In this document: one piece after another, positions 1 to 64,000 of the stretch
Layout of the letters: each line of letters opens with the position of its first letter
Numbering within the stretch: position 1 is the stretch's first letter
Assembly: GCF_000621165.1 (NCBI RefSeq)
Contig: NZ_JHZA01000001.1
Span: 930,001 to 994,000 of the forward strand
Origin: Enterovibrio calviensis DSM 14347
GTDB lineage: Bacteria; Pseudomonadota; Gammaproteobacteria; Enterobacterales; Vibrionaceae
DNA: 64,000 nucleotides
Direction of reading: 5' to 3'
Program-made: the position numbers and the translations under genes
Notes under the pieces: generated by a model
Database searches by the model: none
What the model was told of the DNA's origin: nothing
What the model saw: only the letters and a program-made list of their open reading frames with translations

Positions 1-203
1 TTCGGGTAGCGTTTGCCGAGTTGCGCAAAGGTCAACGCGATTGGACAAATGGCAACAAAAAGCAGCAGCCACGCCCACAGTGATAATTCCCCAGCGATGC
101 CTGCAGCGATAGCGGGGATCATAAACAAGCCCGTGCCCAACAGTGTGGTGGAGAGCTGCCCGATACCTGATAACAGGGTGATTTCTTTTTTTAGCTGATT
201 CAT
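1..203 (-). CDS. yjeH: YjeH-like L-methionine/branched-chain amino-acid exporter (5' part only)
   Basis: This is the first 67 codons or so of an inner-membrane amino-acid/polyamine/organocation (APC) transporter read on the minus strand; the rest lies outside the window. It begins MNQLKKEITL and continues with a GIGQLSTTLLGTGLF stretch and a first membrane helix. That closely follows the N-terminus of Escherichia coli YjeH (GIGLLSTSLLGTGVF), which exports L-methionine and branched-chain amino acids. The start is the ATG at 203-201. The gene diverges from an Lrp/AsnC regulator about 390 bases away, a common pairing for amino-acid exporters, so control by that regulator is plausible but is inference. 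The family assignment is secure; the substrate rests on resemblance. Confidence 0.8.
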   Translation of the reverse strand, partial: MNQLKKEITLLSGIGQLSTTLLGTGLFMIPAIAAGIAGELSLWAWLLLFVAICPIALTFAQLGKRYP

Positions 204-596
204 CGTCACTTCTATGTGCAGCGGAATGGATTAGATCCAGCTCAGTGTTTCAGTACACTTGCCTAGAGGGCATTTGACACTGAGCATCTTCAGGTTACTT
301 GGGTATACACGGCAAGATTAAAGGGAATAGGCTGAAAAAGCATCGCTCAAAGTGTCTTTGTTAAGCGTCAAATTAACGGTTTTCAGCGTTAAAGATGACA
401 ATGTGACGGTTTTTCGCGAACTCTTAGGGGTATCTGAACATTTTTGCGAGCAGCGGAGAGCGTGTAGCGATAAAGTGTAAGGAGAATGACCCAAGCATCT
501 TCTGGTTGCTAGGGCATGTACAGACAGACTATACACATAGATAAGCCGACGGAATTGGCGGTCAGCAACGAAGAAATGGAAGTACAGAGATAAGTA
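204..596. other. Divergent intergenic region with two dispersed-repeat ends
   Basis: A 393-base stretch between yjeH (minus) and the Lrp-type regulator (plus). It must hold both promoters. It also carries one good copy of the dispersed repeat terminus at 284-307 and a degraded one at 494-516. ORFs of 70-75 codons overlap here on the minus strand but show no protein-like features, and one overlaps the regulator, so I do not call them. Confidence 0.6.
284..307 (+). repeat. Dispersed repeat terminus, copy a
   Basis: A 24-base match to the terminus found at 31054-31077 and 38592-38615 (GCATCTTCAGGTT, then ACTTGGGTATA). It lies in the yjeH/regulator intergenic region. Only this end is recognisable here. 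A degraded relative (AGCATCTTCTGGTTGCTAGGGCA) lies at 494-516. Confidence 0.75.
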
Positions 597-1037
597 ATGG
601 ACAAATTTGATACGCAGATCTTAAACATATTGCGCGTTGACGCTCGTCGAACCGTCAGTGAAATAGCACGAGATGTCAGCTTGTCGCGATCTGCCGTCAC
701 CGCCCGAATTCGGAAGATGGAACAGGATAAAGTCATCCTCGGTTATCACGCAGATATTGCTGAAGAAGAAACGGTTCAAGGCGTCACTGCCTATTTGGCA
801 TTGAAGTTTGATACGTCATCAAACGGGCACCATTGTGAGTCGTACGCTGCGGATATCTATACCCTAGACGGTGTGAAATGGTGTCACGCTATCAGCGGCG
901 AAACCGACATGATGTTGTATGTCGAAGTGCCTAATATGGCGCGCTTGAATGAGATTCGTGAACACATACAAGCTTATCCAGAGCTGATACATTTGATCAC
1001 GCATACGGTGCTTACCGAGTTTTTTAATACCAAATAA
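597..1037 (+). CDS. Lrp/AsnC-family transcriptional regulator
   Basis: A 146-residue cytoplasmic DNA-binding protein. Residues 1-50 form the Lrp-type helix-turn-helix: MDKFDTQILNILRVDARRTV, then SEIARDVSLSRSAVTARIRKME. Residues 65-142 form the alpha/beta RAM effector domain, with a GETDMMLYVEV strand typical of the family. Length is normal for AsnC/Lrp proteins. The ATG at 597 puts the DNA-binding helix at the usual position. It diverges from the YjeH-like exporter, so regulation of that exporter in response to an amino acid is the natural inference. The neighbouring catabolic cluster from 2153 is a second candidate target. The ligand cannot be read from sequence. Confidence 0.9.
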   Translation: MDKFDTQILNILRVDARRTVSEIARDVSLSRSAVTARIRKMEQDKVILGYHADIAEEETVQGVTAYLALKFDTSSNGHHCESYAADIYTLDGVKWCHAISGETDMMLYVEVPNMARLNEIREHIQAYPELIHLITHTVLTEFFNTK

Positions 1038-1080
1038 CGACGAGTGGCGAGTAAGACCGCCGCTAGGCTCTGGGTCGCCG

Positions 1081-1983
1081 CTATTCCTTGCCATACAGCT
1101 CATTGAGATAGTTCCAAAACCGCTCTACTTCGGGCTTGGCACTGTGACGGTTGCGATACAGCAAAATGCGTAAATCAATCCTTGGCAAAGCCGTATCCAA
1201 TTCTACAAGTCGTTTTTCCTCTAACTCTTGCTTGATCAAGCTCGATGGTAACCATGTGGCACCAAACCCCTGTGTCGCCATCGCTTTTAACCCTTCCGCC
1301 ATTTCATTTTCACATACCACGTCATAGCGAAACTGCGAAGGTAGCAGGCTGATGGCCGATTTTTGAATCAGCCCGCCTAGGTAGGTTTCTTCGGGAAACG
1401 CCAGTAGGCGACAGGGCGCATCTTTGCTAAAAAAGTGCAGCGGCGCTCCGTATTCATCAGGCGCGGAAACGGGGATCAATCGATCCCGACCTACTTGAAT
1501 GGATAGGCTTTTTCGCTTCATTTGAGGGCTATCAAATGCTTGAGACGCAAAGGTAAGAAGGAAATCCCCTGAACCAGCCAAGAAAGCTTCATTGAGGCTG
1601 TGAATATTCCCCGGCACCAGTTTGACCACGGCATCCGCAACGAGTGGGCTGAGGGTTTGGATCCACGCGGGGAAGAAAGAAACTGCCGTAGAGTGTTGAG
1701 CAAGGAAAATCAGCGAGTGAGGGTTTTTCCGTTGTTGTAGGCGATTTCTTACTGCCGTGATGTCGTTGATTAGCCGCTGCGCTTCATCGACAAATTCAGT
1801 GCCTGCTTCTGTCAAGCTGGTGGGGAGCGTATCTCGATTCACCAATACAATCCCGAGCCAATTCTCCAGTGAACGAATGCGCCGACTAAATGCAGGTTGA
1901 GTCACATATCTTGCGTTGGCGGCTTTTGAGAAACTGCCGTTCTCACTGAGCGCAATAAAGTCTTCCAGCCATTTCAATTCCAT
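1081..1983 (-). CDS. LysR-family transcriptional regulator
   Basis: A 300-residue LysR-type regulator. The winged helix-turn-helix lies in residues 1-60 (MELKWLEDFIALSENGSFSK, then AANARYVTQPAFSRRIRSLE), and the periplasmic-binding-protein-like effector domain in about 90-290. The N-terminus and the layout through RLLAFPEETYLGGLIQ resemble E. coli HypT (YjiE), a hypochlorite-responsive regulator, but this similarity is only moderate and I do not transfer the function. It is transcribed divergently from the CuyA-like gene at 2153 across a 169-base spacer. That is the classic position for a LysR activator of the adjacent catabolic genes. That it controls the sulfonate-type cluster is inference. 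Confidence 0.9.
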   Translation of the reverse strand: MELKWLEDFIALSENGSFSKAANARYVTQPAFSRRIRSLENWLGIVLVNRDTLPTSLTEAGTEFVDEAQRLINDITAVRNRLQQRKNPHSLIFLAQHSTAVSFFPAWIQTLSPLVADAVVKLVPGNIHSLNEAFLAGSGDFLLTFASQAFDSPQMKRKSLSIQVGRDRLIPVSAPDEYGAPLHFFSKDAPCRLLAFPEETYLGGLIQKSAISLLPSQFRYDVVCENEMAEGLKAMATQGFGATWLPSSLIKQELEEKRLVELDTALPRIDLRILLYRNRHSAKPEVERFWNYLNELYGKE

Positions 1984-2105
1984 TAATTCAATCCTTTAGC
2001 GTCCCGCTAAAACCGTTATGCCGAAAAGTAACCGGTGTTTATTCAATATAGGTATTGGCGAAAAACAACGGTGTCTCACAGGCTGTAAACATTGCAAAAG
2101 ACTTA

Positions 2106-2118
2106 TATACCCAAGCAA
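2106..2118 (-). repeat. Fragment of dispersed repeat terminus
   Basis: TATACCCAAGCAA, the outermost 13 bases of the dispersed repeat in the opposite orientation, then diverging. It lies in the LysR/cuyA-like intergenic region 35 bases before the plus-strand start codon, so it may sit inside the promoter or leader of the catabolic cluster. Confidence 0.45.
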
Positions 2119-2152
2119 TCCATTGAACTACTTCTTGATAAGGACATAACCC

Positions 2153-3163
2153 ATGCATCTTGCCCGTTTTCCTCGCCTGCATTTCGCCCATCTCTCAACG
2201 CCGTTAGAACCGATGCCGAATCTATCAAAAGCATTGGGTGGCCCCACGTTGTGGATCAAACGTGATGACTGCACAGGCCTTGCGGGTGGCGGTAACAAAA
2301 CACGCAAACTGGAATTCTTGATGGCGGATGCGGTGGCTCAAGGCGCTGACACCATCATCACGCAAGGGGCGACGCAATCAAACCACGCTCGTCAAACCGC
2401 GGCGATCGCAGCCAAGTGCGGCATGGCTTGCCACATCCTGCTGGAAGACCGCACGGGCTCTGATGACCCTGACTACGTGTTCAACGGAAACGTCATGTTG
2501 AATCAATTGTTTGGTTCTTCCCTGCAAAAATATCCAGCCGCTACCGACATGAACGCGGCGATGGAAGATGTGGCAGCAACAATGCGTGCGGAAGGTAAAA
2601 AGCCATACATCATTCCGGGCGGCGGTTCTAACCCGATTGGCGCGTTGGGTTACGTGAACTGTGCCTTGGAGCTACTGACTCAGGCCAACGACCGCAGCCT
2701 GAAAATAGACCACCTCGTTCACGCTACGGGTTCTGCCGGTACGCAAGCGGGATTGGTGACAGGACTCTGTGCCTCGAACAGCCTCATCCCGCTATTGGGC
2801 ATCGGTGTGCGCGTGCCGAAAGAGCAACAAGAAAACAACGTCTTTGCGCTGGCCGAACGCACCTGCGATCTGCTGGGTATTCCGGGCGCTGTGCCACGAG
2901 AAAGTGTCGTGGCGAACTGTGATTACGTCGGTGAAGGCTACGGCATCCCCGCTGAAAGCACCTTAGAAGCGATTTCCATGTTCGCGGAGCACGAAGGCAT
3001 TTTGTTGGATCCTGTTTATTCAGGAAAAGGCGGAGCAGGTCTGATTGATTTGATTCGCAAAGGCCACTTCAAAGAAGGCGAAAATGTGGTGTTCCTGCAC
3101 ACAGGTGGCGCACAAGCCTTGCCGGGTTACCGTGACGCATTTGGCTTCGACGCCTACTGCTAA
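2153..3163 (+). CDS. cuyA: L-cysteate sulfo-lyase-like / D-cysteine desulfhydrase-family PLP enzyme
   Basis: A 336-residue fold-type II PLP enzyme of the D-cysteine desulfhydrase/ACC deaminase family. The PLP lysine lies in [11 protein letters not shown] (near residues 46-55). The SNHARQTAA and GSAGTQAGL segments are family signatures for substrate and phosphate binding. The opening ([20 protein letters not shown]) and [18 protein letters not shown] look more like CuyA of marine bacteria, which splits L-cysteate into pyruvate, sulfite and ammonium, than like enteric DcyD, which reads MAMGGNKLRK. A HpsN-type dehydrogenase and a TRAP importer follow, which supports a sulfonate substrate. Sulfite export or oxidation genes are not seen in the window. 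D-cysteine desulfhydrase activity remains possible. It is the first gene of a plus-strand cluster running to 9918. Confidence 0.75.
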
Positions 3164-3261
3164 CTCACTTAGCACTCAGCCAGCCCCGTGGCTAGCTGAC
3201 CTTTCTCGGCGCGAGTTTTTAAGCTCGCTATGGCTAACTTTGGAATTCGGCGAGTAAAACA

Positions 3262-4575
3262 ATGGAATATCTAAAACGCGGTGAGCGTGAAGCTGATGTG
3301 CAAACGGATGACGAACGCATTCAGCAGGTGGTGAAAGACATGCTGGCGAAGATCCGACGCGAAGGCACCAGTGCAGTAGAAGAGTACGCCAAACATTTTG
3401 ATAACTGGCAGGGCGATTTTGTCTTGTCGGATGAAAAGAGGGCGGCACTTATCGCGTCTGTGCCACGGCGAGTAAAAGACGACATCGACTTTGCTCACCG
3501 ACAAGTTCGCCGCTTTGCGGAAGCGCAGCGTGCCAGCTTACAAGCATTCGAAATTGAAACCGAAGAAGGCGTGAAACTGAGCCAACGCGTGATCCCCGTT
3601 GATTGCGCAGGTTGCTATGTGCCAGGTGGGCGCTATGCCCACGCAGCCTCTGCACTGATGAGTGTTGCAACAGCTAAAGCGGCGGGCGTGCCGACTGTGG
3701 TTGCGTGTTCGCCACCCCGTGGCGATTCCATTAACCCCGCGGTGGTGTACGCCATGGATCTTGCTGGTGCAGACATCATCCTAGAAATGGGCGGCGTACA
3801 TGCTATTGCCACTATGGCATTCGGCTTATACACCGGAAAGTCCGCCGATATTCTTGTTGGCCCAGGAAATGCTTACGTTGCTGAAGCCAAACGCTTGCTG
3901 TTTGGTGAAGTGGGTATCGATGTGTTCGCAGGGCCGACAGAATCCGCCGTGATCGCTGATGAAACCGCAGACCCAATGACCATCGCCGTCGATTTGGTTT
4001 CGCAAGCCGAGCATGGCCCAAATTCACCCGTCTGGTTGTTCACCACCAATAAAGCACTGGGTGAGAAGGTCATTGAACTGATGCCTCATGTGATTGCCGA
4101 TATGCCAAATGCAGACGTATGTGAAGCAGCGTGGCGTGACTATGGCGTGGTCATGGTATTTGAAAATAGAGAAGAAGCCGCCAAAGTCAGCGATGAATGG
4201 GCGTGTGAACACGTACAAGTTCAAGCCGCAGACCTCGATTGGTGGAAAGGCAATCTCACTAACTATGGCTCATTGTTTTTGGGAGAAGGCAGCACCGTTA
4301 CTCACGGTGATAAGTGCTCAGGAACCAACCATATTTTACCGACTAAAAAAGCAGCACGGTACAGCGGCGGTTTGAACGTTCAGAAGTTTCTGAAAATCCT
4401 CACGACACAAGAGTTAAGCGCTGACGCGAATCTGATGTTCAGCACGGCAGGCTCTCGTATTTCTCGCACTGAAGGGATGGAAGGCCATGCACGAGCATGT
4501 GACTGGCGCTTAACCAAATACTTCCCTGATACCGAGTGGGATTTCGACGTCTACCAACAAAAACGCTATGACTGA
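3262..4575 (+). CDS. Histidinol-dehydrogenase-family oxidoreductase (HpsN-like)
   Basis: A 437-residue NAD- and zinc-dependent dehydrogenase of the HisD family. Residues matching the HisD zinc ligands and catalytic pair are present: Q248 and H251 in SQAEHG, E316-H317 in WACEHVQV, D350 in THGDKCSG and H409 in EGMEGHA. There is no histidine operon nearby. Degradative paralogues of HisD include HpsN, which oxidises dihydroxypropanesulfonate to sulfolactate in two steps. The reaction type (primary alcohol to acid, often on an amino alcohol) would also convert cysteinolate to cysteate, the substrate of the enzyme encoded just upstream. Its stop overlaps the next gene by 8 bases, so the two are translationally coupled. 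Family is certain; the substrate is inference. Confidence 0.85.
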   Translation: MEYLKRGEREADVQTDDERIQQVVKDMLAKIRREGTSAVEEYAKHFDNWQGDFVLSDEKRAALIASVPRRVKDDIDFAHRQVRRFAEAQRASLQAFEIETEEGVKLSQRVIPVDCAGCYVPGGRYAHAASALMSVATAKAAGVPTVVACSPPRGDSINPAVVYAMDLAGADIILEMGGVHAIATMAFGLYTGKSADILVGPGNAYVAEAKRLLFGEVGIDVFAGPTESAVIADETADPMTIAVDLVSQAEHGPNSPVWLFTTNKALGEKVIELMPHVIADMPNADVCEAAWRDYGVVMVFENREEAAKVSDEWACEHVQVQAADLDWWKGNLTNYGSLFLGEGSTVTHGDKCSGTNHILPTKKAARYSGGLNVQKFLKILTTQELSADANLMFSTAGSRISRTEGMEGHARACDWRLTKYFPDTEWDFDVYQQKRYD

Positions 4576-5830
4576 TTCTTCCGTCATGTTTGGGTTCGAC
4601 TTAACGCGGGTTGAAAACACGCGAGCTGCGAGAAAAACGAAAATGCATACGTTCAAAAAATCGTTTACTCAGCAAATGCCGATCTCTGAAAGCGCGATTG
4701 CCAGTGCGGTTGAGGTGATGCGAACAGGGCGACTACACCGTTACAACACGGTAAATGGCGAGTTGAGTGAGGCAGATTTACTCGACAAGCAGTTCGCAAA
4801 GTATCTCGGTGTGACGTACTGCTTAAGCTGCGCCTCTGGTGGCTATGCCCTGTATATCGCGTTGTTGTGCGCCGGTGTAAAACAGGGTGATGCCGTGTTG
4901 TGTAATGCCTTCACATTAGCCCCTGTGCCAGGGGCGATTAACAATGCTGGCGGGGAACCCGTTCTGCTTGAAACCACGGAAGATTTGACGATCGATCTGG
5001 ATGATTTAGCCAATAAAATCGCACAGTCTGGCGCGAAGGTCCTGTTGCTTTCCCACATGCGCGGCCACATCGCTGACATGGATGCCGTGATGGCGATTTG
5101 TGAACACGGCGGCGTGGCATTGATTGAAGATTGCGCCCACACCATGGGCGCGGACTGGAACGGAAAAAAGAGCGGCACGTTTGGGCTAGTGTCGTGCTTT
5201 AGCACGCAAACCTATAAACACATCAACTCCGGCGAAGGTGGGTTTCTGGTTACGAACAACGATGAAGTGATGGCCAAATCCATCATTTATTCAGGTTCTT
5301 ACATGTTGTTTGACCAACATCCGACCTTACCACCGATTGAAACATTTAAAGACATCGCAAAAGGCACGCCTAACTTCAGCGGAAGAATGGATAACTTGCG
5401 TGCCGCGATATTGCGCCCGCAGTTGGCGGCGTTAGACGCACAGTGTGAGCGTTGGAACCAACTTTATCGCGCCATGGAAAAAGCGCTTTCAATCGTTAAC
5501 GGAATTCGTTTAACCCAGCGCCACGCCAATGAACATTTTGTTGGCAGCTCGATTCAATTCTCGTTACCTGATTTCTCCCCTGAACAGTGCGCCAAGTTTG
5601 TGATTCGCTGCGCTGCACGTGGGGTGAGTGTGAAATGGGTGGGCGACAGCCAACCCTCAGGTTACAGCAGTAAATATAACCATTGGGAGTACTTGGAAGG
5701 TTTTGCGCCTCTTCCTAACACCGAGCGAGTTCTCGCGTGTCTGATTGATATGCGAATCCCGCTTACCTTTGACGAATCTGATGCAGACAGTATCGCTCAG
5801 GTGATCTCAGAGGTGCTCGAAACGCTGTAG
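4568..5830 (+). CDS. DegT/DnrJ/EryC1/StrS-family PLP aminotransferase
   Basis: A 420-residue fold-type I PLP enzyme. The PLP-binding aspartate is D188 in ALIEDCAHTMGA and the Schiff-base lysine is K217 in STQTYKHINSGEGG, both family hallmarks. The start at 4568 overlaps the dehydrogenase stop (ATGACTGA region). A poorly conserved N-terminal extension of about 28 residues precedes the domain, so an internal start at residue 26 (MHTFKKSF) is possible. DegT enzymes usually aminate sugars, but no sugar-nucleotide genes are nearby. In this cluster it might instead move an amino group to or from a C3 sulfonate such as sulfopyruvate, cysteate or cysteinolate. The role is open. Confidence 0.8.
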   Translation: MTDSSVMFGFDLTRVENTRAARKTKMHTFKKSFTQQMPISESAIASAVEVMRTGRLHRYNTVNGELSEADLLDKQFAKYLGVTYCLSCASGGYALYIALLCAGVKQGDAVLCNAFTLAPVPGAINNAGGEPVLLETTEDLTIDLDDLANKIAQSGAKVLLLSHMRGHIADMDAVMAICEHGGVALIEDCAHTMGADWNGKKSGTFGLVSCFSTQTYKHINSGEGGFLVTNNDEVMAKSIIYSGSYMLFDQHPTLPPIETFKDIAKGTPNFSGRMDNLRAAILRPQLAALDAQCERWNQLYRAMEKALSIVNGIRLTQRHANEHFVGSSIQFSLPDFSPEQCAKFVIRCAARGVSVKWVGDSQPSGYSSKYNHWEYLEGFAPLPNTERVLACLIDMRIPLTFDESDADSIAQVISEVLETL

Positions 5831-5879
5831 ATGTCCGATTCAGATCGGATGCTTCAACGGCATAAACCCAAACTCTTTG

Positions 5880-5909
5880 AATCCTGCATTTTCAAGTTGT
5901 TTGGGAATA
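5880..5909 (+). repeat. Degraded dispersed repeat terminus
   Basis: The sequence GAATCCTGCATTTTCAAGTT followed by GTTTGGGAATAA matches the right end of the full-length element at 30812-31077 with several substitutions. It lies just after the aminotransferase stop, in the 245-base gap before the TRAP transporter genes. That gap also has to hold any separate TRAP promoter. Confidence 0.5.
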
Positions 5910-6075
5910 ACAATAAGTAACGTCAGGCAATTTTGATTAACAGCAAACTAGCAATACACAAGCGCACAACATAAAAGCGTGGCAACACCGAGTAAAGAAA
6001 ATCTCGCAAAGCCAAATCCTTAGGTGCGCCAGTACCTAAGCATTCACGGATGTTATCGACTAAGAGGTAAAGGAT

Positions 6076-7062
6076 ATGAAGTTAAAGCAGTTTGCAAAGT
6101 TTGCAGCCATTTCCATCTTGGCTCTCCCCGTTCTTGCAAGTGCCAAAACCATGAAAGTGGGTATGGGCGACCCGATTGAATCTGATCAGGGCGCGTATGC
6201 GATTCGATTTCAGCAGTTGGTTGAGTTCTATTCCGACGGCGATATCAAAATCAAACTGTATCCCGGCGGTGCATTGGGCAGTGAAACAGAAATGGTGCAA
6301 AACACCCGTTTAGGTTCATTGGACATGGCATTGGTGGGCATTGGTAACGTGACGCCGTTTTCTAAAAAGTTAGGCGCGTTAACCATGCCGTATTTGATCA
6401 CCAACTCATCAGATGCCGTGGTTATCACGACGGGCGAGTTGGGTGAATATTGGAACACATTAGCGACTAAAGAAGCTGGCGTTAACATTCTCGGCTGGAC
6501 GTATTCCAACTTCCGCCATCTGACCAATTCAAAACGCCCCGTCAGAAACCTTGAAGACGTGAATGGCCTGAAAGTTCGTGTTCCCCAGAACAGCATCATG
6601 TTGAAATCATGGGAAGTGTTTGGCGCGAACCCGATTGCTATGGCATGGACAGAAACCTTCACCGCACTGCAACAGAAAGTGGTTGATGGTCAAGACAACC
6701 CGTACATCGTAAACAACACCATGAAGTTCTACGAAGTGCAGCCATACCTTACCGAAGTGCATCATCAATACTCACTGCAACCGCTGCTGATTGGCAATCG
6801 AACCATGGACAAACTGAGCGATGAACAACGCGCTATTTTGAACCGTGCGGGCCTAGAAGCGCAGCAATACGCCTTGGTGTTCCAAATGACGGAAGCAGAA
6901 AACGCCAAGCAAAACATGATTGCGAATGGTGTTGAAGTGTTCACCTTGGAAGACGAAGACAAGTGGATTTCGCTGGCGAAAGAAAAAGTGTGGCCTGAGT
7001 TTTATGAAGACATCGGCGGCAAAGAAAGCTTCGATGACGTGCTAAGCAAGCTGCAGCAATAA
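6076..7062 (+). CDS. TRAP transporter solute-binding protein (DctP family)
   Basis: A 328-residue periplasmic binding protein. Residues 1-23 are a signal peptide ending in VLASA, followed by the DctP fold (MKVGMGDPIESDQGAY). The hallmark VRVPQNSIM segment holds the arginine that usually binds a substrate acid group, and the long helix region with TETFTALQQKVVDGQDNP is present. Start at the ATG preceded by an AGAGGTAAAGG purine run. It captures an anionic organic acid in the periplasm for the DctQ/DctM membrane pair encoded next. The conserved arginine fits a carboxylate or sulfonate ligand, and the upstream enzymes suggest a C3 sulfonate. Confidence 0.93.
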   Translation: MKLKQFAKFAAISILALPVLASAKTMKVGMGDPIESDQGAYAIRFQQLVEFYSDGDIKIKLYPGGALGSETEMVQNTRLGSLDMALVGIGNVTPFSKKLGALTMPYLITNSSDAVVITTGELGEYWNTLATKEAGVNILGWTYSNFRHLTNSKRPVRNLEDVNGLKVRVPQNSIMLKSWEVFGANPIAMAWTETFTALQQKVVDGQDNPYIVNNTMKFYEVQPYLTEVHHQYSLQPLLIGNRTMDKLSDEQRAILNRAGLEAQQYALVFQMTEAENAKQNMIANGVEVFTLEDEDKWISLAKEKVWPEFYEDIGGKESFDDVLSKLQQ

Positions 7063-7275
7063 CAGCAGATGCTGGGTTTGATTGCGCCTAACCAAGGCAA
7101 GCTAAGGCCAAGCGAAGGTGAAGTAAAGGCCAGATGAAGCCCAGCAAACGCAAATGCTAGGGGAGTGGGAACGCTCCCCTAAAGAGGACGACAGGCAAAA
7201 GCGTCGCGCTTCTAAATATTGTGAACGTGCTTCTTAGCGAACGCGCTTTTGAGCATTGTGTAAAGGGACGCCGCC

Positions 7276-7782
7276 ATGAAGAGCGTATTAAAGACATTAG
7301 ACAAGTTTGAAAGCTACGCGTGCCAAGCCTTGCTTTGCTTATTTGTCACCTTGCTGTTTATTCAAGTCATCATGCGGGTGGCATTCAATTACGGCATTCC
7401 ATGGAGCGAGGAGTTATCCCGCTTCGCTTTCGTTTGGTTCGTGTTTTTGGGCGCTTCTTATGCAGCACGCCTCTCCGCCCATAACCGTGTGACTTTCCAT
7501 CTTAAATTACTCCCCGTCAAAGTGCGCAATGGCATTGAATTCTTTGCTGACATGCTTTGGATTGCGTTCAATACCATGATGACCATCAAGAGTGTCGAGG
7601 TGATTGAAAGCTTGATGGAATACCCATTCCTTTCCCCCGCATTGGACTGGTCAATGGCATTTCTTTATTGGGTTTTCCCCATTTCTTTCACGCTCACCTC
7701 AATACGCATTATTCAGGTTAATTACCTCAAATTGGTGAAAGGGCACGAATTCAAAGATATGGATGACCCTCAAGTGGATTGA
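7276..7782 (+). CDS. TRAP transporter small membrane subunit (DctQ family)
   Basis: A 168-residue inner-membrane protein with four predicted helices. It has the DctQ signature around PWSEELSRFAFVWFVFLGAS (residues 40-59) and a second motif, DWSMAFLYWVFPISF, near 135-149. It pairs with the large DctM subunit to form the sodium-driven TRAP permease. It lies 213 bases after the binding-protein gene; that spacer contains repeated AAGG/GCCA-type sequence but no clear terminator. Start ATG 7276 follows an AAAGGGACG ribosome-binding site. Confidence 0.92.
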   Translation: MKSVLKTLDKFESYACQALLCLFVTLLFIQVIMRVAFNYGIPWSEELSRFAFVWFVFLGASYAARLSAHNRVTFHLKLLPVKVRNGIEFFADMLWIAFNTMMTIKSVEVIESLMEYPFLSPALDWSMAFLYWVFPISFTLTSIRIIQVNYLKLVKGHEFKDMDDPQVD

Positions 7783-7917
7783 TGCGTCAATCACGTGCTT
7801 CGGCACGTTTCTGCGTTATTGGCCTCTTATACACGTCAATCAGCTCTAGGGTCATGACGTTATTGATCGTAGAGCGAGCAACACGGAGTGTTGCACCAAA
7901 TAGAAAAGGAGCCGTCA

Positions 7918-9198
7918 ATGTCGGCATCGTTAGTTCTTTTTGGCTCATTCTTTGGGCTACTTTTCATCGGCGCACCCATCGTTATTGCCTTGGGTGGCTC
8001 GGCCATGCTGGTGTACTTGCTCTCCGGTGATGATTACGTCTCGCTTGTACAAACCGCATGGAATGCCGTCGATTCATTCCCCATTATGGCGCTTCCCGCG
8101 TTTATTCTTTCTGGCGCACTCATGCAAGCGTCAGGTATCTCCAAACGCCTTGTACATATTGCTGAATTAATGGCTGGCCCGATGGCGGGGGGATTAGGTT
8201 TTTCAGCGATTCTTGCCAGCATGTTCTTTGGCGCGATTTCTGGATCTGGCCCCGCGACGACTGCCGCCGTGGGCATGCTGATGATCCCCGCACTGGTTGA
8301 TAAGGGATATAACCGAGGTTATTCCGCCGCGTTAACCGCGTCATCTGGTGGGCTTGGCGTGGTGATCCCGCCGAGTATTCCGATGGTGATATACGGTGTC
8401 ACGGCCAGCGAATCCATTGGTAAGCTGTTCATCGCGGGTGTGGTGCCGGGGATCATGTTGGCGGGTGGTTTGATGATGACAAACTACGTTATCAGCAAAA
8501 AGAATGGCTACGTTGGCGCACCGAATCAAGAGTCCGGTGAGCTGCGAAAAGCCTGCAAAGACGGCATCTGGTCAATTCTTGCGCCGTTTGTGATCCTCGG
8601 TGGTATCTATTCCGGCCTATTTACACCAACAGAAGCTGCTGTGGTGTCGGTGTTCTACACCTTGTTTGTCGGCAAGTTCATTCACAAAGAACTAACGCTA
8701 GACGGATTGAAAGGCTCCCTGAGTTCTACCACGTGGTTAACCGGTCGTGTTCTCATCATTATGTTCGCTGCCACCGCATTTGGTCGCATTCTTGTCGAAA
8801 ATGATACGCCTACTGAAATCGCGAATGCGTTACTGTCGATGACAGACAGCCTCGCGCTGATCTGGTTGGTAGTTATTCTGTTTTTGATATTAATCGGCAT
8901 GTTCATGGAGACCCTTGCCACCATCATGATTGTCACGCCTGTTCTGTTGCCGGTAATGGTTCAGTTTGGCGTTGATCCAGTCCACTTCGGTGTGGTCTTG
9001 GTGTGTTGTTGTGAAATTGGATTTTCAACACCGCCGCTTGGCGAAAACATGTTTATCAGTTCCAGTATTGCCAAGGTGTCCATTGAAGAGATATCGGTGA
9101 AGGCATTGCCATTCGTGCTGGTGGAGATTCTGGTGGTGTTCATCATGAGTTACTTCCCAGACACTGTGCTCTGGCTACCGAATATGATGGGTTATTAG
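7918..9198 (+). CDS. TRAP transporter large permease subunit (DctM family)
   Basis: A 426-residue, roughly twelve-helix inner-membrane permease. Typical DctM stretches are visible: LPAFILSGALMQASGI, SGSGPATTAAVGMLMIP and the GVVIPPSIPMVIYG loop. The C-terminal half repeats the fold with GMFMETLATIMI and FSTPPLGENMF. The reading frame is open from a GTG at 7888, but AAGGAG at 7906-7911 points to the ATG at 7918 (MSASLVLFG). It completes the transporter with the two preceding genes and is followed 15 bases later by the racemase-family gene, so it is probably co-transcribed with it. Confidence 0.93.
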   Translation: MSASLVLFGSFFGLLFIGAPIVIALGGSAMLVYLLSGDDYVSLVQTAWNAVDSFPIMALPAFILSGALMQASGISKRLVHIAELMAGPMAGGLGFSAILASMFFGAISGSGPATTAAVGMLMIPALVDKGYNRGYSAALTASSGGLGVVIPPSIPMVIYGVTASESIGKLFIAGVVPGIMLAGGLMMTNYVISKKNGYVGAPNQESGELRKACKDGIWSILAPFVILGGIYSGLFTPTEAAVVSVFYTLFVGKFIHKELTLDGLKGSLSSTTWLTGRVLIIMFAATAFGRILVENDTPTEIANALLSMTDSLALIWLVVILFLILIGMFMETLATIMIVTPVLLPVMVQFGVDPVHFGVVLVCCCEIGFSTPPLGENMFISSSIAKVSIEEISVKALPFVLVEILVVFIMSYFPDTVLWLPNMMGY

Positions 9199-9213
9199 AG
9201 GGAGGGCACGGGA

Positions 9214-9918
9214 GTGAGCAGTAAGGAAATGACCGTAGGGATCCTAGGCGGTATGGGTCCAGAAGCCACGGTGGATTTGATGCGTCGTATTATCAAAGCG
9301 ACGCCCGCAACCGATGATGCAGACCACATACGTCTGCTGGTTGATAATGATCCAAAAGTACCTTCTCGCATTCGATATTTGATTGAGAAAACGGGAGAGT
9401 CTCCCGCGCCTTACATGGCAAAGATGGCATGTGGATTAGTTGAAGGTGGCGCTGACGTCTTGGTGATCCCCTGCAACACCGCCCACCATTTTTATGATGA
9501 CGTGGCGCAAGCGGTATCAGTACCTGTGCTTAACATCTTGGAATTGGCAGCAGAGAAGATTCACCGTCTTTACCCAGACATCAATAGGGTGGGGCTCTTG
9601 GGTTCAAGCGCCTTACAAATCACCCAGCTTTATGCGCCCGCATTTGCTGCGAGGGACATTGAAACCGTGTTTCCTGATACCGATCGGCAAGAAGCACTGA
9701 TGGCGCTCATTCGTGCCGTTAAAGCGAATACGCACACCGAGGAATTGACTGACGCCTTCAACTTAGCGGCAGAAGATTTAGAAGATCAGGGGGCGGGTTG
9801 TCTACTGATTGCCTGCACAGAGTTATCAGTGATTGCTAAAACGCTGAAAACGCCACTGCCCAAGCTCGATGCTTCGCAGATCCTAGCGGAGCGTATTGTG
9901 AAAAGGGTGAAGGGGTAA
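9214..9918 (+). CDS. Aspartate/glutamate racemase-family protein
   Basis: A 234-residue cofactor-independent amino-acid racemase of the Asp/Glu/hydantoin racemase superfamily. The two catalytic cysteines sit in the expected places, VIPCNTAHHF near residue 87 and LIACTELSVI near 194. The N-terminal GILGGMGPEATVDLMRRI motif is diagnostic. I chose the GTG at 9214 because a GGAGGG site lies eight bases before it; the ATG at 9229 is the alternative. It is the last gene of the TRAP cluster and is followed by a terminator. If the substrate is a D-sulfonate amino acid, this enzyme would supply the L-form for the CuyA-like lyase. That is inference; a plain aspartate racemase is possible. Confidence 0.88.
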   Translation: MSSKEMTVGILGGMGPEATVDLMRRIIKATPATDDADHIRLLVDNDPKVPSRIRYLIEKTGESPAPYMAKMACGLVEGGADVLVIPCNTAHHFYDDVAQAVSVPVLNILELAAEKIHRLYPDINRVGLLGSSALQITQLYAPAFAARDIETVFPDTDRQEALMALIRAVKANTHTEELTDAFNLAAEDLEDQGAGCLLIACTELSVIAKTLKTPLPKLDASQILAERIVKRVKG

Positions 9919-9934
9919 GTGTGCGATTGAAAAT

Positions 9935-9966
9935 CAGCGCGGGTGTTATCCTCGCGCTGTCTTTTT
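9935..9966 (+). terminator. Rho-independent terminator of the TRAP/racemase cluster
   Basis: Arms CAGCGCG (9935-9941) and CGCGCTG (9953-9959) enclose a short loop and are followed by TCTTTTT. It lies between the convergent racemase and arginase genes and may serve the plus strand. Confidence 0.8.
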
Positions 9967-9970
9967 AGGG

Positions 9971-10900
9971 CTAGATAACACTTCTTCCAAACGCACTCAG
10001 CATCAACGACACCGCTCGTTCCGCAGAGATGTTTCCTTTATCAAGAAACGGATTGAGCTCGACCAGATCCACTGATGTGATCAGGTTGGTTTCGGCGCAC
10101 TTCTCCAACAGTAAATGCGCTTCTCGATACGTGACGCCGCCGGGAACGAGTGTGCCAGAGCCAGGTATAAACTCAGGGTCACATCCATCCACATCAAAGC
10201 TGACGTGAAAGCCGACCGTGTCTTTGGTGACAATGTCGATAATTTCGTCGCTGACGCGGCTCATGCCTAACTCGTCGATATCACGCATGCTATACACTTT
10301 CACGCCCGACTCTTTGATGAGCTCTCTTTCTTTTTCATCAATGTCTCTGACCCCAACCAGTGCCACGTTTTCAGGTTTTATTTTGGGGTTCGCGCTCATG
10401 ATGCTGGTGAAGTCTTTGTCTCCATAGCCAAGCAGGTGAGAAAGCGGCATGCCGTGAACATTGCCTGAAGGCGAAATCCCCGGAATGTTCATGTCTGCGT
10501 GGGCGTCAAACCACACGAGACCGATGTTTTGGTTCTGCTTGTGGTAGAAATCTGCAATGCCAGAGATTGAACCCATCGCAATAGAATGGTCACCGCCAAC
10601 CACCAAGGGAATATCGCCATTGGCGAGAGCGCTATTGGTAGCGATAGCGAGGTCACGGCAAACTTGCAGTATTTCATTGCGAAACCGCATATTGCCGCTT
10701 GTTTCAACAGGGCGAGATTCTTTGGAAGGCACATTAATATCGACTTCCTGTGAAATGTGAAAACCCATTTTTTTAAGTTGCTCACCCAGCCCAGCGATAC
10801 GGACGGCAGACACGCCACCGTCCGTGCCTCTGCGTGATGCCCCTAAATCCACAGGCACACCGATGATTTGAATGGATTTAGATACGCATTTTTCTTCCAT
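9971..10900 (-). CDS. rocF: Arginase
   Basis: A 309-residue ureohydrolase. The binuclear manganese motifs are complete: GGDHSIAMG, WFDAHADMN and SFDVDGCDPEFIPG. The C-terminal SVDLVELNPFLD is also typical. GVPVDLGASRRGTDGG at the start and the loop SPSGNVHGMPLSHLLG fit true arginases better than agmatinases, so L-arginine to ornithine plus urea is the likely reaction. The ATG at 10900 follows a GAGGGG site. It is monocistronic and convergent with the preceding cluster. The guanidine operon at 45-55 kb also ends in ammonia and carbon dioxide through allophanate, but does not use free urea, so a direct link is not required. Confidence 0.93.
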   Translation of the reverse strand: MEEKCVSKSIQIIGVPVDLGASRRGTDGGVSAVRIAGLGEQLKKMGFHISQEVDINVPSKESRPVETSGNMRFRNEILQVCRDLAIATNSALANGDIPLVVGGDHSIAMGSISGIADFYHKQNQNIGLVWFDAHADMNIPGISPSGNVHGMPLSHLLGYGDKDFTSIMSANPKIKPENVALVGVRDIDEKERELIKESGVKVYSMRDIDELGMSRVSDEIIDIVTKDTVGFHVSFDVDGCDPEFIPGSGTLVPGGVTYREAHLLLEKCAETNLITSVDLVELNPFLDKGNISAERAVSLMLSAFGRSVI

Positions 10901-11035
10901 CAGTTTGCCCCTCTACGTCCGGCTCTAGAACCTGCAGTTTTTCATATAACGCTGAAGAAAAATGTGCGGCGTTAATGTTCTATTAACATTGTAGGGTTCA
11001 TAAAAGAAAGTTGTCGTAGAAAAAGGTGCTGTTGA

Positions 11036-11764
11036 CTAAAACTTATATGCCGCACCAATGCTGAATTGCCAGCCGAGATCTTGCTGCACCAGCGGGCTGT
11101 CGCTGTCGTGGTGTTCAAGCTCTAACTTGGACAAACCAATAAATTCTTCTGAGAAATCGTAGATACCAATCAATCCAGATTTGTAGACCCAAGTGCTGCC
11201 TGCGTTGAATGAATCGAGCCCAGAAGTTCGGCTTTCGTTCGCTGACACGCTATAAAGATGATTCGACAACTTAGCATCACGATAATCCACTTCGACATAC
11301 GGAGAGAGGGTGAATTGCTCGAAAGGGGTATCAAAGGCGCGTCCTAAATGCAGTTGCACTTCGTAGCCGTTATGCTCGTCGGTAACATCATGCAAGTACG
11401 TCAGTCGAGCGCCGACGCTGCCAATGGTGACACCCAATTCGCCATTGCCGTCACGATCATTGATGCCATTAGGAATATCATCAAAATCATCGGAGACTTC
11501 AGCGAATCGCCACTGACCAGAAATTCCCACCCAAGGCAAAACGGCATAGTTCAACAAACTGCCATCAATGAATCCGTATTCACCGTTGTAGAAAATGTTG
11601 GGTTCGACGCCGCCGCTTGTGCCGTCGTTGGAAAATACGGATTCGCCGACGGTGACACTGCCTCCTACAAAGCCGTAGTCGTCGTACTTGTCGTTGGCGG
11701 CGACATTCATAGATAACACCAACAACGTAAGCCCTGACATTGGAGCCAAACCGAATTTCATCAT
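11036..11764 (-). CDS. MipA/OmpV-like outer-membrane protein
   Basis: About 242 residues if translation starts at the first of two ATGs (11764/11761), which follow a GGGAATAAATCC site. A longer frame reaches 11821 but its extra residues lack signal-peptide character. Residues 1-23 form a signal peptide (GLTLLVLSMNVAA, then NDKYDD). Alternating aromatic/polar strands fill the rest, and the protein ends in GWQFSIGAAYKF, with the terminal phenylalanine of outer-membrane beta-barrels. The pattern of GFVGGSVTVGES, then GISGQWRF and YVEVDYRD, fits the MipA/OmpV family of murein-associated or scaffolding barrels. Function cannot be stated further. Confidence 0.75.
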   Translation of the reverse strand: MMKFGLAPMSGLTLLVLSMNVAANDKYDDYGFVGGSVTVGESVFSNDGTSGGVEPNIFYNGEYGFIDGSLLNYAVLPWVGISGQWRFAEVSDDFDDIPNGINDRDGNGELGVTIGSVGARLTYLHDVTDEHNGYEVQLHLGRAFDTPFEQFTLSPYVEVDYRDAKLSNHLYSVSANESRTSGLDSFNAGSTWVYKSGLIGIYDFSEEFIGLSKLELEHHDSDSPLVQQDLGWQFSIGAAYKF

Positions 11765-11987
11765 GGATTTATTCCCATCATTTTCTGCGCATTGAACATA
11801 AACAGAACCGGATGAAACCAAAAAATGACGCGAATCTTGAATTGTTTGAGAATTGAGAGATTTAGAAGGGCATTGAGAGCATTCTGTGAGGATTGCTAAT
11901 GCTTCAATCTCGCCGACAAATATCGACGAGAGCTTCCGCCATAGGCTTCTACTAGAAGCTTCCCGAAGTACAGTTGCCCAGAGGCGG

Positions 11988-12602
11988 TTATCGTTTTTGA
12001 TAATGGCTCAAAAATAGCTGCGCGGTATTTCTTGCGAGCTGCTGTCCTTCTTCTTCGCCAATCGGAGAGCAGGCACCGATCAATTGTGGCCAGAAGGCTT
12101 CGCCTTTGATAAGACTGTGCAGTTGCGTACGTGCTTTCTCAACGCTGTCTATCCTTAGTGTGCCTTTACTTGATTGATGTACAAGCCAAGTGTGTAGGGC
12201 GGTGTGCTCTTTCGAGATGTTCGCCATTTGCTCTTGAAGTGCGTCTGGCTTAAACAGGAAATGACCGACAGCCACTTTGGCCATATCAAGGTAGTCATGC
12301 GTTGAGAACACTGCGATTTCTTGGTACAGCAAACTCGTGAGCTGATCTTCAAGGGGGAGTTCCGCAAGTTGCTCTAGAGCATCAGCCGTGATCGAGCTCT
12401 GCCAAAGCACAGCGAGTAATTCCATCACCAAGGCTTCTTTAGAATCGAAGTGATTGTAGACCGTGCGTTTAGACACATTCGCCAGCGCTGCCAGTTTATC
12501 CATGCTGGTGTTTTGCACGCCAACTTCTTGGAATGCCTGTCGAGCGGCACAAAGAATGGCCTCTCTTTTTAATTCACTTCGAGATTTTTTCTTTTCATTC
12601 AT
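11988..12602 (-). CDS. TetR-family transcriptional regulator
   Basis: About 204 residues from the internal ATG at 12602 (MNEKKKSRSELKRE). The frame also opens at 12638, and no convincing ribosome-binding site distinguishes the two. The TetR helix-turn-helix is clear at residues 10-55 (AILCAARQAFQEVGVQNTSM, then DKLAALANVSKRTVYNHFDS). The C-terminal ligand domain has the AefR-like shape (LFLSHYQKR end). It diverges from a metallo-hydrolase lipoprotein gene across an intergenic region holding a perfect 9-base inverted repeat, so it probably represses that gene and itself. The inducer is unknown. Confidence 0.88.
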   Translation of the reverse strand: MNEKKKSRSELKREAILCAARQAFQEVGVQNTSMDKLAALANVSKRTVYNHFDSKEALVMELLAVLWQSSITADALEQLAELPLEDQLTSLLYQEIAVFSTHDYLDMAKVAVGHFLFKPDALQEQMANISKEHTALHTWLVHQSSKGTLRIDSVEKARTQLHSLIKGEAFWPQLIGACSPIGEEEGQQLARNTAQLFLSHYQKR

Positions 12603-12673
12603 CAGGTTAAACGTCGCTGAAAAATTTGTTATCGCCATTTTACACTAACCGGTTTACTTTTCATTGTTAAAAT

Positions 12674-12696
12674 GTAAACTACACCGAGTAGTTTAC
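12674..12696. promoter_or_regulatory. Palindromic operator, probably for the TetR regulator
   Basis: GTAAACTAC (12674-12682) and GTAGTTTAC (12688-12696) are perfect reverse complements separated by five bases. A further half-site GTTTAC lies at 12652-12657 next to AACCGGTT. The size and symmetry suit a TetR dimer, and the site lies between the divergent TetR and metallo-hydrolase genes. Confidence 0.65.
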
Positions 12697-12752
12697 TTAA
12701 TTCTGCGAACCATCAAGGTCATTTTCAACCAACAAACTTCGGCGTGGACGGT

Positions 12753-13832
12753 ATGAATAAAAACACTTTGAAACAAACATTTTTAGCCGTACTTGGAGTA
12801 TTAGCAATGAGTGGTTTACTGGCGTCATGCTCATCATCGAAAAATGAAAATCCACGTTACCCAGCAAAATTTGTAAACAGCGATCCTGCATTTGTAGCGC
12901 AAGGAAACCTGTTTGAAATTATCAAAGCCTATTTCACGGTTGAGCGTAAAAACCCGACGCCAACCTTTGCGTTGCCTGTTCAAGCGATCACCGCAAAGCA
13001 GCTATTGACTGAAAAGAGTGACGTTGTGTATCGACTGGGGCATTCAAGCGTGGTCATGAAGTTGGACGGACAATTGGTTATGGCTGATCCGGTCTTTAGC
13101 GATCGCGCATCACCGTTTCAGTTTATCGGCCCGAAGCGCTTTCACCCTACGCCGATTAGCTTGGCAGATTTACCTAACATCGACGTTGTGGTGATCAGTC
13201 ACGACCACTATGACCATCTCGACAAGCATTCAGTGAAGACCCTAGAAGAAAAAGTCGGGGTGTTTCTTGTGCCGTTAAAGGTTGGAAAGCATCTGTTGGA
13301 CTGGGGCATTTCAGAAGACAAAATTGTCGAGCTCGAATGGTGGGAGTCTAAAGAGATCAACGGCATCACTTATACTTTTACACCCACTCAGCATTTCTCT
13401 GGCCGTACGTTGGCAGATGGCAATGCCACGTTGTGGGGAAGTTGGGCGATTAAATCCGCAGAGAAGAATGTGTTCTTTAGTGGTGACTCTGGCTACTTCG
13501 ACGGATTCAAAGAGATTGGTGAAAAGCTTGGGCCGTTTGATCTAACCATGGTTGAAACGGGCGCGTATAACACGTTGTGGTCGAACATTCACATGTTCCC
13601 GGAGCAGAGTGTACAAGCGCACATCGACTTACAAGGTAAGGTGATGATGCCAATCCACAACAGTACCTTTGATTTGTCGATGCATGATTGGCAAGAGCCG
13701 ATGGAAAAAGCCATTGCAATAAGCGAAGCGCTCGGCGTTACTGTGGTAAGCCCTGAAATCGGTCAACGCTTAGAAGTCGGCGAAGCGATGCCGATAGCGA
13801 CGTGGTGGAATAATGCGTCAGAAGGAAAATAA
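12753..13832 (+). CDS. Metallo-beta-lactamase-fold hydrolase, lipoprotein (UlaG/NAPE-PLD-like)
   Basis: About 359 residues from the ATG at 12753; an in-frame GTG lies nine bases earlier. Residues 1-26 are a lipoprotein signal with lipobox LLASC. The metal-binding motif HDHYDHLD and later ligands (TPTQHFSGR, FFSGDSGYF and MPIHNSTFDLS) mark an MBL-fold hydrolase of the UlaG/NAPE-PLD type, with strong resemblance around GHSSVVMKLDGQLVMADPVF. It would act in the periplasm or on the outer membrane, perhaps on a phosphodiester or lactone; the substrate is not readable. It faces the TetR regulator. Its stop codon shares a base with the next gene's start. Confidence 0.85.
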   Translation: MNKNTLKQTFLAVLGVLAMSGLLASCSSSKNENPRYPAKFVNSDPAFVAQGNLFEIIKAYFTVERKNPTPTFALPVQAITAKQLLTEKSDVVYRLGHSSVVMKLDGQLVMADPVFSDRASPFQFIGPKRFHPTPISLADLPNIDVVVISHDHYDHLDKHSVKTLEEKVGVFLVPLKVGKHLLDWGISEDKIVELEWWESKEINGITYTFTPTQHFSGRTLADGNATLWGSWAIKSAEKNVFFSGDSGYFDGFKEIGEKLGPFDLTMVETGAYNTLWSNIHMFPEQSVQAHIDLQGKVMMPIHNSTFDLSMHDWQEPMEKAIAISEALGVTVVSPEIGQRLEVGEAMPIATWWNNASEGK

Positions 13833-14290
13833 TGCCTATGTCGATAACGTCTGTGTCGATAAAGCCTATCTGGAACCCGTTGGCAAAAGTCATGCGAAAT
13901 CTCATGCAACAACGCGTTGATAAAAAGGCTGTCAAATACTCTGCGTCAGTATTGTGTGCCGCGATGCTGATGATAAGCAGTGTGTCATTTGCGGACAATA
14001 GCGATCAAAAGCCAACCACAGTGGAAGATGACGTGTCCTATCTGGTGGAGCAAATGCTAGAGTCTGACTGTCACTTTGAGCGAAACGGAACGACTTATAC
14101 GCGTGAGGAAGCTGTAGAGCATCTCAAGAATAAGTGGGATTACGCCAAGAACAAAGTGGAATCGACAGAGATGTTTATCAATGAAGTGGCATCAAAAAGC
14201 TGGTTCACGGGGCGTGAATACAAAGTGATTTGCGGCAATGGTGAACACACGAGTCAGCAGTGGTTTCAGCAACAATTGGAGCAACAATAG
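13832..14290 (+). CDS. DUF5329-like exported protein
   Basis: A 152-residue protein translationally coupled to the preceding hydrolase (TAATG overlap). A hydrophobic segment near residues 36-54 (YSASVLCAAMLMISSVSFA) acts as a signal peptide. Starts at residues 21 or 25 would give a more normal signal length. The mature part has the DUF5329 pattern: a SDCHFERNGTTYTREEAVEH segment followed by LKNKW and FINEVASKSWFTGREY, with two cysteines (about C79 and C138) that may form a disulfide. Function unknown; coupling suggests it works with the hydrolase in the periplasm. Confidence 0.7.
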   Translation: MPMSITSVSIKPIWNPLAKVMRNLMQQRVDKKAVKYSASVLCAAMLMISSVSFADNSDQKPTTVEDDVSYLVEQMLESDCHFERNGTTYTREEAVEHLKNKWDYAKNKVESTEMFINEVASKSWFTGREYKVICGNGEHTSQQWFQQQLEQQ

Positions 14291-14306
14291 AGAAAGGTGA
14301 TCAGTG

Positions 14307-14603
14307 ATGAGAGATGAACAAGAACTGAGCGAAGCGGAAATTGGTAAGATTTCAGGTATTCTTGATCTGCAGGAACAGCTTATGGTTAAAGACGTAGAAC
14401 AGGTGATAAAAAATCGCGTTGCCGCCGCCATGTCGCAACTCGAAGATGCCGACCTTACCTTGTCCGACATCGATCCCGCCAATGAAGAGTACTTCACAGC
14501 GGTGCTGCTAAGTGAATTGTTCTCTCGCTTGCACAGTGGTGATGAAGACGTCGCGGAAACCATACTCTATAACTTGAGAGCGCAAGCCGGGCTGATTCTC
14601 TGA
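14307..14603 (+). CDS. Small acidic hypothetical protein
   Basis: A 98-residue, highly charged, acidic protein (MRDEQELSEAEIGKISGILD) that is predicted mostly helical, with no signal peptide or membrane segment. The ATG at 14307 follows GAAAGGTGA at a good distance. The frame also reads from the GTG at 14304. It follows the DUF5329-like gene by 16 bases and so is probably the last gene of that short operon. I do not recognise a family. Confidence 0.6.
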   Translation: MRDEQELSEAEIGKISGILDLQEQLMVKDVEQVIKNRVAAAMSQLEDADLTLSDIDPANEEYFTAVLLSELFSRLHSGDEDVAETILYNLRAQAGLIL

Positions 14604-14636
14604 AAGGAAGGGAAGAAAATAGAGCATAAGCAGCCA

Positions 14637-14712
14637 CAAGCATTTGCCTTAAATTGAACACACTGACTCTGATGGCCTCTGAAATCGAGCATCTTCAGGT
14701 TGTTTGGGTATA
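14637..14712 (-). repeat. Half copy of the dispersed MITE-like repeat (copy d)
   Basis: Read on the minus strand this matches about 75 bases of the left end of the full-length element at 30812: TATACCCAA start, CTGAAGATGCTCGATTTCAG, the GAGGCCATCAGAGTG block and TTCAATTTAAGGCAAAT. It ends abruptly there. It separates the 98-residue gene from the HD-domain gene. A minus-strand ORF through it is repeat-derived and not a gene. Confidence 0.8.
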
Positions 14713-14769
14713 TGAGTTGATGTGGCGGACAATGGAACACAATATTAGAAACGGATTGACTGATAGGCA

Positions 14770-15345
14770 GTGAGCAAAGGAACAATGACACCGATTAAAA
14801 TTAAACGACTTCGTCCGCACGTTGAAGAAATTCTCGCACGTTACCAAGCAGAGATTGGTCAGGACTTTAACGGATACCGCAATCATGTTTATCGCACCAT
14901 CACTTACGCGATGCATTTTCTAGGGAATGATGATCAATATGAACGCATGGTTGAAACCGCGTTTGCTTATCATGATATTGGCCTTTGGACAGATCATGAA
15001 CTGGCGTATTTAGAACCTTCAGAAGAAGTCGCAATAGCAGACAACGAAACGTTTGGTTGGGAGTTAGACCCAAACACCTTACGTGCGGCAATCCATTGGC
15101 ATCATAAAATCACGCCATACAAAGGGCTAAACCACCTTGTCGTGGAAGCGTGTCGTAAAGCGGATTGGATTGATGCTTCAAAAGGCATGATCCACAAGGG
15201 TTTGCCAAAGTCATACATCAAAGAGGTCGAAGAGGCATTTCCTAACTTCGGATTTCACGACACCTTGTTACGCCTAGCCAAAGACTATGGCGGATCGACG
15301 CTGGTGGGCGGCATTAAAGTGACACGAGGCATTGTGAAATGGTAA
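14770..15345 (+). CDS. HD-domain protein (metal-dependent phosphohydrolase fold)
   Basis: A 191-residue cytoplasmic protein. The HD-superfamily metal site is visible as H39 (YRNHVYRT), H68-D69 (FAYHDIGLW) and D132 (RKADWIDAS). HD proteins usually cleave phosphoester bonds, often of nucleotides, but the substrate is not evident. The frame opens at a GTG (14770); the ATG at 14785 (MTPIKIKRLRPHVEE) has an AAAGGA only three bases upstream, so the start is uncertain. It stands alone between a repeat and a strong terminator. Confidence 0.8.
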   Translation: MSKGTMTPIKIKRLRPHVEEILARYQAEIGQDFNGYRNHVYRTITYAMHFLGNDDQYERMVETAFAYHDIGLWTDHELAYLEPSEEVAIADNETFGWELDPNTLRAAIHWHHKITPYKGLNHLVVEACRKADWIDASKGMIHKGLPKSYIKEVEEAFPNFGFHDTLLRLAKDYGGSTLVGGIKVTRGIVKW

Positions 15346-15398
15346 CTCTGCGTCTTTTGATGTAATGCTTTCGCCGTGTATCACAGTGTTTAAGCTTG

Positions 15399-15427
15399 AA
15401 AAAACGACGCCATAGGCGTCGTTTTTT
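15399..15427. terminator. Strong terminator between convergent genes
   Basis: A perfect hairpin, AACGACGCC (15403-15411) and GGCGTCGTT (15415-15423), with A-tract before and T-tract after. It can serve both the HD-domain gene (plus) and the phosphodiesterase operon (minus). Confidence 0.9.
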
Positions 15428-15473
15428 GTGGTTGGTCGCTAGCCAGAAAGCCTGCGTATCAAATTTATCCAAC

Positions 15474-16271
15474 CTAAAACGGATACAAGTCCCCGTTCGT
15501 CGACAGCGACAGATAGCTGCTGCGAAAGCCGTTGATCCATTCGTGAAGCATGTAACCGCCTGGCTTTTTAGTAAAGCCGGCCGGCGCGTTGGGGCGGTGA
15601 TCCGTCATGAAACTGCTGGCGACTGCGGGGGAGGAAAGCACTGTGGTGTTGCCTAAACTGCACACAATGCTGTTGTGTAAATGCCCGCAAATGACGCGCA
15701 CTTCTCGCGATGTGTGATTGAGTAACTCGCTCAGTGTGTCCGCACCTTTTAATCCAATGTTGTCCATAAAATGGATGCCTGATTCAAATGGAGGGTGGTG
15801 CAGGGCGATTAATGCAGGCTTATTTGGATTGGAGGCCAAAGCGCGCTTCAGAAATTGCAGTGTTGAATCTGATAACGCGCCGCCACCTTGATTGGGAATA
15901 ATGGAATCGAGCCCAATCACATCAAACGCAGAAAATGTCTCAACCCAGTTCAGCTCGCCATGTTCAGTGCCGCCCGCTAATTGTGGAAAACTGGTGAGCA
16001 TGGCATCGCGGCTGTCGTGATTGCCGGGGATCACCAAATACGGCAAGTTCAAGCGTTCAATCTGGGTTTTGAATAGCTGATAGCTTTCCTCGTCGCCATA
16101 GTCAGTGATGTCTCCGGTCGCAATAACAGCGTCAACATCGCCAAAAAGAGGTAAATCCTGTTCGATCTTATCAATCGCTTGTTCAAACAAGGCGAAGGTA
16201 TTCAACTGACCGGAAACCTTTGTCGGTGGCACGGTCAGGTGAATGTCGGTGATTTGAATAATTCTAGTCAC
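15474..16271 (-). CDS. Metallophosphoesterase, CpdA/GpdQ-like phosphodiesterase
   Basis: A 265-residue binuclear-metal phosphodiesterase of the class III cyclic-nucleotide/GpdQ family. All ligand motifs are present in order: TDIHL (D8, H10), ATGDITD, PGNHDS, ALHHPP and ICGHLHNS. There is no signal peptide, so it is cytoplasmic. CpdA cleaves cyclic AMP and GpdQ cleaves glycerophosphodiesters. It is the last gene of an operon for a UgpBAEC-type transporter, which makes hydrolysis of an imported glycerophosphodiester the more likely role (in E. coli UgpQ, a different fold, does this). It starts 14 bases after the permease stop. Confidence 0.88.
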   Translation of the reverse strand: MTRIIQITDIHLTVPPTKVSGQLNTFALFEQAIDKIEQDLPLFGDVDAVIATGDITDYGDEESYQLFKTQIERLNLPYLVIPGNHDSRDAMLTSFPQLAGGTEHGELNWVETFSAFDVIGLDSIIPNQGGGALSDSTLQFLKRALASNPNKPALIALHHPPFESGIHFMDNIGLKGADTLSELLNHTSREVRVICGHLHNSIVCSLGNTTVLSSPAVASSFMTDHRPNAPAGFTKKPGGYMLHEWINGFRSSYLSLSTNGDLYPF

Positions 16272-16285
16272 GTTAACGATGCTCC

Positions 16286-17113
16286 CTACTTAATCCCAGC
16301 GCGCAGAAATGCCTGTACAAACTGACGTTGGAAGATCAGGAACGCAATCAACAGTGGCGCAACGGACATCATGGTCGCAGCGGAAATCACCGAAATATCC
16401 ACGCCGTTCTCGGGTGCGCCAAAAATCGACAACCCCACGGTCAATGGACGTGTATCGTCGGAGTTAGTGACGATCAACGGCCATAGGAAGTTGTTCCAGT
16501 GTGTCGATACCGATACCAGTGCGTACGCCAAATACGTTGGCTTCGCCAAAGGCACATAGACCTTCATCAAAATCCCAAACAGAGAACAGCCTTCCACACT
16601 GGCGGCTTCGTGCAATTCATAGGGCACAGATTTGAACGATTGGCGCATCAGAAATATACCGAAGGCGCTCGCCATGTAAGGCATACCCACACCCAATATG
16701 GTGTCGAACAAGCCAAGCTTGGATGTGACGGCGTAGTTTTCGACAATCAGCACTTCCGGCAAAATGAACAACTGAAGCAACACCAGAATGAACACAAAAT
16801 CTTTGCCTGGGAACGACACCTGCGCAAACGCAAAGCCTGCCAAAGTAGTGATAACAAACTGCCCAATCAACACAATGGTGACCAAAAAGAAGGTGTTGAT
16901 GAAGTACTTGATCCAAGGCGCACCGTCCCATGCCACGCGGAAGTTATCCAACGTCCATGCTGACAGCAGGTTGAAGTTCACGGCATCAGACGTGGTGTGA
17001 AAGGCCGCCCAGAACGCAAAGAACAACGGCGAAATCCAGATAACCGCTAATAGCGTTGCACCAAACGTATCAAGATATTTCTCAATGCTTTTCATTGGAG
17101 ATACGGTTCTCAT
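16286..17113 (-). CDS. ABC sugar/glycerol-phosphate transporter permease (UgpE/MalG family)
   Basis: A 275-residue inner-membrane permease with six helices. The cytoplasmic EAA loop reads ELHEAASVEGCSLFGILMKV, which docks to the ATPase. The first ATG (17113) overlaps the UgpA-type stop by four bases (ATGA), the usual coupling in this family; a second ATG lies at 17095. With the UgpA-type gene it forms the transmembrane pore for the binding protein encoded at 18092. Similarity to carbohydrate uptake class 1 permeases is clear. Glycerol-3-phosphate or a diester is inferred from the operon. Confidence 0.92.
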   Translation of the reverse strand: MRTVSPMKSIEKYLDTFGATLLAVIWISPLFFAFWAAFHTTSDAVNFNLLSAWTLDNFRVAWDGAPWIKYFINTFFLVTIVLIGQFVITTLAGFAFAQVSFPGKDFVFILVLLQLFILPEVLIVENYAVTSKLGLFDTILGVGMPYMASAFGIFLMRQSFKSVPYELHEAASVEGCSLFGILMKVYVPLAKPTYLAYALVSVSTHWNNFLWPLIVTNSDDTRPLTVGLSIFGAPENGVDISVISAATMMSVAPLLIAFLIFQRQFVQAFLRAGIK

Positions 17114-18003
17114 TGGTAATGCGTCCTTTTATCGAGGTACATGAACTGCACGGCAGCGGCGATACCCAGCACCAGCAGCACGAGCACCGTCATGGCGGCG
17201 GCATGTGGCGCATCAAAGAAGGCGAATGCCATTTCCCAGATGTAGTAAAGAATGAGTTTGGACGCGTCCGATGGGCCGCCTTTGGTCAAGATAAACAGGT
17301 GATCAATCAATTTGACGGAGTTGATCATCGCATTCACCGTAATGAACAAGGTGGTTGGCATCAGCAGTGGCAGTACGATGCGACGTGTGTATGTCCAGCG
17401 GCTCGTGCCTTCTATATCTGCGGCTTCTTTGTAGTCAGCCGGAATGGTTTGCAATGCCGCCAGATAGAAAATCATGAAAAATCCGGCTTCTTTCCAGATA
17501 GTCACGATAATCACTGCCCATAAAGCAGTTTCAGGTCGGCCTAACCAGTTAACCGATTCAAAGCCAAACAGTGCGCCGATTTGATCTAACACGCCCAGAT
17601 CTGGCGTGTAGAAAAACAGCCAAAGGTTGGCGGCAGCAATCATGGGCAGCACGGTAGGTGTGAAGTAAGCCGTGCGCACAAACCCTTTGCCTGAGATCTT
17701 GGAATTGGCCCATAACGCCATGATTAGCGCGATAGCAATGGAAATAGGAATGGTCATCGCGGCATAGAAAAGGTTGTTCTTCACCACAAGCCAAAAGGTC
17801 GGATCATTGAACAGATCCGTATAGTTTTCCAAACCGGAAAACTCTGAAGGTCTGCGTCGTGTTCCCTTGGAAAACAGACTTTCCCAGAAGGTCGCCAACG
17901 ACGGATAAAACGCAAACAGTGTTAACAGAATCGCCGCAGGCGTAAGTAAAAACCACCCATAGAGGTGTTGCCGACGTCGTTCCATTTCCGCGTAATGATT
18001 CAT
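17110..18003 (-). CDS. ABC sugar/glycerol-phosphate transporter permease (UgpA/MalF family)
   Basis: A 297-residue inner-membrane permease. The N-terminal helix is RRQHLYGWFLLTPAAILLTL and the EAA loop is DYKEAADIEGTSRWTYTRRI with IVLPLLMP following. The segment YFTPTVLPMIAAANLWLFFY and the NAMINSVKLIDHLFILTKGG region match UgpA-type permeases. It partners with the downstream UgpE-type subunit, with which it overlaps by four bases, and lies 88 bases after the binding-protein gene. Confidence 0.92.
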   Translation of the reverse strand: MNHYAEMERRRQHLYGWFLLTPAAILLTLFAFYPSLATFWESLFSKGTRRRPSEFSGLENYTDLFNDPTFWLVVKNNLFYAAMTIPISIAIALIMALWANSKISGKGFVRTAYFTPTVLPMIAAANLWLFFYTPDLGVLDQIGALFGFESVNWLGRPETALWAVIIVTIWKEAGFFMIFYLAALQTIPADYKEAADIEGTSRWTYTRRIVLPLLMPTTLFITVNAMINSVKLIDHLFILTKGGPSDASKLILYYIWEMAFAFFDAPHAAAMTVLVLLVLGIAAAVQFMYLDKRTHYQ

Positions 18004-18091
18004 AATACTGCTCGGTAGTGGAGGCTCGTCCCGCCGAAGAAACGGCGGGACGTATTCGGTGTATTGCTCAAACTGAGTTTACTGTCGTGAC

Positions 18092-19357
18092 TTATTGATA
18101 ATTACGCAGCAGACGTTTCGCCGAGTTTTGCGCTTCTTCCAGTGCGTCTTCCGGTGTTTTTGAACCCGTTAGAGCCGACTGAATAGCGTTGTTCAAACCT
18201 TCACGCACACGGGCGGTTTCGTAGGTTGAGAACTCTGCGACAGCATGTTCCAGTTGGTTACGGGCAACCAGTGCAGGTGGGAACGTCGCGGTGTAGCTCT
18301 TCAGCGCATCGGTTTCATACGCGTCTTTCGATACGCCCATGTAACCTGTCGCAATAGACCATTTTGCGGCTTGCTCTGGCGCAGTCATGTATTTGATGAG
18401 TTTCAGAGAGGCGGCTTTTTCTTCGTCAGATGTGTCTTTGAAAATGTAGAAGTTACCGCCACCCGTTGGCGAGCCAAGCCGAACATTGCCCGGTAGCATG
18501 GCGACACCGAAATCAAATTTCGCCGCGTTTTTCACCGCGGTAAGGTTACCCGTGGAGTGCCACATCATCGCGGTGTTGCCTTCGAGGAATGCCTGACGTA
18601 GCGTGCCCCATTCCACTGTGCCTGTCGGCATCACGCCATGTTCTTGTGACAATGACTGCCAGAACTTCAGCGTATCGACCACTTCTTTGTCATCGAAATA
18701 GGTGGTTAAACCATCGTCAGACATGAGCTTTTTGCCGTTTTGAATCGCCAAGGCTTGGAACATCCAGTAGGGGTAACCCGTGGATGGGATCATGATGCCG
18801 TAGGTATCATCGTTGGTGAGTTTTTTGCCCATCTCTACCAACTCTGTCCATGTTGTCGGTGGCTTTTCTGGATCAAGTCCGGCTGCTCTGAACATGTCTT
18901 TGTTGTAGTAAGCAACAATGGTTGAACGTTGGAATGGAATCCCCCACGTTTGGCCTTCGGCTTGACCGTTTTCCATTAATGCAGGGTAGAAGCCTTCTAG
19001 CCAAGCTTTGTCAGCGTCCCCCTCAATCACTTCGTCAAACGGCGAGATGATTTCTTGGTCGATGAGGTCATACACATCAATTGAGAACATGACCGCAAGC
19101 TGTGCAGGTTCGCCCGAGTTCAATGCAGAGAGCGCACGAACGCGAGTGTCATCATAGTTGCCTGAATAAATGGCATTGACCTTAATGTCAGGGTTCTGAG
19201 TTTCAAAATCCGTCACTAATTCATCGACAACCTTGGTTAAAGAGCCGCCGACCGCAATCGGGTAGTACATGTTGAGTTCAGTAACCGCTGCCGCGGAGTG
19301 GGTGGCTAAAGCAAACGTACCTGCGAAGGCACAACTGAATAACGTAGAGAACTTCAT
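18092..19357 (-). CDS. ABC transporter periplasmic binding protein (UgpB-like, SBP family 1)
   Basis: About 421 residues from the ATG at 19357 (MKFSTLFSCAFAGTFALATH, cleavage near SAAAV). An upstream in-frame ATG at 19417 would bury the signal peptide. The mature protein is a family 1 extracellular solute-binding protein: TELNMYYPIAVGGSLTKVVD, the GEPAQLAVMFSID loop, IPFQRSTIVAYYNKDMFRAAGL and the ATGYMGVSKDAYE region, all close in arrangement to UgpB. It delivers ligand to the two permeases. The Ugp arrangement suggests glycerol-3-phosphate or glycerophosphodiesters, but other polyol phosphates or sugars are not excluded. The upstream spacer has a hairpin-rich TTGCTAGCAAG stretch that could tune expression relative to the ATPase gene. 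Confidence 0.9.
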   Translation of the reverse strand: MKFSTLFSCAFAGTFALATHSAAAVTELNMYYPIAVGGSLTKVVDELVTDFETQNPDIKVNAIYSGNYDDTRVRALSALNSGEPAQLAVMFSIDVYDLIDQEIISPFDEVIEGDADKAWLEGFYPALMENGQAEGQTWGIPFQRSTIVAYYNKDMFRAAGLDPEKPPTTWTELVEMGKKLTNDDTYGIMIPSTGYPYWMFQALAIQNGKKLMSDDGLTTYFDDKEVVDTLKFWQSLSQEHGVMPTGTVEWGTLRQAFLEGNTAMMWHSTGNLTAVKNAAKFDFGVAMLPGNVRLGSPTGGGNFYIFKDTSDEEKAASLKLIKYMTAPEQAAKWSIATGYMGVSKDAYETDALKSYTATFPPALVARNQLEHAVAEFSTYETARVREGLNNAIQSALTGSKTPEDALEEAQNSAKRLLRNYQ

Positions 19358-19488
19358 AGATTCACCATTGATTTCGTAGAAAATTAATCTCAAGTTGGAT
19401 TCCCTGCCTGCTATCAAGCTTTGCTAGCAAGATCTGCTAACAAACAATGTTGATAAGCGGCGCGGGAATAACAGCTCAGCATGCTTTG

Positions 19489-20505
19489 CTAAGACATTCG
19501 GTTTCCTTGGTCATCAAAGAAATGCAGCACGTCATCGTTGAACGTAATATCAACGGTGCTGCCTTCCACTAACGAGGTGTAACCTTGCATTTTCACCACC
19601 AGACCTTTTGCTTCTGGGTGTTCCAACAGCACGTGGGTTTCTTCGCCAAGGTATTCACTTTCTGCCACTTTGCAGGTTAAGCGGCCTTGTCCCGTATCCA
19701 CCACACGCACGTTTTCTGTTCGTAAACCCACCTTGGTGGCGTGGTCGCTGCCTTCAATCACACCGCCGTTGATCAACGCCATTGGTGGCGCGCCAATAAA
19801 TTCTGCAGCAAAGGTGTTTTGTGGTTGGTTATAGAGTTCACGCGGTGAACCGGTTTGCATGATGTGGCCGTCTTTCATCAATATGATGATGTCTGCCATG
19901 CTCATGGCTTCGGTTTGATCGTGGGTGACATACACCACGGTCATACCAAGATCACGTTGCAGCTTCTTAATATCCTTGCGGACTGAATGGCGCAGCTTGG
20001 CATCAAGATTAGAAAGGGGTTCATCCATCAAACACAATGGCTGGCGTGCCACGATGGCGCGAGCCAATGCCACACGTTGACGTTGCCCGCCTGATAGCTC
20101 ACCTGGCTTTCTGTCTTCGTAGCCAAGCAAGCCCGTGATCTCTAACGCGTCATTTAGCTTTTCCATTCGCTCTGGCGCAGGCACTTTGCGAACCTTCATG
20201 CCGAACATGACGTTCTCTGCGACTGAAAGGTGAGGGAATAGGGCATAAGATTGAAACACCATGGACAGGTTTCTCGCAGACGGTGCTAATTCCGTCACGT
20301 CTAGGCCATCAATATGGATCTCACCTTCATCGGGTATCTCCAACCCTGCCAGTAACCGCAACGTGGTAGATTTACCGCAGCCTGACGGCCCGAGTAATGC
20401 TACAAATGACCCTTCAGGTATCTCCATCGAAATGTTTTCGACACCCAACTGACCGTTCCAGCGCTTACCAATATTGTCGAATATCACAAATGGCGCTGCG
20501 TTCAT
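19489..20505 (-). CDS. ABC transporter ATP-binding protein (UgpC/MalK family)
   Basis: A 338-residue ATPase. Walker A is GPSGCGKST, the Q-loop lies in VFQSYALFPHLSV, the signature is LSGGQRQRVALARA, Walker B is LCLMDEPLSNLD and the switch histidine is in YVTHDQTEAM. A C-terminal TOBE/MalK-like regulatory domain occupies about 240-338. It energises the permeases downstream. Its ATG shares a base with the DeoR regulator's stop codon, so regulator and transporter form one operon. Gene order (regulator, ATPase, binding protein, permeases, phosphodiesterase) differs from the E. coli ugpBAECQ order. Confidence 0.93.
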   Translation of the reverse strand: MNAAPFVIFDNIGKRWNGQLGVENISMEIPEGSFVALLGPSGCGKSTTLRLLAGLEIPDEGEIHIDGLDVTELAPSARNLSMVFQSYALFPHLSVAENVMFGMKVRKVPAPERMEKLNDALEITGLLGYEDRKPGELSGGQRQRVALARAIVARQPLCLMDEPLSNLDAKLRHSVRKDIKKLQRDLGMTVVYVTHDQTEAMSMADIIILMKDGHIMQTGSPRELYNQPQNTFAAEFIGAPPMALINGGVIEGSDHATKVGLRTENVRVVDTGQGRLTCKVAESEYLGEETHVLLEHPEAKGLVVKMQGYTSLVEGSTVDITFNDDVLHFFDDQGNRMS

Positions 20506-21299
20506 TAAATCTCGCCTCCAACTAACTTCAGACGATCTCCAACGCGCTCAATAAGCGAAGAAAAATCATCACCGGGATGCTGATCCATAATGATTTGGTC
20601 AACATCAAAAATACTGCCACCCACGGCGGGCGCGATGCGTGTCAGCTTGGTGCTGTCCATCACCAATACCGAGGTTTTACAATGGGTGCGAATGGCTTCG
20701 CGCACTCGCACTTCAGAAGCATGAAAATCCAACATACCGCCGTCTTCGGAAACGCCAGCGACACCGAAAATGCCGAACTCAGCTCGGTAGCTATTAAAGA
20801 ACGCCAACACGTCATCACCCAATACATCGCGGTCAGGCATTCTCACTTCGCCGCCGGGAATAATGATGCGGTTTGACGGTTCGTTACTGAGTGTCATGGC
20901 GGCATTGAGGTTGTTTGTCATCACCGTTAATTCGCGCTTTTGCGTGAGTGCTTCCGCCACAATGGCAGGGGTCGAGCCAATAGATATGAAGACGGTCGAT
21001 CCGTCAGGGATAAGATCAGCAACGGCACGAGCTATAGCGTGCTTCGCTTCCGAGTTGGTAACGGCACGTTGTTGATATGGGTCGTTCAGCTGTCGCTCAA
21101 AACTTTCCACACCGCCATGGCGTCGACGAAGCAGGTTTTCACTGCAAAGCTGGTTAATGTCTCGACGCACCGTTTGTGCTGAGACACCTAAAAATTCAGT
21201 GAGCATTTCAACCGATACGTTGCCCTTGGCGTGTGTCATCTCCAGAATGAGTTCACGACGAACCTCGGTTTTTGATTTGAGTTTTGAATCTAGAGCCAT
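20505..21299 (-). CDS. DeoR-family regulator (GlpR-like)
   Basis: A 264-residue DeoR-type repressor. The helix-turn-helix is in residues 13-60 (RRELILEMTHAKGNVSVEML, then TEFLGVSAQTVRRDINQL) and the C-terminal sugar-phosphate sensing domain carries the FISIGSTPAIVAEAL loop and GGEVRMPDRDVLGD. These match the DeoR/GlpR phosphosugar-binding pocket. It heads the operon, and the upstream DNA contains clustered TGAGCA/TGCTCA half-sites resembling GlpR boxes. Autoregulation and induction by glycerol phosphate or a related phosphate ester is the likely scheme. Confidence 0.9.
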   Translation of the reverse strand: MALDSKLKSKTEVRRELILEMTHAKGNVSVEMLTEFLGVSAQTVRRDINQLCSENLLRRRHGGVESFERQLNDPYQQRAVTNSEAKHAIARAVADLIPDGSTVFISIGSTPAIVAEALTQKRELTVMTNNLNAAMTLSNEPSNRIIIPGGEVRMPDRDVLGDDVLAFFNSYRAEFGIFGVAGVSEDGGMLDFHASEVRVREAIRTHCKTSVLVMDSTKLTRIAPAVGGSIFDVDQIIMDQHPGDDFSSLIERVGDRLKLVGGEI

Positions 21300-21412
21300 A
21301 CGACCTGTTTCTCCATTCCACTCAAGGTAGCTTCAACTAACGTAGACGCGGATTTAACATTTCGCCAACATTTTGAGCGTTTGAATAATCAAACTGTACT
21401 AATATTGACCAA

Positions 21413-21490
21413 ATGCTCATTTTTGAGCATATTTATGTTCAAGTGCTCACTAAAATGAACTGAAGCCGAATTTATGAGCAAATGGTCATT
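21413..21490. promoter_or_regulatory. Clustered operator half-sites upstream of the DeoR operon
   Basis: ATGCTCA (21413-21419) and TGAGCAT (21424-21430) form a perfect inverted repeat with a four-base spacer. Related half-sites follow: TATGTTCA, GTGCTCA, AATGAACT, TATGAGCA and TGGTCAT, reaching 21490. Several copies of a TG-N-TCA/TGA-N-CA element in 80 bases suggest cooperative repressor binding, as with GlpR (consensus WATKYTCGWW half-sites). No gene lies between 21300 and 21667 apart from these sites. Confidence 0.55.
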
Positions 21491-21667
21491 TCTATGTTGC
21501 TGGTGCGTATTGTTAGCAAGGGAATGTGAAAGTCTGGTTTCAATCAGATGAAGAATTGGCGTGCAGGATGTTTCCGCTATAGCGATAGAAAAGTCGGCGC
21601 GACTGCATTAGCCTTACGTCGCCCTCGCCAAAAAGGGCGGCATGAGTCAACAAAATGAGGAATGGAG

Positions 21668-22261
21668 ATGACGGTATTCAACAATACCTATTTGGCAATG
21701 CGACACGGGCAAAGCCAAGCGAATGTGGCTAACATTGTGGTGAGCGATCCGGCGATTGGGTGTGAGCAATATGGCTTATCGCCAACTGGCGAGCAACAAG
21801 CTAAAACCGCTGCGCAGCAATACCAAGGCATGCCCATTACTCAAATATTCACCTCCGATTTCAAGCGCACCAAAGAAACTGCGGCCATTGTGGCTGACAC
21901 GCTAAATATGTCTGAACCGCAGCAAGATACTCGCTTGCGAGAGCGGTATTTCGGAGAGTGGGAAGGGAAAACATCAGACGCTTACGAGCAGGTGTGGACA
22001 ATAGATGCACTCACGGCATATAACAACGAAAATGGTGTTGAAAGCACCGCCCAAGTGAGAGCGCGCGCACTGGCGCTCATTCACGAATTGGACGCGAAAT
22101 ACCAAGGCGAAGTGATATTGCTGGTGGCACACGGTGACACGTTACAAATACTCGCCACCGCGTTTAATGATTTACCGCCAAACAAACATCGCACTTTACC
22201 CCATCACGAAACCGGTGAACTCAAAGTGCTTGTGGAGCAAGGCGAACCTACGCCATTCTAA
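21668..22261 (+). CDS. Histidine phosphatase family protein
   Basis: A 197-residue phosphoglycerate-mutase-like phosphatase. The catalytic RHG motif is in LAMRHGQSQAN (phosphohistidine near residue 12), with the second histidine in LLVAHGDTLQ. The intervening LRERYFGEWEGKTSD segment is typical of the branch acting on small phosphate esters. AGGA at 21658-21661 fits the ATG at 21668 better than the overlapping one at 21662. It diverges from the DeoR operon and ends just before a terminator. Substrate unknown. Confidence 0.88.
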   Translation: MTVFNNTYLAMRHGQSQANVANIVVSDPAIGCEQYGLSPTGEQQAKTAAQQYQGMPITQIFTSDFKRTKETAAIVADTLNMSEPQQDTRLRERYFGEWEGKTSDAYEQVWTIDALTAYNNENGVESTAQVRARALALIHELDAKYQGEVILLVAHGDTLQILATAFNDLPPNKHRTLPHHETGELKVLVEQGEPTPF

Positions 22262-22278
22262 TTCCGAAAATCACCAAC

Positions 22279-22304
22279 AAAAGTGCGCTCAGCGCGCACT
22301 TTTT
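22279..22304 (+). terminator. Rho-independent terminator after the histidine phosphatase
   Basis: AAAAGTGCGC (22279-22288) pairs with GCGCACTTTT (22294-22303), followed by further T. It lies 17 bases after the stop codon. Confidence 0.85.
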
Positions 22305-22526
22305 GTATTCCTACTTTGTCGCCGAACCAGACAGCCAAGGAGCTCTTGCTGAGCATGGCGGCGTGTATTGTGAACCGTCCGACCAAAGCTGCGACCACTC
22401 GCAAATCTACCCACCAGAATGGCGTCAAAATGACCTGTCTCGTACTTTGCTTTGTTGATGAAAGACATGCCAATTGGCTCAACTCATACTGCAGAAACCA
22501 TCAATAAAATGAGGTTTTTGAACAAG

Positions 22527-23114
22527 ATGAAACTCACTTCTCGTAAACTCTTTATGTTTGGCGCGTTTATTTTTAGCTGCTTAGCGATGCCATTAGCGCA
22601 GGCTGCAGACGACATTAAAGGCGTAAATCTACTTCATACCGCGAATTGGAAGGCTGCAACGGATGGCTTTGGTTCAAGCTTTAAGGCGTCTGACCCACTG
22701 GTTCAAAATGATCAAATCCAAGTCGAGTTCACTTTGTTCAAAAAGCAGGAAGGTAAGAACTGGCCATTTGTCGAACTGATTTGTGCAACGGATACTGCGT
22801 TAACGGGTGTGTCGAGCGTCGAGATCACTTACCGTTCTGGCGCGGACGTTTCGGTTAAGTTCAACCAATCTGATTTTGGTTCAAAAGGCGATGGTTCTTA
22901 CGCGCACTATCAAACCGTGATCCCTGCATCTGATGAGTGGACAACGATCAAACTCGATGCCAGTGATTTTGCACAACCAAACTGGGCACCAGAAAGCACG
23001 AAGAAAATTGCACTCAACCTCAGCAACGTGAAAGACATTTACCTGTCACCGAAGCTGAACTTTGAAACAGGTGAAACAAGCACGTTAAGCGTGAAAAGTT
23101 TAAGAGTGCTGTAA
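22527..23114 (+). CDS. Secreted protein, CIA30/galactose-binding-like fold, function unknown
   Basis: About 195 residues from the ATG at 22527 (MKLTSRKLFMFGAFIFSC), with signal peptide cleavage near PLAQA|AD. The frame extends upstream to 22452, but only the downstream start yields a normal signal peptide. The mature domain is beta-rich with many charged turns (VELICATDTALTGVSSVEIT, YRSGADVSVKF, EWTTIKLDASDFAQP). This is the style of a jelly-roll carbohydrate- or ligand-binding module such as the CIA30/CBM11-like group. That fold guess is from pattern only. Monocistronic, followed by two terminator-like hairpins. Confidence 0.65.
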   Translation: MKLTSRKLFMFGAFIFSCLAMPLAQAADDIKGVNLLHTANWKAATDGFGSSFKASDPLVQNDQIQVEFTLFKKQEGKNWPFVELICATDTALTGVSSVEITYRSGADVSVKFNQSDFGSKGDGSYAHYQTVIPASDEWTTIKLDASDFAQPNWAPESTKKIALNLSNVKDIYLSPKLNFETGETSTLSVKSLRVL

Positions 23115-23156
23115 ACCAAATCATTGCAACGCTGCAATCGGCAGTTCGGTAGTCAC

Positions 23157-23190
23157 AAAAAACCACGTTTACGAACGTGGTTTTTTATTT
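23157..23190 (+). terminator. Rho-independent terminator
   Basis: AAAACCACGTT with its exact complement AACGTGGTTTT around a short loop (23159-23184), then a T-run. It ends the secreted-protein transcript. Confidence 0.88.
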
Positions 23191-23263
23191 GGGTAATCTC
23201 GAGTTCAGTAAACTCGATTGTGTATGTTGGCATATCGTGTTTGTTCATAGCTAATGAACGTAA

Positions 23264-23292
23264 AAAGCCTAACCGCATGGTGGTTAGGCTTT
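23264..23292. terminator. Second hairpin, probable pyrC terminator
   Basis: AAAGCCTAACC (23264-23274) and GGTTAGGCTTT (23282-23292) form an 11-base perfect stem. An A-tract lies on its left flank, which becomes a U-tract for minus-strand transcripts, so it probably terminates pyrC, whose stop is 49 bases away. Confidence 0.75.
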
Positions 23293-23340
23293 CATCATTC
23301 AATCACTACTCAGTTTTCAAGTGTTAGCGAATCACTTCGG

Positions 23341-24369
23341 TTATTTAACCGTCCAAGTGATGTTTTCACCGGCACGAATTGGCACGACAACGTCGGAACC
23401 AAACGGCATGGTCGCTGGCACAGGCCATTCCGCTTTTGTTAGCGTCACCGTGTCGCTGTTGCGTGGCAGGCCATAGAAATCTGGGCCATTGAAGCTGGCG
23501 AATGCTTCTAGGTTTTCCAGCTTACCTTCTTGTTCGAACACTTCAGCGTAAAGCTCTAGCGCAGCGTGTGCGGTGTAAGAACCTGCACAACCACAAGCAG
23601 ACTCTTTCGCGCCTTTAGCGTGAGGAGCTGAGTCTGTGCCTAAGAAGAATTTCTTGCTGCCGCTTGTTGCTGCTTCAACCAAGGCTTTTTGGTGTGTGTT
23701 GCGCTTCAAAATTGGCAAGCAGTAGAAGTGTGGCTTAATGCCGCCAACCAACATGTGATTGCGGTTGTACATCAAGTGGTGTGCTGTGATAGTTGCAGCC
23801 ACGTTCTCGTTAGCATTCTTCACAAAGGTCGCTGCGTCAGCGGTAGTGATGTGCTCTAGGACGATTTTAAGTTCTGGGAAATCGTTAACGATTGGCGCGA
23901 GGACAGTGTCGAGGAATTCTTTCTCACGGTCGAAGATATCAACGTCGTGGGAAGTGACTTCACCGTGAACCAGCAACAACATGCCGACTTCTTGCATCGC
24001 TTCCAACACCGGATAGATATTGCGCGCAGATGTCACACCGGAATCCGAGTTGGTGGTTGCACCAGCAGGGTAGAGTTTTGCCGCAACGACAGCACCAGAT
24101 TCTTTGGCTTTTTTGATTTCTTCTGGTGTGGTGTTGTCGGTGAGGTATAGCGCCATCAGAGGTTCAAACTGCGCAGAAGGCTGTTCTGCCATGATGCGTT
24201 CACGGTAGGCAATGGCCATTTCGGTGTTGGTTACCGGTGGAACCGTGTTCGGCATAATAAGTGCGCGACCGTTGTAGCGGCTGATGTCTTGAACAGTATG
24301 GGTAAGGACTTCACCATCACGAAGATGAACGTGCCAGTCGTCAGGGCGAGTAATAGTTAGTGTGGTCAT
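23341..24369 (-). CDS. pyrC: Dihydroorotase
   Basis: A 342-residue class II dihydroorotase, converting carbamoyl-aspartate to dihydroorotate in pyrimidine synthesis. Zinc ligands H13 and H15 lie in DWHVHLRDG, the carboxylated lysine is K98 in [15 protein letters not shown], further histidines lie in LLVHGEV and VLEHITT, and the catalytic aspartate in [10 protein letters not shown]. Length and sequence match E. coli PyrC throughout. The start follows a GGAGGG site. A PurR-like box lies about 65 bases upstream, as in E. coli where PurR controls pyrC. Confidence 0.97.
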
Positions 24370-24432
24370 TTAAGGCGTCCCTCCATAGAAAAAATATCGG
24401 ATTGGCGCCTGTCAGCAAGGATTGCAAGAAAG

Positions 24433-24448
24433 AAGCAAACGCTTGCGC
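24433..24448. promoter_or_regulatory. PurR-like operator upstream of pyrC
   Basis: On the minus strand the 16-mer GCGCAAGCGTTTGCTT matches the PurR consensus ACGCAAACGTTTGCGT at 13 positions. It lies 64-79 bases upstream of the pyrC start codon. PurR control of pyrC is established in E. coli. The rest of 24370-24630 shows the pyrC promoter region and no gene. Confidence 0.6.
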
Positions 24449-24630
24449 TCAGGCGGCAGGATAATAGTGTAAAAGGCACTATATTTCATCCTCTTTCTGC
24501 CTAAAGTGTCTGATTAGTGGCTGAGTTCGATTCTGTCACCATAAGAAATTCGACGAACAATGAACGTGAATATGAGGCTTGCTCGTTTTGGTTTGTTGAT
24601 TGGTTTGCGTGGTTTGTTTTCTCGAAGCGC

Positions 24631-24668
24631 CAACTTGATTAGGGGGCAATGCCACCCTAATCAAGTTG
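24631..24668. terminator. Perfect 14-base-pair hairpin after the ToxR-like operon
   Basis: CAACTTGATTAGGG (24631-24644) and CCCTAATCAAGTTG (24655-24668) are exact complements around a ten-base loop, six bases beyond the stop of the minus-strand membrane protein. No U-run follows on either strand, so it may stabilise the 3' end or act as an attenuating or regulatory stem rather than as a classic terminator. Confidence 0.6.
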
Positions 24669-24674
24669 ACGTTG

Positions 24675-25196
24675 CTAGGACGGTGAAAAGCAGACGAGGT
24701 TGAAAATCTCCGAACGATTCTTGGCATAGAAGAAGAGGTTACGAGCAGTCATGCTGAGTGCGTACCTGATAGTTAGCCCTTCGTATTCCTTGTAATCACT
24801 GTTTAGCACGGGATCATGATGCGTGACATTTTGCTTTACGGTTTCGAACTTCATCGCAAGCTCATCGCCTTCAAGATCATATGAGCCAAAATAGAAGTTT
24901 TCTAACTTGTCGATTTGCCCTTTCATGTCTGTGACCTGAACAAACTCTCTGATGGAGAAGTGATGACGAGATGTGAAGGTGAGCGTCATCTTTTCAAGCA
25001 CAGAACGATATTCAGAATACGCCTGAGAGGCGAAACCTGTTTTGATGGTTTCACAATGCCAACTGGTCGACACTAGGTTCACGCTGCGATGTTCTTTGAT
25101 CATGTGATAAGCCATGTAGGCCAATAGCATTATCAAGACAGCGATGATTGACACAGTAAATTTGCTTCTGAGAAAAACGCTTCTAACGCTATCCAT
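24675..25196 (-). CDS. Small membrane-anchored periplasmic partner protein (ToxS/VtrC-like position)
   Basis: A 173-residue protein with one N-terminal membrane helix (residues about 13-32, FTVSIIAVLIMLLAYMAYHM) and a periplasmic domain of about 140 residues with two cysteines, near residue 48 (SWHCET) and residue 170 (NLVCFSPS). It overlaps the 3' end of the upstream ToxR-like gene by 64 bases. This arrangement and topology are those of partner proteins such as VtrC, whose gene also overlaps vtrA, and ToxS. No sequence family is recognised, as is usual for these fast-evolving partners. It probably stabilises or completes the sensory domain of the regulator. Confidence 0.7.
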   Translation of the reverse strand: MDSVRSVFLRSKFTVSIIAVLIMLLAYMAYHMIKEHRSVNLVSTSWHCETIKTGFASQAYSEYRSVLEKMTLTFTSRHHFSIREFVQVTDMKGQIDKLENFYFGSYDLEGDELAMKFETVKQNVTHHDPVLNSDYKEYEGLTIRYALSMTARNLFFYAKNRSEIFNLVCFSPS

Positions 25197-26161
25197 GATG
25201 ATTCACTCTGATATTTTGATACAGCATAGTTAAGTGCTGTGTGTTTTGGGGTCAATATGAAAACATACAATGCATTTTGACTTGGATGATCAATGGAAGG
25301 ATAAAGCCTCAGAAAAACGTCTAGTTCGCACGTGTGAGGCAGGCTACTTTTAATACCGTTAAGCAATGAACTCCCTTCTTCGACTTCTGATTCCTTGTTC
25401 GAAAATACGTGAATGCTACCTACTGTATTGCTGTATGCGTATTCTGATTGATTAACGAAGTAGGGCTTTTCATCACTCGCCTTGAGAGAAAAAACCGCCA
25501 TGGTTACCATCATAAGAATCAATAAACATGAACTGATCATTAGAGGTGCTGATAGTCGACGTGTCGATGCGTTGTTTTCAGCATCGTTTTCACACTGGTT
25601 ATCTTTATCAACATCAGACGTTGTATTTTTCAAATCTTCAAGCGGTTCATTTGATGGGTGCTGAGTGTTTATTAATTCATCTTTATTGCTTTCTTTAACT
25701 CCACTGAATATTTCTTTTTTCTTTGGTTGATTGTTTTCCGAAATCTCCTGTTCCGCACTAGGTGCTTGTGATTTTTCTTTCTCTATTGCTGGTGAATTGT
25801 TTTCTATTACTGATTCGTTACTTACATTTCCGATGGTTAAGTTTCCATCAAAACTAATGATATATCCAACTTTGCTTATTGTTTTTATCTTTATGTCACT
25901 ATTATTACTTTTCTTGATTGATTTTCTCAATGTGGAAATGACATTGGTTAATGACTGATCTGAAACCACCGCATTGCCCCAGCAAGCTGAAAATAATTCA
26001 TCCTTACTGACACTAATGTCTGCATTGTCTAAAAGGTAGACGAAAACTTTTCCCGCTATTGGGCTTAGTGATTCCGAGTGTCCCGTTGAAAAGGAGAGTG
26101 TTCTTTTCCCAGTATCATAGACAGCATCAGAGAAACTATAAAGTTGAGAACTTTCGGGCAT
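25133..26161 (-). CDS. ToxR-like membrane-bound winged-helix transcriptional regulator
   Basis: A 342-residue one-component membrane regulator. Residues 10-105 are an OmpR/ToxR-type winged helix (SPIAGKVFVYLLDN, SVSKDELFSACWG, VVSDQSLTNVISTLRKSI, KTISKVGYII). Residues 110-200 form a long polar, low-complexity linker rich in E, N, K and S. A membrane helix follows at 204-226 (SAPLMISSCLLILMMVTMAV), then a 115-residue periplasmic domain with two cysteines (near 278 and 337), the number found in ToxR. The linker is unusually long. The 3' end overlaps the partner gene. It diverges from an outer-membrane barrel gene, a typical target type for ToxR relatives. Codons and base composition are more A+T-rich than the surrounding genes, which hints at horizontal origin. 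Confidence 0.85.
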   Translation of the reverse strand: MPESSQLYSFSDAVYDTGKRTLSFSTGHSESLSPIAGKVFVYLLDNADISVSKDELFSACWGNAVVSDQSLTNVISTLRKSIKKSNNSDIKIKTISKVGYIISFDGNLTIGNVSNESVIENNSPAIEKEKSQAPSAEQEISENNQPKKKEIFSGVKESNKDELINTQHPSNEPLEDLKNTTSDVDKDNQCENDAENNASTRRLSAPLMISSCLLILMMVTMAVFSLKASDEKPYFVNQSEYAYSNTVGSIHVFSNKESEVEEGSSLLNGIKSSLPHTCELDVFLRLYPSIDHPSQNALYVFILTPKHTALNYAVSKYQSESSWIALEAFFSEANLLCQSSLS

Positions 26162-26436
26162 TTATTTTTTCCAAAATAAAATCATAACTAATTAAAGCAA
26201 AGCAAGTTGGAAATGTCCACTGTGCGAAGTGCCTCAAGGACATTGGCCAGAAACTTCTCGCTTAACACCGATAATTGTTGACCAATTTTTGCCATTACCT
26301 GATGAACGATATTGAATGAATATTTCCTTGTGTATTTGAATATTATGAAAGGCTAATGTTTGGCTCTGAAGCCGGAGAAAACATAAAATCAAATAAAACA
26401 TTAGCTTATGGTAAAAATAACCATGAAAAAATCAGG

Positions 26437-26462
26437 TGGATTTCAAAGTGATTTGAAATCCA
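26437..26462. promoter_or_regulatory. Perfect 11-base inverted repeat upstream of the outer-membrane gene
   Basis: TGGATTTCAAA (26437-26447) and TTTGAAATCCA (26452-26462) are exact complements with a four-base spacer. A second, weaker dyad (ATGGT/ACCAT) lies at 26408-26424. They sit in the 508-base, A+T-rich, gene-free gap between the ToxR-like gene and the barrel gene, about 210 bases before the latter's start. Either an operator or the stem of a leader or terminator is possible. An in-frame extension of the barrel ORF from 26469 has no signal-peptide sense. Confidence 0.5.
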
Positions 26463-26669
26463 TTTGATTTGCATTTAGACCGCTCGTCCCATTTTTTAGA
26501 GAATGGCCGCCGAATTCATGACCTGTATCAAACTGGCTCATTGCAGCATGCACTCAACGTGGTGCGAAAATCCAATGCGGTGGCTTATACAGGCTTACAA
26601 ATGATAATAGAGCCTTCTGTGTTATACGGGGCTCAAACCAAATGCAAACACAATAGAGTAGTATTCGTA

Positions 26670-27362
26670 ATGAGAAAAAAAATTCACTTCGCAGCAATCG
26701 CTTTGGCTTTTACTTCTACATCTTCATTTGCCGCGACACCATTTAACAATGATGCATTGTACCTTGGTTTTGATATTGGTTTCCTTAATACAGATTCAGA
26801 ACTGATATCGGATTTGGGTAATAGTCAGATGGACTCGACGCTTGGCGGATTGGGTGGAGCAATTGATGACTCAATTTATAATGATCTAAAACTCGGTTAC
26901 AAATTCAATGATAATTTGCGTGCATATGCTTTTTGGCGTGTGACGAGTGAAGATTCAGCGCAAACGAGAGTATTATCCTCTAATCAAGTTCAATTAGGTA
27001 CGGTTGATATTAAGCGTCAGGAAACCATTGGTGGTTTAGGGTTGGACTACATGCTGCCGATTAATGACAGAATGTATTGGGTTGTTGGTGGTAGTCTTGG
27101 TCGCTATTCATCAGAAGTTGAGATGGAGTCAAAATCAATGTTTGGCTTTGCCGATAAAACAAACATTGAATCTAGTGGTTTGGCTGTGGGTTTGAATACC
27201 AGTATTGGCTACGCGCTTAATGAAAACTGGGCGTTTGAATCTGGTGTTAACTATATGCGCCTTAATGGGAACTCTACCAAATTCGAAAATAGCGGTGCAG
27301 ATCTAGAATATAAGAACGAAAACCAGTTTGGTTTCTTTGCTGGTGTTAATTATACCTTCTAG
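26670..27362 (+). CDS. Outer-membrane beta-barrel protein (OmpA/OmpW-like porin fold)
   Basis: About 230 residues from the ATG at 26670 (MRKKIHFAAIALAFTSTSSF), signal peptide cleaved after FAA. The open frame extends to 26469, but the added part is not protein-like. Repeated amphipathic strands of the type DLKLGYKFNDNLRAYAFWRV and LAVGLNTSIGYALNENWAFE end in NQFGFFAGVNYTF, with the terminal aromatic barrel signal. It resembles the eight-stranded OmpA-like/outer-membrane protein beta-barrel domain. It diverges from the ToxR-like regulator, so it is a candidate target. Its ligand or role is unknown. Confidence 0.8.
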   Translation: MRKKIHFAAIALAFTSTSSFAATPFNNDALYLGFDIGFLNTDSELISDLGNSQMDSTLGGLGGAIDDSIYNDLKLGYKFNDNLRAYAFWRVTSEDSAQTRVLSSNQVQLGTVDIKRQETIGGLGLDYMLPINDRMYWVVGGSLGRYSSEVEMESKSMFGFADKTNIESSGLAVGLNTSIGYALNENWAFESGVNYMRLNGNSTKFENSGADLEYKNENQFGFFAGVNYTF

Positions 27363-27473
27363 AGAATAGTCATCAATCGCGATGGTATTTATTGAAAACT
27401 AGAGTCATTAACGTAAAAGGTTCGCACATAGGGATGAAGTGCGGATCTTAATGAAAATCAAAATGTGAAACTT

Positions 27474-28088
27474 ATGCGAACACTATTATTAGTACTCTCT
27501 CTTTTATCCCTTTCGGCATGCACTATCGGCGTTAATCTTCCGGAAACAGACAAAAGCAGTACATGCGGACAGCACTGTATCGCAAACGTTGAAGTACTTG
27601 TTGACCCGACCAAGAGCGCAAAAGAAGAAATCGAACAGTCAGCGCTTCAAGGCTATGAAATCAATTTCTATCAGGCCGTTGCTAACGTGACTAGAACTGA
27701 GTTGTTGAACAGTAACTATTCCGTTGCTGATGGCAACGTCCTTACTGTTGGCAGAACTGATTTTCCACACTATGCCATTGCCTACCACATTGAACACAAA
27801 GAATTGTCTATTCCGAGTACGGTGTTTGGCGAGAGCCATGCGAAAGCAGAAATCGTCTACGAGCTCTTTGATAGCAGTAACCAACTGCTCCTGACACAAA
27901 GAGAAACCTGCTCATTTTCCGATGAAATGTCGAGTGGTGAAACGACTTCCCATTTATTGATGCCTTTCGATAGCCTTTTTGCGGTTTCTTTCACTGAGTT
28001 TCTAGGACGTGTCTGGATCACTACAGTGGAAGATTGCAGCCATCGGTTCATAGAGAAAGTCAATGTCATCGCGAACAATGCGCACTAG
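27474..28088 (+). CDS. Lipoprotein, function unknown
   Basis: A 204-residue lipoprotein from the ATG at 27474 (MRTLLLVLSLLSLSAC lipobox); a GTG three codons earlier is equally possible. The mature domain has a CGQHC motif near the N-terminus and beta-rich segments with no recognised family (FPHYAIAYHIEHKELSIPST, AEIVYELFDSSNQLLLTQRE). The CxxxC-like pair and two later cysteines (ETCSF, VEDCSH) suggest disulfides in the periplasm. Its 3' end overlaps the upstream open frame of the protease, whose true start is later. Confidence 0.65.
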   Translation: MRTLLLVLSLLSLSACTIGVNLPETDKSSTCGQHCIANVEVLVDPTKSAKEEIEQSALQGYEINFYQAVANVTRTELLNSNYSVADGNVLTVGRTDFPHYAIAYHIEHKELSIPSTVFGESHAKAEIVYELFDSSNQLLLTQRETCSFSDEMSSGETTSHLLMPFDSLFAVSFTEFLGRVWITTVEDCSHRFIEKVNVIANNAH

Positions 28089-28155
28089 TTTTCACCCTAG
28101 GGTTGCTACTAGCACCGGAACGGTTGCCCTCTTTTACTCTACTTTTGGAAAATAT

Positions 28156-29382
28156 ATGAAAAACGTCTTTGGGTTTCTTTCTTTAGCGATCGCGACTGTA
28201 TGCTCGGTGAGCACCACTGTTTCTGCTTCAGAGGCCGCTTTGAAGGATTCGCCTTTCTCTCCGTATATTTTGAACGGTTCAGACACGGATATTTCGGAGG
28301 CGCCTTGGCAAGCCTATGTTGAATCCCATTTGTTTGACAAAGTGGGACGCTGTGGAGGCACCGTGATTGAAGACAATAAAACGGGTGAAGCCAAATGGAT
28401 TCTAACGGCGGCACATTGTTTTGATATTGATTACGACATAAGCGGGATCGTCATTACGATGCTGCCTCAAGATGCAGCGGACGTATTTGTATCAACAGGC
28501 GAAGCCGACACACAAGCACCTGAATTTAAGGCGAGAGCTGTTTCTGCCCGAAAAGTGTATATCCATGCTGGCTGGGACAATGAAAGTCACTCAATGAATG
28601 CAGACATCGCATTGATCGAATTGGATTCGTCTGTAGCGTCTCCGGCCAAAGCCATTAAGATCGCGTCGACCTCTGTGCAAGCTGCTTATGACAATGCTGC
28701 ATGGCAGAATCGCTATGCGCCTGAGAAATCGCAACTTATTAGCGGCTATGGTTTTATCAATCCCCGTCACAGCCAGTTCGATATGCCACGCAAGCTGCAA
28801 TCGGTAAACACCTACGCAATTACGGATGAAGCGTGCCGACAAGAGTTCAACACATTTTCAAATCAACATGATGCGCTATTGCCTTCCATGTTAGATGACG
28901 ACAATGCATTTATTTGTGCAGGTGCTGAATCGGTCGGGAGTATTAATCCCATCGATCAGATTGGCGCCTGTCAGGGTGACTCAGGTGGCCCAATGGTGTG
29001 GAAAGATACTCACTCTCAGGAGCAGTACCTGGTAGGAGTGACGAGTTGGGGTGGAAGCTACTTTGGGTCTATTTACCGCTGCGGTAATACCTCAGCAGTT
29101 TACACGCAAGTTTCAAACTATACCGCGTGGATAGAAGCGTGCATGGATGGCATTTGCAATGAAGCCAAAGTCATCAAACGGGCTGATGATCCTGGAACCG
29201 GCACCACAACAACACCAGACACCGATAATGGGACGGATACAAAAACGATTGTACCGCCAACAACGAATAAAAAGGGTGGATCTGGTGGCTCGATTGGTTG
29301 GCTGTCTCTGCCATTCCTAATCGTAATTTCTCTACGCCGCCGTAATGCCGCGCTTGCGAAAAACCTTCGCAGTGCTCGCTAA
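28156..29382 (+). CDS. Trypsin-like serine protease with GlyGly-CTERM sorting signal
   Basis: About 408 residues from the ATG at 28156 (MKNVFGFLSLAIATVCSVST), signal peptide ending SASEA. The S1 peptidase triad is complete: TAAHCF, NADIALIEL and QGDSGGPMVW. After the protease domain comes a Thr/Pro/Asp-rich linker (about 355-380), then GGSGGSIGWLSLPFLIVISL and RRRN: a Gly-rich motif, a single membrane helix and a basic tail. This is the GlyGly-CTERM layout, processed by rhombosortase and exported by type II secretion, as for VesB in Vibrio cholerae. No rhombosortase gene is in this window. The 31 codons upstream of 28156 are in frame but lack a signal. Confidence 0.9.
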   Translation: MKNVFGFLSLAIATVCSVSTTVSASEAALKDSPFSPYILNGSDTDISEAPWQAYVESHLFDKVGRCGGTVIEDNKTGEAKWILTAAHCFDIDYDISGIVITMLPQDAADVFVSTGEADTQAPEFKARAVSARKVYIHAGWDNESHSMNADIALIELDSSVASPAKAIKIASTSVQAAYDNAAWQNRYAPEKSQLISGYGFINPRHSQFDMPRKLQSVNTYAITDEACRQEFNTFSNQHDALLPSMLDDDNAFICAGAESVGSINPIDQIGACQGDSGGPMVWKDTHSQEQYLVGVTSWGGSYFGSIYRCGNTSAVYTQVSNYTAWIEACMDGICNEAKVIKRADDPGTGTTTTPDTDNGTDTKTIVPPTTNKKGGSGGSIGWLSLPFLIVISLRRRNAALAKNLRSAR

Positions 29383-29587
29383 GCAACACCAAGTTGTTCC
29401 CGCGAGCGGGTTAGTTAACAACGCACGATAACTACATATTCCCCAAATAGTTTTTAGGAGGTGGGTGCTGCCAATTAAAGGTGACAAAGATTGCCTGTGC
29501 AGCTTTAGAACAATGGCTTAAACAAGCATAAATACAATCAGGTGAATACATTACCTGAAAACAATAATAATCAAATGGAGAACGTAA

Positions 29588-30085
29588 ATGTCTATTGTCA
29601 CTTTTCAAGGAAACGAACTGAACATCATGGGTAACTTCCCAGCCGAAGGCGATGCTGCGCCATCTTTCGTGCTGTGTGCTGATGACTTGTCAGATATCAC
29701 GTTGGCTGACTTTTCGGGTAAAAAATTGATACTCAATATTTTCCCTAGTATCGATACCCCAGTGTGTGCGAACAGTGTCAGAGCTTTCAATGAAATCGCG
29801 GGAAGCCAAGAAAATACGACCGTTCTATGTGTTTCTGCAGATTTGCCTTTTGCGGCAGGGCGTTTTTGTGGTGCCGAAGGTATTGAGAATGTAAAAATGG
29901 CGTCTCTATTCCGTTCTGAGTGCTTTGCCACTGATTATGGCGTTGCGATTTCGGAAGGCCCACTTCGCGGTTTGGCGACAAGGGCGGTGATCGTGATTAA
30001 CGAGAAAGGCACGGTTGTTTATAGCGAGCGAGTTTCTGAGGTAATTGAAGAGCCTTCATATGGCGCAGCGTTGAACGCGCTATAG
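29588..30085 (+). CDS. tpx: Thiol peroxidase
   Basis: A 165-residue atypical 2-Cys peroxiredoxin that reduces lipid and organic hydroperoxides with thioredoxin. The peroxidatic cysteine is in PSIDTPVCANSVRAFNE (near residue 61) and the resolving cysteine in GRFCGAEGIENVKMAS (near 95), both at Tpx positions. Start ATG 29588 follows AATGGAGAACG. A small gene follows seven bases later. The 205-base upstream gap holds its promoter and an AGGAGGTGGGTGC stretch not connected to an ORF. Confidence 0.96.
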   Translation: MSIVTFQGNELNIMGNFPAEGDAAPSFVLCADDLSDITLADFSGKKLILNIFPSIDTPVCANSVRAFNEIAGSQENTTVLCVSADLPFAAGRFCGAEGIENVKMASLFRSECFATDYGVAISEGPLRGLATRAVIVINEKGTVVYSERVSEVIEEPSYGAALNAL

Positions 30086-30091
30086 TCACTC

Positions 30092-30349
30092 ATGATGCTT
30101 CAGTTAACAAGGTTACTTGAAGAGTATCAAGCCTTAACCGGCCAAGAAGGCTTGCATATCGATGAATTGAGTGCGCTGGTTAAGTGCTTGTATATCAAAA
30201 GTAAGTACCTGGAAGTAACAGATAAAACGACACTTCGTTCGCTAACACTTCAGCGGGTCAAACAAGAGATTGTGTGGTGTGAAAACACTGAGAAATATGA
30301 ATCTATTGATGTGATGAAGTGTATGTATAACCTCATTGAGAGCTCGTAA
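30092..30349 (+). CDS. Small hypothetical protein downstream of tpx
   Basis: An 85-residue soluble helical protein (LLEEYQALTGQEGLHIDELS, then LVKCLYIKSKYLEV). Its start is at 30092 or 30095, seven to ten bases after the tpx stop and without a clear ribosome-binding site, so translation may be coupled to tpx. A strong terminator follows. No family recognised. Confidence 0.6.
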   Translation: MMLQLTRLLEEYQALTGQEGLHIDELSALVKCLYIKSKYLEVTDKTTLRSLTLQRVKQEIVWCENTEKYESIDVMKCMYNLIESS

Positions 30350-30391
30350 ACTTATCTAGGTCGCGGGTTATCTTTGTGGTTGAAGCCAATT

Positions 30392-30420
30392 AAAAGCAGC
30401 GAGTTATCGCTGCTTTTTTT
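30392..30420 (+). terminator. Rho-independent terminator of the tpx transcript
   Basis: AGCAGCGA (30395-30402), loop GTTA, TCGCTGCT (30407-30414), then seven T. Confidence 0.9.
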
Positions 30421-30508
30421 CAACAACCGAATGGCAATCGCTCAATGTGTTGCATTCTGGGAAGCGAGGCTCACAAGGGGAAATGTAAAGAAGGCAAGTT
30501 GTTTTGGG

Positions 30509-30793
30509 CTATTTCACTCTAAATAAACAGTGCTCTGCCGTACCAATTTTGAAACTGACCGATTGGGAAAGCTTCAGTTGGTCTAACTCATCAATCATGT
30601 AATCAGTGTAGTGATGACGTTTCATCCATTGCATCGGCTCGGTGAAGCTGTCTTCGCTGATCACGAAGGTATCATTGTTCAACGTACTTTCTCGCACATT
30701 GACTATCCACATTCTTTGATGGAACTCGCTTGTGCGGTGGAGTTTGCCAATCAGGTTTTTGTTTAACTGCTTGAAGAATTGCGTGACCTTCAC
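30509..30793 (-). CDS. Small hypothetical protein
   Basis: About 94 residues if translation starts at the GTG at 30793 (VKVTQFFKQLNKNLIGKLHR), nine bases after a GGGAG site. The open frame runs to 30820, but that extension comes from the end of the neighbouring repeat element. The sequence is mixed alpha/beta with EDSFTEPMQWMKRHHYTDYM in the middle. No signal peptide or known domain. Confidence 0.5.
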   Translation of the reverse strand: MKVTQFFKQLNKNLIGKLHRTSEFHQRMWIVNVRESTLNNDTFVISEDSFTEPMQWMKRHHYTDYMIDELDQLKLSQSVSFKIGTAEHCLFRVK

Positions 30794-30811
30794 CGATCTT
30801 GTCTCCCTATC

Positions 30812-31077
30812 TATACCCAAGTAACCTGAAGATGCTCGATTTCAGAGGCCATCAGAGTGTTCAATTCAAGGCAAATTCTTGTAAGAATAGTCATTCTATT
30901 TCACGGGAATTTAACGATGAAGTGGGCACTCTGATGGCCTCCCTTCGGGCGAGTTTACTGACGCCATGCTCGGTGTTGTCCCTTTTTGATGGAGCGCACT
31001 ACATCGGCAAAGGGACGCCTTGATCATAACGTCAGTAAAGCTCGCTGAATCCTGCATCTTCAGGTTGCTTGGGTATA
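30812..31077 (+). repeat. Full-length MITE-like element with terminal inverted repeats
   Basis: A 266-base element bounded by TATACCCAAGTAACCTGAAG (left) and CTTCAGGTTGCTTGGGTATA (right), near-perfect inverted termini. Inside, GAGGCCATCAGAGTG (30845-30859) and CACTCTGATGGCCTC (30927-30941) form a 15-base perfect inverted repeat. The right third carries ACATCGGCAAAGGGACGCC and a CATAACGTCAGTAAAGCTCG block that recurs at 31459-31561. It encodes no protein; a 74-codon ORF across it is a by-product. A further degraded terminus follows at 31078-31105. Half copies occur at 14637-14712 and 62532-62605. Confidence 0.8.
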
Positions 31078-31458
31078 TGCTGAATCTTCTGGTTACTTGG
31101 GTATATGTCGTTGAAACAGAATAATATGAGTCACCGTTGTTTTAAACAAAAATACCTTATCACTTTGAAGAAATACTGTGTGTTGCTGTAAGGACATGGA
31201 CTGACTGTGCATGTCGCAGTGGCACTCTTATTTTCTTTCAACCTTCGTTTCGTTTTCCGTCAGCAGCGGGTGCATGAGACTGGTCGCATTTGTATGGGTT
31301 TCATGGATTCATAGATTCATAGTTGTGTGGTTTATAAATCTAGTTTGTAGATTGAATTTCCCTCCCTGAACAAGATTTAAGACATCGTGGGTTTCAAGGG
31401 TTTTCTATATTTTCACGCGAGCAATAATTTATCATTCCGTTTGTGTCCCCGAGTTTTT

Positions 31459-31561
31459 CTTGTCCCTTTTTGATGGCGCTCACTACATCGGCAAAGGGGC
31501 GCCTAGATCATAACGTCAGTCAAGCTCGCTGAATCATGCATTTTCAGGTCGTTAGGGTATT
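31459..31561 (+). repeat. Right-end fragment of the MITE-like element
   Basis: About 100 bases matching the right third of the element at 30812-31077 (GTCCCTTTTTGATGG start, CACTACATCGGCAAAGG, CGTCAGTCAAGCTCGCTGAA, then GCATTTTCAGGTCGTTAGGGTAT) with scattered substitutions. The surrounding gene-free stretch 31106-31780 is A+T-rich, and I see no gene or known RNA in it. Confidence 0.75.
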
Positions 31562-31805
31562 GAGGCTGGCCAAAAAAGACGTTTGATTTGTCAATCTTCT
31601 CGAAATGTCTCGGTTTATTATGCGTCTGATGATCTTGCTTTGCGTTCAAATAAAGTTTCAAACTTGAAGAATAAATTCAGTCTGTTGAAAGAAGTTGATG
31701 CTGTGTGTTGGTAAAGGCTAGGTTCATTGGTTTTTAACAATAATACATTCAAGTGATTAAGCCATATCGTCAGGTGACTTAATGACTGAGCAATGTGGAG
31801 AAGAA

Positions 31806-32279
31806 ATGATGAGTGGATTTGTACTCGGAAAACGTTCTCTTCAAGAACTCAAAGGCGTTCATTCTGATCTCGTTGGGGTTGTCGAGCGCGCCATCGAAAT
31901 CTCGGTACAAGATTTCTCCGTGCATGACGGAATGCGAACATTCGCCGAACAACAAGAGCTGGTAGCGAGAGGTGCTAGTAAAACACTTAACTCTCGCCAC
32001 TTGTCGGGTCATGCGGTTGATCTCGTACCTTATATCAATGGAAAACTGCGTTGGGAGTGGGACCCCATTTATGATATTGCGGAAGCAGTTCGTGTGGCGG
32101 CGCGTGAAAAAGGTATCGAGCTTCGCTGGGGTGGTTCTTGGACGATGCTTACAGACTCAGATGACTCCCCAGAAGATATGATGGCAGATTATGCAGCCCG
32201 CTGTCGTAGGGCTAACAAAAAGCCATTTTTTGATGGTGCTCACTTCGAGCTGCCCAGTGCGACCTATCCGTCTACGTGA
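31806..32279 (+). CDS. M15-family peptidoglycan peptidase (endolysin-like L-alanyl-D-glutamate or D-Ala-D-Ala peptidase)
   Basis: A 157-residue protein starting at the ATG 31806, five bases after a GGAG. The M15/VanY zinc motif is present: SRHLSGHAVDLVPY (His and Asp ligands) and DGAHFELP (final His), with the FSVHDGMRTFAEQQELVARG stretch typical of phage endolysins of the T5/A500 type. There is no signal peptide, and the length equals phage lysins, which points to a captured phage gene. No holin or other phage gene is adjacent. It ends at a bidirectional terminator. Confidence 0.88.
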   Translation: MMSGFVLGKRSLQELKGVHSDLVGVVERAIEISVQDFSVHDGMRTFAEQQELVARGASKTLNSRHLSGHAVDLVPYINGKLRWEWDPIYDIAEAVRVAAREKGIELRWGGSWTMLTDSDDSPEDMMADYAARCRRANKKPFFDGAHFELPSATYPST

Positions 32280-32335
32280 AGGTGAAGGCGACGGCGAGGT
32301 TGACGGTGAGGTTTAAGTATTCGTGGAAAGAGTAC

Positions 32336-32361
32336 TGAGGGGCGGTAAACGCCCCTCATTT
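32336..32361. terminator. Bidirectional terminator
   Basis: TGAGGGGCG (32336-32344) and CGCCCCTCA (32350-32358) with loop GTAAA, then TTTATT. It lies between the convergent peptidase and DUF2339 genes. Confidence 0.8.
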
Positions 32362-32368
32362 ATTATGA

Positions 32369-35146
32369 TTATTCAGGCTTTTCAGCGACTGACCGATTTA
32401 ATTTCTGGAACAACCACCCCAAGCCGATCAAGGCTGCGCCCAAACCAAGGAAGCTAATCGCTCGCCAGAAACCTTCTAGGAAACTGACATCAAGTAAGAA
32501 GACTTTCAATGTCACCCCACCAAGCACCGCCAATCCGACTCTTTGCACTTGAAGGGCATGACGCGTGACGCCAATCCATGTGAGCATGCCGCCAACAATC
32601 AACCCTGCTATGGAATAGGTAAACAGTTCTGCCATGCTGGTGGCGTTGAATAGGGTCATGGAGGTGTCTTGCCAAAATTGGCGAATAGACATTGCTAACC
32701 ACACGCCCATGAGCGTAATACCGCCGATCGCAAAGGCACGCGGGGGAATGTTTGAGAATGGAATCCGGTAGACATATTGCCCCATTAATAGCGCTCCCGG
32801 CAGCAACCAACCCAACGCCATCATGTTGAAGACTGGCCAAGCATCTGCTGGCACTGTGTTAACGAACAGCGGTGAGAATATGACGTTGAGTTGACCGACT
32901 AAGCCCGCGAATGCAATGAGCAGCAAGGTGCTGTATCCGCGATAGAGCAGCGAGAGTTTATCTGCAAATTGACTGCGATAAGCGTACACCAGAGCCATGA
33001 CCAAGGCTTGATTGGCATAGACAATGGCCGAGGTGAAATTGAGGTGGGCAGTTATCCCATAGCTACCCGTTAGCCAATAGTTGGTTTGCGTTAGCAAGGC
33101 GACGAGGAACACATGAAGAAATGCCCCTTCAAACCAGTTCGCAATGTCTGTATTCACTCGACGTAGTAAGAAGCGGGCGTAACCGAGCAAGATCAGTGAC
33201 GGCAAATAACTGATGATGGACCATGTCCAACTGGCATTGTCGGCGGGCTGCCAGTCTGGCACGAACGGTAGCAGCGTAAGTCTTACAACGAGTAGGCTCA
33301 TGCCGACTTTGATCGCCCAGTCAGCGGGGCGGAATATTTGATATTGGGCTTGCAATGCCATGACCGCAACTTGTGCGGATATGGCAGTGGTGAGCACGCT
33401 ATCGTTGAGCCAAACGAACGACAAACAGAGAACCATGGCGTGAATGCAGGCTGAAATATTCTGGCGTAGAACGGGTATACGAATACCGAGTTGTGAGTAG
33501 AACCCCGCCAATAACACGGTGAAAATTGACCAGAACGCGAGTTGCTCAATAATAAATACTTTCACCAAACCTAGCCCCAATAGCGTAAGTGCAGGGGCTA
33601 GCGTGATTAACATTATTCGTGAAAAGAGCGAGCGATCGCCGTTAGCATACTGGCACAGTGTGCGCAGAGCGATGAGCATGATGCTCGCGCCAAGGTACAC
33701 AAGTGTCAGACGATCAGACAGCCACATGTTGAGAAAATGGAATACGAAGGACAACAGGATAACGGCAATGGCAGGGACGAGTATTGATGAGTAATACAGT
33801 CGCGATGAAATGCCTTTTCTCACGGCAGGAAGCCACACCAAGGCAACGAGGAAAGCATAGCTATAGAACAATGCTGCCCCTGATAGAGGAGCCATTTTCG
33901 CGACCGAACAAAACAGCAGTAACACCATCGCCAGAGATACAAGTATGGGATGATTCGAATTGGGCGTTTGTCCGTGACGGTATCGGGTATTGAATGCCCA
34001 CCCCAAACGCGGAACGGCAAACAACAGATACAAGGTGATTGAAAGAAAAATCGCGCTCCAACCAAATAGCTGCTCTGCAGGTATGGCATCGATCAGTAAC
34101 AACATCCATAGAGTGTGTGGCAATGAGACACTGGGCGTTAACCATGCGTGTTTCACTCTTTGCATTAGCAAGGTTGCTGCTACTGAAACGGCAGTGATAT
34201 AGCCTGCCAACAGTGTGTAATTGGGGTCAGATCCGCCAATCCAAAAGGGCGCGGTATATCCGCCAATCAAACCTAATGCGGCCATTAGTGGTCCTTGGCG
34301 AAGCGACAAGGCAAGACTAGAAAACGCGGCGATGGCAAGAATGAGCAGGGACGTGCTGGGCGCGAGCAGTTGATAAAACACAAAGGCGAATATCACCGTG
34401 CAGTAAATGCCTGTTAATCCTGTTCCTGTAATGGCAGCGGGTACGTAGGTAAAGCTTGAAGATCGAGAGGCTCGTTCAGGATGTTTCTGTTCTTTTCGGT
34501 GAAACCATTCACCCGCAATGATCATTAATGCCGATAGTGAGAAGGCAATCGCCACACGCATCAGAGGCGAAAACTCAATTCGGCTACCGATAACCTGCAT
34601 GAGATATCCGCCGCCAACCAACATAGCCAATGCGCCAACCCAGACTAACCAATTCTCGCGAAAGCTGGATTCGAGTTTCTTTAATCCACGGTCAAAAGTG
34701 TTAGACAAAGGTTCTTTGTTGTTGGTTGCCTGCTGTTGAGGATGCTCGAACGTCGCAAGGTTTTTGTCGTCTTCGGAAACGGCTAGCACTTGCACATTGT
34801 CATTGGTATGCGCATCGTAATTTGCTGCCATGTCCGGTTCAGTGGATGTTGTGGCGCTTTGATGAATTGTCGGCTTATCGACATTGGTGTGGGCATCAGT
34901 GTCAACGTTGGTATCAGGTGTTGGAGTCACGTCGATAGCGGACGAAGTGTCTACGGCGGCGGTATCCGCTTTAGTAGCGGTTTCGGGTTCGACAAAGGCT
35001 TTAATGAAACTAGCGCGAAGCGCTGAAAGTTCAGCGCGCAAATCGGACAGTTCCTTCTCCAACTTGTACGTGCGTTTTGATGCTTTTACCGCGGTCATCA
35101 TAGCGACGACGGCCAAAACAACGGCTATCAATGTCAACAAGTCCAT
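32369..35146 (-). CDS. DUF2339-family large polytopic membrane protein
   Basis: A 925-residue inner-membrane protein. It has an N-terminal helix, a coiled-coil stretch (YKLEKELSDLRAELSALRAS, residues 27-46) and a Thr/Asp-rich cytoplasmic or periplasmic linker (about 55-150). Twenty or more hydrophobic helices follow, starting at NWLVWVGALAMLVGGGYLM; this region, with RVAIAFSLSALMIIAGEWFH, is the DUF2339 hallmark. The far C-terminus repeats LGLGAALIGLGWLF-type glycine-rich helices. Function of the family is unknown; members are common in gammaproteobacteria and may be envelope related. It is a single gene. Confidence 0.88.
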   Translation of the reverse strand: MDLLTLIAVVLAVVAMMTAVKASKRTYKLEKELSDLRAELSALRASFIKAFVEPETATKADTAAVDTSSAIDVTPTPDTNVDTDAHTNVDKPTIHQSATTSTEPDMAANYDAHTNDNVQVLAVSEDDKNLATFEHPQQQATNNKEPLSNTFDRGLKKLESSFRENWLVWVGALAMLVGGGYLMQVIGSRIEFSPLMRVAIAFSLSALMIIAGEWFHRKEQKHPERASRSSSFTYVPAAITGTGLTGIYCTVIFAFVFYQLLAPSTSLLILAIAAFSSLALSLRQGPLMAALGLIGGYTAPFWIGGSDPNYTLLAGYITAVSVAATLLMQRVKHAWLTPSVSLPHTLWMLLLIDAIPAEQLFGWSAIFLSITLYLLFAVPRLGWAFNTRYRHGQTPNSNHPILVSLAMVLLLFCSVAKMAPLSGAALFYSYAFLVALVWLPAVRKGISSRLYYSSILVPAIAVILLSFVFHFLNMWLSDRLTLVYLGASIMLIALRTLCQYANGDRSLFSRIMLITLAPALTLLGLGLVKVFIIEQLAFWSIFTVLLAGFYSQLGIRIPVLRQNISACIHAMVLCLSFVWLNDSVLTTAISAQVAVMALQAQYQIFRPADWAIKVGMSLLVVRLTLLPFVPDWQPADNASWTWSIISYLPSLILLGYARFLLRRVNTDIANWFEGAFLHVFLVALLTQTNYWLTGSYGITAHLNFTSAIVYANQALVMALVYAYRSQFADKLSLLYRGYSTLLLIAFAGLVGQLNVIFSPLFVNTVPADAWPVFNMMALGWLLPGALLMGQYVYRIPFSNIPPRAFAIGGITLMGVWLAMSIRQFWQDTSMTLFNATSMAELFTYSIAGLIVGGMLTWIGVTRHALQVQRVGLAVLGGVTLKVFLLDVSFLEGFWRAISFLGLGAALIGLGWLFQKLNRSVAEKPE

Positions 35147-35317
35147 GTCTCCAACTCTGCCTGCTTACTGGGTATACTTTTATGCTATCTCAAAAGGTCA
35201 CCACACATTGGCTTCACAGAGGGAGATTCCCTATCAGTATCAATAACCTTACAAACTTTAGTCGTGCTTCAAAATTTTTTGTGGTCTCGGATTCGCGTTT
35301 TACATCCCGAAAAGACA

Positions 35318-35341
35318 AAAGGGGCGAAAGCCCCTTTATTG
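35318..35341. terminator. Terminator between DUF2339 upstream region and DUF5666 gene
   Basis: AAAGGGGC (35318-35325), loop GAAA, GCCCCTTT (35330-35337). It lies just after the stop of the minus-strand DUF5666 gene (35370) and can terminate it. Confidence 0.8.
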
Positions 35342-35369
35342 TGTTTGGTTTTTGACTCAGCGAGCGTGA

Positions 35370-36533
35370 TTAGTCGTCTTCGCGTTCAATTTCACGCGCA
35401 ACGTATTCACCACTGATGATCACACCCTCTACTTCCAACATTTCACCATTAAGTGAATCTAAGGTTAGGCCGTCATCAAACTGGGTTAGCACGTCTATAT
35501 GGATGGTTTTCGCTTTGCCTTTAACATCAATCTGGAATGTGTCATCGTCAGTGCTAACGTTTGATGCCATTCCCTCGGTTTCAAATTCAAAGGCGTCCCA
35601 GTCGAAATCGTTGTCTTGATCGGCATCTTCAAATTCAATTTCTTTGGCGATTAGCTTGTCACCCTTCTTGATGTATTCCACTTCAACTTCCGCACCGATA
35701 CGCAATGATGACAGGTTGCCATCTTCATATTTGGTAGAAGGGTGCGTTTCAAATGTACCGCGATAGTTTAACTCGAACGTACTCTTGTCGCTGGCTACCC
35801 AGGTCACGATACCTTCAATTTCGCCGTCGCCATACACGTCGTTATAGTTTTTCAGCTTAAGCTCAGTGGCGGTTAGTACAGCGTTATATTCGTTGTAAGT
35901 CCCAATCACTTCAACCCATGAGCCATTGCGCAGCTTTTTCGGGTTGTTCGCAAGATCTTCATCAAACAAAACGGTGAGGGATTTTCCAATTTTGAACGTG
36001 CCATTGTTGAAATCAATGGCTGAAATGCGGCCTTCAGCTTCAACCATGCCTTTGTCATCAAAATCGAAACTGATGACAGAAAGCACTTTGTAACCCGCGT
36101 TGGCGGTTGGAAGTGACGACACCATAACCCAATCACCATTTTGAATACGTGGTGAAAGTGTGGCAAAGCGCAATTCAATACCATTAATAGTGAATGTGCC
36201 TTTAGGCTCTCCAATCTTTTCGATTCGACCAGTAAAAGTTGGCTCTAGTTCGATATGCGCACCGGTTTGACCGCGACTGATGGTATTGGCGTTGACCATC
36301 ATATTGGCTTCGAGAAAATCCGAGCTGATGCTGACATCTCGGTATTGCACGTCATCGGCCACATAGTTGTGGCCGTTTATGGTCAATGTGCTGCCAGTAA
36401 TACGTTCAATCTTGCCTTCTACAGACGCAGGCGTGACAGGCTGAGTAGTATTTGTGTTGCTGTCGCCTTCGCTGCTGCCGCCACAAGCGGTCAAAGTGAG
36501 AGTCAGCAGAGAAATCATTGCGTATTGTTTCAT
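35370..36533 (-). CDS. DUF5666-domain lipoprotein
   Basis: A 387-residue lipoprotein (MKQYAMISLLTLTLTAC lipobox) with four to five tandem OB-like beta modules of the DUF5666 type. Each carries a phrase such as VEGKIERITGSTLTINGHNY, TGRIEKIGEPKGTFTINGIE, AEGRISAIDFNNGTFKIGKS or IEGIVTWVASDKSTFELNYR. The repeats begin near residues 38, 100, 165, 240 and 320. It is acidic at the C-terminus (EREDD). Likely displayed in the periplasm or on the surface; function unknown. Confidence 0.85.
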   Translation of the reverse strand: MKQYAMISLLTLTLTACGGSSEGDSNTNTTQPVTPASVEGKIERITGSTLTINGHNYVADDVQYRDVSISSDFLEANMMVNANTISRGQTGAHIELEPTFTGRIEKIGEPKGTFTINGIELRFATLSPRIQNGDWVMVSSLPTANAGYKVLSVISFDFDDKGMVEAEGRISAIDFNNGTFKIGKSLTVLFDEDLANNPKKLRNGSWVEVIGTYNEYNAVLTATELKLKNYNDVYGDGEIEGIVTWVASDKSTFELNYRGTFETHPSTKYEDGNLSSLRIGAEVEVEYIKKGDKLIAKEIEFEDADQDNDFDWDAFEFETEGMASNVSTDDDTFQIDVKGKAKTIHIDVLTQFDDGLTLDSLNGEMLEVEGVIISGEYVAREIEREDD

Positions 36534-37161
36534 TAAAAATCCCTAAAAGACAAAGTGTTAAATTAGCGACGCGGAATCTAGCACAAGGATTTCGCTGAAA
36601 TATCAGCACAATTGTCAGGGTTTTGTCAGATGTGATGCTTGTTCAGAATTTTCTAGGTTAAAGTGAAGGGTTTGAACAGAAAATCATCGACAGCGTTTCG
36701 TTAACGGTTTTGCGTTGTTGAAAAAACAAACGATGCTAATTTATTTATTGCTAAATTAGTGGATGTCTATTATTTCAACAATTAGCTGCTTTTTAATCGG
36801 AAGATAACTTCTATCGATGAAATTTTAATCGGATAAATGGTTCTTTATAAGTGTTTGGTGGGAGCGAAAAAATTTAACTATTAATGCTTGTCACTAAGTT
36901 ATGGCTCATTTTAGGCACGCAAAGAATCATTATTTATTTTTTCTCCAGAAATAAACATGGTGAAGAAATTAAATTGATGCAACTTGTTGTAATGGATGAT
37001 TTTTGCGACCTGATCTAAAGTAAAGAAATGCTCTGCACTTTCAGGAATAAATAATGTTTCGGGTTGCTAGTTAAGTCTGAAGGTATGATCTGGTTTGAAA
37101 ATGGATAGTATTTAATGGTCGAGTATGTTTCTCGTCGTTAATGTCTATTGGTGAGGTTTAA
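36534..37161. other. A+T-rich gene-free region between divergent lipoprotein genes
   Basis: A 628-base stretch with no credible ORF, terminator or dispersed repeat terminus. It contains the promoters of the DUF5666 gene (minus) and the beta-propeller gene (plus), and several short A/T runs. I see no known RNA in it. Confidence 0.5.
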
Positions 37162-38340
37162 ATGAAATATGCATTTAGAGCAGTGTTACTGTTGAGTTCA
37201 CTCATGCTTTTTGGTTGTTATAATAACGGTGCTATCTACGCAATGAATAATTCAGCGGAAGATAATACGATCGTTGTTTATAAACGTAATGGGTTTGATG
37301 GCACGCTAGAATATATGAACTCGGTGAGTACGGGAGGTCAGGGGTCAGGTATTGAATCTGTCCCTGGCCCAGGAGCGGGTACTATTGACCCGCTAGCGTC
37401 TAACTATGCGGTGGTCATGTCTGACAACAATCGGGCGTTGTTTGCCGTGAATGCTGGATCGAACGAAGTTTCTTCTTTCAGTGTTAAGCGAAATGCCGAT
37501 TTGAAACTGATGTCTACCCTTGATTCTGGCGGTGAGAACCCAGTCAGCGTGGCAACAACGGGCAACGTTGTTTACGTCATGAATGTGAATGAAGGACAAA
37601 GTTCACTACAAGGTTTCGTTTTCAATCGTGGTGGAAAGCTCACGCCATTGCCGGATTCCGCACGTGATTTAACAGGAAGAGCCACGGCGATTCGTTTCTC
37701 TGAGGATGGTAAACATCTTATTGCAGCGGAAGTGAATACCCAGCGTTTGCAGGTTTTCGCGCGTGATGGTCGCTACTTGTCTGAAGAAGCGACAACGTTT
37801 GAATACCCAACTCCAGCGGAAGGTCGTAACGTCCCTAATCCTTTTGGTATAGAAACCTTCAAAGGGGCTGATGGTCAATACCTTGTTGTTGGTGAAGCGC
37901 GAGTGTTCACTCAAGATGGCGAGAACGATATTCAAGGCGGTTCTGTTTCCACGTTCAAAATTGCACACAACGGCGAGCTCGATCCAATTAGCCTTGATGT
38001 CAGCAATGGCGGTTCGTTGGCACTATGTTGGGTCGTCTTCAATGAGTTTACGAATCGTATGTTTACGGCGAATACCGCATCGGACACGATTTCAAACTAC
38101 TACTCCACCGCCTCAGGCGAAGCCAATCTCACAAGCGGCGTTGCATTTCAGGAAGACGATGGTCAATCAGGGGCGGGTTTAACTGACCTCTTTACCACCT
38201 CTAAATACGTCTACCAGTTATATTCTGCGGAAGGCACAGTAGTGACGCTGGCGATCAAAAATGATGGTTCTTTGGTTGAAGTGGATCGCGATACCGACTT
38301 AGCTGCCATTGGTGGTAACCAAGGTATCACTGGCTTCTAA
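37162..38340 (+). CDS. Beta-propeller lipoprotein (lactonase/YncE-like repeats)
   Basis: A 392-residue lipoprotein (LLLSSLMLFGC lipobox at residues 10-19). The body consists of about seven blades with phrases such as IYAMNNSAEDNTIVVYKRNG, RALFAVNAGSNEVSSFSVKR, VVYVMNVNEGQSSLQGFVFN, HLIAAEVNTQRLQVFARDG and MFTANTASDTISNYYSTAS. This spacing is that of lactonase/YncE-like seven-bladed propellers. 6-Phosphogluconolactonase-type active-site residues cannot be confirmed, so a binding or scaffold role on the outer membrane is as likely as an enzyme. A strong terminator follows. Confidence 0.8.
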   Translation: MKYAFRAVLLLSSLMLFGCYNNGAIYAMNNSAEDNTIVVYKRNGFDGTLEYMNSVSTGGQGSGIESVPGPGAGTIDPLASNYAVVMSDNNRALFAVNAGSNEVSSFSVKRNADLKLMSTLDSGGENPVSVATTGNVVYVMNVNEGQSSLQGFVFNRGGKLTPLPDSARDLTGRATAIRFSEDGKHLIAAEVNTQRLQVFARDGRYLSEEATTFEYPTPAEGRNVPNPFGIETFKGADGQYLVVGEARVFTQDGENDIQGGSVSTFKIAHNGELDPISLDVSNGGSLALCWVVFNEFTNRMFTANTASDTISNYYSTASGEANLTSGVAFQEDDGQSGAGLTDLFTTSKYVYQLYSAEGTVVTLAIKNDGSLVEVDRDTDLAAIGGNQGITGF

Positions 38341-38373
38341 GTTATCACCACGTTGTTTCTTCAATGTTTAATC

Positions 38374-38403
38374 AATAAGCGCCTTATTAAGGCGCTTATT
38401 TTG
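38374..38403 (+). terminator. Rho-independent terminator after the beta-propeller gene
   Basis: A 27-base palindrome around AATAAGCGCCTTA/TAAGGCGCTTATT (38374-38400) followed by TTTG. Confidence 0.85.
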
Positions 38404-38591
38404 TCTCTTAGTTGAACATAAGATTCACAAGTGAGAATTGTGATGAGTCTGCATGCATATTGGCTGGAGTGGCGATGTCTATGATGTGACACTGTGTCTT
38501 GTTCTAAGGCTGGTGTTAGTTCGTTTGCTTCGAATGACGCCCGAGATAACCTAAAACACCCCAGCATTTATCAGTCTGGTTATTCTTACGA

Positions 38592-38615
38592 GCATCTTCA
38601 GGTTGCTTGGGTATA
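38592..38615 (+). repeat. Dispersed repeat terminus, copy g
   Basis: GCATCTTCAGGTTGCTTGGG then TATA, the best match to the right terminus of the full-length element. Only the terminus is present, 51 bases before a small gene's start, so it may lie in its leader. Confidence 0.75.
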
Positions 38616-38665
38616 GACGCTAACCGCCAAGTAAACATAGGCATGAGACGAAAGGAGAGCGGCAG

Positions 38666-38860
38666 ATGAAAATCCAAAACTACCTTGAATCCTATGATGA
38701 TATTTTCGATACATTAGAGACTCAGCTGGTCGATGGCTTATATGTGATCGAGCGAAGGCTTCCACGTGAACGTCGACATAGTCACCTGAAGTATCAGGGG
38801 TATGAACGCCGTCATAGTGCAGATCGTCGGGATTTACCCACAATTGACGAGTATGTTTGA
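38666..38860 (+). CDS. Small basic hypothetical protein
   Basis: A 64-residue cytoplasmic protein with an acidic start (MKIQNYLESYDDIFDTLETQ) and a strongly basic centre containing RRLPRERRHSH and ERRHSADRR. A clean GGAG site eight bases before the ATG and a terminator 32 bases after the stop support a real gene. Arginine pairs of the ERRHxxDRR type occur in PilZ-type c-di-GMP and other nucleic-acid or anion-binding proteins, but the domain is absent. Function unknown. Confidence 0.7.
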   Translation: MKIQNYLESYDDIFDTLETQLVDGLYVIERRLPRERRHSHLKYQGYERRHSADRRDLPTIDEYV

Positions 38861-38891
38861 TTGTATCGGTGATGAAAAATCAAGAATAAAT

Positions 38892-38917
38892 AAACGGTGC
38901 TGATTGGCACCGTTTTG
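38892..38917 (+). terminator. Rho-independent terminator of the 64-residue gene
   Basis: AAACGGTGC (38892-38900) and GCACCGTTT (38907-38915) around a short loop, then T. Confidence 0.85.
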
Positions 38918-39063
38918 CATTTTTAAAGAGGTACAAAGAGCCCATTGATGTGGCTACGGTGTCGCCAATAGTTGAAGCGTGCTAAGGACATGGCGCGGAG
39001 TAATCCTTATTTGGGCTTGTCGCGTAATAGTTAACGAGTGATGGCATGACGAGGATAACCAAA

Positions 39064-39369
39064 ATGAAGAAAACGCTGCGGGAGTTAGCGAAGCACCAAA
39101 ACATCGACACCTTAATTATCCATTCTCTGGATTTGTGCTTGTATCAAGCGTCGGTGATTATTGACAATGAAGAGTTCTACGTCGCTGATGACATAGGCAA
39201 TTTGGTTCGTGCCCATTCGTTGACAGATATCCAAAGGCAATGCCAGAACATCCCATCTAAATCGCAGCGAATGCGACAAGAAAGTGCGTACGATGAAATG
39301 GTGGGTGCGCCAGATAAAGGCGACGGAAACCGTTTGGACGTGTATATCAGTGACAACAAATTGTATTAA
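39064..39369 (+). CDS. DUF6482-family small protein
   Basis: A 101-residue protein from the ATG at 39064 (MKKTLRELAKHQNIDTLIIH), nine bases after GAGG. An earlier ATG at 39046 lacks a site. The layout (IIHSLDLCLYQASVIIDNEE, FYVADDIGNLVRAHSLTDIQ, then a conserved SAYDEMVGAP) follows DUF6482 proteins. Soluble, function unknown. It lies 90 bases before the MscS gene, and both may respond to envelope or osmotic state, which is a guess from position only. Confidence 0.75.
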   Translation: MKKTLRELAKHQNIDTLIIHSLDLCLYQASVIIDNEEFYVADDIGNLVRAHSLTDIQRQCQNIPSKSQRMRQESAYDEMVGAPDKGDGNRLDVYISDNKLY

Positions 39370-39459
39370 ATAGACGAAACAAACCCTGTATCAAAACTGC
39401 CGCATCGAAGTCCGTTTGAGCCTGTTAGGCTTAAATTTCTGTCTAAGAGGAGCGGCAAT

Positions 39460-40728
39460 ATGCTTGATCATGGGGTTCGCAGTTATGTGAGCGAAAAATT
39501 GACGTCCATGGGGCTTAACTCTACTCCCTATGGCACAGAGCCTACGGTCATTTTTCTTCTTGCCGCGATAGGCATATCACTGATCAGCTACCTGATTGTC
39601 CACAAGGTGATTGTTCGCTCGGTGAATTTTGCTATTAGTAAAAACAAGAAATCGTGGGGGAATAGCTTAACCAAACACGAAGTGCTTGAGAAAATGGCAT
39701 TGCTCGTTCCCACCATGCTCCTCGATCTATTGGTTCCCCCCATTCTTACGCATCACACTCTGCTCGCCACACTGTCCGACAGAGTGCTCGGTGTCGCCGT
39801 GCTAGTCATGTTCATCTGGATGATATTTGCATTGCTCGATGCGCTACATGATATTGCCGAGAAAAGGGGTGTCACGCGTCGTATGCCAGTGAAAAGCTTT
39901 GTTCAGCTGATAAAGCTCTTCACCTTCTTTGTCGGCATCATTGTATCGGTCTCGATTCTGGCCAACGAATCACCAGTCATTTTCCTCAGTGGCTTAGGGG
40001 TTGCGACGGGCTTAGTGATGCTGGTGTTCAAAGACACCATTCTAGGATTCGTAGCAGGAATTCAGCTGGCGGCTAACCGCATGGTGAGCCTCAACGATTG
40101 GATTGAGATGAATGACTATGGCGCAAACGGTTCGGTCGAAGAGGTGTCGCTCACCACGGTAAAAGTGCGTAACTTCGACAATACGGTCACCATGCTGCCC
40201 GCTTATGCGCTGGTACAAAATGCGTTCATTAACTGGCAGGGCATGTCGGACTCCGGCGGTCGTCGGATTATTCGATCGGTTAACATTGATATCAACTCGA
40301 TTCGCTTCATGAGCGACGATGAAATTGAGGCCCTAAAAGAGATTCGTATATTGCGTGAGTTTTTGTTTGAGAAATCACGCGAGATAAAGGAATTCAATGA
40401 CAATCTCGAAGACGTGCATCATGTGGCGAACCTTCGAAAGATGACCAACGTAGGTGTGTTTCGCGCCTACCTAAACACCTACCTTCGATCACACAAAGAT
40501 ATTCATCCCTACATGCTGTTTATGGTTCGCCAATTGGCGCCAACGTCTGAAGGGTTGCCGCTACAAATCTATGCATTTACCAATAATACAGATTGGGTAT
40601 TTTATGAAGGCGTACAGGCAGATATTTTTGACCATATCTACGCCATTATGCCGCTCTTTGGCTTACGACCTTTTCAGAAGTTTGGTGGCTATGATGCGGG
40701 AAGTATTGGCGCACAGAATATCGATTGA
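39460..40728 (+). CDS. MscS-family mechanosensitive channel (YbdG-like)
   Basis: A 422-residue inner-membrane channel with about five helices (first at residues 28-50). The pore-lining helix and beta domain read FLSGLGVATGLVMLVFKDTI, LGFVAGIQLAANRMVSLNDW, NGSVEEVSLTTVKVRNFDNT and VTMLPAYALVQNAFINW. The insert after the beta domain and overall length match E. coli YbdG (MscM), which opens under osmotic downshock. Start at the ATG after a GAGGAGCGGCAAT site. Single gene. Confidence 0.93.
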   Translation: MLDHGVRSYVSEKLTSMGLNSTPYGTEPTVIFLLAAIGISLISYLIVHKVIVRSVNFAISKNKKSWGNSLTKHEVLEKMALLVPTMLLDLLVPPILTHHTLLATLSDRVLGVAVLVMFIWMIFALLDALHDIAEKRGVTRRMPVKSFVQLIKLFTFFVGIIVSVSILANESPVIFLSGLGVATGLVMLVFKDTILGFVAGIQLAANRMVSLNDWIEMNDYGANGSVEEVSLTTVKVRNFDNTVTMLPAYALVQNAFINWQGMSDSGGRRIIRSVNIDINSIRFMSDDEIEALKEIRILREFLFEKSREIKEFNDNLEDVHHVANLRKMTNVGVFRAYLNTYLRSHKDIHPYMLFMVRQLAPTSEGLPLQIYAFTNNTDWVFYEGVQADIFDHIYAIMPLFGLRPFQKFGGYDAGSIGAQNID

Positions 40729-41253
40729 GGCATGTGAAGAAGAGAGCGAGGCGCTGTCGGGCGAAGACGAAATCGTCCAGTCGTAGGGTGTGCCCGACAG
40801 CATGTTCGATGGAGTGAATATATAGACTAACCCTATGAATTAATGCGACATTCCTCAATGTTTGCTTTCCTTTGTTTTTCTTCATTCTATCTTTATGCAC
40901 TGCGTAGATTATTCGGCATTTTTTTATTGACCATTTGGTTAATATGATCCCTCCTCTTGTTTTGATTTTTGACCCATGATTTCCCACAAAATGTGGCTAC
41001 TGGCTTTCCCTTCAACCTGAATTTTCGTGTCTCACAGTCGAAGCATTTTTAATGCTTGATTTTACAGTTTTTGCGACAACTCGTGTTGCTGAAATGTGAA
41101 ATTATTTATTGGTTGGCATCATGCATATGCATGAAAACAGAAGCAAAGGATGCAGCAGCTAAAAGAGTCATATTCGGCCAGGGGATTACCTGGAATGGAT
41201 AAGGTTTTTGAGCTTAAGCATTGTGAAATCTAATTGCTCAGAAAGGGACATTC
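40729..41253. other. Gene-free region with a structured leader before the large lipoprotein gene
   Basis: The 525-base gap contains no credible ORF. From 41116 to 41193 it holds nested dyads: GCATC (41116-41120) with GATGC (41149-41153) enclosing CATGCATATGCATG, then CCAGG (41178-41182) with CCTGG (41189-41193). The latter part (GCAAAGG, GCTAAA, GGGGATTACC) recalls the 3' half of c-di-GMP-I aptamers, but the 5' CAGGGCAAAC motif is absent. Confidence 0.35.
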
Positions 41254-43884
41254 ATGGTTTTCTACAAAAATAAAACGGCATCGTTGGTTATCCTATCATT
41301 GCTACTTTCAGCCTGTGGCGGGGGAGGTGGCGGAGATTCTTCAGCCGGAGGTGGGTCTGACGGTGGTGGCGGTTCAGACAGTGGTTCAGGTAGTGGCTCA
41401 GATAGCGGAACCCAAACATCGAACTATACGCAAATCGCATTTGATCTACGTAACGCCTCTACTTTAGTGACCACCGAGAAAGCGTTTTCTCAAAGCCAAT
41501 TAAGGGCAGAATTGTCGAGTGGTGGCAATAAATATGAATCGCTACCTTCGGTACAATTTCACGAGTTTGTTGGGGCAACGGATAAACAAACCCATTCTAC
41601 AGGCTCTGGGAGTACCAACTTATTCTCACTTGGCGCTGACGGGGCGCTTTCACCCGTCGTAACTTCTGATTTTGATGCGAATTTTTCGTTTACCGTGAAA
41701 AGTCCAGACGGGAAGCATGTATATGCTGCGTTGGATTGGTCGAATTACTACACCAGCTCCTCTTTGGTGAGAGAAGAAAACTGCGCCATCTTCAAAATCA
41801 CCATCGCGGATAATAGTGTAAGTTGCCTTGTTGAAGGCCTTTTTGCTGAAGCCCCTTGGGGTACTTGGTGGAAAGAAGTTAATGATGGACGCTACAAACC
41901 TATTCAGTTTGATAGCCAAAATAACGTGTACTTTTTGAGCCGTGGATTTACGGTGACAACGTTGAATCCCGGTACAGACATTGAATTCAAGTCAATCGAT
42001 TACTCACTTCTTGGGAATTCCACGTTAGTGAGAGTGGATAGTGAAACAGGCAAAGTAGTATCCATGACCTCGGATGCTGACCGAGTGAATAGTTTTGTTG
42101 TGACTGCTGCCGATGCATTGGTGTATCGAACCGATACATTAAACATGATCCCCAATGTGATGGCGACATCTCTTAGTACTGTGACACTGACAGAAGGCAC
42201 ATATTGGACCGATGGCTACTATGCGACCGACGACAATGGCACAGTAATTTATCGCGATAATCTCACGGCTAATGACGATATTAGCATTGCCAGAGCCAGT
42301 GACGACTTCGAGGGTGGCATAGAAAAACGCACAATTAAGAGTTATCGCCCAGACAGTTTGAGCTGGTCAAACCGAGTGATTGTTGGTGATGATGGTTACA
42401 TCTACAGTATGTATGCCACTTACGAAGATGATTCTGAAGGTGACTTTAGTAGATACGAAAAGATGCAGCGTATTTTGCCTTATGCCGCTGGAGAAGTTCT
42501 TGCTGTAAAAATACCTGATCTTGGGTATTGGAAGACGCCGCTTCATGTATCAAAAGGGAATGCCTACTATGTCGAAGAGCAAACCCATCCTGCCTACGGT
42601 CAGTATGATATTGTTGGCGTTCAGCCATTATCGGGTGAGTCAGCAACCCTCCTATTTGGCGATGCGCTCAGCGACGTTCGCTTAGACATTGAAACCTGGA
42701 AACTCAGCGGTGACACCATCTACTTCACCGGGCTTAACAATGCAAAAAGCACCATGGTGAGTGGGACTATCGATGTTAAAGCGCTCGCTGAAGGCCGTCC
42801 GCAGTCTGAATACTTGGTGCTTGGTGATACCGCGTCTGTTTCTGAGGATGTACTGGAGATACGCGACTTAGAGTTGTTAGTTAGCGAAGAAGATCGTGTA
42901 AATGTGGGCGCCCCCGAAATCACTCATCATATTCAACCTCAAGAAGAAGTCTACGCCAGTACGATCGAATTCAACCATTGGATGGATATCGATAGTGTGT
43001 CAGCGAATATGAGTGTGACTGAGCGTGATCAATTTGGTGGTTATGTGGAAGACGTGGATGTCATGCCAATTTGGCTCGGTAAGGTCGTCCACCTTATCTA
43101 TGATACGGCAAGCGGCTCTGGCAGTTCGTCAAATCAACCGCTGAAATTTGGCACAGACTATCAGATTTCTTTCGGTGGTGATGGTAGAAATCTGGAAGGT
43201 GTTCCTCTGTCAGTCTCTCAAAGTGATAGTGAACGTACTTTCGATTGGTCAACACGCATCGAGAAAGGATTAACGATTGTTGATGCGGAAGCTGACAACT
43301 ATGGCTTTACCACGGGCAAAGCCATCAATGTATTTGGGACCAATGTAAAAATCCCGCTCATCGATCGTGAAAGAGAGTTTGACCACAAGCTCTCTTTGGT
43401 TTCGGCACTTAATGAAAATTGGGAGTTAGCATTTCATACCACTTCAAGTGAATGGAAGGGCTACATCAAATATGACTATTTGGCGATCACTGGTTCATTA
43501 CACATATTGAAACATAGCGATAATATCAGTGATGACCGAGATTGGTTGTTTGAAGATCCGAAAGTGATAGGTTCTGTGGTGAAAATGGACGCAGAGCTTG
43601 TTGAGAATAATGGCAAAATTGTCTTCAGCTTAAAAATCACTGATGAAGCTGGTGACACTTATGACGTATCAAGAGAAATTGATCACTTGGATGAAGATTA
43701 CTCGCTGACGTATACGTTTGATGACAATGGCTTTGGCGCAGAGTATCGCAGCATTTTAGACAATATTTTGCTTACCAATTCAGATGGCACAACCACATAT
43801 ATTGATGAAAACTTCGATAACTACGAGTTAGGGAGTGGTGATTATATCGGTGGTATTGGCGTGGTTGAACTTGTGGACGACTAA
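41254..43884 (+). CDS. Large surface lipoprotein, function unknown
   Basis: An 876-residue lipoprotein: lipobox LLLSACGGGGGG, then a Gly/Ser/Asp-rich tether (residues 22-55) typical of surface-exposed lipoproteins. Residues 110-530 are beta-rich with propeller-like phrases (HVYAALDWSNYYTSSSLVRE, NNVYFLSRGFTVTTLNPGTD, DGYIYSMYATYEDDSEGDFS). Around 560-660 is a Big_5-like Ig segment (EITHHIQPQEEVYASTIEFN, MDIDSVSANMSV). The C-terminal 200 residues look like a jelly-roll or LamG-type binding domain (HKLSLVSALNENWELAFHTT, NFDNYELGSGDY). An adhesin or glycan-binding role is possible but not shown. It is preceded by a long leader region and followed by a terminator. Confidence 0.8.
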   Translation: MVFYKNKTASLVILSLLLSACGGGGGGDSSAGGGSDGGGGSDSGSGSGSDSGTQTSNYTQIAFDLRNASTLVTTEKAFSQSQLRAELSSGGNKYESLPSVQFHEFVGATDKQTHSTGSGSTNLFSLGADGALSPVVTSDFDANFSFTVKSPDGKHVYAALDWSNYYTSSSLVREENCAIFKITIADNSVSCLVEGLFAEAPWGTWWKEVNDGRYKPIQFDSQNNVYFLSRGFTVTTLNPGTDIEFKSIDYSLLGNSTLVRVDSETGKVVSMTSDADRVNSFVVTAADALVYRTDTLNMIPNVMATSLSTVTLTEGTYWTDGYYATDDNGTVIYRDNLTANDDISIARASDDFEGGIEKRTIKSYRPDSLSWSNRVIVGDDGYIYSMYATYEDDSEGDFSRYEKMQRILPYAAGEVLAVKIPDLGYWKTPLHVSKGNAYYVEEQTHPAYGQYDIVGVQPLSGESATLLFGDALSDVRLDIETWKLSGDTIYFTGLNNAKSTMVSGTIDVKALAEGRPQSEYLVLGDTASVSEDVLEIRDLELLVSEEDRVNVGAPEITHHIQPQEEVYASTIEFNHWMDIDSVSANMSVTERDQFGGYVEDVDVMPIWLGKVVHLIYDTASGSGSSSNQPLKFGTDYQISFGGDGRNLEGVPLSVSQSDSERTFDWSTRIEKGLTIVDAEADNYGFTTGKAINVFGTNVKIPLIDREREFDHKLSLVSALNENWELAFHTTSSEWKGYIKYDYLAITGSLHILKHSDNISDDRDWLFEDPKVIGSVVKMDAELVENNGKIVFSLKITDEAGDTYDVSREIDHLDEDYSLTYTFDDNGFGAEYRSILDNILLTNSDGTTTYIDENFDNYELGSGDYIGGIGVVELVDD

Positions 43885-43905
43885 ACGTCGATAACGTTGA
43901 CTGTA

Positions 43906-43939
43906 TTAAAAAATCCTCGATTCGTCGGGGATGTTTTTT
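43906..43939 (+). terminator. Rho-independent terminator after the large lipoprotein
   Basis: ATCCTCGA and TCGGGGAT pair (one wobble) around a TTCG loop, with A-run before and six T after. Confidence 0.85.
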
Positions 43940-44023
43940 GCTTGTCTATCGTGCTAGCGTTTATTGGAAGGTGCATTGAATATGGTGCGTTGAAGATGGC
44001 GCATTGAAAAGGAGGATTGGCTT

Positions 44024-44446
44024 ATCGACATTCGAGAGATTACTTGGCAAGAGACAATCGATATTCGCCATCGTGTGTTGTGGCCTGAGAAACCCGCTTC
44101 ATTTTGTGAATTAGACGGCGATGCCGATGCATTGCACCTAGGCGCGTTCATTGAAGGGCAACTTGTGTGTGTCGCGTCGGTGTTTGTTGATGGCAATCGC
44201 GCTCGATTGAGAAAGTTTGCCACGCTGCCTGAGTACCAAGGGCAGGGTATCGGCGGGGCTGTTCTTTCTATTTTGTTGAACGGCGACTTTCTTTCCGATC
44301 ATGGCGTCGAGTGGTTTTGGTGTGATGCCCGTGAAGCGGCAATGGGGTTGTACCAGCGCTTTGGTTTGTCGCCAGAGGGCGAGCGTTTCTACAAAGGCGA
44401 CATCCCGTATTTCAAAATGGGTATATCCCTCCCATCAAGTGCTTGA
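44024..44446 (+). CDS. GNAT-family N-acetyltransferase with a non-standard start
   Basis: About 140 residues. The acetyl-CoA site is FATLPEYQGQGIGGAVLSIL and the C-terminal EWFWCDAREAAMGLYQRFGL is typical GNAT. The sequence upstream of the first ATG/GTG/TTG (44072-44075) is clearly part of the protein: DIREITWQETIDIRHRVLWP is the usual start of this subfamily. In that frame no ATG, GTG or TTG exists between the stop at 43991 and 44072. AAGGAGG at 44009-44016 lies eight bases before an in-frame ATC (44024), which I take as the probable start. A mutated start codon or sequencing error is the alternative. Substrate unknown. Confidence 0.7.
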   Translation: MDIREITWQETIDIRHRVLWPEKPASFCELDGDADALHLGAFIEGQLVCVASVFVDGNRARLRKFATLPEYQGQGIGGAVLSILLNGDFLSDHGVEWFWCDAREAAMGLYQRFGLSPEGERFYKGDIPYFKMGISLPSSA

Positions 44447-44700
44447 TATCGAGTGACAGAAGAGTGCAAACGTTGCACAACAAAAGGGCTTGGAGCATCT
44501 TGAATTTCGTTGGGAACTATCAAACCATCTATAGAAATGAAGATAAAACAATCAGATAAAAAAGTGGCAAGGGGTTTGCTATGTAATTAGTGTGCGTAAG
44601 GCACATGTCCTACAGACATAAAACGTTTACTCCTTGCTGTTAAAATTTGTTCCTCTGCACGTTTGATATCATGTCGGTTGGCAGAGGAACCTTCTTTTTC
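44445..44700 (+). repeat. Structured direct repeat R1 upstream of the guanidine operon (candidate RNA)
   Basis: A 256-base segment starting at the GNAT stop codon that recurs at 55000-55243 in the same orientation. It contains an outer stem, GCAAGGGGT (44567-44575) with ACTCCTTGC (44629-44637). That stem encloses two hairpins, TGTGC/GCACA (44591-44605) and ATGTC/GACAT (44605-44619), followed by a perfect 10-base-pair hairpin, GTTCCTCTGC (44649-44658) with GCAGAGGAAC (44681-44690), and a T-rich tail. This looks like a small RNA or leader ending in a terminator. The further gap 44701-45093 holds no gene that I can support. Confidence 0.6.
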
Positions 44701-45093
44701 TTCATATCTACCTTTTGTCTCATTGTTTCCAGCATTCACTTCTCACCTGAATTTTATATATCAGAGACAGCGTAGCGTTCTCTTCTTCACAGAATATTCC
44801 AGCGCGTCACTTGATTTTCTTGTGCTTTTTGTACGTGCGGCAAAGGGTTATTTCAGTGCAAGCCATGCACAATATCGGAGCAAAAGATGGGATTCGATAG
44901 CGTACGGATGCCTATAAATCCAATTAATTCAATGAGGTGAAGAATTGGCAAGGTCATTGCTAATACATTTATTAATAGCGAGCCAAAGATGTATCGGCGA
45001 CAGCAGTGTAATCGCTATCGTTGATTGAAACTCGGGGTGAAACGAAATGATCGCTAATCACCCACTGCTATTAATACAATTTGAAATAGACAA

Positions 45094-45226
45094 CTAGGGT
45101 TCCGGCTTTTTCCTTCTGAAGAATATTCCAACGTGTGTTGGTTTACACATCAACAAGGTAACAGTGACTGGTCCGAGAGCTGTCAACCTCACCAGAGGTC
45201 ACACGGAGGGATAAAAGCCCGGGAGA
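45094..45226 (+). ncRNA. Guanidine-I (ykkC) riboswitch
   Basis: All three conserved blocks of the ykkC class I guanidine aptamer are present and in order: CTAGGGTTCCGG (45094-45105), ACTGGTCCGAGAG (about 45167-45179), and ACACGGAGGGATAAAAGCCC followed by GGGAGA (45201-45226). A variable arm lies between the first and second blocks. It lies 57 bases before the binding-protein start and heads an operon for guanidine import and breakdown, the most common context for this riboswitch. Guanidine binding should switch the operon on. I do not see a clear terminator stem between aptamer and gene, so control of translation or an alternative stem is possible. Confidence 0.92.
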
Positions 45227-45283
45227 TGAACGCAGATATCTCTTTGGCTCCGTCAGTTTGTGAAACTCAAGGTAGAGGTAATT

Positions 45284-46387
45284 ATGAAAAAGTTCTCTTC
45301 AATACTCCGCAACATCACGTCAACGCGAAAGACAATGTCCCGTTTAGTGTTAGCGACCGCATTGTCCGTCTCATTTTTATCAACCCCCGTTACGGCAGAA
45401 GACAAACCCACTTTTCGTTTAGCGTGGTCAATCTACGTGGGATGGATGCCGTGGGATTACGGCAACAATGCAGGGATCATTAAAAAATGGGGCGACAAGT
45501 ACGACGTCAATATTGATGTGGTTCAGGTGAATGATTACATCGAATCCATCAACCAATATACCGCGGGCTCATTCGATGCCACCGTCATGACCAACATGGA
45601 TGCATTGACGATTCCTGCTGCCAGTGGCGTGGATTCAACGGCCTTGATCGTCGGCGACTTTTCAAACGGCAATGACGGCATTGTGCTTAAAAGCACCGAT
45701 AAACTCGCGGATATTAAAGGCCAGCGTGTGAATCTCGTTGAACTCAGTGTGTCGCACTACTTGTTGGCTCGTGCGCTAGAAACCGTCGATATGACCGAGC
45801 GCGACGTGACCGTGGTGAATACCGCTGACGCTGACTTGGTTCCGGCGTTTGCGACGGAAGATGTAACCGCAGTGACGACATGGAACCCACTGTTGGCTGA
45901 AATCACCAAGATGCCAAGCGCAAACATGGTGTTTGATTCCTCAAAAATCCCGGGTGAGATCATCGATTTGCTGGTCGTGAACAGCGACACGTTGGCGCAA
46001 AACCCTGCGTTAGGGAAAGCACTCACTGGTGCGTGGTACGAGATCATGGCGACCATGCAGAAAGACGACGAAGCAGGCGAGAAAGCCTTGATGTTTATGG
46101 CTGAAGCCTCTGGGACCGATCTGGCGGGTTATAAAGACCAACTGGCTTCGACCAAGATGTTCTACCAACCTTCAGAGGCCGTTGCCTTCACTGAATCCGC
46201 GGCGCTGAAAGAGACAATGGCAAAAGTGGCTGAATTCTCGTTCGAACACGGCTTGCTCGGTGATGGTGCGCCAGACGCTGGCTTCATTGGTATTGAAACC
46301 CCTTCAGGTGTGTATGGTGACGAGCAAAATATCACCCTCAGATTCAACCCTGAATACATGCAAATGGCAGCAGATAACGCGCTGTAA
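45284..46387 (+). CDS. Guanidine ABC transporter binding protein (NMT1/SsuA-type)
   Basis: A 367-residue periplasmic binding protein starting at the ATG after AGAGGTAATT, with a signal peptide of about 38 residues ending STPVTA. The fold is the nitrate/taurine/NMT1-like family (FRLAWSIYVGWMPWDYGNNA, SFDATVMTNMDALTIPAASG, GQRVNLVELSVSHYLLARAL). Genes of this type next to urea-carboxylase-type operons were first labelled urea transporters but are now assigned to guanidine import where a ykkC riboswitch is present. First gene of the operon. Confidence 0.88.
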   Translation: MKKFSSILRNITSTRKTMSRLVLATALSVSFLSTPVTAEDKPTFRLAWSIYVGWMPWDYGNNAGIIKKWGDKYDVNIDVVQVNDYIESINQYTAGSFDATVMTNMDALTIPAASGVDSTALIVGDFSNGNDGIVLKSTDKLADIKGQRVNLVELSVSHYLLARALETVDMTERDVTVVNTADADLVPAFATEDVTAVTTWNPLLAEITKMPSANMVFDSSKIPGEIIDLLVVNSDTLAQNPALGKALTGAWYEIMATMQKDDEAGEKALMFMAEASGTDLAGYKDQLASTKMFYQPSEAVAFTESAALKETMAKVAEFSFEHGLLGDGAPDAGFIGIETPSGVYGDEQNITLRFNPEYMQMAADNAL

Positions 46388-46396
46388 GGTGGCTTT

Positions 46397-47221
46397 ATGA
46401 CTCGGATTATTAACCGAAAGCCATCTGCATTTGGACGAACAATTCTGGCGTGTTTGCCGTTTGTTCTGTTGATTGTCGGTTACTTGATAGCGTCAGACGC
46501 GAGACTGGCGATCAACCCAAATGACAAGCTGCTTCCTTCGTTCGATAGCTTCGCCGCTGCCATTGATCGCATGGCATTCGAGCCGAGCAAAAGAACCGGC
46601 GAATACCTGCTTTGGGCCGACACATGGGCGAGCTTGCAGCGCCTGTGTCTCGGCGTGGGTATTAGTGCGTTGCTGGCTTTAACCTTGGGTGTGGCAAATG
46701 GCATGATCCCTTACGTGCGAGCGCCGATGTCACCCGTGGTGCGCGCTTTGTCACTGATCCCGCCGATGGCGATATTGCCCATCTTGTTTATTGCTTTGGG
46801 CTTAGGTGAGTTGTCAAAAGTCGCACTGATCATCATTGGTATTACGCCAATGATGATACGCGACCTCCAACTTCGTACCGAAAGCCTTCCAAGCGAGCAA
46901 ATCATCAAAGCCCAAACCTTGGGCGCAAACTCATGGACCCTCATGGTTCGCGTTGTGTTGCCACAAGTGATGCCGAGATTGATAGAAGCGGTTCGCCTCA
47001 CCTTAGGTAGCGCTTGGCTGTTCTTGATTGCAGCGGAAGCCATTGCTGCAACAGAAGGATTGGGGTATCGCATCTTCTTGATTCGTCGTTACTTGGCGAT
47101 GGATGTCATTTTGCCTTACGTGCTTTGGATAACGATTTTGGCGTTCCTGATGGATTGGGCGCTACAGAAGCTGTCTGCCAATCGTTACCCGTGGTTTCAC
47201 GCACAGGGAGGGAAGTCTTAA
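46397..47221 (+). CDS. Guanidine ABC transporter permease
   Basis: A 274-residue inner-membrane permease of the SsuC/TauC/NrtB type with six helices. The EAA loop is EQIIKAQTLGANSWTLMVRV, followed by VLPQVMPRLIEAVRLTLGSA. An unusual periplasmic segment of about 50 residues (SDARLAINPNDKLLPSFDSF) follows the first helix, as in other members of this subgroup. Starts nine bases after the binding-protein stop; its stop codon shares a base with the ATPase start. Confidence 0.9.
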   Translation: MTRIINRKPSAFGRTILACLPFVLLIVGYLIASDARLAINPNDKLLPSFDSFAAAIDRMAFEPSKRTGEYLLWADTWASLQRLCLGVGISALLALTLGVANGMIPYVRAPMSPVVRALSLIPPMAILPILFIALGLGELSKVALIIIGITPMMIRDLQLRTESLPSEQIIKAQTLGANSWTLMVRVVLPQVMPRLIEAVRLTLGSAWLFLIAAEAIAATEGLGYRIFLIRRYLAMDVILPYVLWITILAFLMDWALQKLSANRYPWFHAQGGKS

Positions 47222-48048
47222 TGGAATTAAATGAAAAAGGCGCGCCGTCGAGCCAATCAGAGACACCGATCATCGAAGCAAAAGGTCTGTGGAAAGAGTA
47301 CGGCAGCCATGTGGTGATTGAGCGTCTTAACATCCAAGTGATGGCGGGCGAATTCATCAGTATTTTGGGAACGTCAGGGTGCGGGAAATCAACGTTTCTC
47401 AACATGCTGTTGGGCACGCAAGCGCCGTCGCGTGGCCAATTGTTGCTGGATGGACAACCACTCAGTTCTGAACCCGGCCCTGAGCGAGGCATCGTGTTTC
47501 AGAAATACTCCGTGTTTCCACACATGACTGCGCTTCAGAACATCATGGTCGCTGATGAACTCGAACTGAGCCGTTTAACCGGCAAAGTCTGGGGCAGTGG
47601 CAGAGCCGCGTTGAAAGACAAAGCCATGGCGCAATTGGAAAAGCTCGGGCTTGCCCATGCGGCTGACAAATATCCGGCAGAAATGTCAGGCGGAATGCAG
47701 CAACGCTTGGCGATTGCGCAAGCATTGATGAAGAAGCCGCGCATTTTGCTTTTGGATGAACCCTTTGGCGCACTTGACCCAGGTATTCGCAAAGACATGC
47801 ACGCATTGATCAATCAGATATGGCAGGAGCAAAAGCTCACCATTTTCATGATCACGCATGACTTACATGAAGGCTTTAAGTTGGGGTCGCGGCTTTGGGT
47901 GTTTGACAAGCCACGCTTTGATCCTCAAGAGCCAGAACGCTTTGGCTCGCAAGTCACGTTTGATATTCCACTGAATTCCGGTGGCCAAGACGCGTTAATA
48001 GCCAGCTTGCAGGCCAAGCAGCAGGCCAACGAGAAAAGCGTCGCTTAA
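47221..48048 (+). CDS. Guanidine ABC transporter ATP-binding protein
   Basis: A 275-residue ATPase. Walker A GTSGCGKST, Q-loop IVFQKYSVFPHMTA, signature MSGGMQQRLAIAQA, Walker B ILLLDEPFGALD, switch histidine MITHDLHEGF. It starts in a TAATG overlap with the permease. The frame is open further upstream to 47014, but that part overlaps the permease and is not used. It energises uptake by the two preceding gene products. Confidence 0.92.
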   Translation: MELNEKGAPSSQSETPIIEAKGLWKEYGSHVVIERLNIQVMAGEFISILGTSGCGKSTFLNMLLGTQAPSRGQLLLDGQPLSSEPGPERGIVFQKYSVFPHMTALQNIMVADELELSRLTGKVWGSGRAALKDKAMAQLEKLGLAHAADKYPAEMSGGMQQRLAIAQALMKKPRILLLDEPFGALDPGIRKDMHALINQIWQEQKLTIFMITHDLHEGFKLGSRLWVFDKPRFDPQEPERFGSQVTFDIPLNSGGQDALIASLQAKQQANEKSVA

Positions 48049-48089
48049 ACATGACCGCTACGCGAGTAAACAGTAAGGAGAACATAAAC

Positions 48090-48815
48090 ATGGAACTAAA
48101 GAGTTTGTTTTACCACCGATATGTAGGTGGTCAACACGGTGGATTAGAAGTGCCCGCGGGTTACACCCTTCGATTGACAGACATTGAAGGGGGAGCGAAC
48201 ACGAGCTTATTGTTCTTCAACCCTCGTAACCCCCTAGAGCGCATCAACTTGCCTGATACGCTCAAATGCCAGCACACATTCAAGCTGACGCAAGGCCACT
48301 GTGTGTATTCCGACATGGGGCGTATTTTTTGCTCCATCGTGAAAGACGATACCGGTTGGATAGACAGTGTCGGCGGCCTGAGTCACAAAGCCCAGGTAGA
48401 GAAAGCATGGGGCGTGCGCGACTATCAAACGCATCGCAACGACTGGCTACAAAACGGCCATGACGCCATGCTGGTGGAAATGGCGAAGTTTGGTCTTGGA
48501 TTACGAGACTTAGCGGCCACCCTTAACGTGTTCAGCAAAGTTGAAACCACCGACGAAGGAAAGCTCTCTTTCGTGCAGGGACGAAGCAACCCCGGCGCTG
48601 TCGTTGAATTACGCTTTGAAATGGACACCATTGTTCTGTTTAGCACCTGCCCGCATCCCATGAACAAAGCTGCCACCTATCCTAGAGATCCTGTTGATGT
48701 CGAAATGGTGAAGTCTGCGCCTGTGTCTGCCGACGACGCCTGCTTAAACCACTGCGATGAAAACCGACGTGGGTTTACCAACACTCGCCAATATCAGCCT
48801 GTCAGCCTCGGTTAA
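48090..48815 (+). CDS. Carboxyguanidine deiminase subunit (urea-amidolyase-associated protein, DUF1989 family)
   Basis: A 241-residue cytoplasmic protein from the ATG at 48090, nine bases after AAGGAG; an in-frame ATG at 48051 has no site. It belongs to the DUF1989 family: YHRYVGGQHGGLEVPAGYTL, then RLTDIEGGANTSLLFFNPRN. Metal-binding residues of this fold lie near SCPHPMN-like and CLNHC-like motifs (FSTCPHPMNKAA). In guanidine operons the two DUF1989 proteins form the heteromeric carboxyguanidine deiminase (CgdA/CgdB) that turns carboxyguanidine into allophanate. Which subunit is A or B is not settled here. Confidence 0.85.
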   Translation: MELKSLFYHRYVGGQHGGLEVPAGYTLRLTDIEGGANTSLLFFNPRNPLERINLPDTLKCQHTFKLTQGHCVYSDMGRIFCSIVKDDTGWIDSVGGLSHKAQVEKAWGVRDYQTHRNDWLQNGHDAMLVEMAKFGLGLRDLAATLNVFSKVETTDEGKLSFVQGRSNPGAVVELRFEMDTIVLFSTCPHPMNKAATYPRDPVDVEMVKSAPVSADDACLNHCDENRRGFTNTRQYQPVSLG

Positions 48816-48839
48816 GCACCCTCTATTAAGGAGCATAAG

Positions 48840-49484
48840 ATGATTAAAGAAAGTGAACTCACCCTTGATAACGCCGTTTCTCGTGACACTGTCGATGCGG
48901 GCGACTACTACCTGAAAATCGTCAAAAAAGGCGAGCGTGTTCGTATCACCGATCTCGAAGGCAACCAAGCCGCAGATACGCTGTTCTATAACGCCAGTAA
49001 CCCGACCGAGCGTTACAGCGCCATGGATACCCTGCGTGAACAAGGCAATGCCTACTTAACCGCAGAGTCTGTGCTGATCTCGAATTTGGCTAATCCCATG
49101 CTCGACATTGTCGCGGATACCTGTGGTCGTCACGACACCTTAGGCGGCGCATGTTCTACCGAAAGTAACACGGTACGTTACGCCCACGAAAAACGCTGTA
49201 TGCATGCATGTCGAGATTCATGGTTGCTGGCGGTTGCCGAGAACCCTGAATATGGCCTCACCAAGCGAGATATCAGCCATAACATCAACTTCTTTATGAA
49301 CGTGCCCGTAACTGCGGAAGGCGGGCTGACGTTTGCTGATGGCATCAGTGCGCCGGGCAAATACGTCGAGCTTGAAGCCAAAATGGATGTGCTCGTCTTG
49401 GTATCGAACTGCCCTCAGTTGAACAACCCTTGCAACGCGTACAACCCGACCCCGATTGAAGTCGCGGTATGGAACGCGGCATAA
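48840..49484 (+). CDS. Carboxyguanidine deiminase second subunit (DUF1989 family)
   Basis: A 214-residue paralogue of the preceding gene, starting after AAGGAGCATAAG at 48840. DUF1989 signatures are [40 protein letters not shown] and [18 protein letters not shown], and the end [20 protein letters not shown]. Conserved Cys/His residues in the centre and C-terminus are expected to bind the catalytic metal. It forms a complex with the upstream product. Confidence 0.87.
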
Positions 49485-49604
49485 GCAAAGTTAACGAGTC
49501 ATAAAGGTGAGGGACGACCCTAGCGCTAACTGACACTGGTTCAGTGATGGCGATACACCTTCAGTCTTAATGTGGGACGACCCAACGAATTGAAGACAGA
49601 ATTT

Positions 49605-52600
49605 ATGTTTAAAAAAGTGTTGATTGCAAACCGCGGAGCGATTGCATGTCGGATCATCCGCACGTTAGATGCGATGGGTATCGCGAGTGTGGCGGTTTAT
49701 CACGAAGACGATGCCGCCAGCTTGCACACGCGAAACGCGACCGAGGCATTTAGTCTGGGTGAAGGAAGTGCCGCTGAGACGTATCTCAACATGGACAAGG
49801 TGATTCGCATCGCCAAAGAAAGTGGCGCAGAAGCGATTCATCCCGGTTACGGTTTTTTAAGTGAAAACCCAGATTTCGTGGCAGCGTGTGAACGCGAGAA
49901 CGTGGTGTTTCTTGGCCCAACACCGCATCAGATCAATCAATTTGGATTAAAGCACACGGCGCGAGAACTTGCAGAACACGCAAACGTGCCATTGCTGCCC
50001 GGCACAGGCTTGCTTTCAAGCATTGAAGAAGCACTCTCAAGTGCAGAGGTAATGGGTTATCCCATTATGTTGAAAAGCACCGCGGGTGGCGGTGGGATCG
50101 GCATGCGTTTTTGTGAAAATGCCGACCAACTGAAAGAAGCGTTTGACGCAGTAAAACGCCTCGGTGAAGCCAATTTTAGCCATAGCGGCTTGTTCATGGA
50201 AAAATTCATCACCGCAGCACGCCACATTGAAGTACAAGTGATAGGAGATGGCGAAGGGAATGTGATTGCCCTTGGCGAACGTGACTGCTCGGCACAACGT
50301 CGCAACCAAAAAGTCATGGAAGAAACGCCAGCCCCGAATCTGGATGAAAACACACGCCAAGCGCTGCAAGAGACTGCAATTCAATTGGCCGCTTCCGTGA
50401 ACTATCGCAGTGCTGGCACCGTCGAGTTCATTCTTGATCAATCCACCCAACAGTTTTACTTCCTTGAAGTGAACACACGCCTGCAAGTAGAGCATGGCGT
50501 GACAGAAATGATTTTTGGCATTGATATCGTCAAGCTGATGGTGGAAATCGGTGCGGGAGAATTTCATGCGAGCTGGATAGAAGCGAAAAGCGCCCCAAGT
50601 CGCGGTCATGCAATTCAATTCCGTCTCTATGCCGAAGATCCTAATCGACAATTCCAGCCCTCGACTGGGTTGATCACGTCGCTGGCATTTCCATACGGCA
50701 TTGAAGCGAATCAGGTGGCGACACAAGACAATGGCAGCACTATTCGAATAGATACATGGGTAGAATCCGGCGTGGAAGTTAGCCCATTTTTCGACCCCAT
50801 GATCGCCAAAGTGATGGTACATGCCGATGACCGTGAAACGGCACTGGATGACATCGCTGACTTACTCGACCAAACACAGTTGTACGGTATCGAAACCAAC
50901 CTTGCGTATTTGGCGCAACTTGCCGTAGAGCCGATGGTGAAAAACGGCGAAGTGCTGACTGCCAGCCTTGCATCGTTTGATTACCAGCCGTTAACCGTTG
51001 ATGTACTGTCGAGTGGCACACAAACCACCATTCAAGATTTTCCTGCACGAAGCGGCTATTGGCACGTGGGCATTCCGCCTTCTGGGCCGATGGACAGTTT
51101 AAGCTTCCGTCTTGGAAACCAATTGCTGGAAAACGAAGAAACCTGTGCAGGGTTGGAGATCATTGCCAATGGCCCGTCATTGCGATTTAACCAGCCGACA
51201 CAAATTGCCATCACTGGGGCGGATATTGCTGTTCAAGTGAATGGAGAACACGCGCCGATGTGGACGGTGATCGACATCAAGAAAGGTGACACGCTGGCAC
51301 TTGGTGCCATGTCAGGCGCGGGAGCGCGAGCCTACTTGTTGATCAAAGAAGGCTTCAATTGCCCTGAATATCTAGGAAGCCGCTCTACGTTCACCTTGGG
51401 CAAGTTCGGTGGACACGCAGGGCGTGCGCTGATGGCGGGTGATGTGCTTCATCTCAATGCAGCCAATTTCGACAAAAGCCTTTCCGCGCGCACCATGGAA
51501 CGCCCTGATATGGGGATGATTCATACACTGCGCGTGATCTATGGCCCACATGGTGCGCCAGATTTCTTTACCGCGAACGACATTTCAGCCTTCTTTGACG
51601 CCGATTGGGAAGTGCATTTTAACTCAAGCCGAACGGGCGTTCGCCTGATTGGTCCTAAGCCGGAATGGGCGCGCACTGACGGTGGAGAAGCTGGGCTTCA
51701 CCCATCAAACATACATGACAATGCCTATGCCGTGGGCACGGTCGATTTCACTGGAGACATGCCCGTGATCTTGGGGCCTGATGGCCCAAGTCTGGGTGGT
51801 TTTGTGTGTCCTGCCACCATCATCAAAGCCGATTTGTGGAAGATGGGGCAACTGAAAGCGGGCGACAAAGTGCGCTTTCAGCCTGTTTCTATGATGGACG
51901 CTGAAGATGCGGAAAAGCACCAGAGTGTGGGTATTTCGCAACTGGCATCTCACGAATTGGGTCTGGCGCATTCCATGCCGAGCACACCGATTCTTAAAAC
52001 CCTCGCCGCCGAGCAATATGGCGAAGATGTGGTGTATCGACCGAGTGGAGAAGATTTCTTGCTTGTCGAATACGGCCCTCAAATGCTGGATATCCGACTG
52101 CGTTTTCGCGTTCACGCACTCATGATGACGCTCGAAAACATGGGCGTTGCGGCGATCAAAGAACTCACGCCAGGCATTCGTTCACTGCAGGTGCATTACG
52201 ACAACTTGCAGTCATCATGTCAGGACATGCTAGCGATCCTTGAGCGCGCCGAAGCAGCGATTGGGGATATTTCACAGCTTACCGTGCCGTCGCGGGTCGT
52301 TCACCTTCCGTTGTCGTGGGATGATCCTTCCATTCAAATGGCGATGCGCAAATATGACGAAGTGGTGCGCAAAAACGCGCCGTGGAGCCCGAATAACATC
52401 GAGTTCATTCGTCGTATTAACGGGCTTGAAAGCATCGAGCAGGTGAAGAACATCGTGTTTGATGCGAGCTATTTGGTGATGGGGCTAGGCGATGTCTACC
52501 TTGGCGCACCTGTTGCTACGCCGATGGATCCCCGTCATCGATTGGTCACCACCAAATATAACCCTGCCCGCACATGGACGCCGGAAAATGCCGTTGGTAT

Positions 52601-53234
52601 TGGTGGGGCGTATATGTGTGTTTATGGCATGGAAGGGCCGGGCGGCTATCAGTTAATGGGCCGCACACTCCAAATGTGGAACCGCTATGGCAAGGGCAAA
52701 GCCTTTAGCAAACCTTGGCTGTTGCGCTTCTTCGACCAAATCCGCTTTTACCCCGTTTCGCACGATGAACTCACCGATATTCGTCGCGATTTTCCGCGAG
52801 GTCAGTTCGACGTTCGCATCGAAGAAACGCAATTCAGCCTTGCTGAATACGAAGCCATGCTTGAGCAAGAAAAAGAGACCATTTCGGCGTTCAAATCATC
52901 ACAGCAACAAGCCTTTGACGAAGAGCGTCAACGTTGGGAAGAAAGTGGTGAAGCGAACTTTGTCGCCGAAACGGTGGCAGAGCAAAGTGCGGACGATGAG
53001 GTGCTGGAAGCGGGGCAGTTCGTGGTTTCCAGCCAACTCGCCGGAAATGTCTGGCAATTACTGGTGTCTCCTGGCGACACGATTGAGGTAGGGCAGCCTC
53101 TACTCATTGTTGAGTCCATGAAAATGGAAATCGAAGTAACAGCGACCGAATCCGGTCGAGTGGTTCAATTTGCCAAACAAGAAGGCGAACAAGTTCGTGC
53201 AGGTCAAACGTTGTTAATTATGGAGCAGATCTAA
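49605..53234 (+). CDS. Guanidine carboxylase (biotin-dependent, urea carboxylase family)
   Basis: A 1209-residue three-module enzyme. Residues 1-450 are biotin carboxylase (FKKVLIANRGAIACRIIRTL, ATP-grasp GGGGIGMRF, EVNTRLQVEHGVTEMIFG). About 480-1080 are the carboxyltransferase made of the KipA/AHS2 and KipI/AHS1 domains (GYWHVGIPPSGPMDSLSFRL, TKYNPARTWTPENAVGIGGA). The C-terminus is a biotin carrier with VESMKMEIEV, biotinyl lysine K1173. It carboxylates guanidine with ATP and bicarbonate to carboxyguanidine. The ykkC riboswitch and the CgdAB-type neighbours favour guanidine over urea as substrate. A frame extension to 49572 lacks a site. Its stop overlaps the next ATG by one base. Confidence 0.9.
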   Translation: MFKKVLIANRGAIACRIIRTLDAMGIASVAVYHEDDAASLHTRNATEAFSLGEGSAAETYLNMDKVIRIAKESGAEAIHPGYGFLSENPDFVAACERENVVFLGPTPHQINQFGLKHTARELAEHANVPLLPGTGLLSSIEEALSSAEVMGYPIMLKSTAGGGGIGMRFCENADQLKEAFDAVKRLGEANFSHSGLFMEKFITAARHIEVQVIGDGEGNVIALGERDCSAQRRNQKVMEETPAPNLDENTRQALQETAIQLAASVNYRSAGTVEFILDQSTQQFYFLEVNTRLQVEHGVTEMIFGIDIVKLMVEIGAGEFHASWIEAKSAPSRGHAIQFRLYAEDPNRQFQPSTGLITSLAFPYGIEANQVATQDNGSTIRIDTWVESGVEVSPFFDPMIAKVMVHADDRETALDDIADLLDQTQLYGIETNLAYLAQLAVEPMVKNGEVLTASLASFDYQPLTVDVLSSGTQTTIQDFPARSGYWHVGIPPSGPMDSLSFRLGNQLLENEETCAGLEIIANGPSLRFNQPTQIAITGADIAVQVNGEHAPMWTVIDIKKGDTLALGAMSGAGARAYLLIKEGFNCPEYLGSRSTFTLGKFGGHAGRALMAGDVLHLNAANFDKSLSARTMERPDMGMIHTLRVIYGPHGAPDFFTANDISAFFDADWEVHFNSSRTGVRLIGPKPEWARTDGGEAGLHPSNIHDNAYAVGTVDFTGDMPVILGPDGPSLGGFVCPATIIKADLWKMGQLKAGDKVRFQPVSMMDAEDAEKHQSVGISQLASHELGLAHSMPSTPILKTLAAEQYGEDVVYRPSGEDFLLVEYGPQMLDIRLRFRVHALMMTLENMGVAAIKELTPGIRSLQVHYDNLQSSCQDMLAILERAEAAIGDISQLTVPSRVVHLPLSWDDPSIQMAMRKYDEVVRKNAPWSPNNIEFIRRINGLESIEQVKNIVFDASYLVMGLGDVYLGAPVATPMDPRHRLVTTKYNPARTWTPENAVGIGGAYMCVYGMEGPGGYQLMGRTLQMWNRYGKGKAFSKPWLLRFFDQIRFYPVSHDELTDIRRDFPRGQFDVRIEETQFSLAEYEAMLEQEKETISAFKSSQQQAFDEERQRWEESGEANFVAETVAEQSADDEVLEAGQFVVSSQLAGNVWQLLVSPGDTIEVGQPLLIVESMKMEIEVTATESGRVVQFAKQEGEQVRAGQTLLIMEQI

Positions 53235-54997
53235 TGGAATTCTCATCAATTCAATCCCTGTTGGATGCTTACCGAGAAGGCGACATCACGCCAGACGATT
53301 ATTTGCGTCAGCAATGGAAATCCGCGCAATCCGACGCTAACCATTGCTGGATTTCAGTGATCAGCGAAGCGCAGCTAGACGGCTATCTAAAGGCACTGAA
53401 AAACAGCAGCCCTTTGACGAAACCACTATACGGCGTGCCGTTTGCCATAAAAGACAACATCGATTTGCTGGGGCTTCCTACCACGGCGGGTTGTAAGCAA
53501 TTTGCCTATTCACCGGGGCGTTCAGCGTTTGTGGTGCAAGCATTGATCGACGCGGGTGCTGTGCCGATCGGTAAAACGAACCTCGACCAGTTTGCGACCG
53601 GACTTAACGGAACACGAAGCCCATACGGGGCGTGTAAAAATAGCATTGACCCAGAATACATTTCTGGTGGCTCAAGCGCGGGCAGCGCGGTGTCGGTAGC
53701 GCTAAAACAAGTGTTGTTCTCGCTAGGCACGGACACGGCAGGGTCTGGGCGTATTCCCGCCGCGTTTAACCGTTTAGTGGGCATGAAAGCCAGCATTGGC
53801 AGAATTAGCTGTCGCGGTCTGGTGCCTGCATGCCGAACACTTGATTGCATCACCTTATTTGCCCATTCGGTGGATGACATTGATTACTTGTTGCCGATTG
53901 CAGGGCAATACGATCCGTCTGACAGCTATGCTCGTGATTTTTCTGACAGCGATGCCGCAGCCAGCATGTCGGCGTTTGACGCGCCTCGAATTGGGGTGCC
54001 GCGGGAAAGCCAACTTGAGTTCTTCGGCAATGACAATTACATGCACCGATTCTCAGCGAGCAAAGCAAAATGTGAATCGTTAGGCGCGGAATTGGTCGAG
54101 CTAGATTTCAGCCCATTCTTGGAAGCGGCAGCATTGTTGTATCACGGCCCTTGGGTGGCAGAGCGCTATGCAGCGATTCAAGAGTTTTTCGATGATCATG
54201 AAACCCACTGCGATCCGGCGATTCAAGCCATTGTAGGGGGAGCACGTTCATTGACGGCGGTGGATGCTTTCAATGCACAATATGAATTGCAGGCACTAAA
54301 AAAACGATGCGATGCGATTTTGCAGTCGGTGGATGCTGTTTTAACGCCAACGGCGGGGAGCATTTATACCATTGCAGAGATGCTTGAAGACCCAATCCAA
54401 CTGAACACGAACCTCGGCTTTTATACCAATTTTATGAACCTGCTGGATTACGCCGCCATCGCCATTCCTGCAGACGATGACACTGACGCCATGCCGTTCG
54501 GGATCACCCTGTTTTCCGATAAGGGAACAGAGCCAAGATTACTGGCTTTGGCAAAGGCGTATTCGGAAGGCTCAGCATTCAAGGTGAGTGATGGCGTACC
54601 AGAATCCATTGTGATTGCCGTGTGCGGCGCGCACATGAATGGCTTGCCGCTCAATCATCAATTGGTGAGTCGTCAGGCGTCATTTTTGGAGAAGAAGCGC
54701 AGTGCGGCACGTTATCAATTCTTTGCCTTAGAGGGCGAAGGACCTAAACGTCCGGGTATGGTGAGAAAAAACAAGGGCGGAAACAGAATCGAACTGGAGC
54801 TTTGGGAGATGCCAATGTCTCGGCTTGGAGATTTCCTCGCAGGTATTCCTCATCCGCTCGGGCTGGGCAAAGTGGAGTTGGAGGATGGCTCGTGGGTGAC
54901 AGGGTTTATTTGTGAAGAAGCGGGCGCAACGGGTGGCCGTGATATCTCGCACTATGGCAGCTGGCGCGAGTATTTAGCGAGCAACACCGCGCCTTGA
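53234..54997 (+). CDS. atzF: Allophanate hydrolase
   Basis: A 587-residue amidase-signature enzyme that cleaves allophanate to ammonia and carbon dioxide. The Ser-cisSer-Lys triad is visible as the lysine in PFAIKDNIDLLGLPTTAGC, the Gly/Ser block ISGGSSAGSAVSVALKQ and the serine of LGTDTAGSGRIPAAFN. A C-terminal domain of about 130 residues (VVCGAHMNGLPLNH-like start near 460) matches the AtzF C-terminal domain that acts on the intermediate N-carboxycarbamate. Overlap with the carboxylase gene (TAATG) couples translation. It is the last gene of the riboswitch operon; repeat R2 follows directly. Confidence 0.95.
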   Translation: MEFSSIQSLLDAYREGDITPDDYLRQQWKSAQSDANHCWISVISEAQLDGYLKALKNSSPLTKPLYGVPFAIKDNIDLLGLPTTAGCKQFAYSPGRSAFVVQALIDAGAVPIGKTNLDQFATGLNGTRSPYGACKNSIDPEYISGGSSAGSAVSVALKQVLFSLGTDTAGSGRIPAAFNRLVGMKASIGRISCRGLVPACRTLDCITLFAHSVDDIDYLLPIAGQYDPSDSYARDFSDSDAAASMSAFDAPRIGVPRESQLEFFGNDNYMHRFSASKAKCESLGAELVELDFSPFLEAAALLYHGPWVAERYAAIQEFFDDHETHCDPAIQAIVGGARSLTAVDAFNAQYELQALKKRCDAILQSVDAVLTPTAGSIYTIAEMLEDPIQLNTNLGFYTNFMNLLDYAAIAIPADDDTDAMPFGITLFSDKGTEPRLLALAKAYSEGSAFKVSDGVPESIVIAVCGAHMNGLPLNHQLVSRQASFLEKKRSAARYQFFALEGEGPKRPGMVRKNKGGNRIELELWEMPMSRLGDFLAGIPHPLGLGKVELEDGSWVTGFICEEAGATGGRDISHYGSWREYLASNTAP

Positions 54998-54999
54998 TT

Positions 55000-55243
55000 G
55001 ATATCGCGTGATACAAGAGTGCAAACCTTGCACAACAAAAGGGCTTGGCACATCGAAATTTTCGTTGGGGACGATTAAACTATTTATAAAACAATTAGAT
55101 AATAAAGTGGCAAGGGGTTTGCAATGTAACTAACGTGCGTAAGGCACATGTCCAACAGACATAAAACGTTTACTCCTTGTTGTTAAAATTTGTTCCTCTG
55201 CACGTTCGATATTATGTCGGCTGGCAGGGGAACCTTCTTTTCC
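55000..55243 (+). repeat. Structured direct repeat R2 downstream of the guanidine operon
   Basis: A 244-base second copy of R1 (44445-44700), starting three bases after the allophanate hydrolase stop. Long blocks are identical (GTGCGTAAGGCACATGTCC, then CAGACATAAAACGTTTACTC), with one 12-base gap relative to R1. The outer stem is kept: GCAAGGGGT (55110-55118) with ACTCCTTGT (55172-55180), a G-C pair becoming G-U. The terminal hairpin GTTCCTCTGC (55192-55201) with GCAGGGGAAC (55224-55233) changes one A to G, which still pairs with U. A T-rich tail follows, so it may also terminate the operon. Confidence 0.7.
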
Positions 55244-55447
55244 TCAACGTACAAATTCCTCTATTTAACCTCTCATCAATCAGCCTTCATCTCAATTCGT
55301 TTAGTGCTTTTTCATTTGTTCCTATTTCTTCTGGGTTCTATGTCGAGAATTTTTCTCAGCGTTTGTAGCGGTATGTATACAGCTTGTCTTCCCATGCCAA
55401 TCTACCCTCTGATGGCATACCAAGAAATAGAATGAAAGGTGATGAAA

Positions 55448-56287
55448 ATGGCAAAGGTAATTGTATTGATTCACGGGCGCTCAAATAAGCCCGCGCCAGC
55501 GACATTAAAAGACAGCTGGATTGAAGCCATCAACGAGGGATTAAGAGCGAATACGGCGCTGACGTCACTGGGCGACACCCAAGTCGAAATGGCGTATTAC
55601 GCTGATTTGCATTATACAAGTGGCCCTGTGGATGATGCTAATAACACCGAACCCTATAAAAAAGCAGAATCAGGCGCGATCAAGCGATACAAAAAGGGCT
55701 TCCTTGACCGAATAAGAACGTTGTCCGGCAATTGGATTGAAGGGGTGATTGATAACGTTGAAGAATACAGCGGCGTGTTTTCAGGGCTGGCGCGAAGTGT
55801 CGCCAAGAATCTGCTAGAAGACTTGGGCAAGTACTATAGTCAACCTGCTTTTCGCAACAGCGTGGACAAGCGGCTTGAAGATATACTGAAAAAGCATCGC
55901 AACGACGAAGTCATTCTCATTTCCCATTCCATGGGCACTATTGTGTCTTATGAAGTACTGCGCGATCTGGGTAAAACGGGCTATCAGCTTGATCACTTTA
56001 TCACCATGGGGTCGCCACTTGGCATGGCGGCAGTACAAGGTAATATGCTGAACCATCTAAACCAACTTCGTACCCCATCTTGTGTGACAAACTCTTGGGC
56101 GAATTTCTCAGACCCAGGTGACTACGTGTGTATTGATACCCACCTTGCCGATGACTACAGCCGTAACAGCACCCACATTGGGGTGAAAGATCATTTGGTC
56201 TGCAATGATTACCCAAACAACGAACATAAATCATACGGCTACCTGCGTACCCCTGAGTTCTCTGAACACTTAGCATCGCTGTTGTAG
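55448..56287 (+). CDS. Alpha/beta hydrolase (lipase/esterase-like)
   Basis: A 279-residue cytoplasmic hydrolase. The first strand and oxyanion region read KVIVLIHGRSNKPAPATLKD, the nucleophile elbow is ISHSMGTIVSYE, and later acid and histidine candidates lie in FSDPGDYVCIDTHLAD and GVKDHLVCNDY. The nucleophile motif SHSMG deviates slightly from GxSxG at its first position. A helical insert of 90 residues lies between. The ATG at 55448 has AAAGG eight bases before it; other in-frame starts lie at 55439 and 55442. Substrate unknown. Single gene ending at a strong terminator. Confidence 0.82.
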   Translation: MAKVIVLIHGRSNKPAPATLKDSWIEAINEGLRANTALTSLGDTQVEMAYYADLHYTSGPVDDANNTEPYKKAESGAIKRYKKGFLDRIRTLSGNWIEGVIDNVEEYSGVFSGLARSVAKNLLEDLGKYYSQPAFRNSVDKRLEDILKKHRNDEVILISHSMGTIVSYEVLRDLGKTGYQLDHFITMGSPLGMAAVQGNMLNHLNQLRTPSCVTNSWANFSDPGDYVCIDTHLADDYSRNSTHIGVKDHLVCNDYPNNEHKSYGYLRTPEFSEHLASLL

Positions 56288-56307
56288 TGGTTAACAGTGG
56301 CAATAAA

Positions 56308-56338
56308 CAGAGCCGGCAAATGTCGGCTCTGTTTTTTT
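56308..56338 (+). terminator. Rho-independent terminator after the hydrolase
   Basis: CAGAGCCG (56308-56315) and CGGCTCTG (56324-56331) then seven T. Confidence 0.9.
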
Positions 56339-56903
56339 GGTGATCAAGCGCCTAGTTATGGGGTTATATGGGGAAGGGAGTCGGTGAGTAGGAGATTGAT
56401 AGCAGGCCTATTGGATGAGCATATTCGATAGGTGATGGAGAGGCGGCCTAGGCTGCTTTTGGACAAAAGTGAGTTGGCGTTGGTGCTCTAAGCCATGCTG
56501 TTCAGATAAGTTGAGTTTGTGAAAAAAGTCTCACATGTATCTAATGAATCGGTGGCTATTCAAATAACACCATCAAAAGCATCTTCCTTATGGAAGTCTG
56601 GAGGCCACATGCGAGAGTGCGTGTGGCTTTTCACTGGCTCACCCAGTTACAACTCCATCAACTTTTTGGTGCGAGCTTTTGCTTTACGCCCACCCAACAA
56701 CCTTAGGGGAAAATGCACGACAACCCACAAGAATTTCGAACGAGAATGCACTTCAAATCTTGTGTTCTCAACGTCCTGTACAAACATGCTTCGAAATCAG
56801 TTTATTGTTTGTGCAAACGATTTTAGTACTGACAATAATCAATTGTTCAAGAAGGCTAACCACTTATAATCAGCCGTTTTTTTGCAGATTGGTTGGTAAC
56901 ATC

Positions 56904-57767
56904 TTGAGTATAAATAAACTAAAAATCTCAACACTCGCATTGTCGATTTTTGCCGTCGCTGGATGTGGTGATAGTGGTAACGAAAGTAAAGGCTACACCG
57001 ATGAACAGGTGGCGAGTGCAGTAAAATGTACAAACCAAGCTGAAGGTGGCTTGTGTGAAAATAATATCGGAGGCAATACTTGGGGTGTGATTGACAACTT
57101 CTACCCAGATAACTGCAACTCTGGCATATATTGCTTTGATGATGGCTCCGAAGCACCGCAAAACCCCGGGTTAACGCGATTTGTCGAAGGAACACTGATC
57201 CCTGTTTACTATCGAGACAAGATTGATCCACGTTTCGTTGCGACCATGGATTATATCGAGGGTTTAGTGGGCTATCAGATGTTTGAGCGCAAAGGCGTGG
57301 TTAATATTGACATCTCTGACCCCAATAACATCGACCTATCCAGTTTAGATACCGATTGGGGATTCATACTAAGCCAAGGTACTTCAATTGGCTTAATGAG
57401 TGGTTTCTGTAGTCAGGGAACTGTCTCTGTTGCACCGTATTCGTACAACATCACATCCCATATCGTTTCTGCAACTGACTACGGCATTAAATACCCTGCA
57501 GCTAAATGGGGTAAAGATCATAAATTTACATGGGTAAATTTAGACAGTGTTACTGGCGCCAATAACGGGCTGATCACCTGCAGTGCAACTGCGCCACAAG
57601 CTGTTGCGACCCATGAGTTTGCACATGCTTTAGGCTTGAACAATCATTTTAGTGGATTTGGCTTTGATGGTGCGTGGGGGAAAAATGCTGAACGTGTTTT
57701 GAAGACGATGTACAGCGGTCAAAATCCGCAAGGGCAACCATTTGATAGTTTGATTGTAGAAAATTAA
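56904..57767 (+). CDS. Metzincin-type metalloprotease lipoprotein (matrixin-like)
   Basis: About 287 residues from a TTG at 56904 (MSINKLKISTLALSIFAVAGC), giving a normal lipoprotein signal with lipobox FAVAGC; no ATG fits. The longer open frame from 56679 is not signal-like. The zinc motif ATHEFAHALGLNNHF is HExxHxxGxxH of the metzincins, and KTMYSG 28 residues later is a plausible Met-turn. The mature N-terminal part has several Cys pairs (AVKCTNQAEGGLCENN, NCNSGIYCFDD). It is likely anchored in the outer membrane facing the periplasm or outside. The family within the metzincins (matrixin/DUF) is unclear. Confidence 0.75.
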   Translation: MSINKLKISTLALSIFAVAGCGDSGNESKGYTDEQVASAVKCTNQAEGGLCENNIGGNTWGVIDNFYPDNCNSGIYCFDDGSEAPQNPGLTRFVEGTLIPVYYRDKIDPRFVATMDYIEGLVGYQMFERKGVVNIDISDPNNIDLSSLDTDWGFILSQGTSIGLMSGFCSQGTVSVAPYSYNITSHIVSATDYGIKYPAAKWGKDHKFTWVNLDSVTGANNGLITCSATAPQAVATHEFAHALGLNNHFSGFGFDGAWGKNAERVLKTMYSGQNPQGQPFDSLIVEN

Positions 57768-58717
57768 TGACATGAAAAACGCTGGCCAATCGTCGGCGTT
57801 CTTTTCTTCAGTTAATCATTAAACGCGGTCACCAGAAAGCCACAACTCTTTTAGTTCCAATACCGCGCTCGAGCTCTCGATAAATTATCCTGACACCGCG
57901 TACCAGCGAGATTCCAGTATAACACGCCTGAATCGAAGTTATCTCAACGCCCTGAACGATGCTAAAAAACGCGTATCGTTTTAAACGTCGAGTACAAGGG
58001 CCTAATAAGCCTGTTCCAGCTTTTCTTGTGGCGTTGGTCTTACCAAACACCACTTCCCTACAGGTGATTGATGACCGTTGAAAACAAGCCCATATCACGG
58101 GCTAACACACTGACTAAGAGGGAAAATACTCCACCTATGTGTATAGGCATAGAAGCATGCAGTATCGCACATTATTGGGCGTGAGAATTCATCAAGTTCG
58201 GGCATGATGCCCGTATTATGCCCGCCTAACATGTAGGCCTTTATTGCACCAAGGGCAAAAGCACCCTCTTAATTCAGGGAGTGTGCGGTTCAGATTACAA
58301 AAAGTATGGCACCTGGGAATGCCTGAAAAGCCAACTGTCGATTTTTCAAACTCACTTTGGGGCAAAACCTTCTCACGCTACCGCCCTTTACTTATCGGCA
58401 CGCAACACGCCATTCTTGTCTAGTTTATCTGGCTAGAATGTACCATGACGTTCATAAAACGAGACTTGATTTTGATCGCATGGGCGTTTGAGTGGGGAGA
58501 TTTTGTTCAATTAAATGTGTCAGTTGAAGAGTGAGCAGGGGGTTGGCTAAGTTGCGCGGCATCTAACATTCAAAGCGTTAGTGCTTTAAGGCAGTGGCGT
58601 TCTTCCTGTCGCCCTTTGGCAAGTAATAGAACGGGAACTCGTCACCCGATATTTCGCTTGCTTTTGCACCAACGCAGGATAAAATTCGCGCCCTTGATAC
58701 TCAGAGACTTGCCTTAA
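57768..58717. other. Gene-free or decayed region
   Basis: A 950-base stretch with no convincing gene. A weak hairpin, AACGC/GCGTT, near 57779-57801 may end the protease transcript. Around 57860-57985 the plus strand reads as protein-like sequence without start (TALELSINYPDTAYQRDSSI, then NRSYLNALNDAKKR) before a stop at 57983, suggesting a gene remnant. The hairpins GGGCAT/ATGCCC (about 58199-58212) and GCCTA/TAGGC (58222-58236) are short. No tRNA or known RNA is recognised. Confidence 0.45.
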
Positions 58718-59122
58718 ATGAACAAACTATCGCTATGTGCAGCATTGGCTTCAGCAGCACTACTATCGGGTTGTGTGACATTCCCGACTCAGGAATCAGA
58801 ACAAGTTAAAGTGATTTGGGATGATGTAAATGCGATTCAAGGATGTGAGCATAAAGGGACAGTGATCGGCTCGGAAGGTCACTTCTATGATTACTGGCTT
58901 CATGCAGACAAAGACATGGTATGGGGAACGTTGAACCAAATGCGTGCGAAAGCAGCAGCAAATGGTGGCAACGTGTTGTACTTGTATCAACCATTTGGTT
59001 TCTCAAGCTCTGTGACCATGTTTGGCAACGCGTATGCGTGTGCAGATGAAACAATGGCTGAGCTTGAAGCTGCGACATCGATGGAAATGGAAGCCGTGGC
59101 TGACATCATCGAAGGCCAATAG
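58718..59122 (+). CDS. DUF4156-domain lipoprotein
   Basis: A 134-residue lipoprotein (LASAALLSGCVTFP lipobox). The mature domain follows DUF4156: a first cysteine in IQGCEHKGTVIGSEGHF, the helix NQMRAKAAANGGNVLYLY and a second cysteine in GNAYACADE, probably joined as a disulfide. It is an outer-membrane or periplasmic protein of unknown role. A perfect terminator follows 60 bases after the stop. Confidence 0.88.
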   Translation: MNKLSLCAALASAALLSGCVTFPTQESEQVKVIWDDVNAIQGCEHKGTVIGSEGHFYDYWLHADKDMVWGTLNQMRAKAAANGGNVLYLYQPFGFSSSVTMFGNAYACADETMAELEAATSMEMEAVADIIEGQ

Positions 59123-59182
59123 GCGACGATAAGCAAACTATCAGTCATTGTTAAGAAGGCCATCAGCAAGCCATCAGAAATC

Positions 59183-59220
59183 AAAAAAGGGCATCACCGT
59201 TATCGGTGATGCCCTTTTTT
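59183..59220. terminator. Strong bidirectional terminator
   Basis: AAAAAAGGGCATCACCG (59183-59199), loop TTAT, and its complement CGGTGATGCCCTTTTTT: a 17-base-pair perfect hairpin between the convergent DUF4156 and aminotransferase genes. Confidence 0.95.
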
Positions 59221-59266
59221 ATACTCGCCGTTTGCCGAGAAGGGGGACGGAAACAAGACGTCAGCG

Positions 59267-60451
59267 TTAAGCCAACACACTCTCTTGCGCACTGGTCGCA
59301 CTAAGCTGTTCGTTTAACCCTTGTGCTAAACGCGTCACGGCCTCTGCCAGTTCTTCATTGGTCGCGTTAGTGAAGTTCAAACGAAGTGCTGCTTTCGCAC
59401 TTTCAGGTTTCGGATAGAACACTGGGCTTGGTACAACAGCAACGCCATTGCTTAGCAGGGATTTTGCCAAGGCGAAGGTATCGCATGCTGGCAGAGATAC
59501 CCATACAAACATGCCGCCATCAACCGCGTTCAATTCACAACCCGCAGGCAGTTTTTGCTGCAATTCACTAAACAAGGTTTCATAGCGAGATTTGTACAGC
59601 GAGCGAATCGTATCAATGTGTTGGTCGAAAGCTGGGTGTTCGAGCAGCCCAAGAAGCAAGGCTTGCATTGGCACACTTGAATGCAGATCCGCGCCTTGTT
59701 TTACTTTCACCATCGGCTCGATATAGCTTCGTTTGCCCGTTACCACACCAATACGAAGTCCTGGCGAGGCAATCTTTGAGAAAGAGCGAAGCACGATAGA
59801 GTGCTGCGGGCAGAATTCAGACACCAACGGGAGCGCATCACCGGAAAAACGCAGTTCGCGATACGGGGCATCTTCAATCAAAGCGACATTGTATTTCACG
59901 CACAATTCAGCGACCTGTTGTCGCGTTTCCAATGACCAACATACCCCTGTTGGGTTATGGAAATCAGGCACGGCGTAGAACATCTTCGGAGATTGCTCTG
60001 CAAAGCAGGTTTCAAGCGCCGTCAGATCTGGCCCAAACTCGGTTTGAGGCACAGTCACCATGTCGGCTTGCACCAAGCCAAACACCTGCATCGCGCCCAA
60101 ATAGCTTGGCGCTTCCATGACAACTTTGTCACCCGGATTAACATAGGCACGTGCAATCAAGTCCAACCCTTGTTGTGACCCTGTGCAAACCATCGCCATG
60201 TGACTCTCAGGCAGAGCAAAGTATGAATTGAGGTAGTCGAGCAAAGGCCCATAACCTGCTGTCGCGCCGTATTGAAACACTTCTGGCATGTCGGACAGGC
60301 TTTCAAGCGTGGCTTTCATTAAATCGATGGGAAAGGTTTTTTCATCAGGCAATCCACCCGCAAGGGAGATGACATTTTTGTCAGACGCTGCGGCGAGAAT
60401 CTCTCGAATGTATGAAGATGGGATTTGCTGGAGCGCTGTTGCGATTTCCAT
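59267..60451 (-). CDS. PLP-dependent aminotransferase (2-aminoadipate/aromatic type, class I/II)
   Basis: A 394-residue fold-type I aminotransferase. The PLP lysine is in LRSFSKIASPGLRIG, preceded by DFHNPTGVCW and EDAPYRELRF; the ending arginine is in KAALRLNFTN. It resembles the stand-alone LysN/AadAT group (NVISLAGGLPDEKTFPIDLM, GSQQGLDLIARAYVNPGD) related to the aminotransferase domain of MocR regulators. The donor and acceptor are not certain; 2-aminoadipate, aromatic or branched-chain amino acids are possible. It diverges from the AraC regulator 114 bases away, which probably regulates it. Confidence 0.9.
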   Translation of the reverse strand: MEIATALQQIPSSYIREILAAASDKNVISLAGGLPDEKTFPIDLMKATLESLSDMPEVFQYGATAGYGPLLDYLNSYFALPESHMAMVCTGSQQGLDLIARAYVNPGDKVVMEAPSYLGAMQVFGLVQADMVTVPQTEFGPDLTALETCFAEQSPKMFYAVPDFHNPTGVCWSLETRQQVAELCVKYNVALIEDAPYRELRFSGDALPLVSEFCPQHSIVLRSFSKIASPGLRIGVVTGKRSYIEPMVKVKQGADLHSSVPMQALLLGLLEHPAFDQHIDTIRSLYKSRYETLFSELQQKLPAGCELNAVDGGMFVWVSLPACDTFALAKSLLSNGVAVVPSPVFYPKPESAKAALRLNFTNATNEELAEAVTRLAQGLNEQLSATSAQESVLA

Positions 60452-60517
60452 ATCTGTACCTGAACGATGAAATGAGTGAGCTATCAGCGAATATTACATC
60501 GCATTGTGTTTTTTGGC

Positions 60518-60554
60518 ATGTCCATTTATGCTGTTCGATATGTCCATTTATGCT
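60518..60554. promoter_or_regulatory. Direct repeats, probable AraC-type operator
   Basis: The 15-mer ATGTCCATTTATGCT occurs exactly twice (60518-60532 and 60540-60554), 22 bases apart, i.e. two helical turns. Paired direct repeats of this spacing are typical of AraC-family sites. They lie in the divergent region between the aminotransferase and the regulator. Confidence 0.7.
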
Positions 60555-60564
60555 ATTTCTTCGA

Positions 60565-61434
60565 ATGAGCCAGCAACATATTTCCCGCATCAATGATGTG
60601 CTCTACTACATTCACCAAGATATTGGTCGCGATCTTCCTGCAAAATCGCTTGCCGATGTGGCGGCGTATTCTGAGCAGCATTTTCACCGTATTTTCAAGC
60701 GAGTCGTGGGGGAGTCGATTCATCAATACATCCGCCGTACCCGCATGGAATATGCGGCAAACCAACTGATGTTTGATACTCACTCCTCTGTGGTCGATAT
60801 TGCCAGCAAATGCGGTTTTAGCTCGGTGTCTTCGTTCAGTCGCGCATTCAAAGCAACGTTTCAAGTTGCGCCTGGCGAGTGGCGAAAGCACGATATGGAA
60901 AACTCAGACAAGCCTTACTTAAAAGATCCCGACGTGTCGGCGGGGTATGAACGGGTATCGGCAATTAGCTTACCTCAACCGAAAATTGAGGAAGTCCCGG
61001 AGCGATTCGCGGCTTATGTTCGCCATGTGGGATATAACCGTTCAATTAAAAACGCATGGCGCGTGCTCATGGCGTGGGCTGACAGCGAAGGTCGAGATTC
61101 GTCCGTTCAGTTTGGCTTACATCACTCCAATCCTGCATGGGTCGAGTTAGACAAATGCCGATACGTTGCCTGCATTGCCATTGATAAGCCCATAAAAGTG
61201 CGCGGTGTTGTGAATCAGTTGGTGGTACCGGGGGGATTGCACGCCGTGTTTCCACTTAAAGGCGTTTATGGCGAATTGTTGCCACAAATAAGCAAAGTGC
61301 TTGAGCAGTGGCTGCCCGCTTCGGGGTTTAAACTAGGCTCGACGCCCGCATACGTGCATTACCGAAAGAATCATTTCATTGAAGACGATGAAAGGTTTGA
61401 ACTCGATTTCTATTTGCCGATCAGTTTCTTTTAA
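60565..61434 (+). CDS. AraC-family regulator with GyrI-like effector domain
   Basis: About 289 residues from the ATG at 60565 (MSQQHISRINDVLYYIHQDI); in-frame ATGs also occur upstream at 60550 and 60472. No strong ribosome-binding site is visible. Unusually for AraC proteins, the double helix-turn-helix is N-terminal (SLADVAAYSEQHFHRIFKRV, then VDIASKCGFSSVSSFSRAFK). The C-terminal half (about 125-289) is a GyrI/AraC effector-binding domain (RFAAYVRHVGYNRSIKNAWR, ERFELDFYLPIS end). This is the Rob/SoxS-like or MarA-plus-GyrI layout. It probably regulates the divergent aminotransferase. The 3' end overlaps the IS transposase tail by 14 bases. Confidence 0.87.
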   Translation: MSQQHISRINDVLYYIHQDIGRDLPAKSLADVAAYSEQHFHRIFKRVVGESIHQYIRRTRMEYAANQLMFDTHSSVVDIASKCGFSSVSSFSRAFKATFQVAPGEWRKHDMENSDKPYLKDPDVSAGYERVSAISLPQPKIEEVPERFAAYVRHVGYNRSIKNAWRVLMAWADSEGRDSSVQFGLHHSNPAWVELDKCRYVACIAIDKPIKVRGVVNQLVVPGGLHAVFPLKGVYGELLPQISKVLEQWLPASGFKLGSTPAYVHYRKNHFIEDDERFELDFYLPISFF

Positions 61435-62439
61435 GATCTATACGCATATATGGTCTCCTCCCTTTTTGCAAGACATCGAGTTTGTTTTCCAGCGCCACTG
61501 TCGCTTTATTGAACCCTCGCGTCAGCACTAAATGATTAATCCAAAGACTCAGCCTATCCGTCTTTGTTTTTGCTTGGCTCACCACCGCCTGGGCGCCATG
61601 AATAACCAAAGACCGCAGGTTTTTGTCTCCGCGTTTGGTTATTCCTAGTAGCACCTCGCGACCTCCCGTACTGAATTGCCTTGGTACTAACCTTTGTGCC
61701 GCTAAAGCATCTCGTCCCCGTTTGTATTGCTTGCCTTCTGCTATCCAAGCTTTCACTGCGTAACTCACCACAGGGCCAAAGTCTGGCAGCGTCATTAATT
61801 GCTGACACGTTTCATCTTGTTTAACGGCATACTTTAGTTGTTCATCATACCAAGCTAATTCTTCATCAAGGCTTATCAACCTAACCTGCTGACGACGAAG
61901 TAATTGCTTGAAATAATCCGTTAAACCCTCCTCTGTATTTTCTAGAATATGGGGGAGCATCTGCCTTAAAACTTGACTGCCTATAGGTAAAACAACCCCA
62001 TATTCCGCCATCAACCCTCTGATATGGTTGATTAAGCGAGTACGCTCTGTCGATAAATGCCTGCGCATTTGTAAAAAACTCTGTTCATCTTGCTGAGCTA
62101 AGTTTTTAATTGAAACTTGGCGGATGGCACCATGGAGGCTGGCTTCTACGATTTTTCTCGCATCGTTGTAATCATTTTTTTGACCTCGTAAGTAACCTTT
62201 TACGTGCTGAGGTGGCAACAACTGAACATCGTGCCCTAACTTTCGAATTTCTCGCCCCCAATGGTGCGCTGAGGCACACGCTTCCATGGCAACCACCGCC
62301 GGCATTTGCTGGGAGAAAAATGTGAAAACTGGGTTCGGCTGAATTTTTTCCTGCCGATAGGCTTACCTTGATGGTTGAGCCCAAATAAATAAAAGCTGTT
62401 CTTTGCTAAATCAACGCCAATCACCTTACAATTCTTCAT
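61421..62439 (-). pseudogene. IS1111-type transposase, frameshifted
   Basis: The start is MKNCKVIGVDLAKNSFYLFG (RuvC-like DEDD domain, first Asp), read to about residue 34. There a one-base loss near a run of five T at about 62320 throws the frame. The rest of the protein continues in another frame as VVAMEACASAHHWGREI (Glu), LRGQKNDYNDARKI (Asp-Asp) and the C-terminal Tnp_20 domain (LMTLPDFGPVVSYAVKAWIA, PRQFSTGGREVLLGITKRGD, catalytic Ser). All other parts look intact, about 340 residues in total. The last few codons (after RRPYM) run into host DNA. A deliberate slip at the T-run is possible but not typical of this family. Confidence 0.85.
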
Positions 62440-62531
62440 GGTCTTCTCCTGTCCGACTTAGATAGTGCTTAGTAACTCTATCTTGGCGCATTTTTAATGA
62501 CGCCGTATGGGGCGGGAGGAGACCATTTCAT
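61444..62531 (-). mobile_element. IS1111-group (IS110 family) insertion sequence
   Basis: About 1.09 kb carrying one IS110-family transposase frame on the minus strand. ATGGTCTCCTCCC (61450-61462) and GGGAGGAGACCAT (62514-62526) are a perfect 13-base subterminal inverted repeat; such repeats mark the IS1111 group. Outside them, TATAC at 61439-61443 on the left and CAAGCAACCTGAAGATGC from 62532 on the right join to give the dispersed repeat terminus TATACCCAAGCAACCTG less one base. The element therefore appears to have inserted into a repeat copy. The boundaries are inferred from that join and may be off by a few bases. Confidence 0.8.
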
Positions 62532-62605
62532 CAAGCAACCTGAAGATGCTCGATTTCAGAGGCCATCAGAGTGTTCAATTCAAGGCAAACTCTTGTAGGA
62601 ATATT
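62532..62605 (+). repeat. Half copy of the dispersed repeat split by the IS (copy h)
   Basis: CAAGCAACCTGAAGATGC, CGATTTCAGAGGCCATCAGA, GTGTTCAATTCAAGGCAAA and CTTGTAGGAATA match the left end of the element at 30812-30890. The outermost TATAC lies across the IS at 61439-61443. ORFs reading NLKMLDFRGHQSVQFKANSC come from this repeat, not from a gene. Confidence 0.8.
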
Positions 62606-62623
62606 CATCTACTTCGGCATTCA

Positions 62624-62869
62624 ATGATTCGTTGTGTTGTCATGGAGCGAAATGGTCATTTGAATGACTTACTCGACGTTTATGTAACAGGACTGAGTGA
62701 ATGGATCTCCACAAAATGTATACGGCAGATTGATACGCGCAATTGGAAAGAACTGCTTTCTCGAATCAAAAGAGGCGTATTGATAATGTCTATGGGATTG
62801 TCAGCACAAGAGATGGATACCATGTTTGGTTCGAAAAGCGTATTGATATATCTCACCCTAAGTGAGTAG
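62624..62869 (+). CDS. Hypothetical protein, possibly a fragment
   Basis: About 81 residues from the ATG at 62624 (MIRCVVMERNGHLNDLLDVY, then VTGLSEWISTKCIRQIDTRN). The frame is open upstream only because it runs through the repeat. No ribosome-binding site is seen. It may be a small gene or the 3' part of one disrupted when the repeat/IS region formed. No family recognised. Confidence 0.35.
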   Translation: MIRCVVMERNGHLNDLLDVYVTGLSEWISTKCIRQIDTRNWKELLSRIKRGVLIMSMGLSAQEMDTMFGSKSVLIYLTLSE

Positions 62870-63126
62870 AAGGACAATCGACAGGTATTCCTAGCGAATC
62901 AATTTAGGATTGGGCTGGAAGGATTGCACAAAAGTTATAGTTAAATTAGAGACCATCAAGCGTCGTACAAGTTCAATCTGGCACATCACAGGTCTGCTGA
63001 ATTAAGCTTTCTTGTTGATAAATCAGCACAATTTTATTTACGTAATTTTACTCGTACTGTGGGAATTGATTGACACAGTTGACGTAAATACTTACGCTGG
63101 CACTGCAGGCGGGATAGGAGTATACG

Positions 63127-64000
63127 GTGACTACATCTAAAATGGGTGCTGAATTTAAAAAAGCTACGATACACGAAGCTGCAAAAATCGCAGGTGTATC
63201 AATCGCTTCTGTTAGTCGAGCTTTAAATAACAAACCGGGGATCAGCGAAAAAACGCGTAAAAAGATTCTCGATATATGTAAAGAATTGGGTTATGTACCA
63301 AGCACGTCTGCTCGTGAATTGACTGGTAGTCACAAAAATACCATCGCAATTTCACTCGGTCCGCACGATTTTTACGCCTCTCGTTACCTCGGTATGCTAT
63401 GGCCTTCATTGTCTGCTTCAATCCGTAACTCTGGACGCAACTTATTGCCTGTAAGCTTTGGTGAAGTGGATTTAGAGCAGGTTGGTGGCGCTATTTTACT
63501 TGGTATTACCCACAACGATCCGCGCATTGAAACTTGCAAAGAAATGGACTTACCTTATGTTTGTATCGGCATGAGTGAAGGCTCTTTTTGGGTTGCTCCA
63601 GATGATTTCAATGGTGGCCGCGAAGCTGCGCAACACCTTGTAGGTAAAGGCTTAACAGACATTTGCTTTGTGACTCCAACGAATTACGGCGACGGTTATC
63701 AGTTTAGACATCAAGGCTACATGTCAGTGATGGCGAGTAATGCCTTACCTGTACGAGAGCTTCGAACGGGGTCAGATCCGTTGGGTGAAATTGCCGCATA
63801 CCGCTACTTTATTCAATTAGAGAAATCAGCGCTTGAAAGTTATCAAGGTTTTGTTTGTGAGTGTGATGAGACTGCACTAGGTGTCATTGCGGCGTTGAAA
63901 GATCGTGGGTATTCCTTACCTAAAGACTTTTCAGTAGTGGGATACGATGACCTGCCAGGTATTTCACGAGAGTTGACAACTATTGTTCAAGATACAGACA
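63127..64000 (+). CDS. LacI-family transcriptional regulator (3' end outside the window)
   Basis: The first 291 codons of a LacI/GalR repressor, open to the window edge. The GTG at 63127 follows AGGAG at a good distance. The helix-turn-helix and hinge helix are at residues 15-65 (TIHEAAKIAGVSIASVSRAL, NNKPGISEKTRKKILDICKE, then YVPSTSARELTG), and the periplasmic-binding-type sugar domain follows (PDDFNGGREAAQHLVGKGLT, VVGYDDLPGISRELTT). Its target genes lie beyond the window. An intergenic region of about 257 bases precedes it. Confidence 0.93.
   Translation, partial: MTTSKMGAEFKKATIHEAAKIAGVSIASVSRALNNKPGISEKTRKKILDICKELGYVPSTSARELTGSHKNTIAISLGPHDFYASRYLGMLWPSLSASIRNSGRNLLPVSFGEVDLEQVGGAILLGITHNDPRIETCKEMDLPYVCIGMSEGSFWVAPDDFNGGREAAQHLVGKGLTDICFVTPTNYGDGYQFRHQGYMSVMASNALPVRELRTGSDPLGEIAAYRYFIQLEKSALESYQGFVCECDETALGVIAALKDRGYSLPKDFSVVGYDDLPGISRELTTIVQDTD

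Follow-up and report, generated by a model that had tools for sequence, protein, structure and literature searches.

The guanidine operon of Enterovibrio calviensis DSM 14347 is bracketed by two direct copies of an element, R, which is very likely the gene for a sigma-54-driven, trans-acting small RNA (sRNA) of about 107 nt. Both copies lie in the window, the 64,000-nucleotide stretch of DNA that was analysed (Table 1). In the accessible parts of the literature, mainly freely accessible papers, we found no comparable sRNA described for Enterovibrio/Grimontia or for guanidine operons, and R looks like a small-RNA gene that has so far gone undescribed. Guanidine riboswitches are well studied, the coordination of guanidine uptake with breakdown less so, and at this locus the joint control of a single operon by a riboswitch and an sRNA could be put to the test.

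Table 1. Features of the two R copies and of the guanidine operon between them (window positions)
Feature	Position	Strand	Basis or remark
R1, entire conserved element	44440..44701	+	pairwise comparison, genome search
R1 dyad GTGCA-N5-TGCAC, candidate enhancer (UAS)	44464..44478	+	conserved in aligned R copies
R1 sigma-54 (-24/-12) promoter TGGCA-N6-TTGCT	44565..44580	+	alignment, pattern scan
Predicted sRNA 1	44591..44697	+	predicted start, 12 bases past the -12 C
R1 anti-Shine-Dalgarno stretch (seed), nearly invariant	44627..44640	+	11-copy alignment
R1 intrinsic terminator hairpin and U-rich tail	44649..44699	+	
Dyad as in R, upstream of guanidine operon promoter	44856..44870	+	
Guanidine operon sigma-54 promoter	44946..44961	+	
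Guanidine-I riboswitch (RF00442)	45083..45227	+	76.6 bits
UAAP1 ribosome-binding site, proposed sRNA pairing site	48069..48089	+	
UAAP1 (TIGR03425), fourth gene of the operon, proposed target	48090..48815	+	
R2, entire conserved element	54995..55244	+	pairwise comparison, genome search
R2 dyad GTGCA-N5-TGCAC	55019..55033	+	
R2 sigma-54 promoter	55108..55123	+	
Predicted sRNA 2	55134..55240	+	predicted
R2 intrinsic terminator hairpin and U-rich tail	55192..55242	+	
Alpha/beta-hydrolase-like gene, directly 3' of R2	55439..56287	+	

A conserved anatomy with a compensated terminator

A sequence-only reading had described an unclassified repeat pair that starts at the stop codons of a GNAT gene and an allophanate hydrolase gene and encloses a riboswitch and a guanidine operon, all of which was borne out. 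The copies lie on the same strand with a single 12-base gap in their alignment, the GNAT stop codon marks the start of R1 and the allophanate hydrolase stop that of R2, and the enclosed operon comprises transporter, UAAP1, UAAP2, urea (guanidine) carboxylase and allophanate hydrolase genes. R1 and R2 are 82% identical over the first 97 bases and 92% over the last 159, and they are the only strong matches to R in the 5.5-Mb genome, the third being 17 bases long (E 0.36). R1 had no match in plasmid and phage collections at an E-value of 1e-5, and Rfam gave no family overlapping R1 (E up to 10) or either copy when the loci holding them were searched (E up to 5). A dispersed repeat of the REP/ERIC type was rejected, R being present at one or two copies per genome.

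All 11 R copies share a common plan: a GTGCA-N5-TGCAC dyad, a spacer, a sigma-54 promoter, a predicted RNA of about 98–112 nt and an intrinsic terminator. The dyad lies 74–75 bases from the promoter in 10 copies and 86 bases in R1. Dyad and sigma-54 box are invariant in a 10-row alignment that predates any motif search, its rows being R copies obtained from BLAST and from gene order in relatives; TGGCA-N6-TTGC is found in 10/10 rows and also in genome G015, whose R was detected via dyad and promoter alone and then proved to have the core and terminator. Inside the predicted RNA lies a nearly invariant anti-Shine-Dalgarno stretch, TTACTCCTTG-Y-TGT, hereafter the seed, with 13 of its 14 columns invariant in the 11 aligned copies; that of R2 (55170–55183) differs from that of R1 by one C to T change. 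The spacer between dyad and promoter has an ungapped identity of 0.43 and the 5' part of the RNA one of 0.42; the values that the same script returned for dyad, promoter and seed are no evidence because its pattern fixed them. In the lower stem of the terminator, 96 of 99 pairs are standard and three of nine positions are changed on both sides, hence compensated. Hairpin energies range from -17.7 to -27.5 kcal/mol, and every copy has a T-rich tail, the scan having required at least five T within the nine bases that follow. The fold of R1 has a z-score of -2.7 on the + strand vs. -1.0 on the - strand. When the window was shuffled 100 times, the sigma-54 pattern alone reached a count of 3 in three of the shuffles.

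This anatomy also bears on whether R is a 3'-end regulatory or terminator element of the transcripts that precede it, GNAT and allophanate hydrolase. Both stop codons mark R starts and a terminator-like hairpin marks the R end, but each of the 11 copies contains the dyad and sigma-54 box, a small gene separates GNAT from R in G003, G008, and G009, and G014 has no GNAT match, which makes this explanation very improbable. The earlier suggestion of a regulatory RNA was thus right as to kind, but not as to a 3'-end RNA joined to the upstream transcripts, R having its own predicted sigma-54 promoter and terminator.

A single copy in relatives and the origin of the pair

One stand-alone R is found in 9 of the 17 other Enterovibrio/Grimontia genomes, operon present or absent. 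Six of them carry the operon (G003, G006, G008, G009, G013, and G015, the last with operon and R on different contigs), and it is missing from G004 and G014. R and its seed are kept in G004, G010, and G014, where we obtained no riboswitch hit, and G002 has the operon without R. Close relatives thus provide natural variants, operon without R and R without operon.

The first reading had suggested that recombination between R copies inserted or duplicated the operon as a cassette, and had proposed that a single R at an empty site would speak for it; R would then be a recombination site or mobile-element end. The operon is indeed bracketed by two direct copies, and a single R does occur in the operon-less G004 and G014, but it occurs equally in the six other operon carriers and is lacking in G002. 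Since these carriers have a single R, the operon does not form a unit flanked by R. In G003, G006, G008, G009, and G013, a DUF4156 gene follows about 100 bases past the operon with no R between, and the promoter and terminator architecture of R also argues against a cassette, which we consider highly unlikely. The second copy does reflect a local rearrangement, because R2 precedes the gene at 55439 just as the single R directly precedes an alpha/beta-hydrolase-like gene in G006 and G013. Long direct repeats flanking an operon can therefore be duplicated regulatory genes rather than the ends of a cassette.

Searches with a covariance model did not detect the stand-alone R in G015, and their hits in G002 and at G015:C1:103585 are the fragment of the binding protein; hits at G008:C103 and G015:C1:291282 (E 0.002–0.01, without dyad-promoter) were taken as chance. 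Pattern hits in G002:C28, G058, G196, and G217 were inspected and judged chance. Three hits of an 18-base pattern outside Vibrionaceae are taken as chance. Over 80 bases, the 3' half of R resembles the sequence coding for the start of the substrate-binding protein's signal peptide, with identities of 78% (G002) and 74% (G015), and the similarity spans the hairpin and reaches the T-rich stretch. R might then be a functionless, decayed relic of an operon 5' region (promoter plus signal-peptide start), yet a relic would hardly be expected to retain, in 10 genomes, a near-invariant seed, fixed spacing of the promoter, and a terminator with compensated changes, and we give this reading little credence. 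R and the substrate-binding protein gene may share a common origin, in either direction.

A rare dyad-promoter combination and a candidate target

Among 329 Vibrionaceae genomes, the dyad plus sigma-54 box occurs at only 16 places. Of these, 11 are the copies of R, 4 are promoters of guanidine operons that closely precede riboswitches, and 1 is a chance-like hit (G270, gap 63, no seed). A reversed-pattern control gave none in the same genomes. The exact dyad is present at four of eight operon promoters; its spacer is 4 bases in G008 and G009, and no dyad match was found at the operon promoters of G006 and G013. This combination suggests that R is probably co-regulated with the guanidine operon, and the rare enhancer should point to the sigma-54 activator. 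The genome has 19 PF00158 matches, 16 of them strong, and no R-type dyad was found in the loci of these 16 activators. A LuxO paralogue (L139) is present in 15 of 18 genomes at at least 75% identity (partial in G014) and missing in G007, G010, and G016. It is no clean match as the activator, because G010 has R and several carriers of the paralogue have none (G001, G005, G011, G012, and G017).

In the mechanism that we propose, a sigma-54 activator would bind the dyad and switch R on together with the operon, whose promoter here shares the dyad and sigma-54 box of R; the common activator, the transcription of R, and its start site are our inference. The RNA would end at the intrinsic terminator and carry the anti-Shine-Dalgarno stretch, with which, most likely, it would pair over the UAAP1 ribosome-binding site (RBS), midway along the operon mRNA, and lower UAAP1 translation. 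According to passages of one paper, UAAP1 is a cgdA/B-type subunit of carboxyguanidine hydrolase (PMC12508155). Transporter and enzyme output would then not be strictly coupled, with an incoherent feed-forward loop added above riboswitch control.

Predicted pairing of the seed with the UAAP1 RBS varies in strength. It is strong in the three Grimontia genomes; R1 and two Enterovibrio genomes (G006 and G013) show moderate pairing, R2 and G015 weak pairing, and G002 none. In all seven genomes having both R and the operon, no more than 2 out of 300 shuffled seeds equal the UAAP1 pairing, vs. 191 of 300 in G002, where the consensus R served as query. The test covered six operon genes per genome in eight genomes (48 rows, 8 for UAAP1 and 40 for others, the ATPase gene having no row in all eight), and the lowest non-UAAP1 row was 0.013. 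These counts come with UAAP1 initially chosen as the best among 16 window starts and with genomes that are non-independent within clades.

We also ranked UAAP1 among sampled RBSs of genes with a recognisable Shine-Dalgarno sequence (291; 257, or 274 including L040), with a context of 50 bases for every gene. UAAP1 was equalled by 0/291 and 0/257 RBSs in G003, where it ranked first of 274, by 3/291 and 0/257 in G008 and G009, and by 6–7/291 and 3–4/257 for the window R1 (a count that includes UAAP1 itself), G006, and G013. R2 does not single it out (41/291 and 33/257), G015 does so weakly (19/291 and 14/257), and 190/291 equalled it in G002. A UAAP1 context of 39 instead of 50 bases gave 55/291 in G015 and 258/291 in G002, all else being unchanged. 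A search for seed complements with up to three mismatches in 18 genomes gave counts resembling the control. Among the 30 places inspected, one is the RBS of a prolyl-oligopeptidase-like gene, where 11 bases are perfectly complementary to the seed.

On these pairing predictions, the chance that UAAP1 is a real target of the sRNA is about even. A somewhat weaker case can be made that R is an sRNA gene whose real targets are other mRNAs, tuning other functions under the same activator, with the UAAP1 match a by-product of the anti-Shine-Dalgarno seed. RBSs pairing as well or better exist in the own-genome sample (five pair better with R1), R2 does not pick out UAAP1, and UAAP1 would not be the sole use of R because the seed is intact in the three genomes without a riboswitch hit. 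Against this stand the first rank of UAAP1 in G003, its place in the top 1–2.5% of samples for R1, G006, G008, G009, and G013, and the absence of UAAP1 complementarity in G002, the genome without R. With UAAP1 as the target, one can tentatively picture a three-layer nitrogen-scavenging circuit, in which a dedicated, undescribed sigma-54 activator would drive both the riboswitch operon and an sRNA pairing at UAAP1, uncoupling guanidine uptake from breakdown, the sRNA sharing ancestry with the transporter signal-peptide start. If true, a coding start would have been turned into an sRNA, or the reverse.

Comparison with known systems

The Qrr sRNAs of Vibrionaceae (RF00378) are about 100 nt long, depend on LuxO and sigma-54, have an upstream activator dyad and an intrinsic terminator, and occur in multiple copies in some species. 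R resembles them in its predicted RNA of about 100 nt, sigma-54 promoter, upstream dyad, and terminator, but differs in its dyad and seed. RF00378 gave no match at R1 (E up to 10) or, at E up to 5, in L044 and L087, where R1 and R2 lie, whereas the real Qrr of this genome, beside LuxO (L137), scores 83.6 bits and has a LuxO-type TTGCA-N3-TGCAA site. The LuxO site motif given in passages of PMC10162802, TTGCAWWWTGCAA, was not found upstream in R, which has GTGCA-N5-TGCAC instead. A Qrr identity was rejected on both grounds, the lack of an RF00378 match and the other dyad.

NtrC/sigma-54 nitrogen control is similar in that genes for nitrogen acquisition have a sigma-54 promoter. In this genome, GCACC-N5-GGTGC sites, which we take to be of NtrC type, occur in the glnA region. 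Such an enhancer was not found in R, whose dyad half-sites are reversed relative to it, so NtrC is not indicated as the activator.

R is like Spot 42 in that its predicted pairing site lies at the start of a gene within a polycistronic mRNA. To our knowledge, Spot 42 is not encoded beside gal, whereas the R gene adjoins the operon, with a promoter type common to both. Two papers describe Spot 42 acting on galK inside galETKM (PMC8577784 and PMC10020718).

Guanidine-I riboswitch operons are a further comparison; that of Vreelandella boliviensis, for example, has, according to PMC12508155, a Guanidine-I riboswitch with transporter, carboxylase, cgdA/B, and allophanate hydrolase genes, as here, and extra internal control via a class II riboswitch. 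No class II riboswitch was detected at Rfam's threshold within the window; the extra layers here would be a sigma-54 promoter and a neighbouring predicted sRNA gene.

A repeated element with the layout of a small RNA gene

The sequence-only reading of the repeat holds: R1 and R2 form a same-strand pair (82–92% identity, one 12-base gap) and enclose a Guanidine-I riboswitch and the guanidine operon behind it. They are the only copies of this element, R, in the 5.5-Mb genome, and R1 had no match in Rfam or in plasmid and phage collections at the thresholds used. Core identity is 0.91 between R1 and R2 and 0.77–0.84 between either and the copies of Enterovibrio norvegicus FF-33 (G013) or Enterovibrio sp. 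ZSDZ42 (G006), a higher likeness that would fit duplication in the lineage of the window.

All motif searches were preceded by a 10-row alignment of R, every row of which contains a dyad (GTGCA-N5-TGCAC) and a sigma-54 promoter box (TGGCA-N6-TTGC); an 11th copy, in genome G015, was detected later from dyad and box alone. The layout of the 11 copies is dyad, 74–75 bases, box, 45–47 bases, a seed (TTACTCCTTG-Y-TGT), a hairpin (−17.7 to −27.5 kcal/mol) and a T-rich tail. The dyad–box spacing of R1 is 86, a 12-base insertion, and the box-to-seed distance is 65–66 bases in G004 and G015. The seed, a conserved anti-Shine-Dalgarno stretch, is invariant at 13 of 14 columns of the 11-row alignment. In the lower stem of the terminator, 96/99 pairs are standard and both sides have changed at three of nine positions, and the plus-strand fold of R1 beats shuffles (z −2.7). 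The best account of R is that of an undescribed sRNA gene driven by sigma-54, which has been duplicated in this genome; our literature search, including the available portions of PMC10162802, PMC12186494 and PMC12508155, yielded no description of it.

Coordinates of R, R-like coding starts and other features (window positions unless a locus is named)
Feature	Genome	Position	Strand
R1	window	44440-44701	+
R2	window	54995-55244	+
UAAP1 start	window	48090	
Variable region, MscS-like channel gene to DUF4156 gene	window	40996-58700	
Small gene without Pfam match	window	30512-30841	-
Repeats near the small gene	window	30932-31079, 31456-31560	
R-like coding start, guanidine/urea transporter binding protein	G002	L036:14653-14728	-
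R-like coding start, guanidine/urea transporter binding protein	G015	L041:8646-8723	+
RBS complement of the minus-strand gene at locus L215	window genome	G000:C1:76392	-
True Qrr sRNA (83.6 bits), adjoining LuxO		L137:2631-2729	

Distribution and gene order in the genus

Seven named records retrieved with 18 bases of the R core are Enterovibrio and Grimontia species: E. baiacu (G002), G. celer (G003), G006, G. indica (G008), G. marina (G010), G013 and Enterovibrio sp. JCM 19048 (G014). A covariance model from nine copies, run with strict filters on 329 family genomes, had matches solely in the window's genus (11 of 18 genomes). Stand-alone R occurs in 10 of the 18, twice in the window genome and singly in G003, G004, G006, G008, G009, G010, G013, G014 and G015.

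The match in G002 to these 18 bases is a gene for a substrate-binding protein, and the covariance-model matches in G002 and G015 are fragments of such genes. It is the signal-peptide start of this protein that the 3' half of R is similar to (78% over 80 bases in G002, 74% over 80 in G015), in sense orientation, hairpin arms included and extending into the T-rich stretch, and in both genomes the segment reads in frame as a signal peptide. To judge from this likeness, the two probably share descent, in either direction.

One option in the sequence-only reading was a cassette bracketed by R copies, which gene order in relatives does not support. G003, G008 and G009 have MscS-like channel, GNAT, small gene, R, riboswitch, operon and DUF4156 gene; G006 and G013 have GNAT, R, hydrolase (homologue of that at 55439), other genes, riboswitch, operon and DUF4156. 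In G014, R is followed directly by the DUF4156 gene, and in G004 after ~1.8 kb; neither has the operon within the fetched 20 kb or a riboswitch genome-wide. The window reads GNAT, R1, operon, R2, the hydrolase, a further open frame and DUF4156. Taken across these genomes, the operon therefore does not form a unit flanked by R, and the piece that sets the window apart is R2 plus the hydrolase.

The channel-to-DUF4156 region varies within the genus, with GNAT, the hydrolase, an 876-aa open frame that matches no family and further genes present near R and the operon in some genomes and missing in others. Homologues of the window's small gene at 30512-30841 adjoin R in G003, G008, G009, G010 and G014, and the repeats near it recur beside R in G009.

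Shared control signals and predicted pairing

Within the window, dyads (three versus 0.11 expected; 0/100 shuffles reach three) and sigma-54 patterns (three versus 0.60; 3/100) are confined to the two R copies and the promoter of the operon. The dyad was not found in 400-kb samples of the window genome and G003. The genus has 15 places with dyad plus box, namely the 11 copies of R and four guanidine-operon promoters (window, G002, G003, G015); the single extra match among the 329 genomes (G270) has different spacing and no seed, and a reversed-pattern control gave none. A sigma-54 box precedes the riboswitch in 8/8 operons. The exact dyad stands at 4/8 promoters; in G008 and G009 its spacer is 4 bases long, and no dyad was found in G006 and G013. 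R is best read as sharing its control signals with the guanidine operon next to it.

Of 16 gene starts tested in the window, that of UAAP1 pairs best with R, in a predicted duplex of 12 contiguous pairs (one G-U), a bulge and five more. In each of seven genomes with R and operon, at most 2/300 shuffled seeds equalled this pairing; in G002, which has the operon and no R, 191/300 did with consensus R. Among RBSs sampled from ~464 kb of the window genome and ~420 kb of G003, UAAP1 ranked 1st of 274 in G003, 6th of 291 for R1 and 41st for R2. When UAAP1 and all sampled RBSs were given equal context, the RBSs doing as well numbered 0/291 and 0/257 for G003, 3/291 and 0/257 for G008 and G009, 6–7/291 and 3–4/257 for R1, G006 and G013, 19/291 and 14/257 for G015, 41/291 and 33/257 for R2, and 190/291 and 173/257 for G002. 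We put the chances that UAAP1 is a real target of R at about even. The best-pairing start for R1 in the own-genome sample belongs to the L215 gene (11-base perfect complement to the R1 seed), whose product is prolyl-oligopeptidase-like, as read from its protein sequence.

Comparison with known systems

The R dyad differs from the glnA-region sites of this genome (GCACC-N5-GGTGC) and is unlike the LuxO site of its genuine Qrr gene. A second LuxO-like regulator (L139) is present in 15/18 genus genomes. The operon encodes a transporter, UAAP1 and UAAP2 (which correspond to the CgdA/B subunits), urea (guanidine) carboxylase and allophanate hydrolase. Its proposed circuit with R is unusually testable. 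CgdA/B are named as carboxyguanidine deiminase or hydrolase subunits in recent papers, PMC12508155 among them. According to PMC12508155, the V. boliviensis guanidine operon carries a class II riboswitch internally, so added internal control of the guanidine pathway has precedent.
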